Source: a virus. Taken from it: a stretch of 59,975 nucleotides of DNA. Below, piece by piece: positions 1-59,975 of the stretch. Under the pieces are notes generated by a model. That model was not told the DNA's origin, did not search any database, and saw only the letters and a program-made list of their open reading frames with translations. The DNA is taken from IMG/VR virus record IMGVR_UViG_3300034418_004786, positions 1 to 59,975 of that record, one strand, 5' to 3'. The position numbers and the translations under genes are program-made. Numbering within the stretch: position 1 is the stretch's first letter; each line of letters opens with the position of its first letter.

Positions 1-1
1 T

Positions 2-217
2 ATTCTCACGCAGGATGCTAAAGGAAAACGCATCCTCAATCTCAGGCTCTATCGTGAAGCACCATCACAGGATGGACACACGGGCTACACGAAGAAGGGA
101 TTTTATCTCTATCGGGATGAAGCCATCCAATTGCGTGATGCTCTCAATGACCTTCTCGCTGATGGGGCTTTTGACACAAACGACACACAGGAAATCCCCG
201 AAACATTGGAGGGCTGA
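2..217 (+). CDS. PC4/YdbC-like ssDNA-binding protein (5' partial)
   Basis: The frame is open from the left edge and stops at TGA 215-217, leaving the last 71 residues of a protein that begins outside the window. The visible part has the layout of the PC4 transcription-coactivator family, which binds single-stranded DNA as a dimer: a strand (ILNLRLYRE), a loop, a KKGFYLYRDEA segment matching the family's KKGISL region, then a helix (IQLRDALNDLLAD) and an acidic tail. In other viruses such proteins act in transcription or replication. It sits 2 nt upstream of the TFB-like gene, so the two may be co-expressed. The family call rests on pattern resemblance only. Confidence 0.55.
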   Translation: MLTQDAKGKRILNLRLYREAPSQDGHTGYTKKGFYLYRDEAIQLRDALNDLLADGAFDTNDTQEIPETLEG

Positions 218-219
218 AC

Positions 220-663
220 ATGGACATACGACTGATACCCAAAAGCGCAGAATGGTTTGACTTCTATCGTGGTCTTGGTGCTGAATTGATGAACGCATTG
301 GATCTCAACGAAGAGGTGTTTCACAGCCTCGTGTTTGCTTTGTGGGAGGAAACGACCACGAGGGTTGGGCGTGCGCCATTACCTCTCATGGCTGATTGCA
401 TTTACATCATCGCTAAATTGACGGGCAACCGCAAAAGCATCAGGGTGATGAAGAACGCCACCGAAGAGGTGTGGGGCAAACGCACAGACATTTTGCCGTT
501 GGACAGGCGGAGGCAAACACGCAGGTGGGTATGGGCGAAGAAGGATTTCATTTGTTCTTTGCTTGTGCTTGATGACGAATCATGGAGGGATTTTGTCGCT
601 GAATGGACTGACGGGGAAACCGAAAAGGTTGTTGCTGATTCGTATTGGGAGGAATCCGAATGA
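220..663 (+). CDS. Hypothetical protein resembling a TFB/TFIIB cyclin fold
   Basis: 147 aa. A GGAGG site 7 nt before the ATG supports the start. Residues 50-67 (GRAPLPLMADCIYIIAKL) followed by a gap and KSIRVMKNATEEVWGKRT resemble the second cyclin repeat of archaeal transcription factor B, where a conserved G-x-x-P precedes a helix of AAAAIYIA type and then a helix-turn-helix. No N-terminal zinc ribbon or B-finger is present, so it could at most be a single cyclin repeat acting as a transcription modulator. The C-terminus is acidic. It lies between a PC4-like gene and a small ORF with which it overlaps by 4 nt. The fold assignment is an inference from weak similarity. Confidence 0.4.
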   Translation: MDIRLIPKSAEWFDFYRGLGAELMNALDLNEEVFHSLVFALWEETTTRVGRAPLPLMADCIYIIAKLTGNRKSIRVMKNATEEVWGKRTDILPLDRRRQTRRWVWAKKDFICSLLVLDDESWRDFVAEWTDGETEKVVADSYWEESE

Positions 664-863
664 ACATTGAAATTGGTTCTCGTTGGAGGAACAAATACAC
701 CCGTGAGCGATTCTTGGTGACAGACATAGAGGTTGTTCCTTTCAGGGGATATAACATCACCACCGATGTGATCGTCGTGTTAAACACCGACACCGACGAA
801 GATGGGCGTTGGGACATATCGTTCTTCAAACAAGCATTTGACCCCCTTGAAGAAGAGGAATGA
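660..863 (+). CDS. Small hypothetical protein (67 aa)
   Basis: The ATG at 660 overlaps the upstream stop in an ATGA arrangement, with GGGAGGA upstream as ribosome site. The product alternates short hydrophobic stretches with charged residues (IEIGSRW, RFLVTDIEVV, DVIVVLNTD), suggesting a small beta-barrel or SH3-like fold, and ends in an acidic tail. I do not recognise the family. Tight coupling to both neighbours marks it as a real gene of the early operon. Confidence 0.6.
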   Translation: MNIEIGSRWRNKYTRERFLVTDIEVVPFRGYNITTDVIVVLNTDTDEDGRWDISFFKQAFDPLEEEE

Positions 864-865
864 GC

Positions 866-2305
866 ATGGACTCTATTGCTTTCAGCACAATCGCCGCATC
901 ATGCCGTCAGGCATACAATGGTGTCAAAAGACCCACGATTGTGTTGGAGGGTTTGTTCAACCATTCTCCCAAAGACATAGAGGACATCATACGCTTTTGC
1001 TACGAGGATAACCGCATTGAACAATCCTTGAGCGATGAGGATTTACGGGAAATTTACCTATGCTTAACAGACGCTTATCCCGAAGAGGTTGAGGACAACC
1101 CTGACCTCGTTCAAATCATCACCCACCTTTCTCTCGCTGATGAAACGAGAGTCAGCCTGTCATTTGTGCTGAAACAGATGAGTCAAATGTTCAAGGCTGA
1201 CAACAACAAAACCCGGTCAGTCATTATGAACGGGCTGTTGAGGCGTGTCAATCAGCGTGATGCCTATTGGCTTCTTATCCGCATGATACGAAGGAGGAAT
1301 CCTTTCAGGCGGTATCACATTCTCACGGCTCTCGCCAATCACTACAATCTGTTCTATGAACGGCTCAAGCGTGAAGCCAATTTCATCCCGTTGGTGACTT
1401 TGGCTCAACGCCTCAAAGAAGGAAACGATCTCATTGGTGTGCCTTCAATCGGAAGCCCGTTGGTTATTCCTTTGCCTGTCAAAGCACCAATCAAGGAACG
1501 CTTCGGTGCATACCTTGAGGTGATTCGTGGTGAACGGCTCACTATTCACAAAGAAGGCGACATGATTCTCATGTGCGATGTCAATGGACTGTTCCTTGAG
1601 GAAACGATAGAGGGCCAACACGAATTGGGTTCACTCATCAGCGATGGTATTTACCTCATTGAGCGCGTTGTTCAGGATGACTTCCCGCTACGCTTGGTGG
1701 ATGTCCTTTACCACAAAGAAGGGCATCACGATGAGGACTTTGAAACAAGACGGGATTGGTTGCAGGAACACGCTTCGTTGCCCAATTTCTTCAAGCCAAT
1801 GTATTGGTGCGAGAACCCTCAACAGATTCAGCACAAAACGCCACCAAATAGCGTGGCTTTCCTTTATGCTCGTGATGGCAAATTGACATACAACAACACC
1901 AAAGAGGAAGTGGTGCGTTTTAGCACAAAGAGCAGGGGTGAAATCCTCCGGGTGATTGGAGGTATTTACACTCAAGACCATGTGCGTGGTTTAGTGATGA
2001 ATCGTTGGCGCGTGTCGGCTCGTGATGGCTTAGACTCGTATTATGAAGTGGGGGAAATTCAAGCCGAGGACATTGAAATGGAGAAGCGGTTGGCGAGGCT
2101 AACCGAACCCTCAAAGGCTTTCGTGGGCGAGGTTGCCCAAATGAAAGGGGCGACATTTGTTGAGGTTGAATTGCACCACGCCGACTACGATCATCGTGGG
2201 ATTTCAATATCAGGGTCTATTGTTGGCATTGTGTCCAATGCGGGATTCAGCGATGTCGTTGCTGTTGAGGACTTGGAGTGGTTGGCGGGTGATGTGGATG
2301 GCTGA
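866..2305 (+). CDS. Degenerate ATP-dependent DNA ligase-like protein
   Basis: 479 aa, counted from the ATG at 866, which is 6 nt after GAGGA; the ATG at 860 is too close to that site. The layout follows archaeal/eukaryotic ligase I: an N-terminal helical domain (about 100-200), a nucleotidyltransferase-like domain (about 205-360) and a C-terminal OB-fold-like region (about 375-470). The motif I region reads EVIRGERLTIH where functional ligases have KYDGERVQIH, so the adenylated lysine is replaced by V219 and the Asp by R221. Motif III has DGI in place of DGE, and no EGxxxK motif IV is visible. The fold seems kept but catalysis lost. It may act as a DNA-binding or structural factor in replication. 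An alternative is strong divergence with a displaced nucleophile. Confidence 0.6.
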   Translation: MDSIAFSTIAASCRQAYNGVKRPTIVLEGLFNHSPKDIEDIIRFCYEDNRIEQSLSDEDLREIYLCLTDAYPEEVEDNPDLVQIITHLSLADETRVSLSFVLKQMSQMFKADNNKTRSVIMNGLLRRVNQRDAYWLLIRMIRRRNPFRRYHILTALANHYNLFYERLKREANFIPLVTLAQRLKEGNDLIGVPSIGSPLVIPLPVKAPIKERFGAYLEVIRGERLTIHKEGDMILMCDVNGLFLEETIEGQHELGSLISDGIYLIERVVQDDFPLRLVDVLYHKEGHHDEDFETRRDWLQEHASLPNFFKPMYWCENPQQIQHKTPPNSVAFLYARDGKLTYNNTKEEVVRFSTKSRGEILRVIGGIYTQDHVRGLVMNRWRVSARDGLDSYYEVGEIQAEDIEMEKRLARLTEPSKAFVGEVAQMKGATFVEVELHHADYDHRGISISGSIVGIVSNAGFSDVVAVEDLEWLAGDVDG

Positions 2306-2918
2306 CGATTATTTCAAGCGAAGCAATTGGAATAGGAAAGACGAATACTACACGCCTCCTATTTTGGTTGAAGCCATCCTCCCCCACATTGTTGGGAACC
2401 CTAAAGAAACAACGGTTTGGTGTCCTTTTGATACCGATAAAAGTGCGTTTGTTGAAATTTTGCGGGAACGAAATTTCAAAGTCATCCATTCTCACATTTG
2501 GGAGGGGAAGGATTTCTTTCAATACGAACCCGAAGAAGAATACGATTACATCATTTCAAACCCTCCTTTCACGAGGAAATTGGATGTTTTCAAGAGGCTT
2601 TTTGATTTGGGGAAGCCCTTTGCTATGGTGATGGGGCTTCCCATTTTGAATTATCAAGAGGTTGGGGATTTCTTCACGAAACATCAACAACAAGGGCATC
2701 ACATTCAATTGCTGATAGTGGACAAAAAGGTGTCCTTTGACGGCAATACCGCCTCTTTCAACAATTCGTTTTTCTGTTGGGATATGCTACAAAGGGACAT
2801 TGTTTTTCACCATTTAGCCCACAACAATTCAGGGGACGATCACATTGGGAGTCGCATGAAAGTGGATTCCGAAGAGAGAGGAATAGAACCGCTACCCGTG
2901 AGGTGGTTATTTGATTGA
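2298..2918 (+). CDS. N6-adenine DNA methyltransferase-like protein (NPPF type)
   Basis: 206 aa. The ATG at 2298 follows GGGTG at a normal distance; the ATG at 2292 is a possible alternative. It contains the SAM-dependent methyltransferase motif IV SNPPF (87-91) preceded by DYII, and an N-terminal block WCPFDTDKSAF (41-51) where motif I is expected. The same architecture (YYTP near the N-terminus, CPFDT, GKDFF, SNPPF) is familiar from a family of phage proteins often misannotated as sugar-phosphate nucleotidyltransferases. Likely role: DNA adenine methylation for self-marking or evasion of host restriction. It overlaps the ligase-like gene by 8 nt. Confidence 0.6.
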   Translation: MADDYFKRSNWNRKDEYYTPPILVEAILPHIVGNPKETTVWCPFDTDKSAFVEILRERNFKVIHSHIWEGKDFFQYEPEEEYDYIISNPPFTRKLDVFKRLFDLGKPFAMVMGLPILNYQEVGDFFTKHQQQGHHIQLLIVDKKVSFDGNTASFNNSFFCWDMLQRDIVFHHLAHNNSGDDHIGSRMKVDSEERGIEPLPVRWLFD

Positions 2919-3285
2919 TGAAGAAACAATTACCATGCTGTTGCTCGCAACCAACGCACGCTTCCGCATAGGTGTGCGATTCACCACAAATAACCAAACG
3001 GGCTATGAAATCCGACCCGAATGTATTCTTTTTGGGAGGAACACGATACCCGAAGCCGTTCAATTGGTCTTGAAGGAGAACGGTTTGCCCGTTCAAAATC
3101 AATTCACTGATGCGGTGCATCTTCAAAAAATGCTGAGAATCACAAAGGCTTGGCGGGACTTTACCAAAGAGCCTGAAGGGTGGCTTCTTGTAGCGCGGTT
3201 TAATGGGCGTGTTCCCGAATTGAAATTCCACGAGGATGTTGAACAGGCATTGAATGTGTTTGAGGATGATGATGATGCTTTATGA
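2911..3285 (+). CDS. Hypothetical protein (124 aa), TTG start
   Basis: The TTG at 2911 lies 4-5 nt after GTGAGGTGG and inside the previous gene's end; the next in-frame ATG (2935) has no ribosome site. The product has an alternating hydrophobic segment (ARFRIGVRFTT), a middle GYEIRP, and an acidic C-terminus (DDDDAL). The GYxIRP surroundings faintly recall small LAGLIDADG proteins but the signature itself is absent, so no function is assigned. It is embedded in the pre-replication operon with overlaps on both sides. Confidence 0.5.
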   Translation: MIDEETITMLLLATNARFRIGVRFTTNNQTGYEIRPECILFGRNTIPEAVQLVLKENGLPVQNQFTDAVHLQKMLRITKAWRDFTKEPEGWLLVARFNGRVPELKFHEDVEQALNVFEDDDDAL

Positions 3286-3850
3286 CGAAACGCCCACAGA
3301 AGAGGCGGTGGATTGGTTTGCCGTCTGTCCGAATTCGGATTCTCAATACGAAGCACCACTCCCAACCGGGCTGTTTGATGTGCTGAGGTTATACACTAAC
3401 GAATGGGATCGTGCCGTTGTTGGTAAAGCCATCAAGCACACGAAAGGAAACATTCTCTTCGGACTTCATGTTTTGTTGCGAACCTTCCCCAACAACATCG
3501 CGCTTGAAATGTGTGCGCGTGAATTCGCCCATCGCATCCCGTTCCGTTTGCTCGCTGACATAATCGCGCTTTCGCATAACGGAACAAGTCGCAAACGCTT
3601 GGTGTTTCCCGACAAACGACAGAAGCCTGTGCCTTCTTCGTTGCTCAAGGCATTCGGTTTGCGAGGTTCGGAAAGTGGGTGGTTTGACCGCTTGGCTGAG
3701 AACGAGGATTTTGTTCGCTCGGTGGGCTTGAATATCAAAAACGAGGATTGGGAATTTATCACCATGTATGATAAAGCAACGCTGTTCAAATCGGACACAA
3801 AACAAAGCACTGCGAGCCATAGAGGTGCAAATCAGGGGGCTTTGTTTTGA
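3275..3850 (+). CDS. Hypothetical protein with clamp-binding-like C-terminus
   Basis: About 191 aa. Four consecutive in-frame ATGs occur at 3266-3275; the GAGG at 3262-3265 best fits 3272 or 3275. The body is mostly helical with a basic region (SRKRLVFPDKRQKP). No family recognised. The last residues are NQGALF, which matches the short Q-x-x-L-F type of clamp-binding tail seen on two methyltransferases in this window, hinting at recruitment to the viral PCNA. It is the last gene before a 57-nt gap carrying a TATA-like element, so it probably ends the first operon. Confidence 0.5.
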   Translation: MLYDETPTEEAVDWFAVCPNSDSQYEAPLPTGLFDVLRLYTNEWDRAVVGKAIKHTKGNILFGLHVLLRTFPNNIALEMCAREFAHRIPFRLLADIIALSHNGTSRKRLVFPDKRQKPVPSSLLKAFGLRGSESGWFDRLAENEDFVRSVGLNIKNEDWEFITMYDKATLFKSDTKQSTASHRGANQGALF

Positions 3851-3858
3851 CACCGATG

Positions 3859-3868
3859 CTTTTATACA
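3859..3868 (+). promoter_or_regulatory. Putative TATA box upstream of the clamp-loader gene
   Basis: The 57-nt gap before the RFC-S start contains CTTTTATACA, a fair match to the archaeal TATA box. Transcription would start near 3890, leaving a short leader with the GGAGG at 3896-3900. This is the only clear gap in the first 15 kb, which fits a promoter for the replication operon. Not proven by sequence alone. Confidence 0.4.
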
Positions 3869-3907
3869 CAAGACCCTATTGGCAGGGGTGCTAACGGAGG
3901 AATGACG

Positions 3908-4855
3908 ATGACGCAATTGTGGCTCAAATACCGACCCGATACGATGAGGAACATGGTTGGGCTTGAGGGCTTGAAGAAAGACGCTCAGTCATGGGCTGTG
4001 GCAGGTTCTCTCCGCTGTGGTGGTGTCATTTTCAACGGTAAGGCGGGAACGGGTAAAACCACCGCCGCACGAGCCATCGCCAAGGATATGCTTGGTTCGG
4101 CTTTTGAAGCCAATTTTCATGTGTTCAACGCCTCCGATGATAGAGGCATCAATTTTGTCCGTGAACGCCTAAAGCCCTTGGCTGAACAGAAGGCTACGGG
4201 TGCTAATTTCAAAGTCATCAACCTTGACGAAGCCGATGGTCTAACAAACGATGCTCAGGAGTCCATGCGACAAATCATTGAGATCACGAGCAAACACACT
4301 TTATGGATTCTCACCTGCAACCGTGTGAGCCGTATCATCCCTGCACTTCGCTCAAGACTCCCCACATACAATTTTGGTGGGCTTGAAGGCGAGGATGCCG
4401 AGTCTTTCTTGGAGAATGTCATTGAAACCGAGAATTTCCCACAGGATTGGGTATATAGTGTCAAATCCTTGATTGGTAAAACCAACGGTGATTTGCGTGC
4501 GTGCCTCAAGACCATGCAAATTTGTGACCCAACAGACCCAAAGGCACTCGCCTTGACAATTGCACAGGATTATAGTGCGGTCATCGCACTCTATGACTCC
4601 ATCGTTCAGCGCGAATGGGAGGATTGTTTCACTCAAATTGACATTATTGACCGTCAGGGCGTTGTGCGTGACGAGGTTATTGATGCGATACACGAAGCGT
4701 GCATGGACAAATACAAAGCGGGCGACATTGGCATCCAAATCGCCCTTCTCCACCTGCTGATTCTCGGTCAGTGGGCGGCAAAATCGGCTGATTGGGTATC
4801 AGGCGACATCCTATTCCTCCGATCAATGATTGGGGATTATAACAAGAGGTGTTAA
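3908..4855 (+). CDS. rfcS: Replication factor C small subunit (clamp loader ATPase)
   Basis: 315 aa from the ATG at 3908, 7 nt after GGAGG; the ATG at 3902 would be 1 nt from it. AAA+ ATPase that opens and loads the PCNA ring at primer-template junctions. Seen: N-terminal LWLKYRPDT typical of RFC-S, Walker A GKAGTGKT (44-51), Walker B LDEAD (106-110), sensor 1 ILTCN, and the SRC-box region reading SRLPTYNF, with Cys replaced by Leu. The C-terminal helical collar is present. Archaeal RFC-S is usually 320-330 aa, so it is full length. No large subunit is seen in the window; it may work as a homo-oligomer or with host RFC-L. It heads the replication operon. Confidence 0.93.
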   Translation: MTQLWLKYRPDTMRNMVGLEGLKKDAQSWAVAGSLRCGGVIFNGKAGTGKTTAARAIAKDMLGSAFEANFHVFNASDDRGINFVRERLKPLAEQKATGANFKVINLDEADGLTNDAQESMRQIIEITSKHTLWILTCNRVSRIIPALRSRLPTYNFGGLEGEDAESFLENVIETENFPQDWVYSVKSLIGKTNGDLRACLKTMQICDPTDPKALALTIAQDYSAVIALYDSIVQREWEDCFTQIDIIDRQGVVRDEVIDAIHEACMDKYKAGDIGIQIALLHLLILGQWAAKSADWVSGDILFLRSMIGDYNKRC

Positions 4856-4857
4856 AA

Positions 4858-6210
4858 TTGACAGAAGAAAGAGAAATTGGATATGAATGTATTGAAGAGG
4901 CCGCCACCATTTTGGGCGTTGAAAGGGCAGAAGCCCTTGAGTCCTTTGGCTCGTGGATGGGAGAGGTTTTCCCTGATATGTGGGCTGAATGTGGACAAGA
5001 CGCGCTGAACCTTGAGGATGAGGACTTCAATCACTATGCGGATATGTTCGTTCTCGCTGTGCGACCTTCGGGTGGTTCAAGCGGTGGCGTTGGCGGTGGT
5101 CGTGGTGAGGAATGGGTCGGTGCTTTCATCGGCTTTGACCGAAGGACTGACATGATGAAGCGAAAGCGTGACATGGCAATTGACATCGCAACGGCTGACT
5201 TGAGTGGTGCTATTCGCAACGGGTTCACTTACAACGGCAACAAGGTCGGGATTGGTCGTGCTTTCACCAAAGACGGCAAATGGCTCATTGAACACTCTCA
5301 AGGTGTGTATCAAAGCGACAAGGATGCCGATTCTCAACCATCGTGGGTCATTCCCATCAACGAGAAGGTGAACATCTCCATGCTCAAGCCCGACAACACT
5401 CCTACACTCGCTTACATGACGAAGAGTGTTTGGACTTTTCACGGCAACACCAAAGAGAAATTCTTGTCCGAAGGGCCAATTACCGTCAAGGTTGAAGGTC
5501 AATGGGAGGCGGCAGACCACGATTGGAAATTGTGGCAACCTGTTCTCATCAAGGGCGAATTTGACGCTGAGGGTTGGAATGGCTCAGGGGCAACGCTGTC
5601 CGTGAGCAACCCTGCCTGTGCCTACGGTCTTGATTGGATTCCCGAACAGAATCGTGAAGCGGGTGCATCCCTCTTCAAACCTGAGCAATTCCTCACAACC
5701 TGTGGGGAAGCACTCGTCAATCTCGGTGATTTGCTTGACCATCACATGACAAACCGAACCGAGTCCTATGTGGACAGGAACGGTGTGCAACGCTACGATG
5801 GTGCTTTGGTTGTCATCGTTGGGGGTGTCATGGACATCAATCACGAAGGTCGTGAGTCCCAATGGGATTCAACGGGTCGTGATTATTACCTCTCCATCTC
5901 CAATCAGGTGTTGCGACGAGAAGATCCCAACGCTCGCATTGGCATCGGTGTGAGTGGCATCCACCACGACAAATTCAACGCCATGAATGTGTTGAAGGGT
6001 GGCGAGTGGCTACCTTACGCTCGTGGTTCTCGCATTTGGGTTGTTGGTCGCACCGACTCCTATACCAACACCAACGGTGAGGATGTCGTCAAAATCAACG
6101 CACATGGCATTTACGCCATTCCCAACAAATCTATTCCCGCACAGAAACCGAGCGAGGACTCCAATGACCTCGGCAATCTCGGTGGATTTGGTGTCGGAGG
6201 TGATGAGTGA
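4858..6210 (+). CDS. Putative ssDNA-binding protein (RPA-like, OB folds)
   Basis: 450 aa from TTG 4858, placed 6 nt after GAGGTG; GTG 4849 would overlap that site. Residues 1-65 form a small acidic helical domain, then a Gly/Ser linker, then a long beta-rich body compatible with two or more OB folds (for example VSIW-type strand WVVGRTDSYT near the end). The C-terminus is short, glycine-rich and acidic (GFGVGGDE), like the protein-interaction tails of ssDNA-binding proteins. The position between clamp loader and RecA-like ATPase supports a replication role. I do not see a diagnostic family motif, so RPA-like is an inference from context and tail. Confidence 0.5.
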   Translation: MTEEREIGYECIEEAATILGVERAEALESFGSWMGEVFPDMWAECGQDALNLEDEDFNHYADMFVLAVRPSGGSSGGVGGGRGEEWVGAFIGFDRRTDMMKRKRDMAIDIATADLSGAIRNGFTYNGNKVGIGRAFTKDGKWLIEHSQGVYQSDKDADSQPSWVIPINEKVNISMLKPDNTPTLAYMTKSVWTFHGNTKEKFLSEGPITVKVEGQWEAADHDWKLWQPVLIKGEFDAEGWNGSGATLSVSNPACAYGLDWIPEQNREAGASLFKPEQFLTTCGEALVNLGDLLDHHMTNRTESYVDRNGVQRYDGALVVIVGGVMDINHEGRESQWDSTGRDYYLSISNQVLRREDPNARIGIGVSGIHHDKFNAMNVLKGGEWLPYARGSRIWVVGRTDSYTNTNGEDVVKINAHGIYAIPNKSIPAQKPSEDSNDLGNLGGFGVGGDE

Positions 6211-7346
6211 TGTCGGGAACAGGATTTTTGGATGGATTCAAGGAACAGAAGGGCAATTTTGAGCCACCCGTCAAGGGTGCTGAACCAAAGCCTGAGCCGA
6301 AGGCTCAAGCGAATCCCACACCACAGCCAAAGCCACAGGCTGAGGCTAAACCACAACAACCCAAGCCAAAGCCACAGGCGGTTGCTCACCAAGCACCCGC
6401 ATTCAACGCATCGGCCAACATGAACCCGGTCATCGCTCGCATGATTCAGTCAGCACGCACTATGGCTGTCCGACAGGACACCTATGTGATGTGCGGTATT
6501 TCAGGCAATCCCAAAACAGGTAAAACGGGTATGGTGCTTGACAGCCTCACCCCTGATGAAATCGCCAATGGTGCTGAAATTTGGCACATTGACTTTGACC
6601 TTGGTGGTGAAACCACGAAGGCGGCACACCACAAGGATAAGGCGGCAAACATTGTTGTTCTCAATCCGTGGGTTTTCAATTATGGAAACAGTCGTGTGCC
6701 GTATGATTTCCCTGCGACCTTTCAACAGACCATTGACATTCTCAAGGCGGCACAGGCACAAATGGAGGAACAGAACAATTTCTTCATGGAACATGGTAAA
6801 ATGCCCAAGCCATACCTCAAGACTGTCGTGTTTGATGGGGCAGATCATTGGCTTCACATCACTGAAACCTGCATGAAGGTGGATGACCTTGAATTGGGTG
6901 TTGATGGTATTGCTGTGGCCGGGAAGAAGGCAACCACACAGATTGGTCGTTTCAATTGGAACATTCGTGCCACACGATACCAAACCGCTATGGTCGCTCT
7001 CCGTGAATTGTGTCGTGGTGGTGTCCATGCGTATGTCATCACTCACATGAAACCCGCATACGACAACACGGGCAACGAATTGGTGGGTCAAGACTCACCC
7101 AAGTGGCTCAAGGACACCGAAGGACACCTTCAACAAGTGGTCTATACCGAAATTGAAGAGGAACGGGATGAGAACGGTGAATTGACGGGCGTTGTGCGTG
7201 GTTATGCACGAGTCGTGGCGAACCGCACATCTCTCCAATCGGGTGGCCGACATTTGCTCTTTGAACGCAACAACGAGGGCGGGACATGGTATGGTTGGGA
7301 TGGACTCAAGAAGGGTGAATTTGACATCGCAGGAGGTGATGAGTGA
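6210..7346 (+). CDS. RecA/RadA-superfamily ATPase (Sak4-like recombinase candidate)
   Basis: 378 aa from ATG 6210, 6 nt after GGAGGTGA and overlapping the upstream stop. Residues about 25-65 are a Pro/Lys/Gln-rich disordered linker. The ATPase core has Walker A GNPKTGKT (99-106), a WHIDFDLGG strand, and a Walker B-like VVFDGAD. The C-terminus ends FDIAGGDE, acidic as in the neighbouring ssDNA-binding candidate, so both may be bound by a common partner. The single compact core without RadA's HhH domain fits phage Sak4/AAA_24-type annealing or recombination proteins better than true RadA. Probable role: recombination-dependent replication and repair. Confidence 0.65.
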   Translation: MSGTGFLDGFKEQKGNFEPPVKGAEPKPEPKAQANPTPQPKPQAEAKPQQPKPKPQAVAHQAPAFNASANMNPVIARMIQSARTMAVRQDTYVMCGISGNPKTGKTGMVLDSLTPDEIANGAEIWHIDFDLGGETTKAAHHKDKAANIVVLNPWVFNYGNSRVPYDFPATFQQTIDILKAAQAQMEEQNNFFMEHGKMPKPYLKTVVFDGADHWLHITETCMKVDDLELGVDGIAVAGKKATTQIGRFNWNIRATRYQTAMVALRELCRGGVHAYVITHMKPAYDNTGNELVGQDSPKWLKDTEGHLQQVVYTEIEEERDENGELTGVVRGYARVVANRTSLQSGGRHLLFERNNEGGTWYGWDGLKKGEFDIAGGDE

Positions 7347-8122
7347 TGGTTCAAGTCGTCATCAATCGCAACCACTTCAATTCGTTCATGTCAGGCTTCT
7401 CGGCTATGGATGACCTCGTTCTCCATGCAAATGAAGAAACCCAACGCATTTACGCATCGGGAACGGCAGATCGTGCCTTCTTCATCAATCGTTGGGCGGG
7501 TGCTGATGTTGTTGAAGGAGGAAACATTGTCATGGGTCAAATCGGCACAATCATTTCTCTCGTCAAGGATTTACCACAAACGGAGGAAAACGAAATCCGA
7601 CTCTCCTGTGACGGTGATACCCTCACCATCATGTCAGGTGGGTCGTTCTTTCGCATCCCGACATTGGCTTCGGCCACTTCGTCAGCGGGTGTTGAACAAT
7701 TGCTGAACACCCTTGAGGAATCACGGGGTGCTGACTACGCTCACTTCGGACAATCGGACTTCACATACAAATACCAATTTGAATCAAACACGGTTCGTGC
7801 ATTACAAAAAATCGGTTCGTCAATCAACGGCGGGGCGTTGTTTTGCTTGATTGTGTCGGGCGATGAATTGGTCTATGTGGTTCAGCGTGATGGTATTCGC
7901 ATTGAACATACGATTGAAGCGATTCAAAGTGACTGTCTTGAAGAAGAAACATCCATTTGGTTTGGTTCTTGGTTGTTGGATGCACTGAAGGCTATGCCGA
8001 GTGGTGGTGTTATCCATTTGTCGTGTGGTGCTGACACACCTCTCCTGCTTCGTCACGAAGCCGATGAGGGTCAGGAACACGGCACAACCGTCATTGTAGC
8101 ACCTCGGCAAGAAGCCGAGTGA
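7346..8122 (+). CDS. pcn: PCNA sliding clamp
   Basis: 258 aa from ATG 7346, after AGGAGGTGA, overlapping the stop of the previous gene. Length and order of elements match archaeal PCNA: an N-terminal domain, an interdomain loop, a second domain beginning near SDFTYKYQFES, and a C-terminal signature DTPLLLRHEA ... TVIVAPRQEAE corresponding to the family's P-L-x-x-x-Y ... APR-x-E ending. It forms a ring that tethers polymerase and other enzymes to DNA. Its presence beside RFC-S and PolB, and the clamp-binding-like tails on other proteins here, make the assignment firm despite divergence. Confidence 0.85.
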   Translation: MVQVVINRNHFNSFMSGFSAMDDLVLHANEETQRIYASGTADRAFFINRWAGADVVEGGNIVMGQIGTIISLVKDLPQTEENEIRLSCDGDTLTIMSGGSFFRIPTLASATSSAGVEQLLNTLEESRGADYAHFGQSDFTYKYQFESNTVRALQKIGSSINGGALFCLIVSGDELVYVVQRDGIRIEHTIEAIQSDCLEEETSIWFGSWLLDALKAMPSGGVIHLSCGADTPLLLRHEADEGQEHGTTVIVAPRQEAE

Positions 8123-8127
8123 TTACA

Positions 8128-10422
8128 ATGATTGTTGAGCGATACATCACGAATGACGAAGAAGAACGCATCTTCACTCGGTGGCGAAAGCCTGACGGGT
8201 CATTCGTTGAGGAACACCATGACTTCAAACCGTATTTCTATGTGCTTGATGATGAACGCCTGATAGAGCGTTTGACTCAAATGTATGATGCTCGTTTCTT
8301 TGGTTGGGAATTGACTGAGGACACAGCCACTTCACTCCCAAGCAAAGAACACCCTCATGGTCGCACCCTGCGAAAAGTGGTTGCACCGACCTCAAAGGAC
8401 ATACGGGCTATGCGGGAAATCGCAGGTGACACATGGGAAGCCGACATTCACTTCGTTGATCGTTTTTGTATTGATACATACGAGGCAGGTGATATGCCTG
8501 ATTGGTTTGACAACATCGTTAAGGCAGGTGGCTTTGACATGGAGTGGAATCAAGACAATGAAATCACCATGCTCGGCTACACCACCGATGGAGTGGTTGC
8601 TCGCACATGGACTTGGCATCCAACCTACGAGGGCGTTCTCAAACCATATCGTTCCGAGAAGGAAATGCTTGAGGCATTTGCACAGGCGTTTGAGGAATTG
8701 AACCCTGACCTCATCACCACATGGGCGGGCAACCGCGCTGATTGGCCGATGCTATACAAGCGGTTCAAACATCATGGTCTTTCTTTGGATTGGGCTTCGC
8801 CCATTCAATGTGCTTCACCACCAATGACCCATTTACCACGCTCAGGTGTGTATCAAGAAGGAACACAGATCATGCTTGGTCGCATGACTCTTGACTTGGC
8901 TGACAGGAATCATGGTTTTGAGCGAGTGTGGCGCGATGGAGGAAACGGTCAATTGTCCGATAGGCGACTTGGTGCGGTGGGTGAATTATTGTTCCCCAAC
9001 AATCCTGAGTGGTGGAAGGTGGACATGAAAGGAATGACTCACCACGATATGTGGTTGGAGGATTTTGAGGCGTTCTGTGCATACCACAGGGGCGACATTT
9101 TGCTCACCGATAGGATTGACCGTGAATACCATGTCAGTCGCTTCTTCATGGCTTTACAGCGCGTGTGTGGGGTATCGTTCTCATCCGTGTTCACCGTCAG
9201 TCGTTTTGCACGAGGACTCCTACGCAGGAGAGCAACATGGGCATCACCAACAGGGACATACCACAAAGGAACAGACGGGGAATTATCGGGTGGCTTTGTG
9301 GCTGAACCGAAAGTGGGTCGTTTCACCAATGTGGGTGTCTTTGACTTCCGGGCTATGTATGCTGAAATCCAACGAGGAAACAACATCAGCCCGGAAACAA
9401 TTCGCTATGAGGTTGGTGATGAAACACGGACATTGGGGAACGGTTCTATTTGGTATCAGGGCAAAATGGGTGTTCTCCCCCAATTGCAGATTGATCTCGC
9501 TGAGGCGAGGAATAGTGCAAAGGCGGAAATGAAAAAACACGAACCCAATTCACAGGAATATGCAGGTTTCAACACACTCCAATTGGCATTCAAGCGTGCC
9601 GCCGCATCGGTCTATGGCTTGATGGGACACACAGGACACGGCGAGAGCCACCTTGAAGTCGCATCGGCTATCACCTATGTTGGTCGCTCGTTGGTTGGGC
9701 GACTTATGGAAATATGCGATGACATGGGCTATCCTGCCCTCGCAGGTCACACCGATAGTGCCTACATTTCAATCGGTGAAGCCAACGGTGAGGAAATTGC
9801 CGAGCGTTTGACACAAATCATACAGGAGGAATTTGATAGTGATAGGTTTGTTGTTGAATTTGAGAAATTTATGAAGGCGTGGATTGCCGCAAAGAAGAAT
9901 CGCAATTTTGGTTGGGTCGTTTGGCCGAAAGAATCACTCCATGTGACAGGTTTTGAATACAAAAAGAGCAACGCATCACGAATCACCAAGCGTGTCCAAG
10001 GCGAAGCATTCATGGCGTTGTGTCGGGACTTGGCTGATCGTGATGCTATTGACGACATCGTTTATGGCATCATCAAAGAAGTCAAGTCAGGCTCTATCCC
10101 TCGCAAACACTTGACCATGCGTTCACGCTTGGGCAAAGACCCTGAGAGGTATGGACAACAGGGTGGCTTTCAAGGTGCGGCAAAGAAATACAACCTCACA
10201 GCCCCTAAGCATTTGCACTTCAAGGATGGCGATGGAGTCCCACACCTTTACACAAAGCGTGGGATTGAAGCGTATCGCACCGATGAGGAATTGGCTTCAC
10301 TCCCACTTGATTTGACAACAATCGTGCAAAAACAAGTGATTGCACCCGTTGCACTTATCTATGAGGCTATGGGTTGGAGTGAACCCACAGCCGATGCTTC
10401 AAGACCCGTTTCTTTATGGTGA
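8128..10422 (+). CDS. polB: Family B DNA polymerase with proofreading domain
   Basis: 764 aa from ATG 8128 (GTG 8119 possible). Exonuclease motifs: Exo I FDMEW (D137, E139), Exo II GNRADWP (N202, D205), Exo III YHRGD (Y319, D323). Polymerase motifs: A VFDFRAMYAEI (D406), B KRAAASVYG (K489), C GHTDSAYIS (D543), and KKNRNFG matching KKRY. Two departures from consensus: motif C reads HTD where most family members have DTD, and motif B has Ala instead of Asn before S-x-YG. The essential aspartates of motifs A and C are kept, so activity is expected. Length is typical of archaeal PolB. It follows PCNA directly. Confidence 0.95.
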   Translation: MIVERYITNDEEERIFTRWRKPDGSFVEEHHDFKPYFYVLDDERLIERLTQMYDARFFGWELTEDTATSLPSKEHPHGRTLRKVVAPTSKDIRAMREIAGDTWEADIHFVDRFCIDTYEAGDMPDWFDNIVKAGGFDMEWNQDNEITMLGYTTDGVVARTWTWHPTYEGVLKPYRSEKEMLEAFAQAFEELNPDLITTWAGNRADWPMLYKRFKHHGLSLDWASPIQCASPPMTHLPRSGVYQEGTQIMLGRMTLDLADRNHGFERVWRDGGNGQLSDRRLGAVGELLFPNNPEWWKVDMKGMTHHDMWLEDFEAFCAYHRGDILLTDRIDREYHVSRFFMALQRVCGVSFSSVFTVSRFARGLLRRRATWASPTGTYHKGTDGELSGGFVAEPKVGRFTNVGVFDFRAMYAEIQRGNNISPETIRYEVGDETRTLGNGSIWYQGKMGVLPQLQIDLAEARNSAKAEMKKHEPNSQEYAGFNTLQLAFKRAAASVYGLMGHTGHGESHLEVASAITYVGRSLVGRLMEICDDMGYPALAGHTDSAYISIGEANGEEIAERLTQIIQEEFDSDRFVVEFEKFMKAWIAAKKNRNFGWVVWPKESLHVTGFEYKKSNASRITKRVQGEAFMALCRDLADRDAIDDIVYGIIKEVKSGSIPRKHLTMRSRLGKDPERYGQQGGFQGAAKKYNLTAPKHLHFKDGDGVPHLYTKRGIEAYRTDEELASLPLDLTTIVQKQVIAPVALIYEAMGWSEPTADASRPVSLW

Positions 10423-10427
10423 TACAC

Positions 10428-11381
10428 ATGATTGAACACAAACCACCAAGAGCATACCCTGTGCCGAACCGTGAAGGGTTGTTTTCAACATACGCATGGC
10501 ATCCCGGCATGAAGCAAAATTACATTTTGAGAATGAGCAAATCATCACTCGGTGACTCCACCTTTTGCGCTCAGCAATATTTCATTGGCCGCATCATCGG
10601 CATGAAAGAGCCACAGAACGATGATATGTTGAGAGGAACAAATGTCCACGACATCGTTGAGCAATTCTATGACAATGTGGATATTGAATATGCGAAGGGT
10701 CTTGATGCCGATAAGGTGGATATGTATTTTCAAAATTGTATGCCTGATGCTACGGGACTCAAAAAGCCCCAAGAGGTTTTCACGCTTGATGAGGATTTGC
10801 ACTTAGACCGTTATCGTGTTGCTGAGGTGCAACGCTTTTTGTCGTCAGATCCCGTTAATTTTTTGCCGACAGGAAACGAATTGTTGGTTGATGATGTGGT
10901 TGAGGTTGAGGTGGATGGCATCAAGCAATTGGTTCACTTCACGGGATTCATTGACAGGATTTTCACCAACCCTGACGGCACACTTCATATTCACGAATTG
11001 AAAACGGGCTTGTGGAAGGATAAGCCCTTCAAATACAACAGCATGAGAAAGGAAATGGCTTTCTATGTGTGGTTGCTTCGTAAAACGGACAATTCAGCAC
11101 GAATCACTCATTGGGGTTGGGATCACACAAAGGGGCTTCAAGGCGAAACAGAAGAAAGCGAGATATTCCGTCATGTTGAACCCGTTAGAGTGAAAGAAAT
11201 CGGTGAAATGCTCGCTGATATGCACAACCTGATTCGTATGCACAGGCGATACAAGGGCGATGGGGAGGGGTCAATGTTTGCCCTCATCCCCGAATACCGC
11301 CAATACAACATTTGCGACCCGTGGTGTGGATTGAAAGAATTCTGTCCTCGCTACACTCAGCACTTGGAGGGTGGAGAATGA
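10428..11381 (+). CDS. Cas4-like PD-(D/E)XK nuclease with Fe-S cluster
   Basis: 317 aa from ATG 10428, preceded by GGTGAT. RecB-type nuclease elements: GTNVHDIVEQFY helix, FIDRI (D176), HELKTG (E190, K192) and a downstream helix RKEMAFYVWLL in place of Q-x-x-x-Y. Four cysteines, C47 and C296, C300, C306 (CDPWCGLKEFC), have the split arrangement of the [4Fe-4S] cluster of Cas4/AddB nucleases. Such enzymes resect DNA ends and are common in archaeal viruses. No CRISPR genes are nearby, so a replication or recombination role is likely. Confidence 0.8.
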   Translation: MIEHKPPRAYPVPNREGLFSTYAWHPGMKQNYILRMSKSSLGDSTFCAQQYFIGRIIGMKEPQNDDMLRGTNVHDIVEQFYDNVDIEYAKGLDADKVDMYFQNCMPDATGLKKPQEVFTLDEDLHLDRYRVAEVQRFLSSDPVNFLPTGNELLVDDVVEVEVDGIKQLVHFTGFIDRIFTNPDGTLHIHELKTGLWKDKPFKYNSMRKEMAFYVWLLRKTDNSARITHWGWDHTKGLQGETEESEIFRHVEPVRVKEIGEMLADMHNLIRMHRRYKGDGEGSMFALIPEYRQYNICDPWCGLKEFCPRYTQHLEGGE

Positions 11382-12967
11382 GAAAATTGTTAGACGACTG
11401 TTTTGTGCTTGAGGGTGATTGTCTTGAACGCTTGAAAGAATTACCCGAAAAATCTATCCACACCTGTGTGACCTCTCCGCCCTATTATGCTTTGAGGGAT
11501 TATGGCACAGGTTCGTGGGAAGGGGGAAACCCGGATTGTGAACACGAAGGCGTGGTGTTGGGCAATAATAGGAATTTTATTGATCGTGAGGGGAGAGGAA
11601 GCAATAACTCCGCACTTGATAGTGGCGATTGCACCAAATGTGGTGCGACTAAGGTGGATTTTCAAATAGGATTGGAAAAAACACCCGAACAATTCATTCA
11701 AAACCTCGTATCAGTCTTTCGTGAGGTAAAGCGGGTGCTTCGTGATGACGGCACTTTGTGGGTGAACATTGGGGATTCTTACGCAGGGAGTGGTAAAGGG
11801 CGCAACGCCGATGGCTCACATCAAGAAGGCGGCAAGCAAGGAACAAACAAGGGAACGATTGAAGGCTCATTGACTAAAACCGACGCACCGAATTGTAAGC
11901 CAAAAGACCTCATCGGCATACCGTGGATGCTCGCCTTTGCACTGCGTGCCGATGGTTGGTATTTGCGTCAAGACATCATTTGGGCTAAACCAAATTGTAT
12001 GCCTGAGTCGGTTAGGGATAGATGCACCAAGAGCCATGAATACATTTTCCTTTTGAGCAAGTCAAAGAAATATTTCTATGATTCGGAGGCTATCAAAGAA
12101 CCCGTAAAACAGGATTGGGGAACGAGAGATCGAACCAATGGCAAATATCACAATGAAGGAACAGGTCTGCAACCACATTCGGTCTTAGAAAAGTCATACG
12201 AAACAAAGAACAAACGCAGTGTTTGGAATGTATCTCCTAAGCCATATTCGGAGGCTCACTTTGCCGTGTTCCCTCCTGAATTGATTGAACCTTGTATTCT
12301 TGCGGGGTGTCCACCAAAGGTTTGTTCCTCTTGCTTGACTCCGTATAAGAGGGGATTCAGGACAGAAGAACGCTTTTTGTCGCTTGAAGAATTGGATAAG
12401 AGCAATTTGAACCATGATTCTATGATTCCGAATTATGAAATTGTGGATGGCGAAAGGGTCAGCAAATTAACACGAGTCATAGAGGATAGGAATTTGCCCG
12501 ACCACGAAGAATTGCGCCAATACCTGCAAAAAAACAGAAAGAAGGCGGGCTTGACAATTAAAGAGGTTGAGGAATTTTTTGGTTCATGGCAAGCACACCA
12601 TTGGCTTACAAAGGGCGGGAGTTATCCGCCCGCTGAAAATTGGATGGATTTGAAGAAATTGCTTGACTTGGATGACACATACGACAAAGCCATGACAGAA
12701 ATTTTCATCCGTTCAGGCATCAAGGTGAAGGGAGAAACCATTGACTTGGGGCTTGTTAAACAATGCGAATGCGAATGTGAATTGAGTGTTGGCGGAACAG
12801 TCCTTGACCCCTTCGGTGGCTCAGGAACAACCGCAGGAGTCGCACTCAAACATGGGCGTAAAGCAATTGTGTGCGAATTAAATCCCGAATATGTTGATTT
12901 GATGCCAAAGAGAATTGAAATGATTAGCGGGCGAAGCAAAGAGCAACGCACATTATTTGATTGGTGA
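11378..12967 (+). CDS. SPPY-type DNA methyltransferase with PIP-box-like tail
   Basis: 529 aa from ATG 11378, overlapping the previous stop (ATGA). Beta-class permuted methyltransferase: N-terminal catalytic motif TSPPYYALRDYG (32-43), C-terminal SAM-binding DPFGGSGTT (from D477). Between them lie a zinc-ribbon-like CxxC (CTKCG), a second CSSC and an inserted helix-turn-helix-like stretch (about 380-440), longer than most relatives. The SPPY motif occurs in N4-cytosine and N6-adenine enzymes, so the base is undecided. It ends EQRTLFDW, closely resembling archaeal PCNA-interacting peptides, so methylation may be coupled to replication. Confidence 0.85.
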   Translation: MRKLLDDCFVLEGDCLERLKELPEKSIHTCVTSPPYYALRDYGTGSWEGGNPDCEHEGVVLGNNRNFIDREGRGSNNSALDSGDCTKCGATKVDFQIGLEKTPEQFIQNLVSVFREVKRVLRDDGTLWVNIGDSYAGSGKGRNADGSHQEGGKQGTNKGTIEGSLTKTDAPNCKPKDLIGIPWMLAFALRADGWYLRQDIIWAKPNCMPESVRDRCTKSHEYIFLLSKSKKYFYDSEAIKEPVKQDWGTRDRTNGKYHNEGTGLQPHSVLEKSYETKNKRSVWNVSPKPYSEAHFAVFPPELIEPCILAGCPPKVCSSCLTPYKRGFRTEERFLSLEELDKSNLNHDSMIPNYEIVDGERVSKLTRVIEDRNLPDHEELRQYLQKNRKKAGLTIKEVEEFFGSWQAHHWLTKGGSYPPAENWMDLKKLLDLDDTYDKAMTEIFIRSGIKVKGETIDLGLVKQCECECELSVGGTVLDPFGGSGTTAGVALKHGRKAIVCELNPEYVDLMPKRIEMISGRSKEQRTLFDW

Positions 12968-12973
12968 TTCATC

Positions 12974-14038
12974 ATGGCTCACCTATTCCGCCATTTTCCT
13001 CGTGAGGTGGATATGCGAAAGCGTAAGGTCGTTCACACGATGGAGGAATTACAACGCTATGTTGAAGCAACCAATGGTGCTGATAACCTCACCACTACGG
13101 TTTATGGCTTTAGGGCATTGAAAGGAACAGGAAAGCGTGCTGAATACAACACAGCCGTAGTCCCACACTTCGTGATGGACTTTGATTATGAGCGTGCAAA
13201 GGTAAATGGGCGGAGTGATAGCGAGGCAGGGAATCGTTGCCTCCAAGAAGTGTCCATGCTTCATCACCATTTGCTGAGCAACGACTTCAAACACGCCATG
13301 TGGTTCACAGGCGGGGGTGTTCATGTTTGGGTGAACCTTGACCGAACACATTACCCGGATGGGCGAGGTATGTCGGATTTGATGACGACAGGCAGGAGGC
13401 TCGTGGAGGGGTGGGTGAAGGAATGGTCGCTAAGCACTCTTGACCCTGTTGTGTCGTTCCGCCCTGACCGTCACATCCGCATTCCCAACACCTACAATTT
13501 CAAGCGTGGTCTGTGGGGTTTCCCTCTCAAGACCGAGGACTTTGATTTGACATGGGAGGACATTCTTGACCGAGCATTGAAACCTCAAGGTGGCATGACT
13601 ATTTATGGTTCAAAGGGGATGACCTTGGAAATACAACAACGCGATCCCGATAAGCCGTTTGAAGCACAGCCCGTTGATATTGATATGAAAAAAGTCGGTT
13701 CAATCAATGTGTTGCCATGCCTTGCGGCATCCGCCTGTGATGTTGGTGGAAACCCCCCACACGAAGCGAGAGTCTATTTGATGATATTCCTACAAGACCG
13801 CTTTAGGTCGTTTGCCCGCCCCCCTCGTTCATCACAAGTGTCTAACGAAAGCATTGTGGAGAGCGTGTGTTCGTTCATCAACGACCTTCAATGGTCGGAC
13901 TACAACGAAGAAACAACACGAAGGTATGTGTCCATTGGAGTCAGCAATTTTTACATGACCCCTTCATGTCGCACACTTTACGAGAAGGGGTATTGCTTGG
14001 GTCGTTGTCCATTTTATGATGGCAGTGGAGGTGAATAA
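12974..14038 (+). CDS. Archaeo-eukaryotic primase with PriL-like Fe-S domain
   Basis: 354 aa, ATG 12974 after GGTGAT. The N-terminal half carries PriS-type motifs: catalytic VMDFDYE (D69, D71), FTGGGVHVWV (H117) and SFRPDRHIRIP. The C-terminal third begins VLPCLAAS and has C249, C332, C341 and C345 (SC x8 C x3 C), the pattern of the [4Fe-4S] domain of the primase large subunit, including the HEAR motif after the first Cys. It therefore combines catalytic and Fe-S functions in one chain and would synthesise primers for PolB. C255 is an extra cysteine. It is smaller than cellular PriS plus PriL. Confidence 0.8.
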   Translation: MAHLFRHFPREVDMRKRKVVHTMEELQRYVEATNGADNLTTTVYGFRALKGTGKRAEYNTAVVPHFVMDFDYERAKVNGRSDSEAGNRCLQEVSMLHHHLLSNDFKHAMWFTGGGVHVWVNLDRTHYPDGRGMSDLMTTGRRLVEGWVKEWSLSTLDPVVSFRPDRHIRIPNTYNFKRGLWGFPLKTEDFDLTWEDILDRALKPQGGMTIYGSKGMTLEIQQRDPDKPFEAQPVDIDMKKVGSINVLPCLAASACDVGGNPPHEARVYLMIFLQDRFRSFARPPRSSQVSNESIVESVCSFINDLQWSDYNEETTRRYVSIGVSNFYMTPSCRTLYEKGYCLGRCPFYDGSGGE

Positions 14039-14039
14039 A

Positions 14040-14210
14040 TTGACAAGAAGAGATGTATGTTGGTTATGTGGCGGTAAATTGATTTGGCAATCGGATTTCA
14101 ATTATGATGAAATTTTTGGCGAAGGCGAAGGAATTGTCGCTATGCTCAAGTGTTCCGGTTGTGATGCTGATGTTCAAGTGTCCCAAAGACATGATGAGGT
14201 GAAAGAATGA
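14040..14210 (+). CDS. Small zinc-ribbon protein
   Basis: 56 aa from TTG 14040, 6 nt after GGAGGTG and 2 nt after the primase stop; the ATGs further upstream lie inside the primase gene and before that site. Two CxxC pairs (CWLCGG and CSGCDA) about 35 residues apart form a zinc ribbon. The stretch between them (SDFNYDE, GEGEGIVA) is a recurring pattern in small viral zinc ribbons. Probably nucleic-acid or protein binding; precise role unknown. Confidence 0.7.
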   Translation: MTRRDVCWLCGGKLIWQSDFNYDEIFGEGEGIVAMLKCSGCDADVQVSQRHDEVKE

Positions 14211-14536
14211 CTGACGATATTGAAGAAATACGAAGGAAAAAATTGGAGGCTATTCGCAAGAAAGCCTCTCAGGTTGAAGAACAAACAGACGAATTGAGGG
14301 CTATGCAAAAAGAATTCACATGGGCTGATTTTGGGTATGATGAACCCGAATGGGCGTTTCGTGAGAGTCAGGAAATGGAGGGTGCATTTGATGTTTGTCA
14401 AAAGCGTCAAACCGTAGCCATCACAGGTGATCCTAAGTGGGCTATGCTTGTCACCGATTTGCTCAACCGGGCGAGGCTTGAAGAATTGACATTGGCACAA
14501 AGGGGGGATGAAAGTGAAAAAAATGCTGATTTGTAA
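14207..14536 (+). CDS. Hypothetical coiled-coil protein (109 aa)
   Basis: ATG 14207 overlaps the previous stop and follows GAGGTGAAAGA. The N-terminal 35 residues are a charged helix (EEIRRKKLEAIRKKASQ) likely to form a coiled coil; the rest is acidic and contains no motif I recognise. The helix recalls the start of archaeal PDCD5-like proteins, but nothing after it does. It lies between two zinc ribbons in the replication operon. Confidence 0.55.
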   Translation: MTDDIEEIRRKKLEAIRKKASQVEEQTDELRAMQKEFTWADFGYDEPEWAFRESQEMEGAFDVCQKRQTVAITGDPKWAMLVTDLLNRARLEELTLAQRGDESEKNADL

Positions 14537-14636
14537 GCGGTGCAACCGTTCAACGAATGTTTTGCATCCTTTGCATGACATTTGCCACGAATGCTACAAC
14601 CCAACGCACATTATCAAACGGAGGGGGCGAAAATGA
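14514..14636 (+). CDS. Very small zinc-ribbon protein (about 40 aa)
   Basis: Read in a different frame from both neighbours, starting inside the end of the upstream gene. GTG 14514 is 6 nt after a G6 run; ATG 14508 abuts it and ATG 14523 is a third choice. The product has CKRC, then CHEC 21 residues later, followed by a basic tail (IIKRRGRK). The stop overlaps the next ATG (ATGA at 14633). Conserved spacing of CxxC pairs and tight coupling support a real gene. Confidence 0.55.
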   Translation: MKKMLICKRCNRSTNVLHPLHDICHECYNPTHIIKRRGRK

Positions 14637-15343
14637 CCGAAACCACCTTGTTCATTGACTATCGGGAACGCTCAGGTCTTGAGAAGGGCGTGATAAAGCA
14701 CTGTGAAAAAGAGGGCATCCCTTATCAAATGCAGGAGAATTTGATTACGGACTATTGTTTCGGTTCAATGGGTATTGAAGCCAAGTCCATTCACGATTAT
14801 TTTAATTCGCTTCATAGTGGGCATCTTCAAAACCAATTGGCGAACATGGATGACAATTTTGAACGCATGGTGTTAGTGATTCACGGGACTGTGGATCAAT
14901 ATGTTGCCGCACTTCGTAAAAGGGGCAACAGAAGTGCATCCTATGCACAAATGGAGGCTCGCTACATTGGTTCTTTGGCTCGCTTTGATGTTGATTACGA
15001 CATCACAATCATGCAATTCTCAACCGCATCTGCCGCCGCGCGATGGATTGTGAAGCGTTGTCAAAAAGACGGCACGCTTGGCTCAAGCAACACCCTACGC
15101 ACCCTGCGTAAAACACGCTCGGAGGATGTTCGGATTGACGGACTCAGGGCATTGGGATGCAGTGAAACCACCGCTAAGAATCTGCTTGAACACTTTGGCT
15201 CAATTGTTGAATTGACAGGTGCTACGAAGAGGGAATTGATGAACATTGAAGGCGTTGGGAAAAAGCGTGCGGAGGATTTGCACCAAGCCCTAACGAGTGA
15301 GCAACCTGTGGTGAAACAGACCCATCGTAAAACGATGGCGTAA
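14633..15343 (+). CDS. XPF/ERCC4-type structure-specific nuclease
   Basis: 236 aa, ATG 14633 after GGAGGGGG. The nuclease domain starts with IDYRER (8-13) and contains GSMGIEAKSIHDYFNSL, aligning with the family's G-V-E-R-K-x-x-x-D motif (here IEAK, residues 48-51, then D). The C-terminus has tandem helix-hairpin-helix motifs (LGCSETTAKNLLEHFGS and NIEGVGKKRAEDL). This is the short archaeal XPF layout, without helicase. It would cut flaps, forks or recombination intermediates. Archaeal XPF normally binds PCNA through its tail; here the tail (KQTHRKTMA) has no clear PIP box. Confidence 0.85.
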   Translation: MTETTLFIDYRERSGLEKGVIKHCEKEGIPYQMQENLITDYCFGSMGIEAKSIHDYFNSLHSGHLQNQLANMDDNFERMVLVIHGTVDQYVAALRKRGNRSASYAQMEARYIGSLARFDVDYDITIMQFSTASAAARWIVKRCQKDGTLGSSNTLRTLRKTRSEDVRIDGLRALGCSETTAKNLLEHFGSIVELTGATKRELMNIEGVGKKRAEDLHQALTSEQPVVKQTHRKTMA

Positions 15344-15391
15344 GTTTAAGGTGGGAAGCGTTTAGGCGAGAAAGCACAGGGGTTGGTCTAT
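15344..15391 (+). promoter_or_regulatory. Short intergenic gap, possible promoter
   Basis: One of only two sizeable gaps in the early region. It holds AAGTTTAAGG, weakly TATA-like, about 40 nt before the next start, and no obvious terminator. It may carry a second early promoter for the helicase gene; the match is weak. Confidence 0.2.
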
Positions 15392-16918
15392 ATGAACGGC
15401 ATTGAATCGGTAAGGGATTTGACGAGAAAATGGGATGACTACGGTGTAGTCAATTCCGACAACAGTGGTTCTCGTTTCATTCGTGGCTACATTGAGCGTT
15501 TCAATACCGTGTCATTCTTCAACGAATTCGCAGGACTCCTTTCTTTTTTCTTTGTGATGGGTCAGGTGTGTGCGCCATTCATGCGTATTCCCATTCACGG
15601 CACATACATTGATTGTCGTGTTCACACATATTGGATTCAGCAATCAAGGACAGGTAAATCAATTGCTTGGGAATTCACAGACCGACTTCTTGAGGCACTT
15701 GGTATTGAAAGCGAAACCTTCACGGCGGGGTCGGATGCAAAATTGATTGGAACAGTCCAAGAGCAACCTGTCATCGGTGAGGATGGTCGCCCTACGGGTG
15801 AAATCAACCACATCACTGTGCCGGGTTTGCTCAACGGCTACAAGACCCTGCTCTTTGACGAGGCGAGCGTATTGCTCAACGATCAGAAGGCATATTTTAG
15901 CGACAAAATCCTGTATCTTCAACAGGCTATGGCCCCACTTGGTTCACGCACGAATGTATTGGTGAAACACTTGGTCGGTGGTTCAGTCCACACGCCATCA
16001 GGAGTGTCCCTGTGGATGACGACTTTCCCTCCAAAAGACATCATGGCTCATGTGTTGGACAAGGGTTTCTTTCAGCGTGTATTCTTGTATCAAAACGACA
16101 TCACTGCCGAGCAACGACAGACCGTGAGTGAACACCGTGTGGGTGGTGCGTATGTGCGACCCGATGGGCGAATCATGGACTATGATGTTCTCGCCACCTA
16201 CATTGAACAATGTGTGGATTTTGTGAAGGGTCGTCTGTTTGACGCTATGGGGCTAACGGATGAAGTGGTTGAGCGTGTTGATGAAGAAGGAAATGCCTTC
16301 ACCTACACCATCAGTCGTGGTGAACAGTGGACAAGGCTTAGCGACCAAGAAAGAGAACAGGCGGCGATGGAACACGCCTACGATTTGTTTGAGGTTTCAC
16401 CGGGTTATTCGGCGGCGTTGCTCAACGCAACCGATGACTATTACCAATTGGCTCACGGCATTTCAAGTGACGATGTGCGCGAAACAGCCCTCTCCTTCAT
16501 CCCCAACATTGAGAATTACACGATGATATTCACCAATCTGATAGCCACCATCATGCGCTCTCCTGTATTGACTGAGGATCATGTGATGATGGCTTCGGAA
16601 ATGATTTACGACAATTTTCACAACCTCATCATTTGGCTTGAACAAAAGCAAAATGTGTCCGAGAAGAAGAAAATTGCTTCTCAGCGTGCGGCATGGACAA
16701 GTGCATTCAATGCGTGCAAACGCTACACGGATGAGAGCGATGGGGTGGAAAAGGTTATGCAAACCGAATTGTTGGATATGTATGCGACCCAACAATGTAT
16801 TGCGAACATCACGGCACAAAGGAGGTTTAAGTCATTGAAGGACTCAAGACAAGTCACCATATCAAAGTCGGGTCAGGGTGGTCGTAATTTCGTTGTATTG
16901 GCTTGGAGTGGTTCGTGA
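15392..16918 (+). CDS. P-loop ATPase, putative replicative helicase
   Basis: 508 aa from ATG 15392; TTG 15383 is possible and neither has a strong ribosome site. An unusual Walker A, QQSRTGKS (K89), lacks the usual first Gly. Walker B is LLFDEA (D156), followed by WMTTFPP (sensor 1 region) and GFFQRVFL, where an arginine finger would lie. The order resembles helicase domains of DUF3987/D5 or MCM-like type. The C-terminal 100 residues are basic and may form a winged helix. Location next to the primase, XPF and polymerase genes supports a replicative helicase. A packaging ATPase is less likely given its early position. Confidence 0.55.
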   Translation: MNGIESVRDLTRKWDDYGVVNSDNSGSRFIRGYIERFNTVSFFNEFAGLLSFFFVMGQVCAPFMRIPIHGTYIDCRVHTYWIQQSRTGKSIAWEFTDRLLEALGIESETFTAGSDAKLIGTVQEQPVIGEDGRPTGEINHITVPGLLNGYKTLLFDEASVLLNDQKAYFSDKILYLQQAMAPLGSRTNVLVKHLVGGSVHTPSGVSLWMTTFPPKDIMAHVLDKGFFQRVFLYQNDITAEQRQTVSEHRVGGAYVRPDGRIMDYDVLATYIEQCVDFVKGRLFDAMGLTDEVVERVDEEGNAFTYTISRGEQWTRLSDQEREQAAMEHAYDLFEVSPGYSAALLNATDDYYQLAHGISSDDVRETALSFIPNIENYTMIFTNLIATIMRSPVLTEDHVMMASEMIYDNFHNLIIWLEQKQNVSEKKKIASQRAAWTSAFNACKRYTDESDGVEKVMQTELLDMYATQQCIANITAQRRFKSLKDSRQVTISKSGQGGRNFVVLAWSGS

Positions 16919-17466
16919 TGAAAGTGGTGGGTTTGTCTGTTGTTTGTGATGGTGATATTGAAAGTCAAGGCTATCGGGGCGACTTCACTCCAATTCTCTA
17001 TGCCACCTTTGACGGCAAACACGAAACGGTCTATACCGACCTTGAATTCATACCGAGGCTGACACGATGCGAACACAAACCACTCGCTGATTTTGACCCC
17101 AACGGTGTGTTCGTGACTCACAATTTCCCAAAGGATTTCATTGGCGACAACACCACAGACCTTCTTCGTTTGACACAAACAGCGAGTGCCGAAGTGCTTC
17201 AAAACGAAGGCAAACGCTACGCCTTAGCCGATTTGTGTCGGTGGAACAGGGTTAGAGGATTTCAACAAGAAATCGCAACCGCTATCAAAAAATACACAGC
17301 CTATCGCAAAGGCGATCACCACAAAATAGCACGATGGTCGCTTGAAGAAGCAAGGCGTTGTCAGGAATTATTCGTAATCGTTAGGAAACGAGGCCGCATT
17401 CGCTTTGTTGATGCTAACACAGGAAAATTAGCCTTTGCCGAATTGGATTTCAAGGAGGAAGAATGA
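16918..17466 (+). CDS. DnaQ-like 3'-5' exonuclease fold, apparently degenerate
   Basis: 182 aa, ATG 16918 overlapping the previous stop. The opening VVGLSVVCDGD and a later GVFVTHNF resemble the central strands of DEDD exonucleases. The ending (WSLEEARRCQELFVIVRKRG) aligns with the YCxxDVxxTxxL ... G helix of exonucleases found fused to or beside helicases, but the Tyr and catalytic Asp are replaced by Trp and Glu. No FDIET-like first motif is visible. It may be inactive, or too divergent to judge. It directly follows the helicase candidate, as such exonucleases often do. Confidence 0.35.
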   Translation: MKVVGLSVVCDGDIESQGYRGDFTPILYATFDGKHETVYTDLEFIPRLTRCEHKPLADFDPNGVFVTHNFPKDFIGDNTTDLLRLTQTASAEVLQNEGKRYALADLCRWNRVRGFQQEIATAIKKYTAYRKGDHHKIARWSLEEARRCQELFVIVRKRGRIRFVDANTGKLAFAELDFKEEE

Positions 17467-17696
17467 TGCCTGTTGTTCCCTGTGCTGTTTGTGGCAAAAG
17501 GCACAAGAAAACCCCCAAGCGTTTGCGCCGTAGTCAAGAAACACCGAGCCTTTGTTGGAAATGCAATACCAATTTGCCCGATGAATACAGGTGCAAAGGA
17601 TTTTTAACAAGACAACGACGAAAATGTGAGCAAAGGGCTTTAGACAATGGTTATTGTGGTTATCATCAAGACCAATTCGGTGGTGAAGAAGAATGA
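17466..17696 (+). CDS. Cysteine-rich zinc-binding protein
   Basis: 76 aa, ATG 17466, 7 nt after AAGGAGG (ATG 17463 is 4 nt away). It has CAVCG, CWKCN, then C..C..C and H (RCKG, KCEQ, YCGYH), enough for two zinc sites, and a basic segment (KRHKKTPKRLRR). The last pattern resembles the short C-x(n)-C-x(n)-C-x-x-H motifs of small phage zinc fingers. Probable nucleic-acid binding; acidic end. Confidence 0.6.
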   Translation: MPVVPCAVCGKRHKKTPKRLRRSQETPSLCWKCNTNLPDEYRCKGFLTRQRRKCEQRALDNGYCGYHQDQFGGEEE

Positions 17697-18850
17697 GTGC
17701 TTTCATACGGGGTTGGGAATTGATGAAGGGCATCATTTGGAATGGGCGTGAATATGACGACATTGATGAAATTGATCCTATCATTCGTGGTATTTTGGAT
17801 GACTACACACAAGGCACGACACTGCCCCCACTGCCTTGGTCGGGTGGGGGTAGCCGAAGGGGAACACCTTGGACTCGTATGTTTGCCGAAGGAAGCAGTG
17901 CGCCTCTCCATCGTTTAACGGGGTTCACCAATCCCGAAAAAGAAATGTTGCCTACGGTGGTGAATTGGGAAGGGGGTAAGACTTCAATCATGCCTCAATT
18001 CCGGGCTTTAGCCAAGCCTTTGGGTGGCCGTTTCATCCCTGCTGAATTATTCGGAGGAAGTGGTTCGTTTATTCTTGGTATGAATGACCCTCAAGCACGA
18101 GGACTGTATGCCGATATTAACCCTGACATGACGAACCTCATGGCTCAATTGAAACAGGGGATGGGAGATGTCAATATCGCTCAAGACCAAGACGATCTTG
18201 AACGCATGGTTGGCGAATTAAATGAAATCCGCCACCGCAGGGATGTTATGGGACAGGAATTGGATGATGATGATTTGATGCGTATGGCTCACTTATTGGT
18301 TGGTGCAAATTTAGCAAACAGGAATGGAATGTTCACCTACAAGCCTTGGAACAAAACCCCCCAAACCTATACCGAAGGAAAAATCCAACGCCCGTCATTC
18401 CGAGTCCAACCAAAGCGTGTGATGCCAAACGATGTTGGGTCAATCAACCTTGACCCCTACGCATCACGATTACAGAATGTGGACATACACACAGGTGATT
18501 TGCGACAAACCTCCGAAGCCCTAACACCTGAACATTTGCTTTACCTTGACCCACCCTACATATCAAGGGACATTTCCTACGGAGGCTCGGAACAACAATT
18601 GGAGGGCAAAACCTTTGATCAATTACAGCGCGACACCATTGATATAGCGAATGAACACAAAGGCCCAAGCATCGTTTCAAATTACCTGTATAGCAAAGAA
18701 ACGGGCGAGCCTTTGAAGGAATACATCAACGCCTTGTTGGATGCCGAAATGCAAATCCATCCATGGATCCGAAAGCCAAAGGGCAACAAACAACCACAGG
18801 TGGAATTGATAGCGACAAAAAATTTCCCACAGCAACGCACGCTGTTCTAA
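17693..18850 (+). CDS. Dam-like (D12 class) N6-adenine DNA methyltransferase
   Basis: 385 aa; ATG 17693 overlaps the upstream stop, and ATG 17723 is an alternative. It has the D12-class SAM motif ELFGGSGSF (118-126), YADINPDM after the next strand, and catalytic LYLDPPYIS (DPPY at 286-289), specific for adenine N6. About 100 N-terminal residues precede the catalytic core and have no recognised domain. The C-terminus is QQRTLF, sharing QRTLF with the SPPY methyltransferase and fitting a clamp-binding tail. Last gene of the early unit; its stop codon overlaps that of the converging late gene. Confidence 0.85.
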   Translation: MSAFIRGWELMKGIIWNGREYDDIDEIDPIIRGILDDYTQGTTLPPLPWSGGGSRRGTPWTRMFAEGSSAPLHRLTGFTNPEKEMLPTVVNWEGGKTSIMPQFRALAKPLGGRFIPAELFGGSGSFILGMNDPQARGLYADINPDMTNLMAQLKQGMGDVNIAQDQDDLERMVGELNEIRHRRDVMGQELDDDDLMRMAHLLVGANLANRNGMFTYKPWNKTPQTYTEGKIQRPSFRVQPKRVMPNDVGSINLDPYASRLQNVDIHTGDLRQTSEALTPEHLLYLDPPYISRDISYGGSEQQLEGKTFDQLQRDTIDIANEHKGPSIVSNYLYSKETGEPLKEYINALLDAEMQIHPWIRKPKGNKQPQVELIATKNFPQQRTLF

Positions 18851-19122
18851 CGGTCACGGCTGATGCGACCACCGCCCGCACCCAAGTCACGCCTCATGCG
18901 TGGTCTTGCACCACTCCCTGAGCCACGAACCTTGTTTCGCGCATACCTCGCTCGTGTTCGCTTCTCCTTGTTCTTTCGTGACACGCTATACGCCCTGCGT
19001 TTAGCCTGTCGTTCAGCACGACCTTCAGATGGGTTGCGGGTGTAGCCGTGAAATTTTCCTTTCAAGACTCCGAATCCGACAGCGAAGGCAAGTGCTTTAG
19101 CCTCGGCTTCGCTTTTCGCCAT
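18847..19122 (-). CDS. Small arginine-rich basic protein
   Basis: 91 aa from ATG 19122 (an upstream ATG at 19149 would add 9 residues). After an Ala-rich helix (AKSEAEAKALAFAVG) it is extremely basic, rich in Arg/Lys, with Gly/Ser-Arg stretches near the end. Such proteins bind nucleic acids; a role in DNA condensation in the virion is conceivable but unproven. Last gene of the late unit. It overlaps the zinc-ribbon gene by about 60 nt in another frame, which lowers confidence in the exact start. Confidence 0.5.
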   Translation of the reverse strand: MAKSEAEAKALAFAVGFGVLKGKFHGYTRNPSEGRAERQAKRRAYSVSRKNKEKRTRARYARNKVRGSGSGARPRMRRDLGAGGGRISRDR

Positions 19123-19262
19123 ATATGACCGCAGGTATCGCACTCCCATAAAAATATCCTATCCCGACTCCCTGCATAGAACCCATTGATTCTCCGAGCA
19201 AGCCCTACGGTTTGACACGAATCACATTGTTGTTCCAATTTTGCTCGGAACATTCGCTTCAT
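19062..19262 (-). CDS. Zinc-ribbon protein (66 aa)
   Basis: ATG 19262 follows GCAGGAT at about 10 nt; TTG 19271 is an alternative overlapping the upstream stop. Two pairs, CDSC and CDTC, 31 residues apart flank a basic middle (RRINGFYAGSRDR), a classical zinc ribbon. It follows the last tail-region gene and is one of at least six zinc ribbons here. Confidence 0.6.
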   Translation of the reverse strand: MKRMFRAKLEQQCDSCQTVGLARRINGFYAGSRDRIFLWECDTCGHIWRKAKPRLKHLPSLSDSES

Positions 19263-19267
19263 GGTAA

Positions 19268-20419
19268 TCAATATCCTGCGTGCGTGTAATAGAATTCAAC
19301 CTCGCCCACACCAAGTGGGCCGAGAGGGGAAATGACGGTGAGTGACAAGTCACCAAAGGTAATCAATTTACCCGCCACCGTGAAGTGTGGCCCTTCTTTC
19401 AATGGACACATTTGGCTATCGCCCGATCCAAACCAAACGGCTGTGATGAGTCGTGTTGAACCACCCGTTTCATCAGCGAGAGGGGTAAAAGAAAGCGAAC
19501 CTGATGAACCACCACCCGTATAGGAAATGGTTTCTTTTGCTTGTTTGTGAACAGGAGTCAATTGGTATGCACCGCCCGCCCCTGAGCCAATGGCTTGGTC
19601 GCTTTGAAAGAACAGGTGCGTTTCACCGTCACCGTGAATGCTTGTAGCACTCACTTGAAACCCGTTGGGGTCACGAGCATAGAGTGTGCCTAAGTCGGTG
19701 AGGGGCAAAGCCCCTGACGATAGTGCGGGCGTAGTGCCGTAATCGTTGGATGGGTCAATGCCGTTTCCCGATGGGTCTTTCATCGCAGTTAAGGGAAGTG
19801 GGCCACCACGAATGAATACGCGCTTATCCTCAACCGAAGCGACATTCAGTGGTGTAGCATAGGTGACACGCACAGCCCCCAAAATGACTGATTGCTTGAT
19901 GAGGTGAGAGGAAGGCATCTGTGGGTAAATGCCTGTGCTTGTATCAACGACTGTGCCACAGACCAAACCAATGTTGTTCGTGGATGTCAATTCGGGATCG
20001 GCAATCACCAAGACCCAACACTCTTCGTTGAGGGATGATGGCAACACCATACCGCCCGCATTGAATCGGCTGTTGTAATAGGATGCCGTATCAATGTCAA
20101 ACGCTGACGCTGAACCAACGGAATAGAACACACCGTCAAGGCACACCACACCCGAATCCACAAATATCTCGTTAGCATCACCACCCGCATTGGGTCGGAC
20201 ACAACAATTCCCGCTGATGGGATTGTTCCTATCGCCCGCCCCCGAATCACTGCTGTAATCCGTCAAGGAAATGGGTATGACACCGTTGCCAATCCCACGC
20301 TCAAGGAAACCCGTAAGGGTGGCGGTGGATAGCACATCGGTATCACGCAACCCATCGGATTGCCATGTTGCCCCTGTGCCTGTCTTTTCGTGTCCTTCTC
20401 CAAGTCCTGTTGTTCCCAT
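19268..20419 (-). CDS. Tail/baseplate-associated structural protein (hypothetical)
   Basis: 383 aa from ATG 20419, 5 nt after GGAGGTG. The protein is low in charge and rich in Gly, Ser, Thr and beta strands, as virion proteins are. Residues about 40-60 (LTGFLERGIGNGVIPISL) and a Gly/Ser-rich C-terminal section are followed by a beta-rich ending (GVGEVEFYYTHAGY). I do not recognise a family. Placement after the hub-like giant protein suggests a baseplate or fibre role. Confidence 0.5.
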   Translation of the reverse strand: MGTTGLGEGHEKTGTGATWQSDGLRDTDVLSTATLTGFLERGIGNGVIPISLTDYSSDSGAGDRNNPISGNCCVRPNAGGDANEIFVDSGVVCLDGVFYSVGSASAFDIDTASYYNSRFNAGGMVLPSSLNEECWVLVIADPELTSTNNIGLVCGTVVDTSTGIYPQMPSSHLIKQSVILGAVRVTYATPLNVASVEDKRVFIRGGPLPLTAMKDPSGNGIDPSNDYGTTPALSSGALPLTDLGTLYARDPNGFQVSATSIHGDGETHLFFQSDQAIGSGAGGAYQLTPVHKQAKETISYTGGGSSGSLSFTPLADETGGSTRLITAVWFGSGDSQMCPLKEGPHFTVAGKLITFGDLSLTVISPLGPLGVGEVEFYYTHAGY

Positions 20420-20760
20420 CACCTCACCTCCATCACCACATCCACACGAATTTCGGTGGTTTGGTTTTTGCTAATTGGCACAAACGATGCACGAAATGCG
20501 GGGTTGTCAAGGGGGGTTGCGCCATGCACAACGACTTCTTTCACATCACTCGCCGCAATCAATTGAGTGTCAAACAGGCCCGTCACCGAAACCGTTCTAT
20601 CGTCAATGCGTTGAACCGTAGGGGTGACTGAAAAGGCAACATTCCCTGCCCCTCCATCTCTTGTGGTAGCCCGACCACCCGAAGTCCCAAGACTCATTTG
20701 ACTCACGAGTGATTGGAGGTGTTCGGCTAACTTGGCTTTGATTTGGTCTAAAACGGGCAT
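20419..20760 (-). CDS. Small tail-region protein (113 aa)
   Basis: ATG 20760 after GAGGTGAAATA. An N-terminal helix (VLDQIKAKLAEHLQSLVSQ) is followed by a beta-rich region. It begins immediately after the stop of the 2946-aa gene and overlaps the next start. Probably a baseplate component; no family recognised. Confidence 0.5.
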   Translation of the reverse strand: MPVLDQIKAKLAEHLQSLVSQMSLGTSGGRATTRDGGAGNVAFSVTPTVQRIDDRTVSVTGLFDTQLIAASDVKEVVVHGATPLDNPAFRASFVPISKNQTTEIRVDVVMEVR

Positions 20761-23700
20761 TATTTCACCTCATAGAATCGTGATTTGGAGTGTCCGATAG
20801 GCAATTGGCGACTTGAAGAAACACGAAGCCTCTCGTTGTCGGACACGGCTACGAGGCTTCCCGCCTTCAAAGTGATGGTGGTTGCGGTGACGGAATTGAT
20901 ATATCCGATGACCTCATGGTTAGCGTTCAAAACCGCATCGTGCTGTGCGAACCTCTCCGTAGCATTAACGCCATCAACGGTCATCGTGGTGGTGCTTGTG
21001 GCGTAGCCACCACCATTATTGATGAGAACACCTGTATCACCACCACGCACACCAATGACCCCCAATTGATTCGTTGTTGGTTCGCCACGCCAACGCCCGC
21101 CTATAAGCAAACGAGTGCCGTTCACAAATCGTGTCATCACACGGTGTGCTGAAATCACTTGGATTGGTGCATTCAGGGTAATGTCAATTTGTTCATCGGT
21201 TCTTGTAGCATTGTCGTCACTTGTGGTGGATGTTGATGTTTGCAGATCAGCCAACAAACCCTCTATCCCTTTTTCGTATTGACCCATCACAATGTCGGTG
21301 AGTCCTGTGTTGTAGTCATTGAACACCTCAAAGACAACAAATTCGCCCTTGATTGCTTCCGCTGTGAAATCAACACGAATGATTTCTCCGGGTTTGATGT
21401 CACTACATTTGATGAGTCCTTCAACACGAATGAGTGCTGAGCCTTGTTCGGTTCTCCGCAACAAGCCCTTCGCTAAACGGAGAGCAACGCTTCGTTCCTT
21501 CACTCCTAACACCCTCGTCTTGAGTGTGCGCTCAACGCCCTCATCATCACCAACCCCACCCATGCGTTTCATACGCTCTAAGTCTTTGACAGAAGCCCTA
21601 ACCGTTTCATTGATGGCGATTTCATCACCCTCAACAATCACTTGATTTGCCATTTCAAGCATTTGACTCACGCTGATATTGCGAGGGCCACTGCTTGTTC
21701 CAACCCGCCTCCCCATATCAATGAAAATGTTAGGGGAATAAATCAACAACCCTTCTTCACTCAATGATAACTGATAGCCGTCAATTCGTGACAAATCACG
21801 CAAAGCATCCATAATACCAATACCTCGTGTTTTGCGACTGATGAAGTGATGGCTGTGTAGCATAGCATCACGAAGGTTTGGATGAGCGAATAGAAATGCT
21901 TGTCGTGCGACTTCTGTGCTATGATGAGCCGATGAATAATCCGCATAAACACCTGCATCGGTGGCTTTTTGTTCAAGGAACACACGGAATTTTTCAAGGT
22001 CAATTCCCGGTATGGATTTGATGATGTCTTTCATTAACAATAAGGCGGCATCGGTGCTTCGCAACCCAACACCCATAAAGTGTCCAAGTCGCACACTGTT
22101 AATCTCCATCCCTGACGCTGAAAGTGAATTTTCTGTTAGGTTCTTGAATGTCAAGAATGTGTCATAGAAATCACCATCCCCCTCGTTGTTCTGTGCTTTA
22201 GCGATCCGCCATTTTTGATTCATAGCATCAATGAGGTATGGTGGGAAGCGAGAGGGTATCATTTCAGTCCCATCAACATAGACCTTTGACATTCCCCCTG
22301 TTCCTGCGTTCCGTTTGTATGAAATCAATCCCGTGTTTTGTCCGTCATTCAGCACAAATGTCTGAGCAGATAGCATGAAAAAGTCAGATGGGTTGTAGTG
22401 TCCGATTCCACGATAGCCCATGTTGGTATTGATGATTGCACTATCGTCACTCGTGGTCGCATCCCATTTGTCCGAAAGCAATTTACCAACCGACACAGCG
22501 TTATCAACCAAAGAGGGCAACACAACCAAGCCGAGTGAAGTGGGTGCTATGTTTTCAATTTTTGACACGGCTGAACCTGTATTTTTGCCCGCACGAACCG
22601 TATAGCCTGTGAGATCAGCCGAGGCACATTGAAATGTCAAAGTCAGTCCGTCAAATGTGTTATGAGTGCGACTTGTATAGGTGATTTGACCCGTCAAACC
22701 GATGATGACAAGCACCCCCGATTGTGCAAACGAAGTGGCATCATCAACAACGATTTTTGATGGCGAAGCACTCTTTGCATCAAATTTAATCACAGCCTTA
22801 GCACCAAGTGCCAACATCGCTGTGCTTGGTTGCTTGACAACCGCATTAGCGTCTTTGTCGCGCTTGAGGTATGGATTAACCACCACCGTGTCATCCGTTG
22901 CATATACCGTTTCTGTTTGTGAAATGTATTCTCCACCACCTGCATGGGTGCTTTGTGAATATCGGGCTTCCACCAATGGCACAATTCTTCCCTCAGCGTC
23001 TTTGCGTGAAGCATCCGCTTTGAAGTGTTGAAGCATATTTGCTGATGGGATAAGATGCCACACAACATCACGGTTGTTAGCGTCAGGCCACTCAATCGTT
23101 GGTGCTGAATCGTAGGGAGAAGAAATGCCTTGAATGTCGCCAATTTGACTTGTTGTTGTCGTTTCAAACATACCGTAGCGTTTGTCACGGGTGTATGGTT
23201 GGTCTTTGCTTCCTGCTTGGGTGACGGTGCTGTATGGCCCAAGCAACCACCCGTCTTGATTCATGTCGTTGCCGTCACTATCGTTCTTGGTGGTGTAGCC
23301 AAACACCTTCAATGGTCGCACCATACGCACAATGTAATCCGCATATTTTCGCACAGGCTGTGCCACCTGTGACTTGATTGCCGCATTCTTCCCGCCTTGC
23401 TTTGACCGCAAAGCGTCTGTGTTTTCAGGGCGTTCAAGCCATGTTTTGCGGAGGATAAACACCCCGCCCCATGCGGGCAAATCAGCCGACCCACGAACAG
23501 CCCAATGATCACGGACACCGACACCGTTTGCTTGGAGAATGTCATCACTAAACGGATTGCTCACCGATGCCAAATCCATATTTTCGTTTAGCGACCATTT
23601 GGGTTTGGCAACTTTTTGATTTGGATTGGATTGACCCCCGTATGTTTCATCGGGTCGTGATGCGTCTGTTGTGATGCTTCCTTCCGACCCACCATATTTT

Positions 23701-26700
23701 GTCCATCGTGTGTCCTGCACCCATGATGGAGTGATTGGGAACACTTGGCCCACAGCCAAGTCGGAGTGTAGCGATACAGCCTTGGTGCTTGTCACCACAT
23801 AATCGCTATTTTCCCCCGTCATATATTCGCTGTGCGTTTCAACACTCAAACCCAAACGAGGTGCAACATCGGATTGCACTTGTCGGTGATCGGCAATTTC
23901 GTGAAGTGGGATGGGGAGTGTTCCACGCTCGGCTTCTCCCTTGTCTTTCATGTTGAGGTTTGTTCCCCAACCAACCGCAGGGAAATGTTGATTGTCGGTG
24001 TCACCGTTGATTTTGACATCAACGGGGTGTGCGTTAAGGTGCAGGTTGTTGCCTTTATGGTGGTAAAATTCACTTCCCACGCTTGCCCCAAATTCACTCG
24101 CTTGATACACGGCTTCAACAGAATTCGCCGCCTTTGTTCTGTCACCTGAGTGATGGTTCAAGCCGATGATAGGGTCTAACCCCATGTTCATTGATTTGGC
24201 TTGTAAAAATTTAGCCGATGAGCCTGTGATTGTGGCAAATTCTGTTCGGTGTGCATCCACTACACCCGATGGCATAGCCCTGTGCGATACCATGCCGAGT
24301 GTTTCATCTTGAAGCACCCGCCCCATGCCGACCCGTGTTTCAGCCTCAGTCCAAGGCGTGTTAGACAAGCGGTTGAAACCCTCACGCCCAATACCTTCGT
24401 TGGTGTGTTGGCTGATAACCATGCCAATAGGCACAGTGCGTTCAATCCCTGTGTATGTGCCGTCACCCCATGCCCAATCACCGCCTGTCGGCAAATCGTT
24501 CATGCTGTCGTGCTTCCCGCCATCAAAACGGGCTGACCGCAATATAGCATCCATTGAGGATGAGGTTTCAGCGGGGTCGCCCGCCAACATATTGAGAGCA
24601 TCCGAAGCACCCTTGAAACCAAAGGCTCGCACAGGCAATCGCCGTGACAAATCCACAGCGACCATTGGATTTTGCACCACCGTCATTTCATTCCACTCAT
24701 ACGAATTGGTGGTGTCCTTATCCAATACCCATTTCGTGATGGCTTTGCGTGGGTTGAGTCCGTCACCAATGCCTTCTCCACGAGAATAGCGGGTGCTTGC
24801 ACCCCTCAGCACAAAATGCTGACGCAATTCAAGCGTGCCGTGTGGCTCACGCAATCCTGTGTGTCCCATCAACACCGCACTCGCTGAACGCTGACCCCAA
24901 TTTGTGCCGTGTCCACCTGCGTTAAGTCCGTTGTAGCCGTATTGTTGTAGCCATTGAAATGCGTAAATGCGTTCAAAAGCCATTCCCTTATCCACAGAAT
25001 CCGTGTCGGTGGCGGGGGCATTACGCAAATACAATCCTCGCACTGATGGTTGATCCACAGCGTTAGGCATACCTGCTTCACGGTATCGGAATGTCATGTA
25101 TTGCTCTCGGCTCGTTCCAAGCAAAGCGGGGTGACTGTATTCAGCAAGCCATGTGCATAGGAAGGCATCGGGGATGGCGTTTGAATTGGTGTCACTTGAT
25201 GAAACCAACGCCAAGTCAGCGTGCGAATCCTCCGCATCAAAATCCCCACTGCTTGATGGGGACTCCACATTGGCGACAGGCACAGCCGACATATTCACCA
25301 TTTCAGGATCGTGAGCAATAAGTGGGGGAACGGTGGCTAATTCTGTTCCCACACGGGCGGTTCGCCAACCCGCAGGATGACCTGTCAAGGAATAATAGGT
25401 ATGCAACCCATCGGATGCCTCAAAGCCATTTTGAATCCATGTTGGGTTTGGTCGCCCTCCCATGAGCATATATTGCGAAAGCATGAAACCGTTCATGGCA
25501 AATTCTTCACCTGCGTTGTGCCTATTATTGACGGTTCGTGAGCCAACGGTGAGGGCAATTGGCCCGGAAGTTGCCGCACTTCCATACGGCCCAAAGACCG
25601 CAGAATTTTGACTGTAATAACCCGAAACCCACTGTGCTTGTTCCGTAGCACCCTCAACCTTCGTATGCAATTGACCGGGTGCAAATAGCAAATCAATTTG
25701 GTCGTGGGGCGTAGCACCGTCATACCTTCTCCAATTCGGCAACCCTGCGTTTTTGATTTCGCTCATTGGGAAGCCATCGGATGCAAACGACCCTGTATTG
25801 TAGGCTTCGCTCTTGACCTCCAAAGTGTCAAGGTAATAGACGGTGGCTGACGGTGGGTCTATGCCTCCATTGTAGGCTGATTGAAAGCCCCAATGCTTGT
25901 GTTCTGTTTCAGCCTCAAAGAGCAACGAATACGCCGAACCGTGTGAGCGATGCAATTGCCTTCGCAACGCCATAGGTGTGCCTCTTGTGGTTAATGGTGC
26001 AACAAAGGAGTGGCCTTGACGACCAAAACGAATGCGATGGTGGGGGTGGAGGTATGAACCGTCAGCCCCGTTGTTTGTGTCCAATAGCACAGAACCACGC
26101 TCAACATGGTCGCTAAGGCGGTGTGCCGCAAATAAGCGAGTCGTTCCGCTTGGCACGCCACCTGCGGTGGTGTTGAGCGTGAGTCCAAATTGACTCTCCA
26201 TTTTGTCGTGAATAATACGCACAGGGTGAAAGTGCAAAACCCTGTCGTGTGTGTCAAACGCTGTGACTTGCACATCCTTCAATGAAGATTCAGCATCACC
26301 CGCTAAGCCCGAAGTCGGTGCTGACAACCCACCCATGCCCCATGTCAAATTATTCCATGCTTGAACACGGTCATGCCCTGAACGCACGATGATATTGCCG
26401 GGTATTTCGTCTTGTGATGGGAGGTTGATTTCCAAATTGGGTTCAATTCCGCTTCCAACCGTTGAAGGAAGAGGTGTTTCTGTTCCCGTGTTAGGATTGA
26501 GGCGGGTCTGTTTGTAGGTGAAGTCTTTGATGACCGTTCCGAAAGGCGACCCCCCTTCTAAAATCAATTCCTGTCCTTTGTCATCAACGACTGAAATGCT
26601 GTCCCAAACCCGTTCTTCGTTAGGCACATATAGCCCACGAACACGCTCGGCGCTAACGGTTCTCGTGACACGATAAGGCCGACTCACATAGCCCAAAGAA

Positions 26701-29600
26701 CCCACGAAGGGGCTTGTGCTTGTGCTAATTGTCGTGTTTTCGGATTTCAACCCGTTTTTGACAACAGCCTTTGCTCTGTCTGTGGTGCTTTGTCGCATAT
26801 TGTTGAGTGTCGCATAATCACTTTCGGTGGCGTTTGTCATTGAACCGTATTTGCTCGCTATTTCATACCCATTCTCCAATGCAACCGACCAATCACCCGT
26901 CTTTTTGATTTTGTAAAGGGGCTGAGAATCCACCAAATCAATGGTAGTGGGAGAGGATAGGGTGATTGTGGGACAAGCCCGATAAAGCAGGGTATCGGTG
27001 GCTATGTCTTTGTCCAAATTGAGCCAATACATTCGTGAAAATGTGTATGAACCAAGTGTTGAAGTGACATAAGCACCACGGAACAAACGACCAAAAATTT
27101 CCGACACACTGTTCATCAACACATTGGGGTTGGGGGCATAGGTGTAGTCGCCAATCGTTCCACTGACCGCACCCAACGCTTCAGGAGAAGCGGTTGTCAC
27201 GCCATCAGCATTTGCGTCATAAACCTCAAGGGGAATGCCCAAATCAAAATCACTGCTCGTATATTCTATACCCGTTGGCTTGCCGTTATAGCGAATATCG
27301 CCACCGCCCGCAGGTGGTTGATCTATCACAATTATGTCACCCGCCACATAGCCTGAACCCGGTGCATTCATCCTTACCTTGATAATTGCACCGCTAAAGG
27401 TCACAATGTCCACTGTCATGCCTGTTCCCGAACCACCAATTGTATTCACGCCTATGGCATCAACATAGCCTGTTCCTGCGCTATTCAATTCAATGACTTC
27501 ATAATTCACTTTGCGAATGTAAATGACAGTCCCCGCAAAAAGAGCAATCGTCTGATTGTCCACCAATTCAATGGATGACCCATAGACATCAGCAACCGTT
27601 CCAATTTCAACATTGGTTGAAGTGACAACAACATCACCAACCGCAAATTCCCCACTCAATGCCGAGAACACCAAGTGATTGTGAGTCGTAGTTAATCCAA
27701 GTGATTTCCTGTGTAATTCATCATTTATGGCGAGTGACACTAACGGTGCTTCCTGCAATTTAATGGTGGTTGCATTCGGAACATTGTCAATAAGGCCGAC
27801 GAATTCACCACTTGGACTCCACACTTCTTGTCCCGCCGCAAATTTGGTGGTGGCATCCGTTCCTGTGACGGTTAAGGTTCTCACTGATACGCTTACGAAT
27901 AAAACACCCGTATTTTGAGTTGCACCCAATAATTCCAATCCTGTGGTTCGGCGGGCTGGCCCTAACGCTCGCAACCCCATAGAGTGAATACCCCTAACAC
28001 CATCAACCACGCCAACACTTTGTCCGTCTTTTGTGTAAATTGTATCACCAATTTCAAAGTGATCGCCAAAGGCTGTGTTTGGAGTCATAGCGTTAAATTG
28101 GGACACACCCGCACTCAATGTTGCGTTGGTGCTGACATAGCACTCCGTTTCTTTCAAAACAAATTCATCTAATTCTGTTCCGAATTCAACATCGTCAAGC
28201 AATAATTCATCATCGGCTAAAGCCGTTCTTTGATCGTTTAGTCCTGTCCATTGAAATGGGTCGGATGCCACTTCACCCATGATAACCGGGCCGTCAAAAG
28301 GCATATCAGGCGGGGGTAAATCGGGCAATACGCACGAATTCAATCCTTCAATGGAGAATCGGCTATACCCGTGTCCACTCAAAGCGGATGGTTGTGCGCC
28401 CCGTGATTCGTGCGTAATGTCGGGCAACCCCATGTTCCCACCATCCATTGGCTTGGCGGTGAGATACCACACGGGAAGTGGCGCACCAAGACCTTGAACG
28501 ATTGGGCCACCGTTTGCCGTTCCCCAATACCCACCGCCTGTCGGCGTGTCACTTTCCCATGACACTACGACAGTGTGCTGTTGTTCTGTTTCATTGTGGA
28601 TTGTCCATGTTGGTTCGGATCCCAACACACCATCAAAGTCATAGGGGGTGTTGTAGTCATAAACATTGAAAGCAATTTGGCCTGTTTGATTTAATGAGCC
28701 AAAATTTGAATCAGCAACCACCTCCCATGAATCGTAATACAGAATGTATTCGGTGGATGGGAAGGTTGCTGTCAATTTGCCCTTTTGTGGTATGTCGGTT
28801 GGCAAACGCACTGTCGGCGCGTTGTTGAGGGCTTCGCCAATGTATAACTCATCAAATGACATCAGCACCTTTCCAAGCCGAATTGGGTCACTGTTGCTCA
28901 AATCAGTCGCCAAATCCTCTTTCAAATATACCTTTGTGCCTCTCACTTCAAGGGCTGTTCCAACAAAACGACTGTTTGCACCTGCGGTGTATAACTTGTC
29001 ACCGGGATGGATAGTGCTGAGAACCAAGTCGTTGCCCGACGATTCTTTCAAGGTGATGTAATTTGCTGAACCCTTTGCTTGATCACCATTGGCTTCCCAC
29101 TGCAAAGAACCCCCTTCGCCCCCTGTCAAAAAGCCGAGAGGATTCCAATTTACACCTTCGTAATTTGCTCGCCCTGACATTGATTGATATTTGGCTCGCA
29201 AATATCGCCCCCGTGAATGCGACCCTGTTTGATACGCACGAGATGAATTGATAGCGGATGCAATCATCATCGCCGCCTCTTTTGATCCCAAATCATAGGT
29301 CAATGACGACGAGGCGGCACTCGCCGCATCACTCGCACGCTTCAAATCAATCACATAGAAATTTTCACCGTTGCTATATGTGCCAACAGAATCGTTTGCC
29401 AAATTGGTTCGCACCAAAAAGTGCATACCGAGAGCGTTGCCACCACCCGCCCAAGTGAAAGTGGTCGCATCTGTATATTCGGTGTCAGGATAAGTGAAAT
29501 GGAGGCTGAAATAGCCACTTGGGGGTCGTGCGTCATCACTTCCCATAGTGCGTGTGTCGGCAGGGTAATCCTGTCGCTTGAACGCACTCACCTCAGCCAT
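20760..29600 (-). CDS. Giant tail protein (2946 aa) with baseplate-hub-like C-terminus
   Basis: The largest gene of the window, uninterrupted over 8.8 kb. Regions: beta-rich N-terminus (1-450); three tandem copies or half-copies of a module with signature F-x-x-G-D-x-V (about 484-697); a GSGYVAGD-type repeat (about 720-770); a long unrecognised middle; a region (about 2480-2790) with features of phage hub proteins of gpD/gp27 type (DALRDLSRIDGYQLSL, NQVIVEGDEI, then KPGEIIRVDF); and a final module copy (about 2854-2929) sharing GVLI ... DGVNATERF with the neighbouring 1940-aa protein. It likely forms the tail tip and contributes to host binding. The hub call is pattern-based. Confidence 0.65.
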   Translation of the reverse strand: MAEVSAFKRQDYPADTRTMGSDDARPPSGYFSLHFTYPDTEYTDATTFTWAGGGNALGMHFLVRTNLANDSVGTYSNGENFYVIDLKRASDAASAASSSLTYDLGSKEAAMMIASAINSSRAYQTGSHSRGRYLRAKYQSMSGRANYEGVNWNPLGFLTGGEGGSLQWEANGDQAKGSANYITLKESSGNDLVLSTIHPGDKLYTAGANSRFVGTALEVRGTKVYLKEDLATDLSNSDPIRLGKVLMSFDELYIGEALNNAPTVRLPTDIPQKGKLTATFPSTEYILYYDSWEVVADSNFGSLNQTGQIAFNVYDYNTPYDFDGVLGSEPTWTIHNETEQQHTVVVSWESDTPTGGGYWGTANGGPIVQGLGAPLPVWYLTAKPMDGGNMGLPDITHESRGAQPSALSGHGYSRFSIEGLNSCVLPDLPPPDMPFDGPVIMGEVASDPFQWTGLNDQRTALADDELLLDDVEFGTELDEFVLKETECYVSTNATLSAGVSQFNAMTPNTAFGDHFEIGDTIYTKDGQSVGVVDGVRGIHSMGLRALGPARRTTGLELLGATQNTGVLFVSVSVRTLTVTGTDATTKFAAGQEVWSPSGEFVGLIDNVPNATTIKLQEAPLVSLAINDELHRKSLGLTTTHNHLVFSALSGEFAVGDVVVTSTNVEIGTVADVYGSSIELVDNQTIALFAGTVIYIRKVNYEVIELNSAGTGYVDAIGVNTIGGSGTGMTVDIVTFSGAIIKVRMNAPGSGYVAGDIIVIDQPPAGGGDIRYNGKPTGIEYTSSDFDLGIPLEVYDANADGVTTASPEALGAVSGTIGDYTYAPNPNVLMNSVSEIFGRLFRGAYVTSTLGSYTFSRMYWLNLDKDIATDTLLYRACPTITLSSPTTIDLVDSQPLYKIKKTGDWSVALENGYEIASKYGSMTNATESDYATLNNMRQSTTDRAKAVVKNGLKSENTTISTSTSPFVGSLGYVSRPYRVTRTVSAERVRGLYVPNEERVWDSISVVDDKGQELILEGGSPFGTVIKDFTYKQTRLNPNTGTETPLPSTVGSGIEPNLEINLPSQDEIPGNIIVRSGHDRVQAWNNLTWGMGGLSAPTSGLAGDAESSLKDVQVTAFDTHDRVLHFHPVRIIHDKMESQFGLTLNTTAGGVPSGTTRLFAAHRLSDHVERGSVLLDTNNGADGSYLHPHHRIRFGRQGHSFVAPLTTRGTPMALRRQLHRSHGSAYSLLFEAETEHKHWGFQSAYNGGIDPPSATVYYLDTLEVKSEAYNTGSFASDGFPMSEIKNAGLPNWRRYDGATPHDQIDLLFAPGQLHTKVEGATEQAQWVSGYYSQNSAVFGPYGSAATSGPIALTVGSRTVNNRHNAGEEFAMNGFMLSQYMLMGGRPNPTWIQNGFEASDGLHTYYSLTGHPAGWRTARVGTELATVPPLIAHDPEMVNMSAVPVANVESPSSSGDFDAEDSHADLALVSSSDTNSNAIPDAFLCTWLAEYSHPALLGTSREQYMTFRYREAGMPNAVDQPSVRGLYLRNAPATDTDSVDKGMAFERIYAFQWLQQYGYNGLNAGGHGTNWGQRSASAVLMGHTGLREPHGTLELRQHFVLRGASTRYSRGEGIGDGLNPRKAITKWVLDKDTTNSYEWNEMTVVQNPMVAVDLSRRLPVRAFGFKGASDALNMLAGDPAETSSSMDAILRSARFDGGKHDSMNDLPTGGDWAWGDGTYTGIERTVPIGMVISQHTNEGIGREGFNRLSNTPWTEAETRVGMGRVLQDETLGMVSHRAMPSGVVDAHRTEFATITGSSAKFLQAKSMNMGLDPIIGLNHHSGDRTKAANSVEAVYQASEFGASVGSEFYHHKGNNLHLNAHPVDVKINGDTDNQHFPAVGWGTNLNMKDKGEAERGTLPIPLHEIADHRQVQSDVAPRLGLSVETHSEYMTGENSDYVVTSTKAVSLHSDLAVGQVFPITPSWVQDTRWTKYGGSEGSITTDASRPDETYGGQSNPNQKVAKPKWSLNENMDLASVSNPFSDDILQANGVGVRDHWAVRGSADLPAWGGVFILRKTWLERPENTDALRSKQGGKNAAIKSQVAQPVRKYADYIVRMVRPLKVFGYTTKNDSDGNDMNQDGWLLGPYSTVTQAGSKDQPYTRDKRYGMFETTTTSQIGDIQGISSPYDSAPTIEWPDANNRDVVWHLIPSANMLQHFKADASRKDAEGRIVPLVEARYSQSTHAGGGEYISQTETVYATDDTVVVNPYLKRDKDANAVVKQPSTAMLALGAKAVIKFDAKSASPSKIVVDDATSFAQSGVLVIIGLTGQITYTSRTHNTFDGLTLTFQCASADLTGYTVRAGKNTGSAVSKIENIAPTSLGLVVLPSLVDNAVSVGKLLSDKWDATTSDDSAIINTNMGYRGIGHYNPSDFFMLSAQTFVLNDGQNTGLISYKRNAGTGGMSKVYVDGTEMIPSRFPPYLIDAMNQKWRIAKAQNNEGDGDFYDTFLTFKNLTENSLSASGMEINSVRLGHFMGVGLRSTDAALLLMKDIIKSIPGIDLEKFRVFLEQKATDAGVYADYSSAHHSTEVARQAFLFAHPNLRDAMLHSHHFISRKTRGIGIMDALRDLSRIDGYQLSLSEEGLLIYSPNIFIDMGRRVGTSSGPRNISVSQMLEMANQVIVEGDEIAINETVRASVKDLERMKRMGGVGDDEGVERTLKTRVLGVKERSVALRLAKGLLRRTEQGSALIRVEGLIKCSDIKPGEIIRVDFTAEAIKGEFVVFEVFNDYNTGLTDIVMGQYEKGIEGLLADLQTSTSTTSDDNATRTDEQIDITLNAPIQVISAHRVMTRFVNGTRLLIGGRWRGEPTTNQLGVIGVRGGDTGVLINNGGGYATSTTTMTVDGVNATERFAQHDAVLNANHEVIGYINSVTATTITLKAGSLVAVSDNERLRVSSSRQLPIGHSKSRFYEVK
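20815..21040 (-). repeat. C-terminal module copy in the 2946-aa protein
   Basis: Encodes TGVLINNGGGY, then TMTVDGVNATERF, VIGYINSVTATTITL and a closing NERL. It is the same module as in the 1940-aa protein, here placed near the C-terminus after the hub-like region. Confidence 0.6.
27710..27913 (-). repeat. Module copy in the 2946-aa protein
   Basis: Encodes TGVL followed by LTVTGTDATTKF, AGQEVWSPSGEFVGLIDNV and TTIKL. It shares the (L/V)TVD-x-x-DATTxF-x-x-G-D/Q-x-V-x-x-x-x-G-x-x-(I/V)G signature with copies in the 1940-aa protein. Weaker copies flank it on both sides (about 27510-27700 and 27960-28150). Confidence 0.6.
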
Positions 29601-29601
29601 G

Positions 29602-32600
29602 TCAATCCCACACCGTTAGAGCATTATACAATTCCGTCACTTCGTCAGCGGTAAAAGCCTTTTTCCATAGAGCAATATCAGCAAGACCGCCTTTGAAATA
29701 AATGGGGTCTGTGTTGTTTGATGTTCCACTGTGATGTCGCCCGTAAAAATATGTCCCCGATACAGTGTAAGTGTGCAAAGCAGTGGCGATAGTGAGCATA
29801 TTGGTGTTCCTCCCATAAAATCCACTTGAAAGGACTGTGCCTTTCTGCAAATCGTCATTGTTGTTCAAAGCGACTATGTTTTTGGTTGTTAGGGTGATTG
29901 CGGTTGCCGTCAAAGAGGCGACGACCCCAATAACATTCCCACTTGGGTCAAACACTGCATCACCGATGCTAAATTGGGTGGTTGCATCAACCGTATCAAC
30001 GGCAATAGTGACATTTTCGCCCGCTGTGTAGCCACCTGATTTGTCCACAAGGACACCCGATGCTGTCACATGAGGAACACCAATGGCGGTTGGCAAATGT
30101 GGACTGTTCCCTGCCGTTCCGTTGCGGTATGATGACGAATCAATGTTCCCTAATTGTGTCACACTTGATGCTGAAGCACTCAATTCTTGAACACCATTCA
30201 CAAACACAGAAGCGGTTGGGTATGTTCCTGTTCTCGCCACCACAACATGATGCCATGCGTCTTTGGGCAAAGGTGCGAGAAGCGTAATCCTGTAATCCGA
30301 TTGGCTTCCCAAAGCCTGTGCTGTTCTCACCAAAATAATTACATCCATCATGTTTGGGTCAATTCCATTTTCTTTGGTTTCAATGCCCACGCCAAATGTC
30401 CCGTTGTTCGTGTCAATGCCTTGAATGACAGGCCCATTTCCATAGGCTTCGCTTGTCCACGAACCTGTGTTGGGTTTAGCCGAGAACAAAAATGACACCG
30501 ACCAATCGTCATTGACGGCATCAATGATAGGAACACGCAATTGTGGGCTTTGACCCATCCCTGCGGATTGTTTGTGAAGGGATATGGCGGCGTTATTCGC
30601 TGTCGCTAAGTCAATTCCTTTTGATTCGGGATCAACGCTAATGGGTGCATCCACCCCATCAATAGCCGATGCTGAAAAATTGCCGTAGGCGAGCAATTTG
30701 CGACCAAAGAGGGTTTCAAGAACCAATTCTTTTCCGTCTGTTCCGTGATTTGTGCTGAATAGCCCACCTTCATTCAAGCGTGCATAAAACAAGCAATCGT
30801 TGTCCATCGTATGTGCTAAATTGTCAGCAACGCCCGATGAAACGAGAGTGTATTTTCCATGCAATCCACGATATGTGTTTTCTTTGACGGTATCGCTATT
30901 CTTCAATTTGGTGAAATCCAATACGGCGGCGGATGTTTGAACCTCTTGAAGATTTTGAAAACCACTATACCCCGTTGGGCCTTGAGAATAATGGTGAGTG
31001 TAAAAGTCCGAATAATCGTTGTCTGTTCCATCGCTGATGTCAAAGACCGTTCCCGTGTGTCCACCACCAAAGAACAGAATACCGTGTGCATCAGGCAAAG
31101 GATAGACGATTTTGATGACCGCCTCTTTGCTATTGCCTTCGCGATCCACAAACAATTCAGTCCACTTCTTTGTCAAGTCGTCATCAAGGGGTTTCACCGT
31201 TCCCAAGAAACAGCACGCACCGACTCCATTTACACGGCACTGCGTTGCCCCAATGTTCGCCACGATATTTTCAAAAGTCCCTATCAAAGCATCATCAACG
31301 ACAATGTAGCCGAGATTTAAAGACGAGGTGTTTTGTGATAAACGGCTAATGACATCCAACGCTTTTCTTTCAACAGCAATATGCGGGAACGAATTAACAT
31401 CATAAACAGGCCAAAAATCACCGTCTTTTTGCCGAGCATTTTTGACTGATTTAATGATGAATTCACTTCCGATTCCGTTGTAGGTTCGCAAATTACCACC
31501 ACCATCCTCCACCCGCCCGTGAACACCGCCTTGAAATGTAGTGATCGGAATGTGTGTTTCACCATCCATGCCCAATGGCAAAGGGGCGGCAAAGGATGAA
31601 GCCTGATATGACCGACTGTTTGTAGCCAACAAACCACCGTGTCCTATTGCTTGAATAGGGCGATAAGGATAAGGACTGTTGTTGTGAAGCCATAGGGCGA
31701 AATTGCGACCTGTTGCACCCGGAATAGTGCTGTGTATAACAATAGATATGCCCACTTCTCCATCACGGCTCTCCACTTCTTGTCCAATAAATGCACGCAC
31801 ATACCCCATGTGTGTTCCTGTATCAAGACTTGACACTGTTTCTGTTCCATCGTTTTCGGTGAATAATTGTGGTGGATTGAAGGCACTTCCACCGTTGGCA
31901 TTTTTTGCATTGGGATGACCTGCTTGATTGATGAGTCGGATGATTTCATTGACACCTTCTTTGAAATTGCTGACATTTTTTGAATTGGCAACCGTTCCAA
32001 AGTTTATATGGAGTGGGCGAACATGGTCTAAGGTTTCATCATTACGCTTGCCTTTTAGAGCAAAATGTCCTGTTCGGCACTCAACAGGTGGTTGAAGCGG
32101 GAAGTCGTCATCACCAAACAAATGATTGCCGGGGTCAAACGAAAATCCTTCCATTGTTGGCCCTTTGTTAATGAACAGCCGTGAGTCGTCTGTTGGGTCA
32201 ATGCAAACCGCTGTTTTGTTGTCGGAGGTTGAACGCCCCAAACACAGCGCATAGCGCATTGGGTTAATGAACGCTTGAGCCATTGTGCTATTGCTCGTTC
32301 CAACCGTAGCGGAGAAGCCCGTGAGTGCCTTAACTGTGCCGTTGTAATGAAAATCATCATCCGATAGCCAACAGCCCATCACAACGGGCAAACCCACAAT
32401 GAATTGGTCTTGCACTTCACTCAATGTTGCGTCTTTATCAGCCCAATCGTGCCACGAATCAAAATATAGACGATGGCTCAATCCTTCAATTGACACTTTA
32501 TACACACGGACACGGATTCCGCCCGTGTCGTTTATCACGCCTTCTCCAATCGTGACAGCGAATCCATTGTCGCCGTTTGGTGTCGCACCCGCCGCCCCAA

Positions 32601-35424
32601 ACGACCAATATGGCGAACCCAACGGTGTGTTGTTCACTAACGCTTCGGGTATGCCTGTTCTAAGCGTAATGTTTGTTGATGTCACGCTTGACACAATGCC
32701 AAGGAGTGAACCTGTGTTGTGGTTATACACTTCATCACCGGGTTTGAATTTGGTGGTAGCATCAACCGTATCAACCGTAAGGCTCGTTTGACCGATGGGA
32801 TGACCACCCAAAGCATTGATTAACACACCTGTGCTTGTAGTGGTGTGATTCGGAACATCAATTCCACTTTCTTGAATAAACGGTTGGACATCATCAACCT
32901 CAATGTAAGCATCCGTGTAGGCTGAACCTCCTGTGGCGGTGGTTTCACCGCCTGAATATGTTCCTAATTTCAAATACGACGACGCGTTTTCTCGCATGAA
33001 ACGAATGATTGTTCGCCCCGCAACCATGCTGTAATTGTGGACTTTGAAGGATGAAACCTCCCCTCGCAACCCCCAATCAATTGCCCACCGATTCTCATAA
33101 TTTTGCATTTGTGGGCGATTAACAGCCGACATGGTGCAATCAACAACGATTTCCATTGACTTATCGCTCGGTAGTGGACTCCTTCGGTATTCGCTCTCAG
33201 GCAAAATTTGCTCAATGTCATAGAACATTGAGGGGAACAACGGCAATTCAACCAATGCTCTCGTTGATGCGTAATAGGTGGAGGTTTGCCTGTCGTTTCG
33301 CACCGATGGGTTGTTTGTCCCAATCACCTTATCCTTCCACACAGGCAATTTGCTGTGTTCTGTTCGCACAGGGGCAACATCAATACCGCCTTGCCCCAAA
33401 CCACCGAGTGTGATGCTCACGGTTGGCGATCCCAAATCACCGATTTCTTTGATTGGGAAACCTTCATTCAAATCAAAGTCCCTTTCACTTATTTTGTCGG
33501 TTATGTCAATCAATTGTGAACGACCACGAAGGGCTACACCCCCGCTTGACATATCGCCACTCACAGGATTGATTTCTTCAACGCGCCCTCGCATCAAAGT
33601 CATTTCAATGGTGCAATTGTGATATGAATTGACTCCGTTTTGCTGTGTGTAAATGGTGTTGAGGGTCTTTGTCCTGTTCTTGTTTGATGGATGAATTAGC
33701 AACAAATGACGATCAGCCTCAACGATATTATCAATAATGTCAAATTGTTCGTAATTGACAGGTTGCATGAATGGATTGTCATTGTCGGTAATCGTGTCTT
33801 TGTTTTTGTTTGATGATTGAATGGTGACGGTATGGTAAATGCTGTCATTTTTGTCAGTGATTGAGCGTGTGTTGCTGATGGCGATTGGAGAACCATACCC
33901 ATCGTCACGGATGCGGTTGCCCGCAATTGTTTCTTGAATGACGGTGTGAGCGCAATTTTCAACATTGACGAATGGCGAAATTGCCAAATCCCCTGTGGGA
34001 TTTGCCCGCAACGAGTGGTTGGTTAAACCTGATTGAAAATCCTTTGAGGGTATGGTGATGAGTCCACCCGGTGCGTGCAGGGTGAGAGCATCCCATGTAG
34101 GCGGTGAACCAAATTGAACGGCTGTGTAAGGTCGCCTAATCCAATCCAAAATAGACCGATATACAGGGTAGCCATTGGAGTTATCAACGAACACCGTATT
34201 GGTATCGGGCATGGTTTTTTCAACAATCAACCAACCTTTCTTTGACATGGTGTTGATACCGTCAATGTCGTTTCGGTATGTTTGAGCGTGGGATGCGGGG
34301 GTGAACCACGAATTGTCGCCTTTCCACCCCGCAACCAATTCACCTGTTGGATCAATAGCGTTATAATAGATGAGGATTTGTGGTGGCCCTCCTGCATCAC
34401 GGAGGGCTTGGGGGGTTTCCAACACAGCAATTCGGCTCTCCTTCTCAGGAGTGACATGGCGAACATAATTTTCGTTGGTTGGTTTGGTTGGGTCAATCAT
34501 GTCAAACAAAGCATCCTCATCGGTGTCCAAACCTTTCAATGAGAACGGGCGAATGTCCTCCACAGCAATAGCCACCATTGTGTCCTGTGATGACGACACT
34601 ACATTCCCATAGGTCGTGTCAATGAAAGAATTGCCACCTTGAGCGACAATAGCGTGCTTGACAATGCTTGTGCCGACTGTTGTATATGTGCTGACTCGTG
34701 ATGAGGTTTGCACATTCAGTGCTTCGCCAACAAACACACGCTCGGTCACTTTGACCTTTTCATTTTGAGTCATCAATGTTTTCGCATACGGATCTTCATA
34801 TTGGCTTTCAAATTGGTCTGCTAACCCTTGAACAGTGCGTTTAACAGACTCAATTTTTGGTTGAGGCAATTGCTTCAAAAAGAAGTGACCTTCCACACGA
34901 TTGTAGGTTGTCAAACCACACATACCTGCAATATCCGTTGTTGGCTCAATGACATTACCTGATACCGATGTAAATTCATCACCCGTCGCAGGTGGGTTGC
35001 CACTTCCGAAAATTGTGATGGATGGCACACCGTTGAATGCGGCGGTGATGTCACCTGACGAGAGGATGGTTGAACCTCCGTTTGCATGAAGAAAGAAATA
35101 ATCATCCAAGTCACTAACCGTGTGCGATGGTGGTTGGGGTGGGGCTAAAAAATTGGCACTAAAATTAGCCAACATAGAGGCTTGTAATGCCGCACCCGTC
35201 GCCAACCCTTTGGTGACAAGCCAACGGATTGTGTGATAAGCCGAAATTGCCGCCTCGTTTTGAAAAATTTCAATCGGTGGGCCTGAATAGCCGGGGAGAA
35301 TTGGCACAAGCGTAATCGGCCCACCTTGAGCCAAATTGTTCACGGCATTCGTCAATTCCGTAGTCGCTGTTCCCGAATCGGTAGCGATAGCCGTGAGGAT
35401 GAGTGTTTCTGTCAATTCAGTCAT
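29602..35424 (-). CDS. Large tail/receptor-binding protein (1940 aa) with LamG-like domain
   Basis: ATG 35424 follows GGTGTGATGA. The first 1500 residues are beta-rich and unrecognised. About 1620-1940 look like a concanavalin A/LamG fold: WSVSFLFSAKP, DAWHHVVVARTGT, SVFVNGVQ and a final FKGGLADIALWKKAFTADEV are typical strand signatures of carbohydrate-binding LamG domains. A copy of the approximately 75-residue module (about 1788-1863) is inserted inside this domain, and another lies at about 860-936. Probable role: binding of host surface glycans. It sits between two other large adsorption genes. Confidence 0.65.
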   Translation of the reverse strand: MTELTETLILTAIATDSGTATTELTNAVNNLAQGGPITLVPILPGYSGPPIEIFQNEAAISAYHTIRWLVTKGLATGAALQASMLANFSANFLAPPQPPSHTVSDLDDYFFLHANGGSTILSSGDITAAFNGVPSITIFGSGNPPATGDEFTSVSGNVIEPTTDIAGMCGLTTYNRVEGHFFLKQLPQPKIESVKRTVQGLADQFESQYEDPYAKTLMTQNEKVKVTERVFVGEALNVQTSSRVSTYTTVGTSIVKHAIVAQGGNSFIDTTYGNVVSSSQDTMVAIAVEDIRPFSLKGLDTDEDALFDMIDPTKPTNENYVRHVTPEKESRIAVLETPQALRDAGGPPQILIYYNAIDPTGELVAGWKGDNSWFTPASHAQTYRNDIDGINTMSKKGWLIVEKTMPDTNTVFVDNSNGYPVYRSILDWIRRPYTAVQFGSPPTWDALTLHAPGGLITIPSKDFQSGLTNHSLRANPTGDLAISPFVNVENCAHTVIQETIAGNRIRDDGYGSPIAISNTRSITDKNDSIYHTVTIQSSNKNKDTITDNDNPFMQPVNYEQFDIIDNIVEADRHLLLIHPSNKNRTKTLNTIYTQQNGVNSYHNCTIEMTLMRGRVEEINPVSGDMSSGGVALRGRSQLIDITDKISERDFDLNEGFPIKEIGDLGSPTVSITLGGLGQGGIDVAPVRTEHSKLPVWKDKVIGTNNPSVRNDRQTSTYYASTRALVELPLFPSMFYDIEQILPESEYRRSPLPSDKSMEIVVDCTMSAVNRPQMQNYENRWAIDWGLRGEVSSFKVHNYSMVAGRTIIRFMRENASSYLKLGTYSGGETTATGGSAYTDAYIEVDDVQPFIQESGIDVPNHTTTSTGVLINALGGHPIGQTSLTVDTVDATTKFKPGDEVYNHNTGSLLGIVSSVTSTNITLRTGIPEALVNNTPLGSPYWSFGAAGATPNGDNGFAVTIGEGVINDTGGIRVRVYKVSIEGLSHRLYFDSWHDWADKDATLSEVQDQFIVGLPVVMGCWLSDDDFHYNGTVKALTGFSATVGTSNSTMAQAFINPMRYALCLGRSTSDNKTAVCIDPTDDSRLFINKGPTMEGFSFDPGNHLFGDDDFPLQPPVECRTGHFALKGKRNDETLDHVRPLHINFGTVANSKNVSNFKEGVNEIIRLINQAGHPNAKNANGGSAFNPPQLFTENDGTETVSSLDTGTHMGYVRAFIGQEVESRDGEVGISIVIHSTIPGATGRNFALWLHNNSPYPYRPIQAIGHGGLLATNSRSYQASSFAAPLPLGMDGETHIPITTFQGGVHGRVEDGGGNLRTYNGIGSEFIIKSVKNARQKDGDFWPVYDVNSFPHIAVERKALDVISRLSQNTSSLNLGYIVVDDALIGTFENIVANIGATQCRVNGVGACCFLGTVKPLDDDLTKKWTELFVDREGNSKEAVIKIVYPLPDAHGILFFGGGHTGTVFDISDGTDNDYSDFYTHHYSQGPTGYSGFQNLQEVQTSAAVLDFTKLKNSDTVKENTYRGLHGKYTLVSSGVADNLAHTMDNDCLFYARLNEGGLFSTNHGTDGKELVLETLFGRKLLAYGNFSASAIDGVDAPISVDPESKGIDLATANNAAISLHKQSAGMGQSPQLRVPIIDAVNDDWSVSFLFSAKPNTGSWTSEAYGNGPVIQGIDTNNGTFGVGIETKENGIDPNMMDVIILVRTAQALGSQSDYRITLLAPLPKDAWHHVVVARTGTYPTASVFVNGVQELSASASSVTQLGNIDSSSYRNGTAGNSPHLPTAIGVPHVTASGVLVDKSGGYTAGENVTIAVDTVDATTQFSIGDAVFDPSGNVIGVVASLTATAITLTTKNIVALNNNDDLQKGTVLSSGFYGRNTNMLTIATALHTYTVSGTYFYGRHHSGTSNNTDPIYFKGGLADIALWKKAFTADEVTELYNALTVWD
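29838..30062 (-). repeat. Module copy inserted in the LamG-like domain
   Basis: Encodes SGVLVDKSGGY, VDTVDATTQFSIGDAVF, GNVIGVVASLTATAITL and NNNDDL. It interrupts the LamG-like fold between the conserved strands and its final beta strand. At DNA level a 17-nt stretch (29984-30000) is identical to one in the other copy of this gene. Confidence 0.65.
32620..32845 (-). repeat. Second module copy in the 1940-aa protein
   Basis: Encodes TGVLINALGG, LTVDTVDATTKFKPGDEVY, LLGIVSSVTSTNITL and LVNNTPL. The 17-nt sequence at 32759-32775 is identical to 29984-30000, showing recent common origin of the two copies. Confidence 0.65.
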
Positions 35425-35427
35425 TCA

Positions 35428-38076
35428 TCACACCCCATACCTGTCCTCAAACCACTGCACAACATCGTCATGCTCGGAGGTGCTTAGGTGCTTTGGATAG
35501 ATAAGCACTTCATGGACAATAAAGCCGTTTTGAGCCATGTTGTCAATGGCGTTTGTTCCCGCACCGCTTGAAGTCATTTCACCAAACAATTCAACCCCAC
35601 CCGTTTGTGCGGCAGTGTCATCAAAAATGATAGCGGGCGATGGATTCCAATAGGCATTGGATGTGTCGCTTGAAGCACCACGATTTGACCGCACAAGCAT
35701 ATCAATCGTCAATGATGCTGATTGCTTTGTCCTAACGGCAACCAAAACAGGCGTTCCTGCGGTTGGCGACGAACCATGAGTGACGAGAGGTGCAGTGTCG
35801 CTTTCAGCGGTCATTTGTGATGAACCATTGTTCAAGCGGATAACAAGTCCGTCATTTGATTCGGAATGAATCAAGCCCAACGGGTCACTTCCGTATGCCG
35901 ATGGTGTCACTACAAAATAGAATGAATGGTCGCCATCAGTCATGCTTGGCCCTCCCGAATAGAGAACACTTGGATGATCAGCACCGATTGCCTTTGAAGT
36001 GATTGATGCGTGATGATTGATTCTTGAAGTCCCTGTGTTCCCAAAACCGTTCACCCACGATGACCCCTTGTAATAGGTCACGCCCGTTGGATAGTCGGGG
36101 ATAATAACACCCGGTTCAATGGTTGGTGTTCCGCCCGGCCACATATACGGGCCACTTGGGTTTTGAACGGCTTCGGTGATGCTCACAGCGACCAAGCCTG
36201 AACGGTTGTTCGCACTCCCGCAATTCTCCTTCCAACGCCATCCGTTGCCCCACGAATAGAAATGGTAATTTGTTCCCGCACTCGTTGTTGGCCCACCTCG
36301 TGCTTTGTTTTTCCACCAAAATACGAATTCATCATTAGTGACGACAGCCGTTGCGTCATCACGCAACAATTGGCTTTTGTCATTGGCATCAAGCCAAACC
36401 AACAAATCGTTGCCGTGAGGTGGCTCAATGTCAGCCTGTGTCCCCGAAACCGTGTGCAATTTGTTTTTCATTCCATTAGTCAAACGAGCCTTGCGTGAAA
36501 TCCAATAGGCATCGTTGCCCAAACCTGTGCGGTCTGTAAAGCGTTGATTTTGACTGAATCGCGCACGAGTCATTTGTCCTTTTGGTCGGCTTCCTTGTTT
36601 GCCGGGGTCAATTACCAAATCACCGTTGCCAAGTGTGAACCAAACAGGTGTATTGTCCGAATGGTCAAACAAAAATCCCTGTGTGGTTGGTTCAGCCGTA
36701 TCACCCGACAGCATGGTGGATTGCACTACAACACAAGGGGGTCGGCCTAACGAATTGTTCCCTTGAAAGTCAATGGCGACAATACGCATACGCTCAATTG
36801 GATTAGCCATTGGGTCAAGATTGATTCCGCCTTCGGGCGAATATGGGGCGGTGTCGCTCTCCCGATAATACGAGAATGGTGACACACTTCCACCCGTCAC
36901 GGGGTTAGTGCCTGACGCATTTATGATAGCGTTGAGGTTTGATACGGGGATGCCATCGGAGTGATAGGTGGCGTTGGTAATGGTTGATGAAATATCCAAC
37001 AGCCCACTATCCCACCATGATTGAAACGGCAATTCATTGATTGGGACAGAAAGAATGTGCGATGCAAGCATTTCCAAAGCCGTAGCCCTTTCCTCAACGC
37101 CCGCAATAACGCTGTCAGGGAAGTCACGGATGCGAAAATATCCGTATTTGTAGCCACTCGCCAAGTTAAGCGGGTGTCCACTCGCTGTGGTGACAGCACC
37201 ACCCGGATCAATGTTTGTGAAATCGTAGCCCACGCAAACCATCGGTATAGGCATCAAGCCGTCTGTATGTTTGCCCACTCCGTCTTTGCCTTGATGCGGA
37301 TGAGCAGGGTTCTTGTTGTTAAAGAAAAATAATTGGGGTATGTCATCCTCATCCTCAAAATCCCAAAGTCCCACTGTGTCAGGCGTTGCCGTCAAAGGTT
37401 TCACAATTGGGTCAATTGCACCCCTGCTAATCCGCACACTTTCAATGACACCCCGATATTCGCCACCTTCGCCCCCAATGAATAAGTCGGATGAACCCGC
37501 TTTGATAAGTCGCTCATCACCCCCAAAGTCCTGTTCGGCGGCAAGGTTGCCGTTGATGAAAATTGACATTTTCTTGGAGGTGAATTGAGCATTGACATAA
37601 ATCAATTCACGAGAAGGTAGGGCTAAATCATGGGGTTTTGATTGCCCATCGGTATATGTTCCCCACGACACCTGTTCCGTTGGCACATTGAAATTGGTGC
37701 TAAGCCTTTCACTCGTTGTCCGTGTTTCAACATCAAACACCACAGGTGCGGGCTGAAATGGCTCACCCACCTTGAGCGTGAATGCGTTTGGTTTGTGAAC
37801 AATCACGCCACCGTGGTCGGGAATAACGAATGCTTCAATGGTGAATGCACCGATGAGGTTGTTGAGTCCGTTGTTTTCCATTGGGAAGTGTCGTCTGCCT
37901 ATTTTCGGCTCATCGCTTTCATAGACCGACACTTTGTTGGTTGCACCTGTCTTTTCACTGTGGCTATTTGGGAATAAATCAACACCACTTTCACGGAATG
38001 CACCCGTAGGCACAACCATCCCATCGGTATATCCATTTAGCCTCACGGCTTTTGAATAGACTTTGTGGAGAGGCAT
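35428..38076 (-). CDS. Adhesin-like tail protein (882 aa) with two LamG-like domains
   Basis: Start chosen at ATG 38076, two bases past the upstream stop; the open frame extends further but the added 86 residues are Arg/Ser-rich, unlike the rest, and overlap the upstream gene. Residues about 60-225 contain a LamG/concanavalin-like domain (GAFTIEAFVIPD, MSIFINGNLAA, GVIESVRISRG, VGLWDFED). The second half begins DLLVWLDANDKSQL and ends VHEVLIYPKHLSTSEHDDVV, the layout of a second glycan-binding LamG-like domain common in phage and marine adhesins. Likely a receptor-binding protein. Confidence 0.65.
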   Translation of the reverse strand: MPLHKVYSKAVRLNGYTDGMVVPTGAFRESGVDLFPNSHSEKTGATNKVSVYESDEPKIGRRHFPMENNGLNNLIGAFTIEAFVIPDHGGVIVHKPNAFTLKVGEPFQPAPVVFDVETRTTSERLSTNFNVPTEQVSWGTYTDGQSKPHDLALPSRELIYVNAQFTSKKMSIFINGNLAAEQDFGGDERLIKAGSSDLFIGGEGGEYRGVIESVRISRGAIDPIVKPLTATPDTVGLWDFEDEDDIPQLFFFNNKNPAHPHQGKDGVGKHTDGLMPIPMVCVGYDFTNIDPGGAVTTASGHPLNLASGYKYGYFRIRDFPDSVIAGVEERATALEMLASHILSVPINELPFQSWWDSGLLDISSTITNATYHSDGIPVSNLNAIINASGTNPVTGGSVSPFSYYRESDTAPYSPEGGINLDPMANPIERMRIVAIDFQGNNSLGRPPCVVVQSTMLSGDTAEPTTQGFLFDHSDNTPVWFTLGNGDLVIDPGKQGSRPKGQMTRARFSQNQRFTDRTGLGNDAYWISRKARLTNGMKNKLHTVSGTQADIEPPHGNDLLVWLDANDKSQLLRDDATAVVTNDEFVFWWKNKARGGPTTSAGTNYHFYSWGNGWRWKENCGSANNRSGLVAVSITEAVQNPSGPYMWPGGTPTIEPGVIIPDYPTGVTYYKGSSWVNGFGNTGTSRINHHASITSKAIGADHPSVLYSGGPSMTDGDHSFYFVVTPSAYGSDPLGLIHSESNDGLVIRLNNGSSQMTAESDTAPLVTHGSSPTAGTPVLVAVRTKQSASLTIDMLVRSNRGASSDTSNAYWNPSPAIIFDDTAAQTGGVELFGEMTSSGAGTNAIDNMAQNGFIVHEVLIYPKHLSTSEHDDVVQWFEDRYGV

Positions 38077-38077
38077 A

Positions 38078-39334
38078 TCAAATCCCCAACAATTGTTCCG
38101 CCGCCGCAAATTCCAAATCGTAATTCCAAACAGAATCGCCCGCTTCATAGGTCGCTGTGAATTTTTGAACAACACCGCTGATAGCGACACCTTGACGGAG
38201 ATACGGGTTTGGGCGAACAATTTCACCTGAGATGTTATCAACAGGGTCAAATGCACCCGTGTTTTTGACAGCCGAGAAGTCCGTTCCCGGCCCTGTCGGA
38301 ATGACGAATTGACGCAATTCCCGCATATCAACATTGGATGAAATCAGCGATTCGTATGGGATTCGCAACCCAACAATATATTTCTTAACGGACTCCGCTT
38401 GATCAATGCGAAGCAATTTGCCCACATCAAACGAAGCGAGTGAATCAGGCATTTCAATCAAGTCGCCTGTGAATGACTGTGGGTTGATTAAACCACCACC
38501 CGCTGATGCGTTCACGGTCATATTGAGCAAATCCTGCACCTTGTCACCCCGTGTCATGCGAACACCTGACACCCCATTAACAAACGAGGCGGATGAGAAG
38601 AAAGAGTGCGACCAATCAGCGTTCCCACTAACGACCAAATCACCCTGTTTCGTCAATGGCGTATTGCCATCAGCACTCTTGATAATGTTGGTGAGTGTCA
38701 CCTTTTCCCCTGTCAAAGTGCCGACTCCTTGATGCGAACCACTGTTCACCTTATCACCCGCACTTTGTGATATGGTGAAAATATCCGTGATGATGGTTGT
38801 GACCCCATTGACTTTGACTGATGCACCGTTTAGTGCTGTGACAATCGCATCGGCAATTTCTTCTGTGTTAGCGAGGCTCGCAGGAACATAAACCGGGATG
38901 ATGCTTTTTGTAGCAACCGTAGCCGAAGGCACACCCGATTGATAAAACCGCAAGGTGATGTTCTCCCCCAAATCAGCCGTCACTTGACCTGACGATTTGA
39001 AAACGAATTCTTTGCCATGCAACGCATCTGTGATGGCGTTCATAGTGCTTCTTCCTTGGGCTTGTTGTTGCTTGAACCAAGAATCGTAAAGCCCTGTGCC
39101 TCGTGACAAATCAAGGACAGCCGTAGCACCAACCGCACTTGATGCAACATTATCATCGGTGAGGATGCCTTTGATGCCGATGCTAAATCTGTTGTCATTC
39201 ATGTCAAATGCCGCACGCACACCTGCAATCGGAATGGGCCACACTTGAACACCACGAAGCACATCAAAGGCAACGGAGGTTGCCTCCAATTCAATGATTT
39301 TACCGTCACGCCTGATCAATTGAATCATCGGCAT
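38078..39334 (-). CDS. Tail/baseplate structural protein (418 aa)
   Basis: ATG 39334 lies 7 nt after AGGGGTG (an upstream TTG at 39340 is possible). The gene directly follows the tape measure, where distal tail or baseplate proteins are found in siphoviruses. The sequence is beta-rich with Ala/Gly/Ser, contains FDMNDNRFSIGIKGILTDD near the N-terminus and ends in a strand pair (TATYEAGDSVWNYDLEFAAAE). It is probably a distal tail-like component; no family motif is certain. Confidence 0.5.
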   Translation of the reverse strand: MPMIQLIRRDGKIIELEATSVAFDVLRGVQVWPIPIAGVRAAFDMNDNRFSIGIKGILTDDNVASSAVGATAVLDLSRGTGLYDSWFKQQQAQGRSTMNAITDALHGKEFVFKSSGQVTADLGENITLRFYQSGVPSATVATKSIIPVYVPASLANTEEIADAIVTALNGASVKVNGVTTIITDIFTISQSAGDKVNSGSHQGVGTLTGEKVTLTNIIKSADGNTPLTKQGDLVVSGNADWSHSFFSSASFVNGVSGVRMTRGDKVQDLLNMTVNASAGGGLINPQSFTGDLIEMPDSLASFDVGKLLRIDQAESVKKYIVGLRIPYESLISSNVDMRELRQFVIPTGPGTDFSAVKNTGAFDPVDNISGEIVRPNPYLRQGVAISGVVQKFTATYEAGDSVWNYDLEFAAAEQLLGI

Positions 39335-39336
39335 AA

Positions 39337-40911
39337 TCAAACACCCCTGCTAAATCCACCACTACGGCTTCGGCTTCTAAACGCCTTTGACACTTCATCG
39401 CTTATGGCTCTCGCCAATTTTTGTGGATCGCCACTCGCACCATTGACGGTGATATTGACATTGTTCGTGCCTCCACCACCACCCATGCCTTCAATGGTGA
39501 CGGGGATTGAACGCCCGTCAGGGAGAGGCACAACGGCTTCTGTTCCGTGTAAGGCAACGGGATAGCCTGATGTCGGCCCTTTGACAACACCGCCATCGGA
39601 GAAGCCAAGCAAACCACCAACAGCACCACCGATGCCACTCGCAACACTGCTGATGCCACCGACCACCACATCAATTGCATCAATGATTGGTTGAAGATAG
39701 TCCATAATGGCATCAACAATGTTTGCGAAATGTCCTTTGATACCTTCCCAAACGCCCTTCCATGTGTCACCGATGGATTTGAAAATTTTCGCCGCACCAT
39801 CCAAATCACCACGCAAAAGAGCAAGTGCGGCACGAATGACCTTGATGACGGTGTTCACCACTCCCATGACAACAGCGAGAATTATCCCCCACCACGAAAC
39901 CACCATTTTTGCATACGGTGCGATGAAGGGCCACAGCACTTGGATAATTTTCATCACTACGGCAATAATTACGCCCGTCACAACGATGATGGTTGAAACG
40001 ATTTCAAAGACAAGTGCGATAATGTTTCCTATAAATTCAAAAATCCCCGAATTCTGCAACCAATCCACCAAGAATTGCCACAAATCACGAATGCTTTGAA
40101 AGAAATCGCTGATTGCCGAATCCCCAAATAGTGCGGTGATGAACGACCATAGTGTTCCGAGTGCTGTGAATATAGACGAAATGCCGTCAATGACCGTTTG
40201 AATTGCACCTGATTCAGCCAAGGCTGTGTAAAGTGAAGTCACAAGCGTCACGCTCGTCAATACGCCTTCGGAGATGACGGTGAACAGGATGCCCAATGTC
40301 GTCATTATCCCGCCAAAAATTTCCTCAGCATTGAAAGGCATAGAAACGCTCGTAGTCAGCGTTTCCCATAGGGCTAACAATTCGTCAATGATTTTTTGTC
40401 CGTTTTCAAACACGGGTGCAAACAAGCCCCCACCGCCTTCACCACTCAACACACCCTTCAAGACATCAACAGCGGTTTGCACAGCACCAAACACGGTGCT
40501 AATAATCGGCATTTCTTCCAACCAAGCACGAAGCGAACCCCCTCCTTGATCCAATGCGGCGGTAAAGAGCATCATCACCCCAAGAATCGCCATCACCATG
40601 CCGACAATGGGAAAAATCGCCATTGTCAATCCCTTGAACAAACCAAGAACCAATGTCAGCGGTATAGCCAATCCTTTGAGGGCTTTTGTCAAAACACCTC
40701 CTGTTTTCGTTTGTTGCTTAAACGAGCCTGTCACGCTATCCGTAATCATTTGGACTTTGGTGTAGGATTTGTAAATCGGCCCTAAAGTCTTGAGAAGCAC
40801 TTGGTGCTGATTGGGCAAACGGATAATTTGGTCTTGGTATTTGTTGAGGGTTTGAATGACATCAAGAAGGGCGGCATCCATGCCCATGATTTGCTTGTTG
40901 CCCCTCGCCAT
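39337..40911 (-). CDS. Tape measure protein
   Basis: 524 aa from ATG 40911. It has several strongly hydrophobic segments (for example IPLTLVLGLFKGLTMAIF and IIVVTGVIIAVVMKII) and a C-terminal signature FSDGGVVKGPTSGYPVALHG followed by TEAVVPLPDG, typical of tape measure proteins (GGIV ... GxEAVIPL). It sets tail length and may form a channel during DNA ejection. At roughly 1.5 angstrom per residue it would specify a tail near 80 nm, short for the size of the adsorption proteins. It lies directly after the chaperone frameshift pair, as in siphoviruses. Confidence 0.88.
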   Translation of the reverse strand: MARGNKQIMGMDAALLDVIQTLNKYQDQIIRLPNQHQVLLKTLGPIYKSYTKVQMITDSVTGSFKQQTKTGGVLTKALKGLAIPLTLVLGLFKGLTMAIFPIVGMVMAILGVMMLFTAALDQGGGSLRAWLEEMPIISTVFGAVQTAVDVLKGVLSGEGGGGLFAPVFENGQKIIDELLALWETLTTSVSMPFNAEEIFGGIMTTLGILFTVISEGVLTSVTLVTSLYTALAESGAIQTVIDGISSIFTALGTLWSFITALFGDSAISDFFQSIRDLWQFLVDWLQNSGIFEFIGNIIALVFEIVSTIIVVTGVIIAVVMKIIQVLWPFIAPYAKMVVSWWGIILAVVMGVVNTVIKVIRAALALLRGDLDGAAKIFKSIGDTWKGVWEGIKGHFANIVDAIMDYLQPIIDAIDVVVGGISSVASGIGGAVGGLLGFSDGGVVKGPTSGYPVALHGTEAVVPLPDGRSIPVTIEGMGGGGGTNNVNITVNGASGDPQKLARAISDEVSKAFRSRSRSGGFSRGV

Positions 40912-41596
40912 CACTTCATCCCCGCATTCATCCGTTCAAAGAAGTCTATGTCGCTTGTGGTCTTGACAGACCTCCCCTTCGTTTGACCCACAGCGTTCTC
41001 ACGCTTCAATTTGTCCATTTCTTTTGCCTCTATTTCCTTGAATGCGACCATCGTGTAATAGTCCAATATCACACGCTCAGGGGGCAACCCATCCCATTGA
41101 TGAGGCGAACAATTGAAGAAACGACCCAAAAAGAAAACGGGCATTTGGTTAATCAGCACAGGCAATTTGTGCTGAGATACGGGGATTTCACCCTCTCCGT
41201 TCCATGTTGTAAAGGCACGAACATCATCAAGGGTTATTCCAAAGGGCCTGATGGGTTGCTCATGCTTTCGGTGAGCGAATCAAACGAGGGCAGGATTTTC
41301 GCCAATTCTTGACCGACTTCGGGTCGGATGTTGAGCAATTGACTCTTTGTCAATTCGGGTTCAGTCCTATCAATGCAATTCACGAGCAAGAATTTCCAAA
41401 AGCCACCAAAATCAATGGTTGGTTGAGGTGTGCCATCCTCACCTTGTTTCAACGAAACGAATTTTGTGAGAGCGTTTTGCCTGTCAATCCACGACAGATC
41501 CTTAACCCACACGGTCATTTCACCGAATGGGGTGTCAATCGTGTGTTCTGTTGCGTCTGTTGATGCAACCAAATCATTGGGGTTGGCTTTCTTCAT
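40911..41596 (-). CDS. Tail assembly chaperone, long -1 frameshift product (gpG-T-like)
   Basis: Predicted fusion of 228 aa made when ribosomes slip -1 at 41246-41240. The downstream frame is open from 41279, has no ribosome site, and its only candidate starts are internal (TTG 41165). Read through the slip it continues as a coherent sequence (GITLDDVRAF, then helical LPPERVILDYYTMVAFKEIE). Length and place match gpG-T of lambda-like phages: after the tail tube and before the tape measure. The extension would recruit tail tube subunits to the tape measure. The slip itself is inferred from sequence. Confidence 0.8.
41234..41596 (-). CDS. Tail assembly chaperone, short product (gpG-like)
   Basis: 120 aa from ATG 41596, 7 nt after AAGGTGA; the longer frame upstream overlaps the SAP-domain gene and is rejected. 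The protein is an alpha-rich chaperone candidate (WVKDLSWIDRQNALTKFV, FWKFLLVNCID) with the length and location of gpG. It stops with TAA four codons after the slip codons. It would coat the tape measure protein with the frameshifted form during tail assembly. Confidence 0.8.
   Translation of the reverse strand: MKKANPNDLVASTDATEHTIDTPFGEMTVWVKDLSWIDRQNALTKFVSLKQGEDGTPQPTIDFGGFWKFLLVNCIDRTEPELTKSQLLNIRPEVGQELAKILPSFDSLTESMSNPSGPLE
41240..41246 (-). promoter_or_regulatory. -1 programmed ribosomal frameshift heptamer CCCTTTG
   Basis: On the minus strand the zero frame reads GGC CCT TTG GAA TAA. C CCT TTG fits the X XXY YYZ rule exactly (XXX = CCC, YYY = TTT). A -1 slip changes the reading to CCC TTT GGA ATA ACC and enters the open frame of the extension. 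It lies 4 nt before the zero-frame stop, the usual spot in tail chaperone genes. Confidence 0.8.
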
Positions 41597-41939
41597 CTGT
41601 TTCACCTTCACTGACGGTTTCGGCTTCACCACTATCGTCAGCCTCAAGGCGAGCGATTAACTCAGCCTTTGTGCCTGATGTTGAAAGCCCACGCTGACTA
41701 CAAAGTGTCATCAATTCAGTCTTGTTCATTGACTCGTAGTCGGTGGGTGTTTCTTCAACAGGTGCGGGCGTGGATAGTGGTTCAGGGACAGGTGGTGCGG
41801 GAGGGGTGATGTCCACCGTTGCCTCCACATTTGACGAGGATAGGTTTCCTGCATTGACAATCACGCCATCAGGCATGACAGTCCAATCAAGAGAAGTCTT
41901 TCGCCCGTCAATAATCACAAACCCTGTTAGCCTTACCAT
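41574..41939 (-). CDS. SAP-domain protein in the tail module
   Basis: 121 aa from ATG 41939 (TTG 41948 is an alternative). A beta-rich N-terminus (FVIIDGRKTSLDWTVMPDG) is joined by a proline-rich linker to a SAP motif, NKTELMTLCSQRGLSTSG followed by KAELIARLE, which usually binds DNA or, in phages, structural partners. The tail is acidic. Its place between tail tube and chaperone is unusual for a DNA-binding motif. SAP-like tails occur in other tailed-virus virion proteins, where their function is unclear. Confidence 0.65.
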   Translation of the reverse strand: MVRLTGFVIIDGRKTSLDWTVMPDGVIVNAGNLSSSNVEATVDITPPAPPVPEPLSTPAPVEETPTDYESMNKTELMTLCSQRGLSTSGTKAELIARLEADDSGEAETVSEGETDEESQPQ

Positions 41940-41976
41940 CTGTATCAACCCTCACATCTGTCGCATATAATCCTTT

Positions 41977-44178
41977 TCACAGAATTGGATATGGATTTGT
42001 TTCTTCCACTTTAAGATGTCGCACCGCTAATTCAACATTTGCTGTGACCGGGCCTTTATCATCGGGGATAGGCATTTCAGCCTTCAATACCGTGTAATCC
42101 TCAATCGTGATTGTAGCCCTTTGGCGGTTGCTTGCCGAACCCGGTTTGCTCAACACAATCGTGATGTCGTTGCTATTCAAGAAGTGTTTTCGTTGTCGCA
42201 ATTGCTCAAAGAAGCGGTTGTCCTCCACCAATGCGTTGAATTTGAAGGTATATTCTCGCTGTGCTTCGGTAATTTCAGTGGCGTAATTGACCGCCGCCTC
42301 CGACACTTGATCGGTGGATGCGTATGTGCCATCCGTTCCACGAATGTAATAGCGTGCCGTGTTGGTGTTGTTCACGCTGAATTCCAATTGTGTAGCACGA
42401 ACCACAGGTGCGCCAAAAGCACTGAAAATGATGTGTTGAAACAAATAAGGCTTCTCACCGTTCACGGCAATACCCGAAACCCTTCGCTTGATGTTGGTGT
42501 TGGCGGTGTTCTCAAACAGTCGGTGAGGTGTGGCAAAGCGTGACTCCGTGTCGGTGAACATACGGGTGGCTTCGTATTCGCCATTCAATTTGACTTCGCC
42601 CTCGGTGTCAGCCGAACAGGTCACGCTGTTCACCTTGCATCCTGAGAACACACGCAATAGGTGTTCCGAACCGGGCGTAGCATCGCTCTTTCGGAACGAT
42701 TGCTCAATAGCGAAGGTTGGCACACTGCTGTTTCCATAGAATGTGTGGGTGATGCCGTATCGCAATTCGTTGGTGGTATCAAGGATAGCGGGGCTTCCTC
42801 TTCGTGTTGCACCTTGTGTTGAATCATAGGTGAAAATGATACGGTCAATACCACAGGATGTGGCGGTGTGTGTGAGGCAAAACGGTTCTTCAACATAGAC
42901 ATACGCACCGTCAATGGCGATGACCCTGCGAATTTCATGCTTGTTGATGGTGGGCAATTCGTCATCAGCACCGGGAATTTGAATAGTGTCTTTATCCACG
43001 ATTTGAATGTATTCACCAACGCTGAAACGCCCTGCAATTGTGGATCCAACATTCACACGAATGTCACCGTGTGCGATGTCAGCCTCCAATTTGGCGAGAA
43101 TATAAATTACAGCATTAGCATCGTTTGCTCTCGTCACAGCATCTTCGGTGCTGATTGTAGCACATCCTGATAAGGTGGTTGTCACCGCACTCGTATAAGA
43201 GCCGTAAAGCATTGAAAGACCATCGGTTGAAAGCGTTTTGAAAACACCTCCCGATGCCCCTGCATTCTCGTGAGTGGTCGCATAACTTGAAGCCGTTAGG
43301 TTAATTGTTGAACCTGCCCCTGTCCCCGCACTTCTTGCACCGAGCAAAGCATCAGCATTCGCATCAATGTTTGAACCGATGCCCACTGCCCCTGTGCCTG
43401 AGTCCACACCCGTCACAGCATCGGTGTTTGCGCTTCCATATTGCTGTGCTTGAAATGAAGCCGATGCACCATAATTGATGTTTAATGGCAATTCCGTCAA
43501 AACGGTATCTGCCCCTGTGACATTTGACAATTCACCCCAACCAAGAGCCGTGTGTCCACCAAGCCCGTAGCGTAGCCAACGCAGACTGTGGGCGTTTGTG
43601 TCAAACGACCCACCTTGAAGCATTTCACGACCACTCGTGAGAATGTTCACATCACGGCCCATACCGACAATGTGTTGCTTTCGCACATCCACTTCGGGTT
43701 CAGGGAGAGCGAATGAATTGAGCAAACCCAAGAATTGGTCTGCCTTGATTCTATCATCAGGCGTAGCATAGGTCATTTCAGCATCCATTGTCGGAATGCG
43801 TGCCGAATCAATAATGAAATAATCGCCCGTATTTGCGGTAATAGCACCCGTAGTGGCGAGGCGTGGTGAAATTGTGATGGTGGTGTCGGTGTTTGCCGTA
43901 ATGTAATACGACCTGCGGGTTGAAGCAAAATCATCAGCAGTTAAGGCGTTTGAACCACCCGATGAATAAATGCGAAGGGTCGCACCCACAAGCATATTTT
44001 TGGGGATTTCTTGATACCAATAAACATTTGAGCCAATTGTAATGACACTTGAATTGTCGGTTGAGCCGTTTGCGGTAGCCCACCCATCAGACGAATTGTC
44101 ACCTTGTCCAAAGAAACCCGTTTCTTTAGCCATTGACACTTCAACCAAATCGCCCTTATACACTTGATTTACAGCCAT
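41977..44178 (-). CDS. Putative major tail (tube) protein, extended (733 aa)
   Basis: ATG 44178 after GCGTGATGAAAA. It lies between the tail terminator and the chaperone/tape measure, where the tail tube gene belongs. The C-terminal part is beta-rich with YTFKFNALVEDNRFFEQL and TITIEDYTVL followed by MPIPDDKGPV, consistent with a tube-protein fold. At 733 aa it is far longer than usual tube proteins (150-350), with extra beta domains in the first 400 residues that may decorate the tube surface. Function is inferred from position. Confidence 0.55.
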   Translation of the reverse strand: MAVNQVYKGDLVEVSMAKETGFFGQGDNSSDGWATANGSTDNSSVITIGSNVYWYQEIPKNMLVGATLRIYSSGGSNALTADDFASTRRSYYITANTDTTITISPRLATTGAITANTGDYFIIDSARIPTMDAEMTYATPDDRIKADQFLGLLNSFALPEPEVDVRKQHIVGMGRDVNILTSGREMLQGGSFDTNAHSLRWLRYGLGGHTALGWGELSNVTGADTVLTELPLNINYGASASFQAQQYGSANTDAVTGVDSGTGAVGIGSNIDANADALLGARSAGTGAGSTINLTASSYATTHENAGASGGVFKTLSTDGLSMLYGSYTSAVTTTLSGCATISTEDAVTRANDANAVIYILAKLEADIAHGDIRVNVGSTIAGRFSVGEYIQIVDKDTIQIPGADDELPTINKHEIRRVIAIDGAYVYVEEPFCLTHTATSCGIDRIIFTYDSTQGATRRGSPAILDTTNELRYGITHTFYGNSSVPTFAIEQSFRKSDATPGSEHLLRVFSGCKVNSVTCSADTEGEVKLNGEYEATRMFTDTESRFATPHRLFENTANTNIKRRVSGIAVNGEKPYLFQHIIFSAFGAPVVRATQLEFSVNNTNTARYYIRGTDGTYASTDQVSEAAVNYATEITEAQREYTFKFNALVEDNRFFEQLRQRKHFLNSNDITIVLSKPGSASNRQRATITIEDYTVLKAEMPIPDDKGPVTANVELAVRHLKVEETNPYPIL

Positions 44179-44184
44179 TTTTCA

Positions 44185-44619
44185 TCACGCCACTGTCGGT
44201 AAGGCTTGGGCGAAGGTGACAACCTCCGCTTGCATTGTGTAGCGAAACATCCGTTTGCTACGATCTGACAAGTCTGTTCTTGTCTTGAAAATGAGTCGGT
44301 CAAAATTGACCCCATCGCCTTTGCGATTTGCGTGAAGAATCCTCCGCACTTCGTCACGAAGGGCTGACAAACGCTCACGGCTTTTGACGGTGCGAATGTC
44401 AATGGTGAGGTTGATGTGTTCATTGACAAAATCAAAGAACAATTCAGGTTGGGCTTCATTGTGAGCCGTTTCAAAAATACGGATGATGTCGTGGTCTTGA
44501 AGGCGTGTCCGTTTCCCTTCCCCAACATCCACATTCGCAATATCCAAAATGGATGGCTTGGGCGACACATTCCAATTGCGGTCAAGCAACGAAACCACCG
44601 TAGCAATAGCGTCACTCAC
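44185..44619 (-). CDS. Tail terminator/completion protein candidate
   Basis: 144 aa from GTG 44619 with GGAGG about 9 nt upstream. The segment LTIDIRTVKSRERLSALRDE followed by VRRIL and a C-terminal beta strand (MFRYTMQAEVV) has the layout of tail terminators, which cap the tail and join it to the head. Position just before the tail tube gene supports this. A second open frame overlaps nearly the whole gene (44169-44615) but looks like an unstructured shadow. Confidence 0.6.
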   Translation of the reverse strand: MSDAIATVVSLLDRNWNVSPKPSILDIANVDVGEGKRTRLQDHDIIRIFETAHNEAQPELFFDFVNEHINLTIDIRTVKSRERLSALRDEVRRILHANRKGDGVNFDRLIFKTRTDLSDRSKRMFRYTMQAEVVTFAQALPTVA

Positions 44620-44875
44620 CTCTCATCGCCTCCGTGAATCGTGCTAAGGCACTCGCCCTATTTGAAGCGAATGGGTTGGACTCCTTATGCGTTTGCATGA
44701 TTTTAGCCAAATCCTCATCGGATAACTCAATTCCATCCTCTTCGTGTGTCCTCTTTTCATATTCAGCCATGCGTTCAAGGTATGCTTCGCCATTCTCCGC
44801 TTCATCCATCAATGCACGCTGTAATTCCTTGCTTGCTTTGTGCATTTGCTGAAACATTTTGATGACTTCTTCCAA
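44612..44875 (-). CDS. Small helical protein (87 aa)
   Basis: TTG 44875 is 8 nt after AAGGAG; GTG 44884 and ATG 44857 are alternatives. Strongly charged and helical (ASKELQRALMDEAENGEAYL, SDEDLAKIMQTHKE). It overlaps the next gene's start by a few bases. It is in the connector module; function unknown. Confidence 0.5.
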   Translation of the reverse strand: MEEVIKMFQQMHKASKELQRALMDEAENGEAYLERMAEYEKRTHEEDGIELSDEDLAKIMQTHKESNPFASNRASALARFTEAMRGE

Positions 44876-44880
44876 GCACC

Positions 44881-45057
44881 TCACTCCTTCATCGCATCCA
44901 TTCCTGCATCTGTTGCTTTCGCTTTGACATTACAAGTGCCACATAGGTCACGACCCGATGTGTTGCTTTCAATCCTTCCGTATTTGCCACAGTCAGCACA
45001 ATGATCAATGATTCTTCCTTGTGGTGTCACTTGTCGTTGTGGTGCTTTTTCAATCAT
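44881..45057 (-). CDS. Small zinc-ribbon protein (58 aa) in the connector module
   Basis: ATG 45057, 8 nt after GGGAGG; stop TGA 44881-44883. It contains HCADCGKYGR and LCGTCNVKAK, two CxxC pairs separated by about 16 residues, a short zinc ribbon. It fills what would otherwise be an unexplained 177-nt gap. Likely a minor structural or DNA-binding protein. Confidence 0.6.
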   Translation of the reverse strand: MIEKAPQRQVTPQGRIIDHCADCGKYGRIESNTSGRDLCGTCNVKAKATDAGMDAMKE

Positions 45058-45061
45058 GTCA

Positions 45062-46678
45062 TCAACCTCCCATTCCCGCTACGATGATGCTTTCTTGAAA
45101 CGGCACGAGCAATTTGGACACTTCCGCTTCTAATTTTTGATGCTTCTGCGAAATATCAATGTTTTGTGTGCCTTCGGGGAACATAACGCTGTAATCGTCA
45201 CTCATCAAAATATCCATAACGACCAATTTGGTGCAAGCCTCCTGAATAGACTTGTCCACATACCTGTTGCCGTAAATGTAGGCACAGCGTAGGGAGTGAT
45301 TCTCAAAGAACGGATATTCGTTGTTGAAGGCAATCATGCCGTTTTCTTCAACAGACCACCATGACTTTTGGCGTTCTTCATCGGTAATGTCGCATTTGAA
45401 TGACACTTGATGGATAACATCACCCTCAGCGATGTTGCCGTCAAAATCGTTTTGTTGATCGCTGACAATGGTGAAAGTCGTGCCTGAAAGGGTGCATAGT
45501 GCGATACGGTTGGTTGTTCCGCTTTTGATGAAAACCAACGCATGACTCTTGACAAATCCGCCCGCACTATCCACCGTGAATGAAGTCGCAGGTGAACCCG
45601 TCACGCTTGTCACCGTTGCCGTATGCTCATTGTATTTGTTGCTGTCATAGGTGAGGGCGGTGTTATGGGTCACGGCAATTGTAGCGTTTGCGCCACCTTC
45701 GGTGCTACGCATGGATGAAATCTCAACCACACCATCACCGTTGTCGCTGTTGGCGATAGCCAAGAATTCATCGTGAACATTCAACGCCGCACTCGCGCTC
45801 TCCCTATTTTCAGCCGTTAATGAGCCAATTTGAATTGCCGATTTTTTAAATTCGGGGTCTTTGTTCACGAGCGCACCAATGTTCTCGGCGGCGGATTTGT
45901 GATCAAAATCCCCCCTCCATTTCGTCTGTGCATCCGAACCTTCGGTTAGCGTAGCCACTCCGTTAGCACCGGGACACAGGAGGATAGATTCGCCCGACAC
46001 AAGCGTGTGGTCGCTGACCTGCAACCCAATTCGTGCCGCCGCCATTTCACGATAATAGTCCCCCTGCCACGCACCCATTTTGAGAATGCGTTGAATGTTG
46101 CCGTTTTGTAGGAAAATAGCACCGACATAATCTGTATAATACCGCCTTCGGTATGGCTTGAATGTGGTGAAATTTTGATATTCCTCAGCCACTAATCGTG
46201 GTCGCCATGCGTTTCGTGTCACCTTGTCAATGTAGTCTTGACGAGTGCGAATCAATTCTTCAACATGGCTCTTTTTGATACCCCGTTCTTTGCTGTTCGT
46301 GATAGCCGACTGATGTTGGATGTAAGCGTTGTTGGCTGTGGTGAATGACTCAGCCCCCTCAGCCGTAGCGATGACATACACTTTGCCACCACTTCCCACC
46401 GAAGCGATTGAAGTCACGGTGTAGGTTTTGCCGAGAGCATCAGCATCATCATAGACCAACACCGTGTCGTTGGCGGAATAGCCCCACCGCCGATAATCCA
46501 CACCGCTGATAGGAAATTTGATGTTTGCACCATCAATCACCGAGTCATCGCTAAGTGCGGTTGGATCGGGCAAAGGCAATTGAAGAAAATCAGCGACATG
46601 AGCCACATCGGTATAGACCAAATCATCAGGATAAAGAGGGGCATCGGGGCGATGGCCGGGTGAAAAAGTGCGTGGCAT
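45062..46678 (-). CDS. Head-tail adaptor/connector protein, extended
   Basis: 538 aa, ATG 46678 after GGTGAG. The N-terminus (DVAHVADFLQLPLP) and C-terminus (SIQEACTKLVVMDILMSDDY, EGTQNIDISQ) match the start and end of gp6-like adaptor proteins that bind the portal ring. About 350 residues of beta-rich sequence are inserted between them, including TSFTVDSAGGFVKSHALVF and a KYTVTSIASVGSGGKVYVIA-like strand pair. Adaptors are usually 100-200 aa, so the insertion is large. It probably forms the head-tail neck with extra decoration. Confidence 0.6.
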   Translation of the reverse strand: MPRTFSPGHRPDAPLYPDDLVYTDVAHVADFLQLPLPDPTALSDDSVIDGANIKFPISGVDYRRWGYSANDTVLVYDDADALGKTYTVTSIASVGSGGKVYVIATAEGAESFTTANNAYIQHQSAITNSKERGIKKSHVEELIRTRQDYIDKVTRNAWRPRLVAEEYQNFTTFKPYRRRYYTDYVGAIFLQNGNIQRILKMGAWQGDYYREMAAARIGLQVSDHTLVSGESILLCPGANGVATLTEGSDAQTKWRGDFDHKSAAENIGALVNKDPEFKKSAIQIGSLTAENRESASAALNVHDEFLAIANSDNGDGVVEISSMRSTEGGANATIAVTHNTALTYDSNKYNEHTATVTSVTGSPATSFTVDSAGGFVKSHALVFIKSGTTNRIALCTLSGTTFTIVSDQQNDFDGNIAEGDVIHQVSFKCDITDEERQKSWWSVEENGMIAFNNEYPFFENHSLRCAYIYGNRYVDKSIQEACTKLVVMDILMSDDYSVMFPEGTQNIDISQKHQKLEAEVSKLLVPFQESIIVAGMGG

Positions 46679-46688
46679 TGACTCTCAC

Positions 46689-47012
46689 CTAACCCATGAT
46701 GTGACTACCCATGTTAAAGTGCATCGCATCCCCGCACACACCACATTTGGGTGTCCAACAGAAATACAGTGTTCCGCACCCACGGCATCGTGTGCCTGAG
46801 CCTATGTTTTGAATGTTTTTACGCTCGTTGCGTTTGATTTCCACCTTTTTGTTGGTGGAGAATTTGTCCATGTTTTTCTTGGAGAACAGGGATTCGCTTT
46901 CATCAAATGATGAACCCGAAGCATTAGCAATTTCAGCCATACGCAATTTGCGCCTTCGCTGAATATCAATTGTAGTGTCAAGGTCAATTTCTTGGACTTT
47001 CATTCGTGCCAT
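46689..47012 (-). CDS. Zinc-ribbon protein (107 aa) of the head module
   Basis: ATG 47012 follows GGGGGTGA. N-terminal half helical and basic (DIQRRRKLRMAEIANAS); C-terminal half has CRGCG and CGVCG 15 residues apart plus an extra Cys (YFCWTPKCG), a zinc ribbon. No known capsid family recognised. It lies between a head protein and the adaptor. Confidence 0.6.
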   Translation of the reverse strand: MARMKVQEIDLDTTIDIQRRRKLRMAEIANASGSSFDESESLFSKKNMDKFSTNKKVEIKRNERKNIQNIGSGTRCRGCGTLYFCWTPKCGVCGDAMHFNMGSHIMG

Positions 47013-47038
47013 TTTGGTTCACCCCCGTTGGGCGAACC

Positions 47039-47365
47039 TCATGCACGAGTGCCTGTCACCGTGATATAGACCGTTTCACCCGACAAATCTGTGGAGTCAG
47101 GGATTGCCGCCAAAGCACCCACTGCTACATTGGGGTCGGCAGGGTTGCCGTAAGCGAGCAATTTTTTGTTTGTTCGGTCATATTTCCACACATAGCCACC
47201 ACTATCGGAGTCAATGGTGACGGTTTCAATGGCAGGGACATATTGAGTTAGGTCAAGCGATTCACCCGCCGCAAGCCACGAATTATCAGGAGTGATTTTA
47301 AGAGAAGCCGAAATCCTGCTTCCCGAAACTTGATTACGCCCTAATTGCACTACTGTCAAAGCCAT
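47039..47365 (-). CDS. Capsid-associated beta protein (108 aa)
   Basis: Start at ATG 47365 (ALTVVQLGRNQVSGSRI); an in-frame start at 47374 would add 3 residues. The beginning, then SWLAAGESLDLTQYVP, ETVTIDSDSGGYVWKYD and a closing strand ETVYITVTGT, resembles a family of small phage virion proteins starting A-L-T-V with an SY-x-x-GGE motif, often encoded near major capsid genes. A separate A/T-rich element upstream suggests its own promoter. Confidence 0.5.
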   Translation of the reverse strand: MALTVVQLGRNQVSGSRISASLKITPDNSWLAAGESLDLTQYVPAIETVTIDSDSGGYVWKYDRTNKKLLAYGNPADPNVAVGALAAIPDSTDLSGETVYITVTGTRA

Positions 47366-47390
47366 GTCGCTCACCCGTTCCTATGTCTAT

Positions 47391-47407
47391 TTCCTATTTA
47401 ATTATAT
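47391..47407 (-). promoter_or_regulatory. Putative late promoter element (ATTAAATAGGA)
   Basis: Minus strand reads ATATAATTAAATAGGAA, 28-40 nt before ATG 47365. It shares TTAAATAGGA with the element upstream of 48799 and ATAGGA with that upstream of 51343. Likely a TATA-type late promoter. Confidence 0.45.
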
Positions 47408-47409
47408 TC

Positions 47410-48003
47410 TCAGTTATACACGATGACAACAAAAATTGAACCCGTGTCCGAAGCCCACGCTGTTCCTGTCGTCAATTTGATTTGCACTTTACCACAAACC
47501 ATACCTGTCCACGGTGCGACTTCATCAACTAATGTAGCCGTTCCCCCACTGCTGAGAGTCTTGGGGGCTTCGGGGGAAGATGAATGCCCACTCACACCTG
47601 CACGAACAACAAGAGAATTCGCCTGTTGTGCGGGTGCGGCTTGAATTGCCGCCCCCTCAGCCGTTTGAAATTTGTAGGGGCGTGGAGAGGCGGTGGTGTA
47701 GTCAAGGTTGCTGATTTGCTCGTGATAGGATAGTGGCAAAGCCGATCCTGCACCGTCATCTAAATCAGCATAAAGCAATTGAAATGTTCCACCATGCACT
47801 TGGGCGTTGGTGTTTGTTGTCAATTTGCTACGGGTTGCGTCAAGGATAATGTTGTTCACTTGGCCGTTAAGCACAACATCAACCGTCACCGTAGTGTTGC
47901 CTGACAAATCGTCTTGAGTGAATTCATAGACGAGGCGATTGACACGAGTGCGACCTGCGTATCGTGCTTCACCGTCATAGAGCGTGGCTTTGTATTCGGC
48001 CAT
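47410..48003 (-). CDS. Head-region structural protein (197 aa)
   Basis: ATG 48003 after GGAGGTGACGAG. Beta-rich throughout (LVYEFTQDDLSGNTTVTVDV, FQLLYADLDDG, ends SIFVVIVYN) with a Pro/Ala/Gln-rich middle. Probably a decoration or minor head protein, by its place among capsid genes. No family recognised. Confidence 0.5.
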   Translation of the reverse strand: MAEYKATLYDGEARYAGRTRVNRLVYEFTQDDLSGNTTVTVDVVLNGQVNNIILDATRSKLTTNTNAQVHGGTFQLLYADLDDGAGSALPLSYHEQISNLDYTTASPRPYKFQTAEGAAIQAAPAQQANSLVVRAGVSGHSSSPEAPKTLSSGGTATLVDEVAPWTGMVCGKVQIKLTTGTAWASDTGSIFVVIVYN

Positions 48004-48410
48004 CACTCGTCACCTCCGCTTGATGCGGAGGCTCTAACGGTTTCAATGATGGTGGATTTGTTTGCACGAGCGTCAATTTCAACGCCATTTGCTTCGCACC
48101 ATTCAACCATTTTTGCCTTTGTCCATGTTTCATCAAAGGACTCCGATTCTTCTGTGATTTGTGGTGCTTCTTCCACAACAGGCTCAGGGGTTGGCTCAAC
48201 AGCCTCAGCCATTTGCTTTGTCTTTTCAGCAACGACTGTTTCTTCAAACCCACTTACAGACCACTGAGGGAAGTTATCACCCTTGAATCGTTCAGCCAAG
48301 TGGCGAGGGATGTCCTCACGAATGCTTTGCCGACTGAAACCGTATGTCACTCCACCTTCGGTGAATTCCACATAGGGTCTGTCGCCCACATATTGAACGG
48401 TGATCGTCAA
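48003..48410 (-). CDS. Head-region protein with C-terminal HeH/SAP-like domain
   Basis: 135 aa from TTG 48410, 6-7 nt after GGGGG; an upstream TTG at 48428 overlaps the neighbour. N-terminus beta-rich (ITVQYVGDRPYVEFTEGG), then an acidic Pro/Glu linker and a C-terminal helix-extended-helix-like segment (TKAKMVEWCEANGVEIDARA, NKSTIIETVRA). Phage head proteins with HeH/LEM-like tails are known between capsid and adaptor genes. It probably binds DNA or the capsid. Confidence 0.55.
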   Translation of the reverse strand: MTITVQYVGDRPYVEFTEGGVTYGFSRQSIREDIPRHLAERFKGDNFPQWSVSGFEETVVAEKTKQMAEAVEPTPEPVVEEAPQITEESESFDETWTKAKMVEWCEANGVEIDARANKSTIIETVRASASSGGDE

Positions 48411-48424
48411 AAGACGACCCCCAA

Positions 48425-48799
48425 TCAAGCATAAATCAATGCTACGATGCGGTGGGTGTCGCCCGCTGTTCCTGCGGCGGAAGTGAAAGCGACAGTGCTT
48501 CCCGATGAACGCACGAGGGTAGGGGCTTCAAAGCCACCGCTTTGGTTCGTGACACTCAACACACTGAGAACACTCGTGCCTGACACACCCGTAATTCCCG
48601 TGTCGGTCAAGTCAAAGGTGGTAGCGGCGGATTGTGCCGTCACAACAACATCAACGACCAACAAGTGCATCGCACCTGCGGCGGCGTTTGAACCGATTGG
48701 GGATTGAAGCCAATCGGTTGATGTGTTATCCGAACCCGACCACATACGCTGTGAAAGGACGACTGAACTGCTTGCTTCTGTGATATTTACATTTGCCAT
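48425..48799 (-). CDS. Putative head decoration protein (124 aa)
   Basis: ATG 48799 after AAGGAG. Small, neutral, rich in Ser/Thr/Ala/Gly and beta strands (MHLLVVDVVVTAQ, TVAFTSAAGTAGDTHRIVAL). It directly follows the major capsid gene, where capsid-cementing proteins are often encoded. A promoter-like element lies 21-29 nt upstream, hinting at strong separate expression. Confidence 0.5.
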   Translation of the reverse strand: MANVNITEASSSVVLSQRMWSGSDNTSTDWLQSPIGSNAAAGAMHLLVVDVVVTAQSAATTFDLTDTGITGVSGTSVLSVLSVTNQSGGFEAPTLVRSSGSTVAFTSAAGTAGDTHRIVALIYA

Positions 48800-48817
48800 G
48801 TGTATCTCTCCTTGTTT

Positions 48818-48828
48818 CTCCTATTTAA
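48818..48828 (-). promoter_or_regulatory. Putative late promoter element (TTAAATAGGAG)
   Basis: In the short gap after the major capsid gene; minus strand GGTTAAATAGGAGAAAC, with AGG 21 nt before ATG 48799. Shared core with two other late gaps. Confidence 0.45.
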
Positions 48829-48830
48829 CC

Positions 48831-49997
48831 TCAACTCAAGTCACGGATTTTACCGCTTGCCTTGAAGAAAGCACAAATCAATTCGCCCATCGTGTGAAAC
48901 ATTCCCATTTGCCCCAAGCGGTTGATACCGAATGGGTCGCCCGTTTCAATACCACTCTCGTGGTAAAGGGTAGGCTTGGCGGTGGTGAACCACAGGTAGT
49001 CGGTGTCAAGGAAATAGAGGCGAGAAGAACCGCCCGTTTCCTTGTGAACATCTTTGGAGGGGATGATTGGGACACCGTTGTAGGTGGCGACCATGAAGCC
49101 ACCCTGAATGCCCGGAACACCCTTCACGCCATTGACACCCGGCACAACACGCTTCATTTCAACGAAGCGTTGTTGGGGTTGTAGCAATTGCTGAATGGTT
49201 TCAAGAGTGTCGTAGCCCGTAAGGATGACCTTTGGCTGTCCACCTGCTTCCCACACTTGTCGGAACATTCCGTCAAGGATGTTCAGGGACAATGCACGCT
49301 CGGCACTTGATGCACCTGCATCCACTTGAGCGTCATACCACTGAGCCGACCCTGCGGTTTGACCTGCACGAGTGAGCGAATAGATGTTGTGATCCGCTTC
49401 AGCACTCACATCGGTGAAGGTGTTGTAGTCCTCCACATAGGAATTGGAGGTGATACGGTCAAGGGACTCAAAGTCGTTCCCTGCGGTGGTATCAATGTCA
49501 CTCAACAGCATTTGGTTGATGTGTTCGGTGTGGTGCTTTGCCATCTCCATTTTGATGACAGCACGAGCATCACCAAGACCATCATCCTTGTCAGCAAGGA
49601 ACATGGCGGTTTCGGTGAGGTCAAAGGTGTGAGCCACAGTCTTTGGCTTCGTGCTAACCTCAGCGAAGGTTGGCTTGGTGGTTTCAGGGAGGGTTGCGTT
49701 CTCAGGAACACCGCCACCCTTCGTGAAGTCGGGCTTGGCGGTGGTGACACGCCATCCACTCTTCTCCCAAGGCTTCTTGGGGAGAATGCTGAAAGCGTTG
49801 AATTCTTGGTTCAATTGCGACCAAACCTTACGACCAAAAATCGCTTGGTAAGTGCCACTCGTTGAAGAAGCGAGAGGTGAATCGGCTTTCAAGAGGTCAG
49901 TGCCACTGTAAGCCCATGCGTTCTGTCCTGCACCTGCACCGTAATACAGGCGTTCCATGTCTTCAATTGTTCGGATATATCCTTGACTTCCACTCAT
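48831..49997 (-). CDS. Major capsid protein (HK97 fold)
   Basis: 388 aa from ATG 49997, 7 nt after GAGGTG. The layout fits an HK97-fold capsid protein: N-arm, an E-loop-like stretch (SGWRVTTAKPDFTKG then VPENATLPE), a spine helix region (ARAVIKMEMAKHHTEHINQM), P-domain elements and an A-domain with KVILTGYDTLETIQQL and YNGVPIIPSKDV, and a C-terminal RLYFLDTDYLWFTTAKP. It lies directly downstream of the protease/scaffold gene. No long N-terminal scaffold domain is fused. It forms the icosahedral shell. Confidence 0.85.
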   Translation of the reverse strand: MSGSQGYIRTIEDMERLYYGAGAGQNAWAYSGTDLLKADSPLASSTSGTYQAIFGRKVWSQLNQEFNAFSILPKKPWEKSGWRVTTAKPDFTKGGGVPENATLPETTKPTFAEVSTKPKTVAHTFDLTETAMFLADKDDGLGDARAVIKMEMAKHHTEHINQMLLSDIDTTAGNDFESLDRITSNSYVEDYNTFTDVSAEADHNIYSLTRAGQTAGSAQWYDAQVDAGASSAERALSLNILDGMFRQVWEAGGQPKVILTGYDTLETIQQLLQPQQRFVEMKRVVPGVNGVKGVPGIQGGFMVATYNGVPIIPSKDVHKETGGSSRLYFLDTDYLWFTTAKPTLYHESGIETGDPFGINRLGQMGMFHTMGELICAFFKASGKIRDLS

Positions 49998-50008
49998 TTT
50001 CAATCACC

Positions 50009-51343
50009 TCAAAGGTTTCCTCCAACCATTGAACGCTGGCCCAATTCTTCCAAAGCACGCCATGCGTCAAGTCCATTTCCAAGTGCGGCGTATTCTTCGT
50101 GCGTTGGGACACGAACACTGCTCTCGGAAGGCACAGGAACGGCTGACTTTTGGATTTCAGCGTTCTCGGTGCGGAGGGAATTGATTTCAGCCTTCAAGGA
50201 GGCAATTTGGGAAGAGAAGTCGTTGGACTTGTGGATTTCCAATGCTCGTTGCGTTTCGGCTTCGTAGCGGTCATTCCACTCCTTTTCCACAAGGGACTTC
50301 ACAGCCTCTTCGTCACGGATTGAGGCGTAGGCTCGGTAGCCACGCTCAAGGGACTCAGGGGAGAGGTCAGCACCTTTGATGACATTTCCACCCGTTGATT
50401 GTGGGTGTCGCATCTGTGGTGCGTTCTTGATGACATATTTGTTGGCACGAGCGTTGCCGAGTGCAGGTCGTGGGGCGAGGGTTGCATCCTCACCACTGCC
50501 GTAAAGGTCGCCTTGTCCTCGGTGGTTGTAGCCATGCTCACCATCAACGCCCACCATGTAGGCTTTGCCGAGTCCGAAGTGACCCCGTAGGCCATCCAAA
50601 TCAACACCCTGCTCGTGTGCGAATTTTTCAAGGGTGTCAATGTAAGCAACCGCCGATTGCTCGGCTTTGCCCAAGTCATCCCCTGTTTCGCACTCGCATT
50701 CGGCCATGTTGCATGAACCGCACACCTTTGCGCTCTTTTCCATTTCCAACCCTTTGCTGATTCGGGCAAGGGCATCTCTCACTTCTGTCAAAACATTCGT
50801 TTCTTCGTTGCTCATTTCGTTCACATCCATTTTCAATAGGGTGTATCGGGATTCAGGATTGATTCCCTTTTTGCACAGGGTAATTTCGTGCAATTCCATG
50901 TCCGTAATTTCCCTGTGGCTTCCATGTTCGGGAGTCGTCTTGTTCACTCGGAACAAGGCTTGTCCACCAATGGAGAATGCTCGCAATTCGCCGTTGCGAA
51001 TTTGCTTTTGGACTTCACGGGCTTTTTCAATGTCGTTTCGGATTTGACAAACCACGAATAGCCCGTGATCATCAACTTCGGATTTCCAAACCCGCCCTTC
51101 GCTATCGGTGTAGGAAGGAAGCACTTGACCCACTTGAATACCGCTGTGAGCCAATTGAACATTACGATAAGATGGGTTGCTCATAAAGCCCCCAAATGCC
51201 TTCTTCAATGCACTAACGGGGATTCTGTCGCCCTGCTTGTCCACCATATCAACGGAGGCATACCCGGCAATAACCAAGTCCCCATTGGAGTCGGACTTCA
51301 AGATGAAGTCTTGTCCAACAGCCGACCATGTTGCCGTGTTCAT
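50009..51343 (-). CDS. Prohead protease with C-terminal scaffold-like region
   Basis: 444 aa. HK97-type (U35) serine protease in the first 175 residues: AGYASVD-type start, catalytic His in LAHSGIQVG, catalytic Ser in AFSIGGQAL, and MELHEITLCKKGINPESRY, which closes the domain. The rest is acidic/helical, with a CGSC ... CEC pair and a coiled coil near the end (SSQIASLKAEINSLRTENAE), as expected for a fused scaffold cleaved during maturation. No ribosome site precedes the ATG; a TATA-like element 23-32 nt upstream suggests leaderless transcription. Confidence 0.85.
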   Translation of the reverse strand: MNTATWSAVGQDFILKSDSNGDLVIAGYASVDMVDKQGDRIPVSALKKAFGGFMSNPSYRNVQLAHSGIQVGQVLPSYTDSEGRVWKSEVDDHGLFVVCQIRNDIEKAREVQKQIRNGELRAFSIGGQALFRVNKTTPEHGSHREITDMELHEITLCKKGINPESRYTLLKMDVNEMSNEETNVLTEVRDALARISKGLEMEKSAKVCGSCNMAECECETGDDLGKAEQSAVAYIDTLEKFAHEQGVDLDGLRGHFGLGKAYMVGVDGEHGYNHRGQGDLYGSGEDATLAPRPALGNARANKYVIKNAPQMRHPQSTGGNVIKGADLSPESLERGYRAYASIRDEEAVKSLVEKEWNDRYEAETQRALEIHKSNDFSSQIASLKAEINSLRTENAEIQKSAVPVPSESSVRVPTHEEYAALGNGLDAWRALEELGQRSMVGGNL

Positions 51344-51360
51344 TGAACAAGGAAAATTGG

Positions 51361-51375
51361 GTTATCCTATATGAA
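51361..51375 (-). promoter_or_regulatory. Putative late promoter upstream of the protease gene
   Basis: Minus strand TTCATATAGGATAAC in a 44-nt gap, AGG 23 nt before ATG 51343. The spacing puts the expected transcription start at or near the ATG, and no Shine-Dalgarno site is present, consistent with a leaderless mRNA. Confidence 0.5.
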
Positions 51376-51387
51376 GCGTTTGGTTGC

Positions 51388-54300
51388 TCACATAATAGGC
51401 ATTTGGTTATCGTCGCCTTCCTGTTCAACGATTACCTCTTTTTCTTCGGCTTGTTCCACATTCGTTTTGCGTGGCACTCTAAATACAGCACGACCACCTT
51501 CAATGTCCAATTCGCCTTCAATTTGGTTTCCAACCTTATCCGTTCTCTTGACAGATATGTGCTTCGGCATATTCAACGGTGTTTCATCACTCATTCCGTT
51601 AGGGTCAAACATGGGTATGCCTTCGTCATCAACCAAAGAAGTCGGCCCTCGTGGTGAAGTCATCATATCCATTTCACCACCCCATCCGCCACCTGATAGC
51701 GAACCGCTGATTCTCGCAAGCGTTGTTCCCTGTTTGGTTTCAATGGTGTCATCATCAATTGCTTCATTGACCGACCATTCGCCTTCTTCTGTTCTTTCAA
51801 GGCCATATTCAGCACCATATTGCTCAAGCATATTCTCCGTTAAACCCTTGATTTTGTCAATAAGGCTCTCCGCCGAGAACGCTTTGTCGGCACTAATAAT
51901 GTGTGATCGTGCGTGGCTCAATATGCTCGCCACTTTATCCTCTTCGCCATTTGGTTCAATCAAAGTGGCTCGTGTGAATGTAAAGGTGTCCTTTGTCACG
52001 AATGGTGGTGGATAGAGGGATAACTCCCGCTGACCCATTTTTAGGAGGTGAACACCCACAGAACCCCAAACCCCAATCTGTTTTTCTGCGTGTCGTGCCA
52101 AAGGACTGTCAGGTTCAATGCTGATTACATTGAATGCGTTGCCATCCCACTCGCCTTTCACCACCAACGGTGAACGATGACCGGGATATTCTAACAGAAT
52201 GTTTTCTCCATCGTTTGACACAAACGGCAGGGTTGTGCCTTTTGTCAAACCGTCTTGACTTGGAGTGTATAGCACCCACAAATGATGAGCCTCTTTGCCC
52301 TTAGCAAAGGTGGACTGTGCATCACGAATCCACAGGTCGCCACCAATCGCCTCACTATTTTTCAACAAACCCTCTTTGTCCGTAAATTTCGTATCAAGAG
52401 GCATAGGGAAGGATATGTTGTCATTGGTATGATACATGGTGCGGAGAATTTGAAGTCTGTCCTCTAACGGATCCATGTGAATGTCCTCACCACGATGCAC
52501 CAACAAATCCATAGCACGCAGGTGCTTGCCCTTCAAGAAAGCATCAAACACAAAGTCGCCCATCTGTTCACGGACACCTTCTTTCACAATGTCAGGCAAT
52601 TTGATTTCTTTGCCCTTCTTATCCTTAGCAGTGATTTTGCTTCCCTTCTTTTCAACAAACAAACGCTTCCCTTCGGGTTTCTTTTGAACAACCCAATCCC
52701 CTGAAAATCCACGCAATTCATCAATATCATTCAATTTATACACCGTGTGGGCGGGAACGAGTGGCGTTTCAAAAACGCCTGTTGGTTCATAATCATCGGC
52801 CTTGAACAAATCACCGCTAATGACGGGAATGTGACCCATGTTGTTTGTGACATAAAGTGCAGGTGCATCCTTTTCTTTTGGTGCGATTGGGCGGTCAGCG
52901 TGAGTGGGGTCAATCATCTGTAAATGACCTTCGTGGACTGTTTTTTGCAGGGAATCAAACGGCTTATCCTTCACATCAAAGCGAATGCCGTTTGCATCCT
53001 TATCCCACTTCCACGCCAATGTTGCGGGCATTTTGTGACCCCAAGCATCCATATCGCCACTCAAATAGATAGGCGGAGTGGTGGCTTCACTCGTTGGGTG
53101 AACAGGACCAACATTGACTTCTTTTGGTGCTAACCCATCCCCAAGCACCATAGGTGCAAGCGTGCGGGTGTTTGGATTTGACCCACGCATCATGTAATAA
53201 TTTGCCGCCTGAGCCAATTGTTGAACATTCCCACGACTGATGGTGTTCGCCAACACATTCTCATTTGGTGCATTGGTGCTAAACACATCCGAGCCATAGC
53301 GTTGCATAACTTCCTTTGCCATTTCTTGCATGACTTGACCCAAATTGGCATCCATTTTTTCATAGTGGTCGTTGTGATAGGTGTGATATTGTTCGTCACC
53401 GGGGTGACGCTCTCGTGTTGGGCCGATGCGAGGCATACCCATGTCGCTGTGCGATGAAATAATTCGCCCAAGTGGTTGTTGAGTGAGAGCCAATGAGGGA
53501 ATTATCATTCGTTTGCCACTCCCCGCCACTTCACTTGGATGCAGGTGTTGTTGATTGGCAACGGTATTCCAAAGACCCCTTCGCCTGTTGAATGAGCGCA
53601 CACGGGGGTTTTCCGATCCTGCTTCCCAACCACTCCCAATTGCTGATTTGTGTGGATGGTTTTGCATGACAGGGTGATTGATAGTCTGTGGGAAGAATGA
53701 CGAACCGCTTCCATGAAACGAATCGTCTTGGTCGTTTAGAGGATGGGTTCGGTCTGTCAAATATCCCATTAGTGCTTCGCCAAGCCAACCCTCAAACGCT
53801 GTGGGATAGGATTGAGTGAGAGCCGACACCAATGAATTGGCATCACGCCCAACGCCGCCCCAAAATTGATACGGACTCCAATAGTGATGGGTGTGCGATG
53901 GTTCAGTCCCACCTTCGTCATTTAACACAAAGGGTGACTTAAAGTGATTCAAGCCTTGACGAACAGGCTCAGGACTCACAGGGCCATGATGATGTGAAGC
54001 CCGTTCCCACCATTTTGAAAGCGGAGTCATACGCTCAAACCAATTACGCTTTGCACGATCCCATGATATTCCCGCATCGGCTTTGAAATTGTTTGCTATA
54101 CGCCTTGCTTCCGGGCTGTCCTCGCCTTCTGTTTGCCCCATCTTTTTGAGCAATTCCATGAAAGCGTGTCGTTGCTCAGGCGTTTGCCACTCAGTCCCAA
54201 ACAGGTATGAAAGCAAACCAAGACGGCTTGTGTTTTTTGCCACCATTCCGCCTTTTTGCTGAACATTTGCACCCCATTGGCGTGCTTTCATTTCACGATA

Positions 54301-54897
54301 TTCCTCGTCACTCAAAAATGAATTTCGGTCATTACGGTCTTGTTGATACAAGTCCATCATGCTCTCGTTTGGGCGACCAAGCAAATCCTCGTATTCAAAG
54401 GGAACAATGTCACGCCTCTCCATTTCCTGCATGGCATGAAGCATATTGTGTCCATCCTCATCCTCTTGAATCATTTCAAACAAATGCTCAATGAAGTGAG
54501 GGTCGCCCCATTGTGAACCATGTAGCAAAGGCATGACGCAGTTATCCCAAGACAACGGATGGCGTTTGCCGAATGGGTTTTCTTCATGTGCCTTCGGCCA
54601 ATCCTCAGCATAATTCGTGCTAAATCGCCGTTGCCCTGCAACATAATCATCATAGCCATCGGGCAAATTGAGGTTTGAAAGAATGCTCGGCTTGTCCAAA
54701 TCCTGCATTCTGTATGGTGGTTGTTCCGTAGCCATTGGCATCATAGCCATGAGTGCGGAATCCTCCTTCTCAATGACTTTACCGTCAGCATAGAATTCCT
54801 CGCACGCTTTGAGGTAAAGCGTGGAGTCAAAATTAGGATTGGTGTGAAAAGAAACCAAAGCATCGGTTCGGATGCGAATGAATTCTTCACGGTTCAC
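51388..54897 (-). CDS. Large capsid-region protein (1169 aa) with ligase-like domain
   Basis: GTG 54897 is 5 nt after GAGGTG. Residues 1-700 are unrecognised, rich in His, Met, Trp and Asn, with disordered-looking parts. About 715-900 resemble the nucleotidyltransferase core of ATP-dependent ligases: KPEGKRLFV (K740, G743, R745) as motif I with Glu for Asp, a KKGKEIKLPDI strand pair, FVFDAF (784 on) where motif III DGE is expected, then LRAMDLLVHRGEDI and DPLEDRLQIL, matching FDLL ... PLxERRxxL. Motif IV (EGxxxK) is not seen. The C-terminus is acidic. Being between portal and protease genes, it may be packaged in the head; enzyme activity is uncertain. Confidence 0.5.
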   Translation of the reverse strand: MNREEFIRIRTDALVSFHTNPNFDSTLYLKACEEFYADGKVIEKEDSALMAMMPMATEQPPYRMQDLDKPSILSNLNLPDGYDDYVAGQRRFSTNYAEDWPKAHEENPFGKRHPLSWDNCVMPLLHGSQWGDPHFIEHLFEMIQEDEDGHNMLHAMQEMERRDIVPFEYEDLLGRPNESMMDLYQQDRNDRNSFLSDEEYREMKARQWGANVQQKGGMVAKNTSRLGLLSYLFGTEWQTPEQRHAFMELLKKMGQTEGEDSPEARRIANNFKADAGISWDRAKRNWFERMTPLSKWWERASHHHGPVSPEPVRQGLNHFKSPFVLNDEGGTEPSHTHHYWSPYQFWGGVGRDANSLVSALTQSYPTAFEGWLGEALMGYLTDRTHPLNDQDDSFHGSGSSFFPQTINHPVMQNHPHKSAIGSGWEAGSENPRVRSFNRRRGLWNTVANQQHLHPSEVAGSGKRMIIPSLALTQQPLGRIISSHSDMGMPRIGPTRERHPGDEQYHTYHNDHYEKMDANLGQVMQEMAKEVMQRYGSDVFSTNAPNENVLANTISRGNVQQLAQAANYYMMRGSNPNTRTLAPMVLGDGLAPKEVNVGPVHPTSEATTPPIYLSGDMDAWGHKMPATLAWKWDKDANGIRFDVKDKPFDSLQKTVHEGHLQMIDPTHADRPIAPKEKDAPALYVTNNMGHIPVISGDLFKADDYEPTGVFETPLVPAHTVYKLNDIDELRGFSGDWVVQKKPEGKRLFVEKKGSKITAKDKKGKEIKLPDIVKEGVREQMGDFVFDAFLKGKHLRAMDLLVHRGEDIHMDPLEDRLQILRTMYHTNDNISFPMPLDTKFTDKEGLLKNSEAIGGDLWIRDAQSTFAKGKEAHHLWVLYTPSQDGLTKGTTLPFVSNDGENILLEYPGHRSPLVVKGEWDGNAFNVISIEPDSPLARHAEKQIGVWGSVGVHLLKMGQRELSLYPPPFVTKDTFTFTRATLIEPNGEEDKVASILSHARSHIISADKAFSAESLIDKIKGLTENMLEQYGAEYGLERTEEGEWSVNEAIDDDTIETKQGTTLARISGSLSGGGWGGEMDMMTSPRGPTSLVDDEGIPMFDPNGMSDETPLNMPKHISVKRTDKVGNQIEGELDIEGGRAVFRVPRKTNVEQAEEKEVIVEQEGDDNQMPIM

Positions 54898-54906
54898 GGT
54901 ATCACC

Positions 54907-55770
54907 TCATTGGTGATTACCGATTTTCTCAATGAGGAATGCGATTTCATTGAGCAATCCTGAGTCACCACCCATTTTGTGCAGTGTGGCTAAGGAATCC
55001 TCAATGGGTGCGAGGTTTGGCCCGCCTTTCCTGTCGCCACCATCAACCAAATTCATGTGCAGGGTGCTTCCGTTTTCGTCATATCCCGTCTTAGCGAAAG
55101 CAAAAATTTTCGCTGTTTCACTGATTGGTGACGAAGCAGGGGCTTTTTCTGTGTAAAACGGGATAGTGCCGTTGGTTTGATACGGCTTGGCTTCAACGGG
55201 CGTTCCACCTGAATAGTCAATGAATTGTGGTGAAATGTTTTCAACGCCACTTTCTTGTTGATATTTAGCGATTATTTCCGAAGTCAAGTCAGCCTTGTTC
55301 ACTTTTTTGTCGTAATTGCGCTGTGCTTTGTCCCTATCGCCATCACCCATGATGTCAGCAAAAACCTTCTCGTTGTGTTCATCATCAGAATCGGATTCTT
55401 CTTTGTCTTTGATTTTATCCGAAATAAACGGGTTTGGTGCTGATGCACCGCCCACATTCATGTCGGTTTTCATGCTGTGACGAGGCTTGTTTGTTCCACC
55501 CGTTGATGACGAAACAGGGGCATCGCCTTTCTTGACTTCTTTGAATGGGATTTTCTTATCGCCACGATCAGACTTGTAATCGCCTGTTTCTTTGCCTTTC
55601 TTGGAGGCTTCAATTTTTTCACCAACGGCTTTTTCCCAACCCGACAATTTGCCGTCTTTGTCACGGTCAGCCAAATGGGGTTTTTCCAAAGTCGCCTTTT
55701 CCAATTCCTTAACCAAAGCCAACAATTCTCCGTGTGGAGTCTTTGCGGGTTCGTGCCATCGTGGTTGCAT
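54907..55770 (-). CDS. EF-hand-containing capsid-region protein
   Basis: 287 aa from ATG 55770, 6 nt after AGGTG (GTG 55779 and ATG 55776 precede it). Residues 35-46 form a textbook calcium-binding loop, DRDKDGKLSGWE, followed by a helix. The middle is lysine/aspartate-rich and probably disordered (DKEESDSDDEHNEK). A second acidic DGDRDK follows. Predicted to bind calcium. Position between portal and protease genes suggests a scaffold or internal head protein. No family beyond the EF-hand/dockerin-like loop. Confidence 0.55.
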   Translation of the reverse strand: MQPRWHEPAKTPHGELLALVKELEKATLEKPHLADRDKDGKLSGWEKAVGEKIEASKKGKETGDYKSDRGDKKIPFKEVKKGDAPVSSSTGGTNKPRHSMKTDMNVGGASAPNPFISDKIKDKEESDSDDEHNEKVFADIMGDGDRDKAQRNYDKKVNKADLTSEIIAKYQQESGVENISPQFIDYSGGTPVEAKPYQTNGTIPFYTEKAPASSPISETAKIFAFAKTGYDENGSTLHMNLVDGGDRKGGPNLAPIEDSLATLHKMGGDSGLLNEIAFLIEKIGNHQ

Positions 55771-55775
55771 TTTCA

Positions 55776-56147
55776 TCACCTGTAATTCCTGCTTGAAGGG
55801 CTAATTTTTGGAGGCATCGCCGCCTCCATTGATTGCCACATTCGCAATTCCTCATCAACACTACGCTTTTCAATCATAGCACCGTCACCCGAATTGAAAG
55901 CGGAAGTGAAAGAACCACCATCGCCCAATTCCCTGTTGAGAGGGTCATAGACTTCATCAGCCATAGGAGTGATAGCCCGTAGCCAACCTGCCTTTCGCAT
56001 CATGGTAGCCGGGTCATCCATAGCCTTGGTGAGCATAGCATTTTCGGATTTTAGTGAGGTGATTTCGGCACGAAGGCTTTTCACCTCAGCGACCAATTCT
56101 TTAAGCAAATCAGCGGTTGCTTCCCCAACGGACAATTCCTCACTCAT
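55776..56147 (-). CDS. Coiled-coil head-region protein (123 aa)
   Basis: ATG 56147 overlaps the previous stop. The first 45 residues are a heptad-like helix (LLKELVAEVKSLRAEITSLK) predicted to oligomerise, resembling the scaffold-like helix at the end of the protease gene. The rest is Met-rich and polar, with no motif. It may assist prohead assembly; inferred from position. Confidence 0.5.
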   Translation of the reverse strand: MSEELSVGEATADLLKELVAEVKSLRAEITSLKSENAMLTKAMDDPATMMRKAGWLRAITPMADEVYDPLNRELGDGGSFTSAFNSGDGAMIEKRSVDEELRMWQSMEAAMPPKISPSSRNYR

Positions 56148-56719
56148 CACATACCACCCATCATTGGTCCGGGCATCGGCATACCGCCCGGTGGCATTCC
56201 CGCAGGGCCGGGTGCGGGCATATTCATCAGCGAGGATAAGTCGGGCATACCTCCGCCCATTTCAGCACCCGGTGTGTGTTGAACCATAGCGGAGTCCTTC
56301 AAACGAATGACTTCACACATATTGCGAATGTCCTCAACACGGCTTCGCAAAGCCATCATGGAGTTAGCGTGTCCGAGAACGGTATCACCGTCAAGGTTTT
56401 CGGAATATCGGGATTGACCGATTGTTCCAATGTGTGCCGTAATGTCGGTGGCAAGATCGGTGAGGCGTTGCTCAAAATCGGATAGGGCTTCTTTGCTTGA
56501 AGCATAAACCTTGCCCGATTGGGTGAGTGCATCCATTTCCTTTGGTGTTGGCGCACCCATTGACTCAGGTGGAGTCGGTGCGGGTGCGGGAGGTGAAACC
56601 TGTGCGGGCATTTGTGCCTGTTGTCCTGTTGGGTCGCCATCCTGTTTTCGCAACATCATGCTCTCACGCATAGCGACCACTCTCATGCGGTCAGCGATTG
56701 ATGGTGAAGCACGATACAT
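56147..56719 (-). CDS. Head-region protein with Met/Pro/Gly-rich tail
   Basis: 190 aa from ATG 56719, preceded by AGGACTGATTCAA; TTG 56746 is possible but has no ribosome site and overlaps the neighbour. Central helical segment (EALSDFEQRLTDLATDITAH and following) flanked by Pro/Ala-rich and Gly/Met/Pro-rich low-complexity regions (end: PMPGPMMGGM). Unrecognised; may be a scaffold-like or portal-associated protein. Confidence 0.5.
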   Translation of the reverse strand: MYRASPSIADRMRVVAMRESMMLRKQDGDPTGQQAQMPAQVSPPAPAPTPPESMGAPTPKEMDALTQSGKVYASSKEALSDFEQRLTDLATDITAHIGTIGQSRYSENLDGDTVLGHANSMMALRSRVEDIRNMCEVIRLKDSAMVQHTPGAEMGGGMPDLSSLMNMPAPGPAGMPPGGMPMPGPMMGGM

Positions 56720-56724
56720 TTGAA

Positions 56725-57099
56725 TCAGTCCTGTTGTGGTCGCCAAAAGGTTGAGGAACGCCCATATCGGGACACTCCAAGAACGGTTGCCCCCTCAGTG
56801 CCGTCATAGTCGCTCACGGTGTTGCGGTGTTGGGACACATTACCGAGAACACGCCCATCGCCCTGAACACCACCCTCATCGCTCTTGGCGATTTGTGCCG
56901 TAGCCATGAAAGACTTGTGCAAATCCAAATCACGCTCAAGGATAGCGAGAGCATTTTTTGCCTCATTGATGTGCTTGGCAACATCATCGGTATTGTTGTG
57001 TGCGATTGCCTGTTGCATGGCTTCCATGCTCGCCAAAGCGCGCCTCGCCATAGGATCCATTTTCGTAATCAGTCCAAAATCAAGAAAGCCTTCCGTCAT
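56725..57099 (-). CDS. Small helical protein downstream of portal (124 aa)
   Basis: ATG 57099 after GGGGAGGG. The first half is helical (MARRALASMEAMQQAIAHNN, KHINEAKNALAILERDLDLH); the second is Gly/Ser-rich and ends FWRPQQD. Unrecognised; encoded directly after the portal, so a portal-associated or assembly role is plausible. Confidence 0.5.
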   Translation of the reverse strand: MTEGFLDFGLITKMDPMARRALASMEAMQQAIAHNNTDDVAKHINEAKNALAILERDLDLHKSFMATAQIAKSDEGGVQGDGRVLGNVSQHRNTVSDYDGTEGATVLGVSRYGRSSTFWRPQQD

Positions 57100-57100
57100 C

Positions 57101-57145
57101 TCAATCAACCCTCCCCACACGCTTCACACAAATGAATGTTTTCAT
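57101..57145 (-). CDS. Possible 14-residue micro-ORF between portal and next gene
   Basis: ATG 57145 overlaps the portal stop (ATGA) and is preceded by GGAGG at 8 nt. It encodes MKTFICVKRVGRVD and stops 1 nt before the next ATG. Its position and ribosome site look like a translated coupling ORF, but its size makes chance likely. Confidence 0.25.
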   Translation of the reverse strand: MKTFICVKRVGRVD

Positions 57146-58929
57146 AAACCTAACCTCCGATTGAGGTTATTCAATTTCTCATCAACATTGGATTCGGCAG
57201 GGCTTCTTTCGCTTCGCCTGTCTTGAACGGTTTGGCTCATGTGATGCTCTCCGTCAAAACGATTTACACGCTCAGGGCTTCTGCCACCACTTCTCCGTGA
57301 GTGCAAATTCAATTGTGATTTGCCCCGTGTTCTCAATGGTCGCAAATCTGTTCCATGAGTGGTTGTCATAGCCGAAGGTATGGGGCGAGAGCCGTGAATG
57401 TCATCCTCAACATTCCGTTTCCAAATATCATCTATCGTTGGTGGTAAAATGTGGGATTTAGCCATCGCACCTCCGCCTTGTTGCGGTGGCGCACCTTCGG
57501 GCGGTGGGCCTGTTTGCGGAGGTGGTGGTGGTGCTTCTTTGTAATCAAAGTGAAGGAAACCACCGTCATCACGCAATTGAGCATCATAGCCCGCTTGTTT
57601 CATTTGCATCATGTTGCGGATAGCCATTTCATCCCTTCGCATAGCCATGATTTCATCCTCTTCTTCATGTGGATTGAGAGTGATTTTCCATTCGCTAATT
57701 TGAAGGGCTTCAAGCAATAGAGGGAATAGACGGTTATTATACAGGTTTTGACTTGAAGCCAAAGCCCGATTGGTGACGACAATTTGCATACCTTCGTTGT
57801 TCAAGCCTCCACCCGACACATCGTTCATAAACACATTTGACACACCGTAAAACGACGAAATGCGTTGCCGAATGTCGTCTTTGATCGGAATGTATTGTAA
57901 TTCCTCAAGGGTGTCCATCATACGCACATATTCAAGACCACCACGACCTGTTTCTGTTTCAACACCAACCGTAGGAATGTATTGTGGGTCACGCTCAAGG
58001 TGTTCCTGAATGTTGCGTGCGGTTCGTTCAACGGTTTCAAGGTTAGACGATTTAATTACCATCACACCTCTCGGCATTCGCCTCTTTTGGTAAGCCGAAT
58101 AAACATAATTGTCCATCGCAATCAGCGTGTTCACTTGTCGCCATAGTGTAGCAACGGGCGAGCGACCATACAATTTTGATGGCGACCATTTGCTCAAATG
58201 GATAACTTCACCTTCGGTATAGACCTGCCCTGCACCAACACCTGCGAGGTTCATGTAATGAATGGGAACAACGGGCAATCCTGTTTTCGGACACTTCTCA
58301 TCCTTGTCACTTGTGCGGAATGACCTGTCCAACAGGCTCGTGTATTGTTTGCCCCCACGCACACCACGCTTATCGGCAACGATACGCATGAAAATGGGGT
58401 CAGCACGAGTGATTTCTTTGATGCGGTAAAATTGGGGTTGTCCTGTGTTGGGATCCACGAAATATTCCTTCGTGAGAATCAGGTATGCGTCATCAACAAT
58501 GTTCAAGTCCATTTCCACTTCACGAAGGACTTCAAGGAATGATTGTGTCATTCGGTTGTCCTCATGGAGAAGGGCGTTTGCATATTCCAATTGCCCCTTA
58601 TCAGCCTCACGAACCTCGCCCCCGCACATACGGCACGAGTCCACTGCTTTGTTGTATTCTTCATCACACTCTCGGCACTTCTTCACAAATTTCGGTTTCC
58701 ATGTCCAACCTTTGCGGAATGTTTCAGTCGCCAAATGATTGAGAATTGAACGCAACACCAAACACTCGTATGAGGCGGCGTATAGTGCGGGAATGGTGAT
58801 ACCCTGCAACAACGGCGGTTCTTGAACACCTGATGTGAACAAGGGCATCTGCGGTGTGGGTGTTTCATGGCGTTCCATATCCATGCCAAGAGCCGAAAAC
58901 AAACGGTCAATGCGTTTCTTTTCACTCAT
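57142..58929 (-). CDS. Portal protein with zinc finger insertion
   Basis: 595 aa from ATG 58929, 7 nt after GAGGTG. The core follows tailed-phage portals: wing region, a long stem helix region (SPVATLWRQVNTLIAMDNYV), PRGVMVIKSSNLETVER, then ISSFYGVSNVFMND and a QIVVTNRALASSQNLYNNRL crown helix. A four-cysteine zinc finger is inserted near the N-terminus (C85, C88, C99, C102: CREC ... CRMC). The C-terminus is Pro/Gly/Arg-rich. The portal is the dodecameric ring through which DNA is packaged; the zinc finger is an added feature of unknown use. Confidence 0.82.
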   Translation of the reverse strand: MSEKKRIDRLFSALGMDMERHETPTPQMPLFTSGVQEPPLLQGITIPALYAASYECLVLRSILNHLATETFRKGWTWKPKFVKKCRECDEEYNKAVDSCRMCGGEVREADKGQLEYANALLHEDNRMTQSFLEVLREVEMDLNIVDDAYLILTKEYFVDPNTGQPQFYRIKEITRADPIFMRIVADKRGVRGGKQYTSLLDRSFRTSDKDEKCPKTGLPVVPIHYMNLAGVGAGQVYTEGEVIHLSKWSPSKLYGRSPVATLWRQVNTLIAMDNYVYSAYQKRRMPRGVMVIKSSNLETVERTARNIQEHLERDPQYIPTVGVETETGRGGLEYVRMMDTLEELQYIPIKDDIRQRISSFYGVSNVFMNDVSGGGLNNEGMQIVVTNRALASSQNLYNNRLFPLLLEALQISEWKITLNPHEEEDEIMAMRRDEMAIRNMMQMKQAGYDAQLRDDGGFLHFDYKEAPPPPPQTGPPPEGAPPQQGGGAMAKSHILPPTIDDIWKRNVEDDIHGSRPIPSAMTTTHGTDLRPLRTRGKSQLNLHSRRSGGRSPERVNRFDGEHHMSQTVQDRRSERSPAESNVDEKLNNLNRRLGL

Positions 58930-59975
58930 GGGCAATCACCTCAAACGCTCGCTTCAATTTGTCCTCAGACATTCCCCATGCCTTAAGCAATTCAACCTGC
59001 TCTTTCTTTGAGGCATAGGTATAGGTCAAAAGACGCATAGCCGTTTCATCACCTTCATAGGACTTGAGCAAAACGGCGGCATCCCTTTTGTTTTCATTCA
59101 AATATGGATAGGCTTGGCGGGTTGCCTTTTGCACTGAGAGGTCGCCTTCAATGACGAATTGACGATCTTCCCACATAATGTTGCCCACGCCAAGACTCTC
59201 CTTTAACACAACGGTAAATTCATCGCCTCTTTTGCTTGTGAACGGCAAAAACAAACGAGGCGAGCCTGATGGGGTAATTTCCAAATGTCCTCCGACATCC
59301 CAAAGGTTAGCGATGAAATTGTCGGCGTTTTTGAGCATGATTTTTGGGGATTGTTTGCCGTAAAGAAGTGCCTTTGAGTCATTGTTCCTCGCTTTGCCAA
59401 CCACTTCAATATCAAACAAAAACCCGTGTGACTTGATGAGCATGGCAATTTCAGCCGAAGTCGCTGTGCTGTGCGATGCGAGCATTTGCGAAGTCATCCC
59501 CCCATAATCATCTATGTTTTGTGACGCTTTGCTCAATATGTCATATTCTCGTCGGCTCAAACGGCTTTCAGCGTTCAGTCGGTCAGACCATTCTTTCCAT
59601 ATTGCCTCTCGTGTTTCTTCGTCAGCGTTTCGTGACGAAACAACCGCTTTACGGAACAGGAATTCCAAGCGTTCACCATGCGTAGCGAGCATATTGAAAT
59701 CGTTATCACGGACATCAATGTGTCCCCAATCACTATCACGCCACCATGAGAATTCTTTGAGCAAAGCATCCTGTTCCTGCTTCAACAAATTGATTAAACG
59801 AGGAATAATGCTTTCTTCGCCATTTTCCTGCATGATTTTGATTATTTGATCGCCACTCGCGCCAAAATTGTCCATGAAATAACTGCGTGTTATTCCCACC
59901 GTTGGCGTTGCGGTTGTTCCCGGTTGGTCTGTCGGCATACCTTCGTTTTCGTTTCCTGAAAACCCTTGAATTTGT
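58922..59975 (-). CDS. Unknown protein upstream of portal, probably 5' partial
   Basis: The frame remains open to the right edge (12 more codons upstream of ATG 59938). That ATG lacks a well-spaced ribosome site, so the gene probably begins outside the window; if it does start there it is 338 aa. It is mostly helical, with Trp-rich WWRDSDWGHID in the first part, and ends in helices (EQVELLKAWGMSEDKLKRAF). The large terminase is usually found here, but no terminase ATPase or nuclease motif is visible in this part. Overlaps the portal start by 8 nt. Confidence 0.45.
   Translation of the reverse strand, partial: QIQGFSGNENEGMPTDQPGTTATPTVGITRSYFMDNFGASGDQIIKIMQENGEESIIPRLINLLKQEQDALLKEFSWWRDSDWGHIDVRDNDFNMLATHGERLEFLFRKAVVSSRNADEETREAIWKEWSDRLNAESRLSRREYDILSKASQNIDDYGGMTSQMLASHSTATSAEIAMLIKSHGFLFDIEVVGKARNNDSKALLYGKQSPKIMLKNADNFIANLWDVGGHLEITPSGSPRLFLPFTSKRGDEFTVVLKESLGVGNIMWEDRQFVIEGDLSVQKATRQAYPYLNENKRDAAVLLKSYEGDETAMRLLTYTYASKKEQVELLKAWGMSEDKLKRAFEVIAHE

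Follow-up and report, generated by a model that had tools for sequence, protein, structure and literature searches.

On the minus strand of a virus record of 59,975 bases, the whole of which was the window analyzed here, a short open reading frame (ORF) terminates within a second frame that continues to the tape measure gene. This arrangement raises the question of whether the two frames encode separate proteins or whether a fraction of the ribosomes changes frame and synthesizes one long tail assembly chaperone. An initial annotation had proposed a programmed −1 frameshift, and we examined this proposal using the coordinates, the relatives of the locus, the predicted protein folds, and the RNA flanking the putative slip site.

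Architecture of the tail assembly chaperone locus

The exact C CCT TTG heptamer reported in the initial annotation was confirmed to the base, and relative to frame 0 it reads as X XXY YYZ (GGC CCT TTG GAA TAA, with CCCTTTG at 41246–41240) (Table 1). It had been placed four codons before the end of the short ORF; the coordinates were correct, and the wording is refined here, in that just a single sense codon (GAA) lies between the heptamer and the 0-frame stop. The −1 frame is open from position 41279 and, after the slip, extends over another 109 codons until it meets a stop at 40911. The sizes of 120 and 228 aa, which had been likened to those of lambda gpG/gpG-T, also follow from the coordinates, the slip product consisting of 119 + 109 = 228 aa. 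The ATG of the tape measure gene overlaps the stop of the extension (TGATG), and the chaperone ORFs are located directly upstream of that gene. The first ATG, GTG, or TTG in the −1 frame of the record's own copy occurs 75 nt into the extension, and an identical copy of the chaperone locus was present in two other records (L002 and L003).

Table 1. Features of the chaperone locus and their positions in the 59,975-base window
Feature	Position	Strand	Remarks
0-frame ORF, gpG-like tail assembly chaperone, 120 aa	41234–41596	−	ATG at 41596, last base of the stop at 41234; GAAGGTGA lies 5′ of the ATG; assigned from coordinates, predicted fold, and hhalign match to the HVTV-1 TAC
Slippery heptamer C CCT TTG	41240–41246	−	Invariant in 63 of 63 distinct relatives
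0-frame stop TAA	41234–41236	−	One sense codon 3′ of the heptamer; position common to all 63 distinct relatives
−1-frame extension (gpT-like part), 109 codons plus stop	40911–41240	−	No start codon 5′ of the slip; predicted to be all-helical
Candidate downstream hairpin	41190–41234	−	Outer arms ACCCTT (41234–41229) and GAGGGT (41195–41190); p 0.42 for L063 (synonymous null)
Tape measure protein gene	39337–40911	−	PHROG tape measure families, best E 4.5e-13

The chaperone's upstream neighbor (41574–41948, minus strand) encodes a SAP domain (Pfam E 4.4e-11), and a second ORF (48003–48428, minus strand) appeared SAP-like by eye only; DNA-binding SAP domains may recur within the structural module. 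Downstream of the tail genes are two very large ORFs on the minus strand, at 20760–29600 (2946 aa) and 29602–35424 (1940 aa), and the tape measure protein is short, at about 524 aa counted from its ATG. Given the two giant ORFs and the short tape measure protein, the tail is possibly short and bears a large tip or fibre structure.

Conservation of the putative slip site among related viruses

Relatives were collected in several scans. Those with the record's own proteins as the query yielded 8 and 9 loci, and those with small alignments 23 and 9 loci. Because one pattern set built from a small alignment contained residues adjacent to the slip, the decisive scans used patterns located away from it; they gave 43 and 80 loci for the 0-frame product (the second being the best 80 of 81) and 62 and 65 loci for the extension. 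Of the 250 hits in these four scans, 249 were analyzed (123/123 for the 0-frame product and 126/127 for the extension), and the one extension hit left out (L028) shares its contig with an analyzed hit (L090). By our own reading of the listings, the 249 hits represent 81 contigs, and they comprise 63 distinct sequences of up to 450 bases, many of them close kin. A scan of genome contigs returned 65 candidate stretches, none of which was confirmed.

All 249 analyzed hits, with no exception, contained CCCTTTG ten bases before the 0-frame stop together with an open −1 frame, and CCCTTTGG was present in all 63 distinct sequences. The alignment that the initial annotation had called for thus found the heptamer and both frames kept in every relative analyzed, and none of these relatives has an extension frame interrupted by a stop close to the junction or lacks the slippery sequence. 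The 0-frame stop was TAA in 57, TGA in 4, and TAG in 2 of the distinct sequences, and the extension measured 109–126 codons in the 62 that are not cut by a contig end. Pairwise protein identity fell to 0.34 for the 0-frame product and 0.30 for the extension (medians, 0.47 and 0.44, respectively).

On the strand of the chaperone, the 59,975 bases contain 139 XXXYYYZ heptamers (Y = A/T), and by our own arithmetic approximately 0.04 heptamers in the right phase are expected by chance inside the 46-base overlap of one sequence taken alone. Because the heptamer is conserved across the relatives, a chance origin is negligible. At the slip site, Pro was encoded by CCT and Leu by TTG in 63 of 63 sequences, whereas in the control columns, four other near-invariant frame-0 Pro residues used four codons each and an invariant Leu used six. 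The codon preceding the site encoded seven residues with eight codons, yet it ended in C in all 50 distinct sequences compared, as against 1115 of 4950 codons elsewhere. The extension shows near-invariant residues from its first codon onward. The −1-frame Gly codon after the slip used all four third bases, and the codon following it always created the 0-frame stop (L043–L290); in 17 sequences of the record's group, the Ile codon of the extension next to this Gly was always ATA.

Separate initiation, dual coding, and sequence error as alternatives

A constraint on both frames could produce the same codon pattern, and we therefore tested whether the −1 frame is translatable at the heptamer. Between the upstream −1-frame stop and the heptamer, no ATG, GTG, or TTG was found in any of the 63 distinct sequences, a count covering these three start codons; upstream of the slip, the lack of a start that the initial annotation had noted for the −1 frame thus holds for every relative analyzed. 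In four relatives (L229, L245, L252, and L265), a −1-frame stop immediately abuts the heptamer on its 5′ side, and the frame change in these sequences must therefore occur on the heptamer or the next codon, within a window of ten bases. If both frames were translated and constrained at this place, with Pro-Leu in frame 0 and Pro-Phe-Gly in frame −1, the genetic code would nearly dictate CCCTTTG, and dual coding alone might fix the heptamer. However, CCC TTT in the −1 frame could not be translated without an upstream −1 start, the abutting stops in the four sequences contradict such translation, and the eleven upstream −1-frame peptides examined are dissimilar. Because the −1 frame has no upstream ATG, GTG, or TTG, we rejected dual coding as the sole cause and consider it exceedingly improbable.

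The same survey bears on the idea that the extension is a separate protein made from an internal start, or by termination and reinitiation near the TAA, with the heptamer being incidental. The overlap of the 0-frame stop with the beginning of the extension is a layout met in coupled genes, and 36 of the 63 sequences contain at least one ATG, GTG, or TTG within the extension after a ribosome-site-like stretch (duplex energy ≤ −5). Nevertheless, the first such codon downstream is scattered, its place within the extension ranging over codons 1–111 and the commonest position occurring in only 19/63 sequences, although near-invariant residues are present from codon 1; moreover, separate initiation would leave both CCCTTTG and the C-ending preceding codon unexplained. 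Separate initiation was rejected on the survey of start codons in the 63 sequences, and we regard it as very unlikely. Indels do occur in metagenomic contigs, and a sequencing or assembly indel, or the decay of a gene, could split one long ORF; here, however, the identical frame change occurs at the identical place in 63 distinct sequences from 81 contigs, and the record's copy recurs unchanged in L002 and L003. A sequencing error is refuted by these relatives, and the probability of this explanation is practically nil. Taken together with the observed gene anatomy, its conservation, the missing start codons, and the chaperone-like predicted fold, we conclude that this is very probably a tail assembly chaperone gene of the G/G-T type decoded by −1 programmed ribosomal frameshifting.

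Predicted identity of the two protein parts

Searches of Pfam and PHROG with the 0-frame and extension ORFs gave no significant match, and the identity of the products was examined by structure prediction and profile comparison. The model of the 0-frame product (pLDDT 86.8) had five fold matches in BFVD at E ≤ 0.001, of which two were tail assembly chaperones, two were uncharacterised, and one was unnamed. The two informatively named matches were the chaperones of Haloarcula hispanica tailed virus 2 and Bacillus phage 019DV002, and FS-gp41 of phage Mu appeared lower in the list (E 0.062). The Haloarcula hispanica tailed virus 2 protein (UniProt R4TKL2) resembled the model in fold (Foldseek E 7.1e-06, TM 0.62 on the query) but shared only 19% sequence identity. 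A Foldseek search of the model against the PDB returned nothing at E ≤ 0.001; in a second look, the best solved structure was YqbN (PDB 3klu), a member of an XkdN-like tail chaperone family, with a middling Z of 5.7 over 89 residues (rmsd 3.6) and 8% identity. The 0-frame profile aligned with the annotated HVTV-1 chaperone over 107 columns (hhalign probability 78, E 1.9e-5). These models suggest that the 0-frame product has a predicted fold like that of tail assembly chaperones, and the identity proposed in the initial annotation is supported by this fold, the HVTV-1 profile match, and the tape measure gene that follows.

The model of the extension is all-helical (pLDDT 81.3). It had no fold match in BFVD at E ≤ 0.001, its best Z in a second look against the PDB was 3.7, and its profile gave a probability of 3.4 and no alignment with the HVTV-1 extension.

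RNA elements flanking the putative slip site

The 60 bases beginning 5 nt after the heptamer had a mean folding energy of −14.7 kcal/mol, compared with −11.0 after synonymous recoding, and folding in this window reached p ≤ 0.05 in 40% of the 63 sequences, compared with 2–18% in 13 control windows (seven later ones, the first of which overlap the test window, and six upstream). Against dinucleotide shuffles, the mean z was −1.48 downstream and −0.22, −0.55, and −0.30 in three control windows. The 5′ arm usually begins at or just after the 0-frame stop; however, the best pairing register differs between groups, and a single consensus hairpin for the whole family is therefore ruled out. When one register was tested in 27 of the 63 sequences, chosen to include most of the record's group and nine others that mostly fit it, 73.3% of the cells paired, compared with 65.1% in shuffles, a result that the choice of rows favours. 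There were 12 double-change cells, compared with 5.3 in shuffles and 3–6 in slid versions. For these chosen rows, neither the share of paired cells nor the number of double-change cells was matched in any of 500 shuffles, whereas the number of pairs with any double change was not unusual (94 of 500), and the two inner pairs each failed in 14 of 23 distinct rows.

With the sequences assigned to groups A–F by sequence motif rather than by tree, the hairpin was significant against the synonymous null in 9/11 sequences of group E, 5/8 of F, 4/8 of D, and 1/3 of C, but at p ≤ 0.05 in only 2/13 of group B (YEDLV) and 1/20 of group A, to which the record belongs; p was 0.42 for the record's own sequence type (L063). 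In 17 group A sequences, the arm codons were nearly constant (ACC 17/17, CTT 16/17, and GGA 17/17), whereas nearby Asp, Phe, and Gly codons vary; over the whole group A extension, codon usage was uniform for 8 of 37 invariant residues, of which three lie at a distance from the arms. Because the hairpin is significant in most sequences of groups E and F and in half of D, but in only 1/20 of group A, we graded it by group: a downstream hairpin is likely in several groups and is plausible but unproven in the record's own sequence.

Upstream of the heptamer, a Shine-Dalgarno-like stretch (duplex energy ≤ −5 within 24 nt, calculated with a consensus rRNA tail and not that of the host) occurred in 55/63 relatives and was absent from the record's type (−1.9). 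Because its strength (−8.00) was equalled under the synonymous-codon null (−7.95), the encoded residues explain it, and we do not claim it as a selected stimulator.

Proposed decoding mechanism

Most ribosomes would stay in frame 0 across CCT-TTG and terminate at the TAA after one further codon, releasing the short chaperone of 120 codons. A minority would re-pair from CCU-UUG to CCC-UUU on C CCU UUG, enter the −1 frame, and add 109 codons, giving a 228-aa fusion whose reading frame immediately precedes the tape measure gene. In many relatives, slippage is probably promoted by a hairpin on the 3′ side of the heptamer, and the purine-rich Shine-Dalgarno-like stretch may help in 55 of the 63, though not in the record's own sequence. 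For lambda, PMC5009743 describes the tape measure protein as the binding partner of the short form and the tail tube subunit as that of the T part; by analogy, the short chaperone here would cover the tape measure protein, and tail tube subunits would be brought in by the fusion. We infer from the sequence comparisons that slippage occurs, as well as its rate and the division of labour between the two forms.

Several observations count against frameshifting. Neither fold nor profile comparison revealed a relative of the extension, the hairpin lacks significance in the record's own sequence type and in most of group B, and the Shine-Dalgarno-like stretch is no stronger than under the synonymous null. 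In addition, PMC8211752 gives the usual X XXY YYZ rule as having a Z other than G, and CCCTTTG breaks this rule, although according to PMC10885494, PRFect found no limit on Z among the chaperone genes annotated in phages. In sequences with an evident hairpin, the 0-frame stop falls within the spacer or at the base of the stem. It is conceivable, though in our judgment rather unlikely, that this stop is a working part of the frameshift signal and not merely the end of the short ORF; termination could then clear non-shifted ribosomes before these unwind the hairpin, setting the ratio of short to long product. If true, the heptamer, stop, and hairpin would together form an archaeal frameshift cassette.

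Viral lineage and comparison with known systems

The proposal that the DNA belongs to an archaeal virus was supported by the MCP, for which 9/9 matching phage-collection records have archaeal hosts (8 Haloarcula), and by the portal, for which 11/11 do (8 Haloarcula), duplicates being included in both counts. PolB was uninformative about the host: tblastn matched 178 records, mostly phages of bacteria (87 Synechococcus phages), and the first matches listed were mostly Halorubrum viruses with 22–25% identity. The genome also encodes a clamp-loader-like AAA protein and an ERCC4-type nuclease. Genes of the replication type occupy the plus strand (1–19000) and those for the virion the minus strand (19000–59975), and a split of this kind is described for magroviruses in two family profiles. 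Judged from these sequence matches, the record is consistent with a virus of archaea that is related to Druskaviridae and perhaps also to magroviruses.

PMC5009743 and PMC8211752 report −1 frameshifting of the chaperone gene for the haloarchaeal viruses HVTV-1 and HCTV-1/2/5. Experimental support for frameshifting in Archaea as a whole is sparse, PMC8211752 counting one demonstrated cellular gene and reports in a few haloarchaeal viruses. The locus would thus stand as an archaeal example of a phage mechanism, as initially suggested, but not as the first of its kind; given these reports and the joined-gene annotations of HVTV-1 and HCTV-1, we count the mechanism as known. The Aoguangviridae profile, in which a TAC is listed on the map of a magrovirus genome, says nothing of frameshifting, the sections of PMC8651126 consulted make no mention of tail assembly chaperones, and a literature search of partial coverage returned no report of a chaperone frameshift in magroviruses or Poseidoniales viruses. 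When the fusion of one relative was compared by tblastn with 50,697 phage records, nothing significant emerged (four records at E 5–7). As far as these literature searches show, what is new is the family, the invariant C_CCU_UUG, and the fixed stop. The family, made up of archaeal viruses represented here by contigs alone, allows comparison in depth, with the slip site pinned to a few bases. Gene callers are likely to miss or split the long chaperone in its genomes. The invariant C_CCU_UUG differs from the sites reported for haloarchaeal viruses and is directly testable on archaeal ribosomes.

In lambda G/G-T, too, a slip close to the 3′ end of the chaperone gene leads into a −1 extension; the heptamer differs, and in the present family the stop is fixed one codon after the slip and the virus is archaeal. 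HVTV-1 and HCTV-1 (Druskaviridae) are the nearest annotated relatives by MCP and portal, their records annotate joined chaperone genes upstream of the tape measure gene, and these genes have a −1-frame extension together with an X XXY YYZ heptamer. In contrast to the locus described here, their heptamers are GGGAAAG and GGGAAAC, the 0-frame stop occurs nine codons later, and in HCTV-1 two ORFs lie between the chaperone and the tape measure gene.
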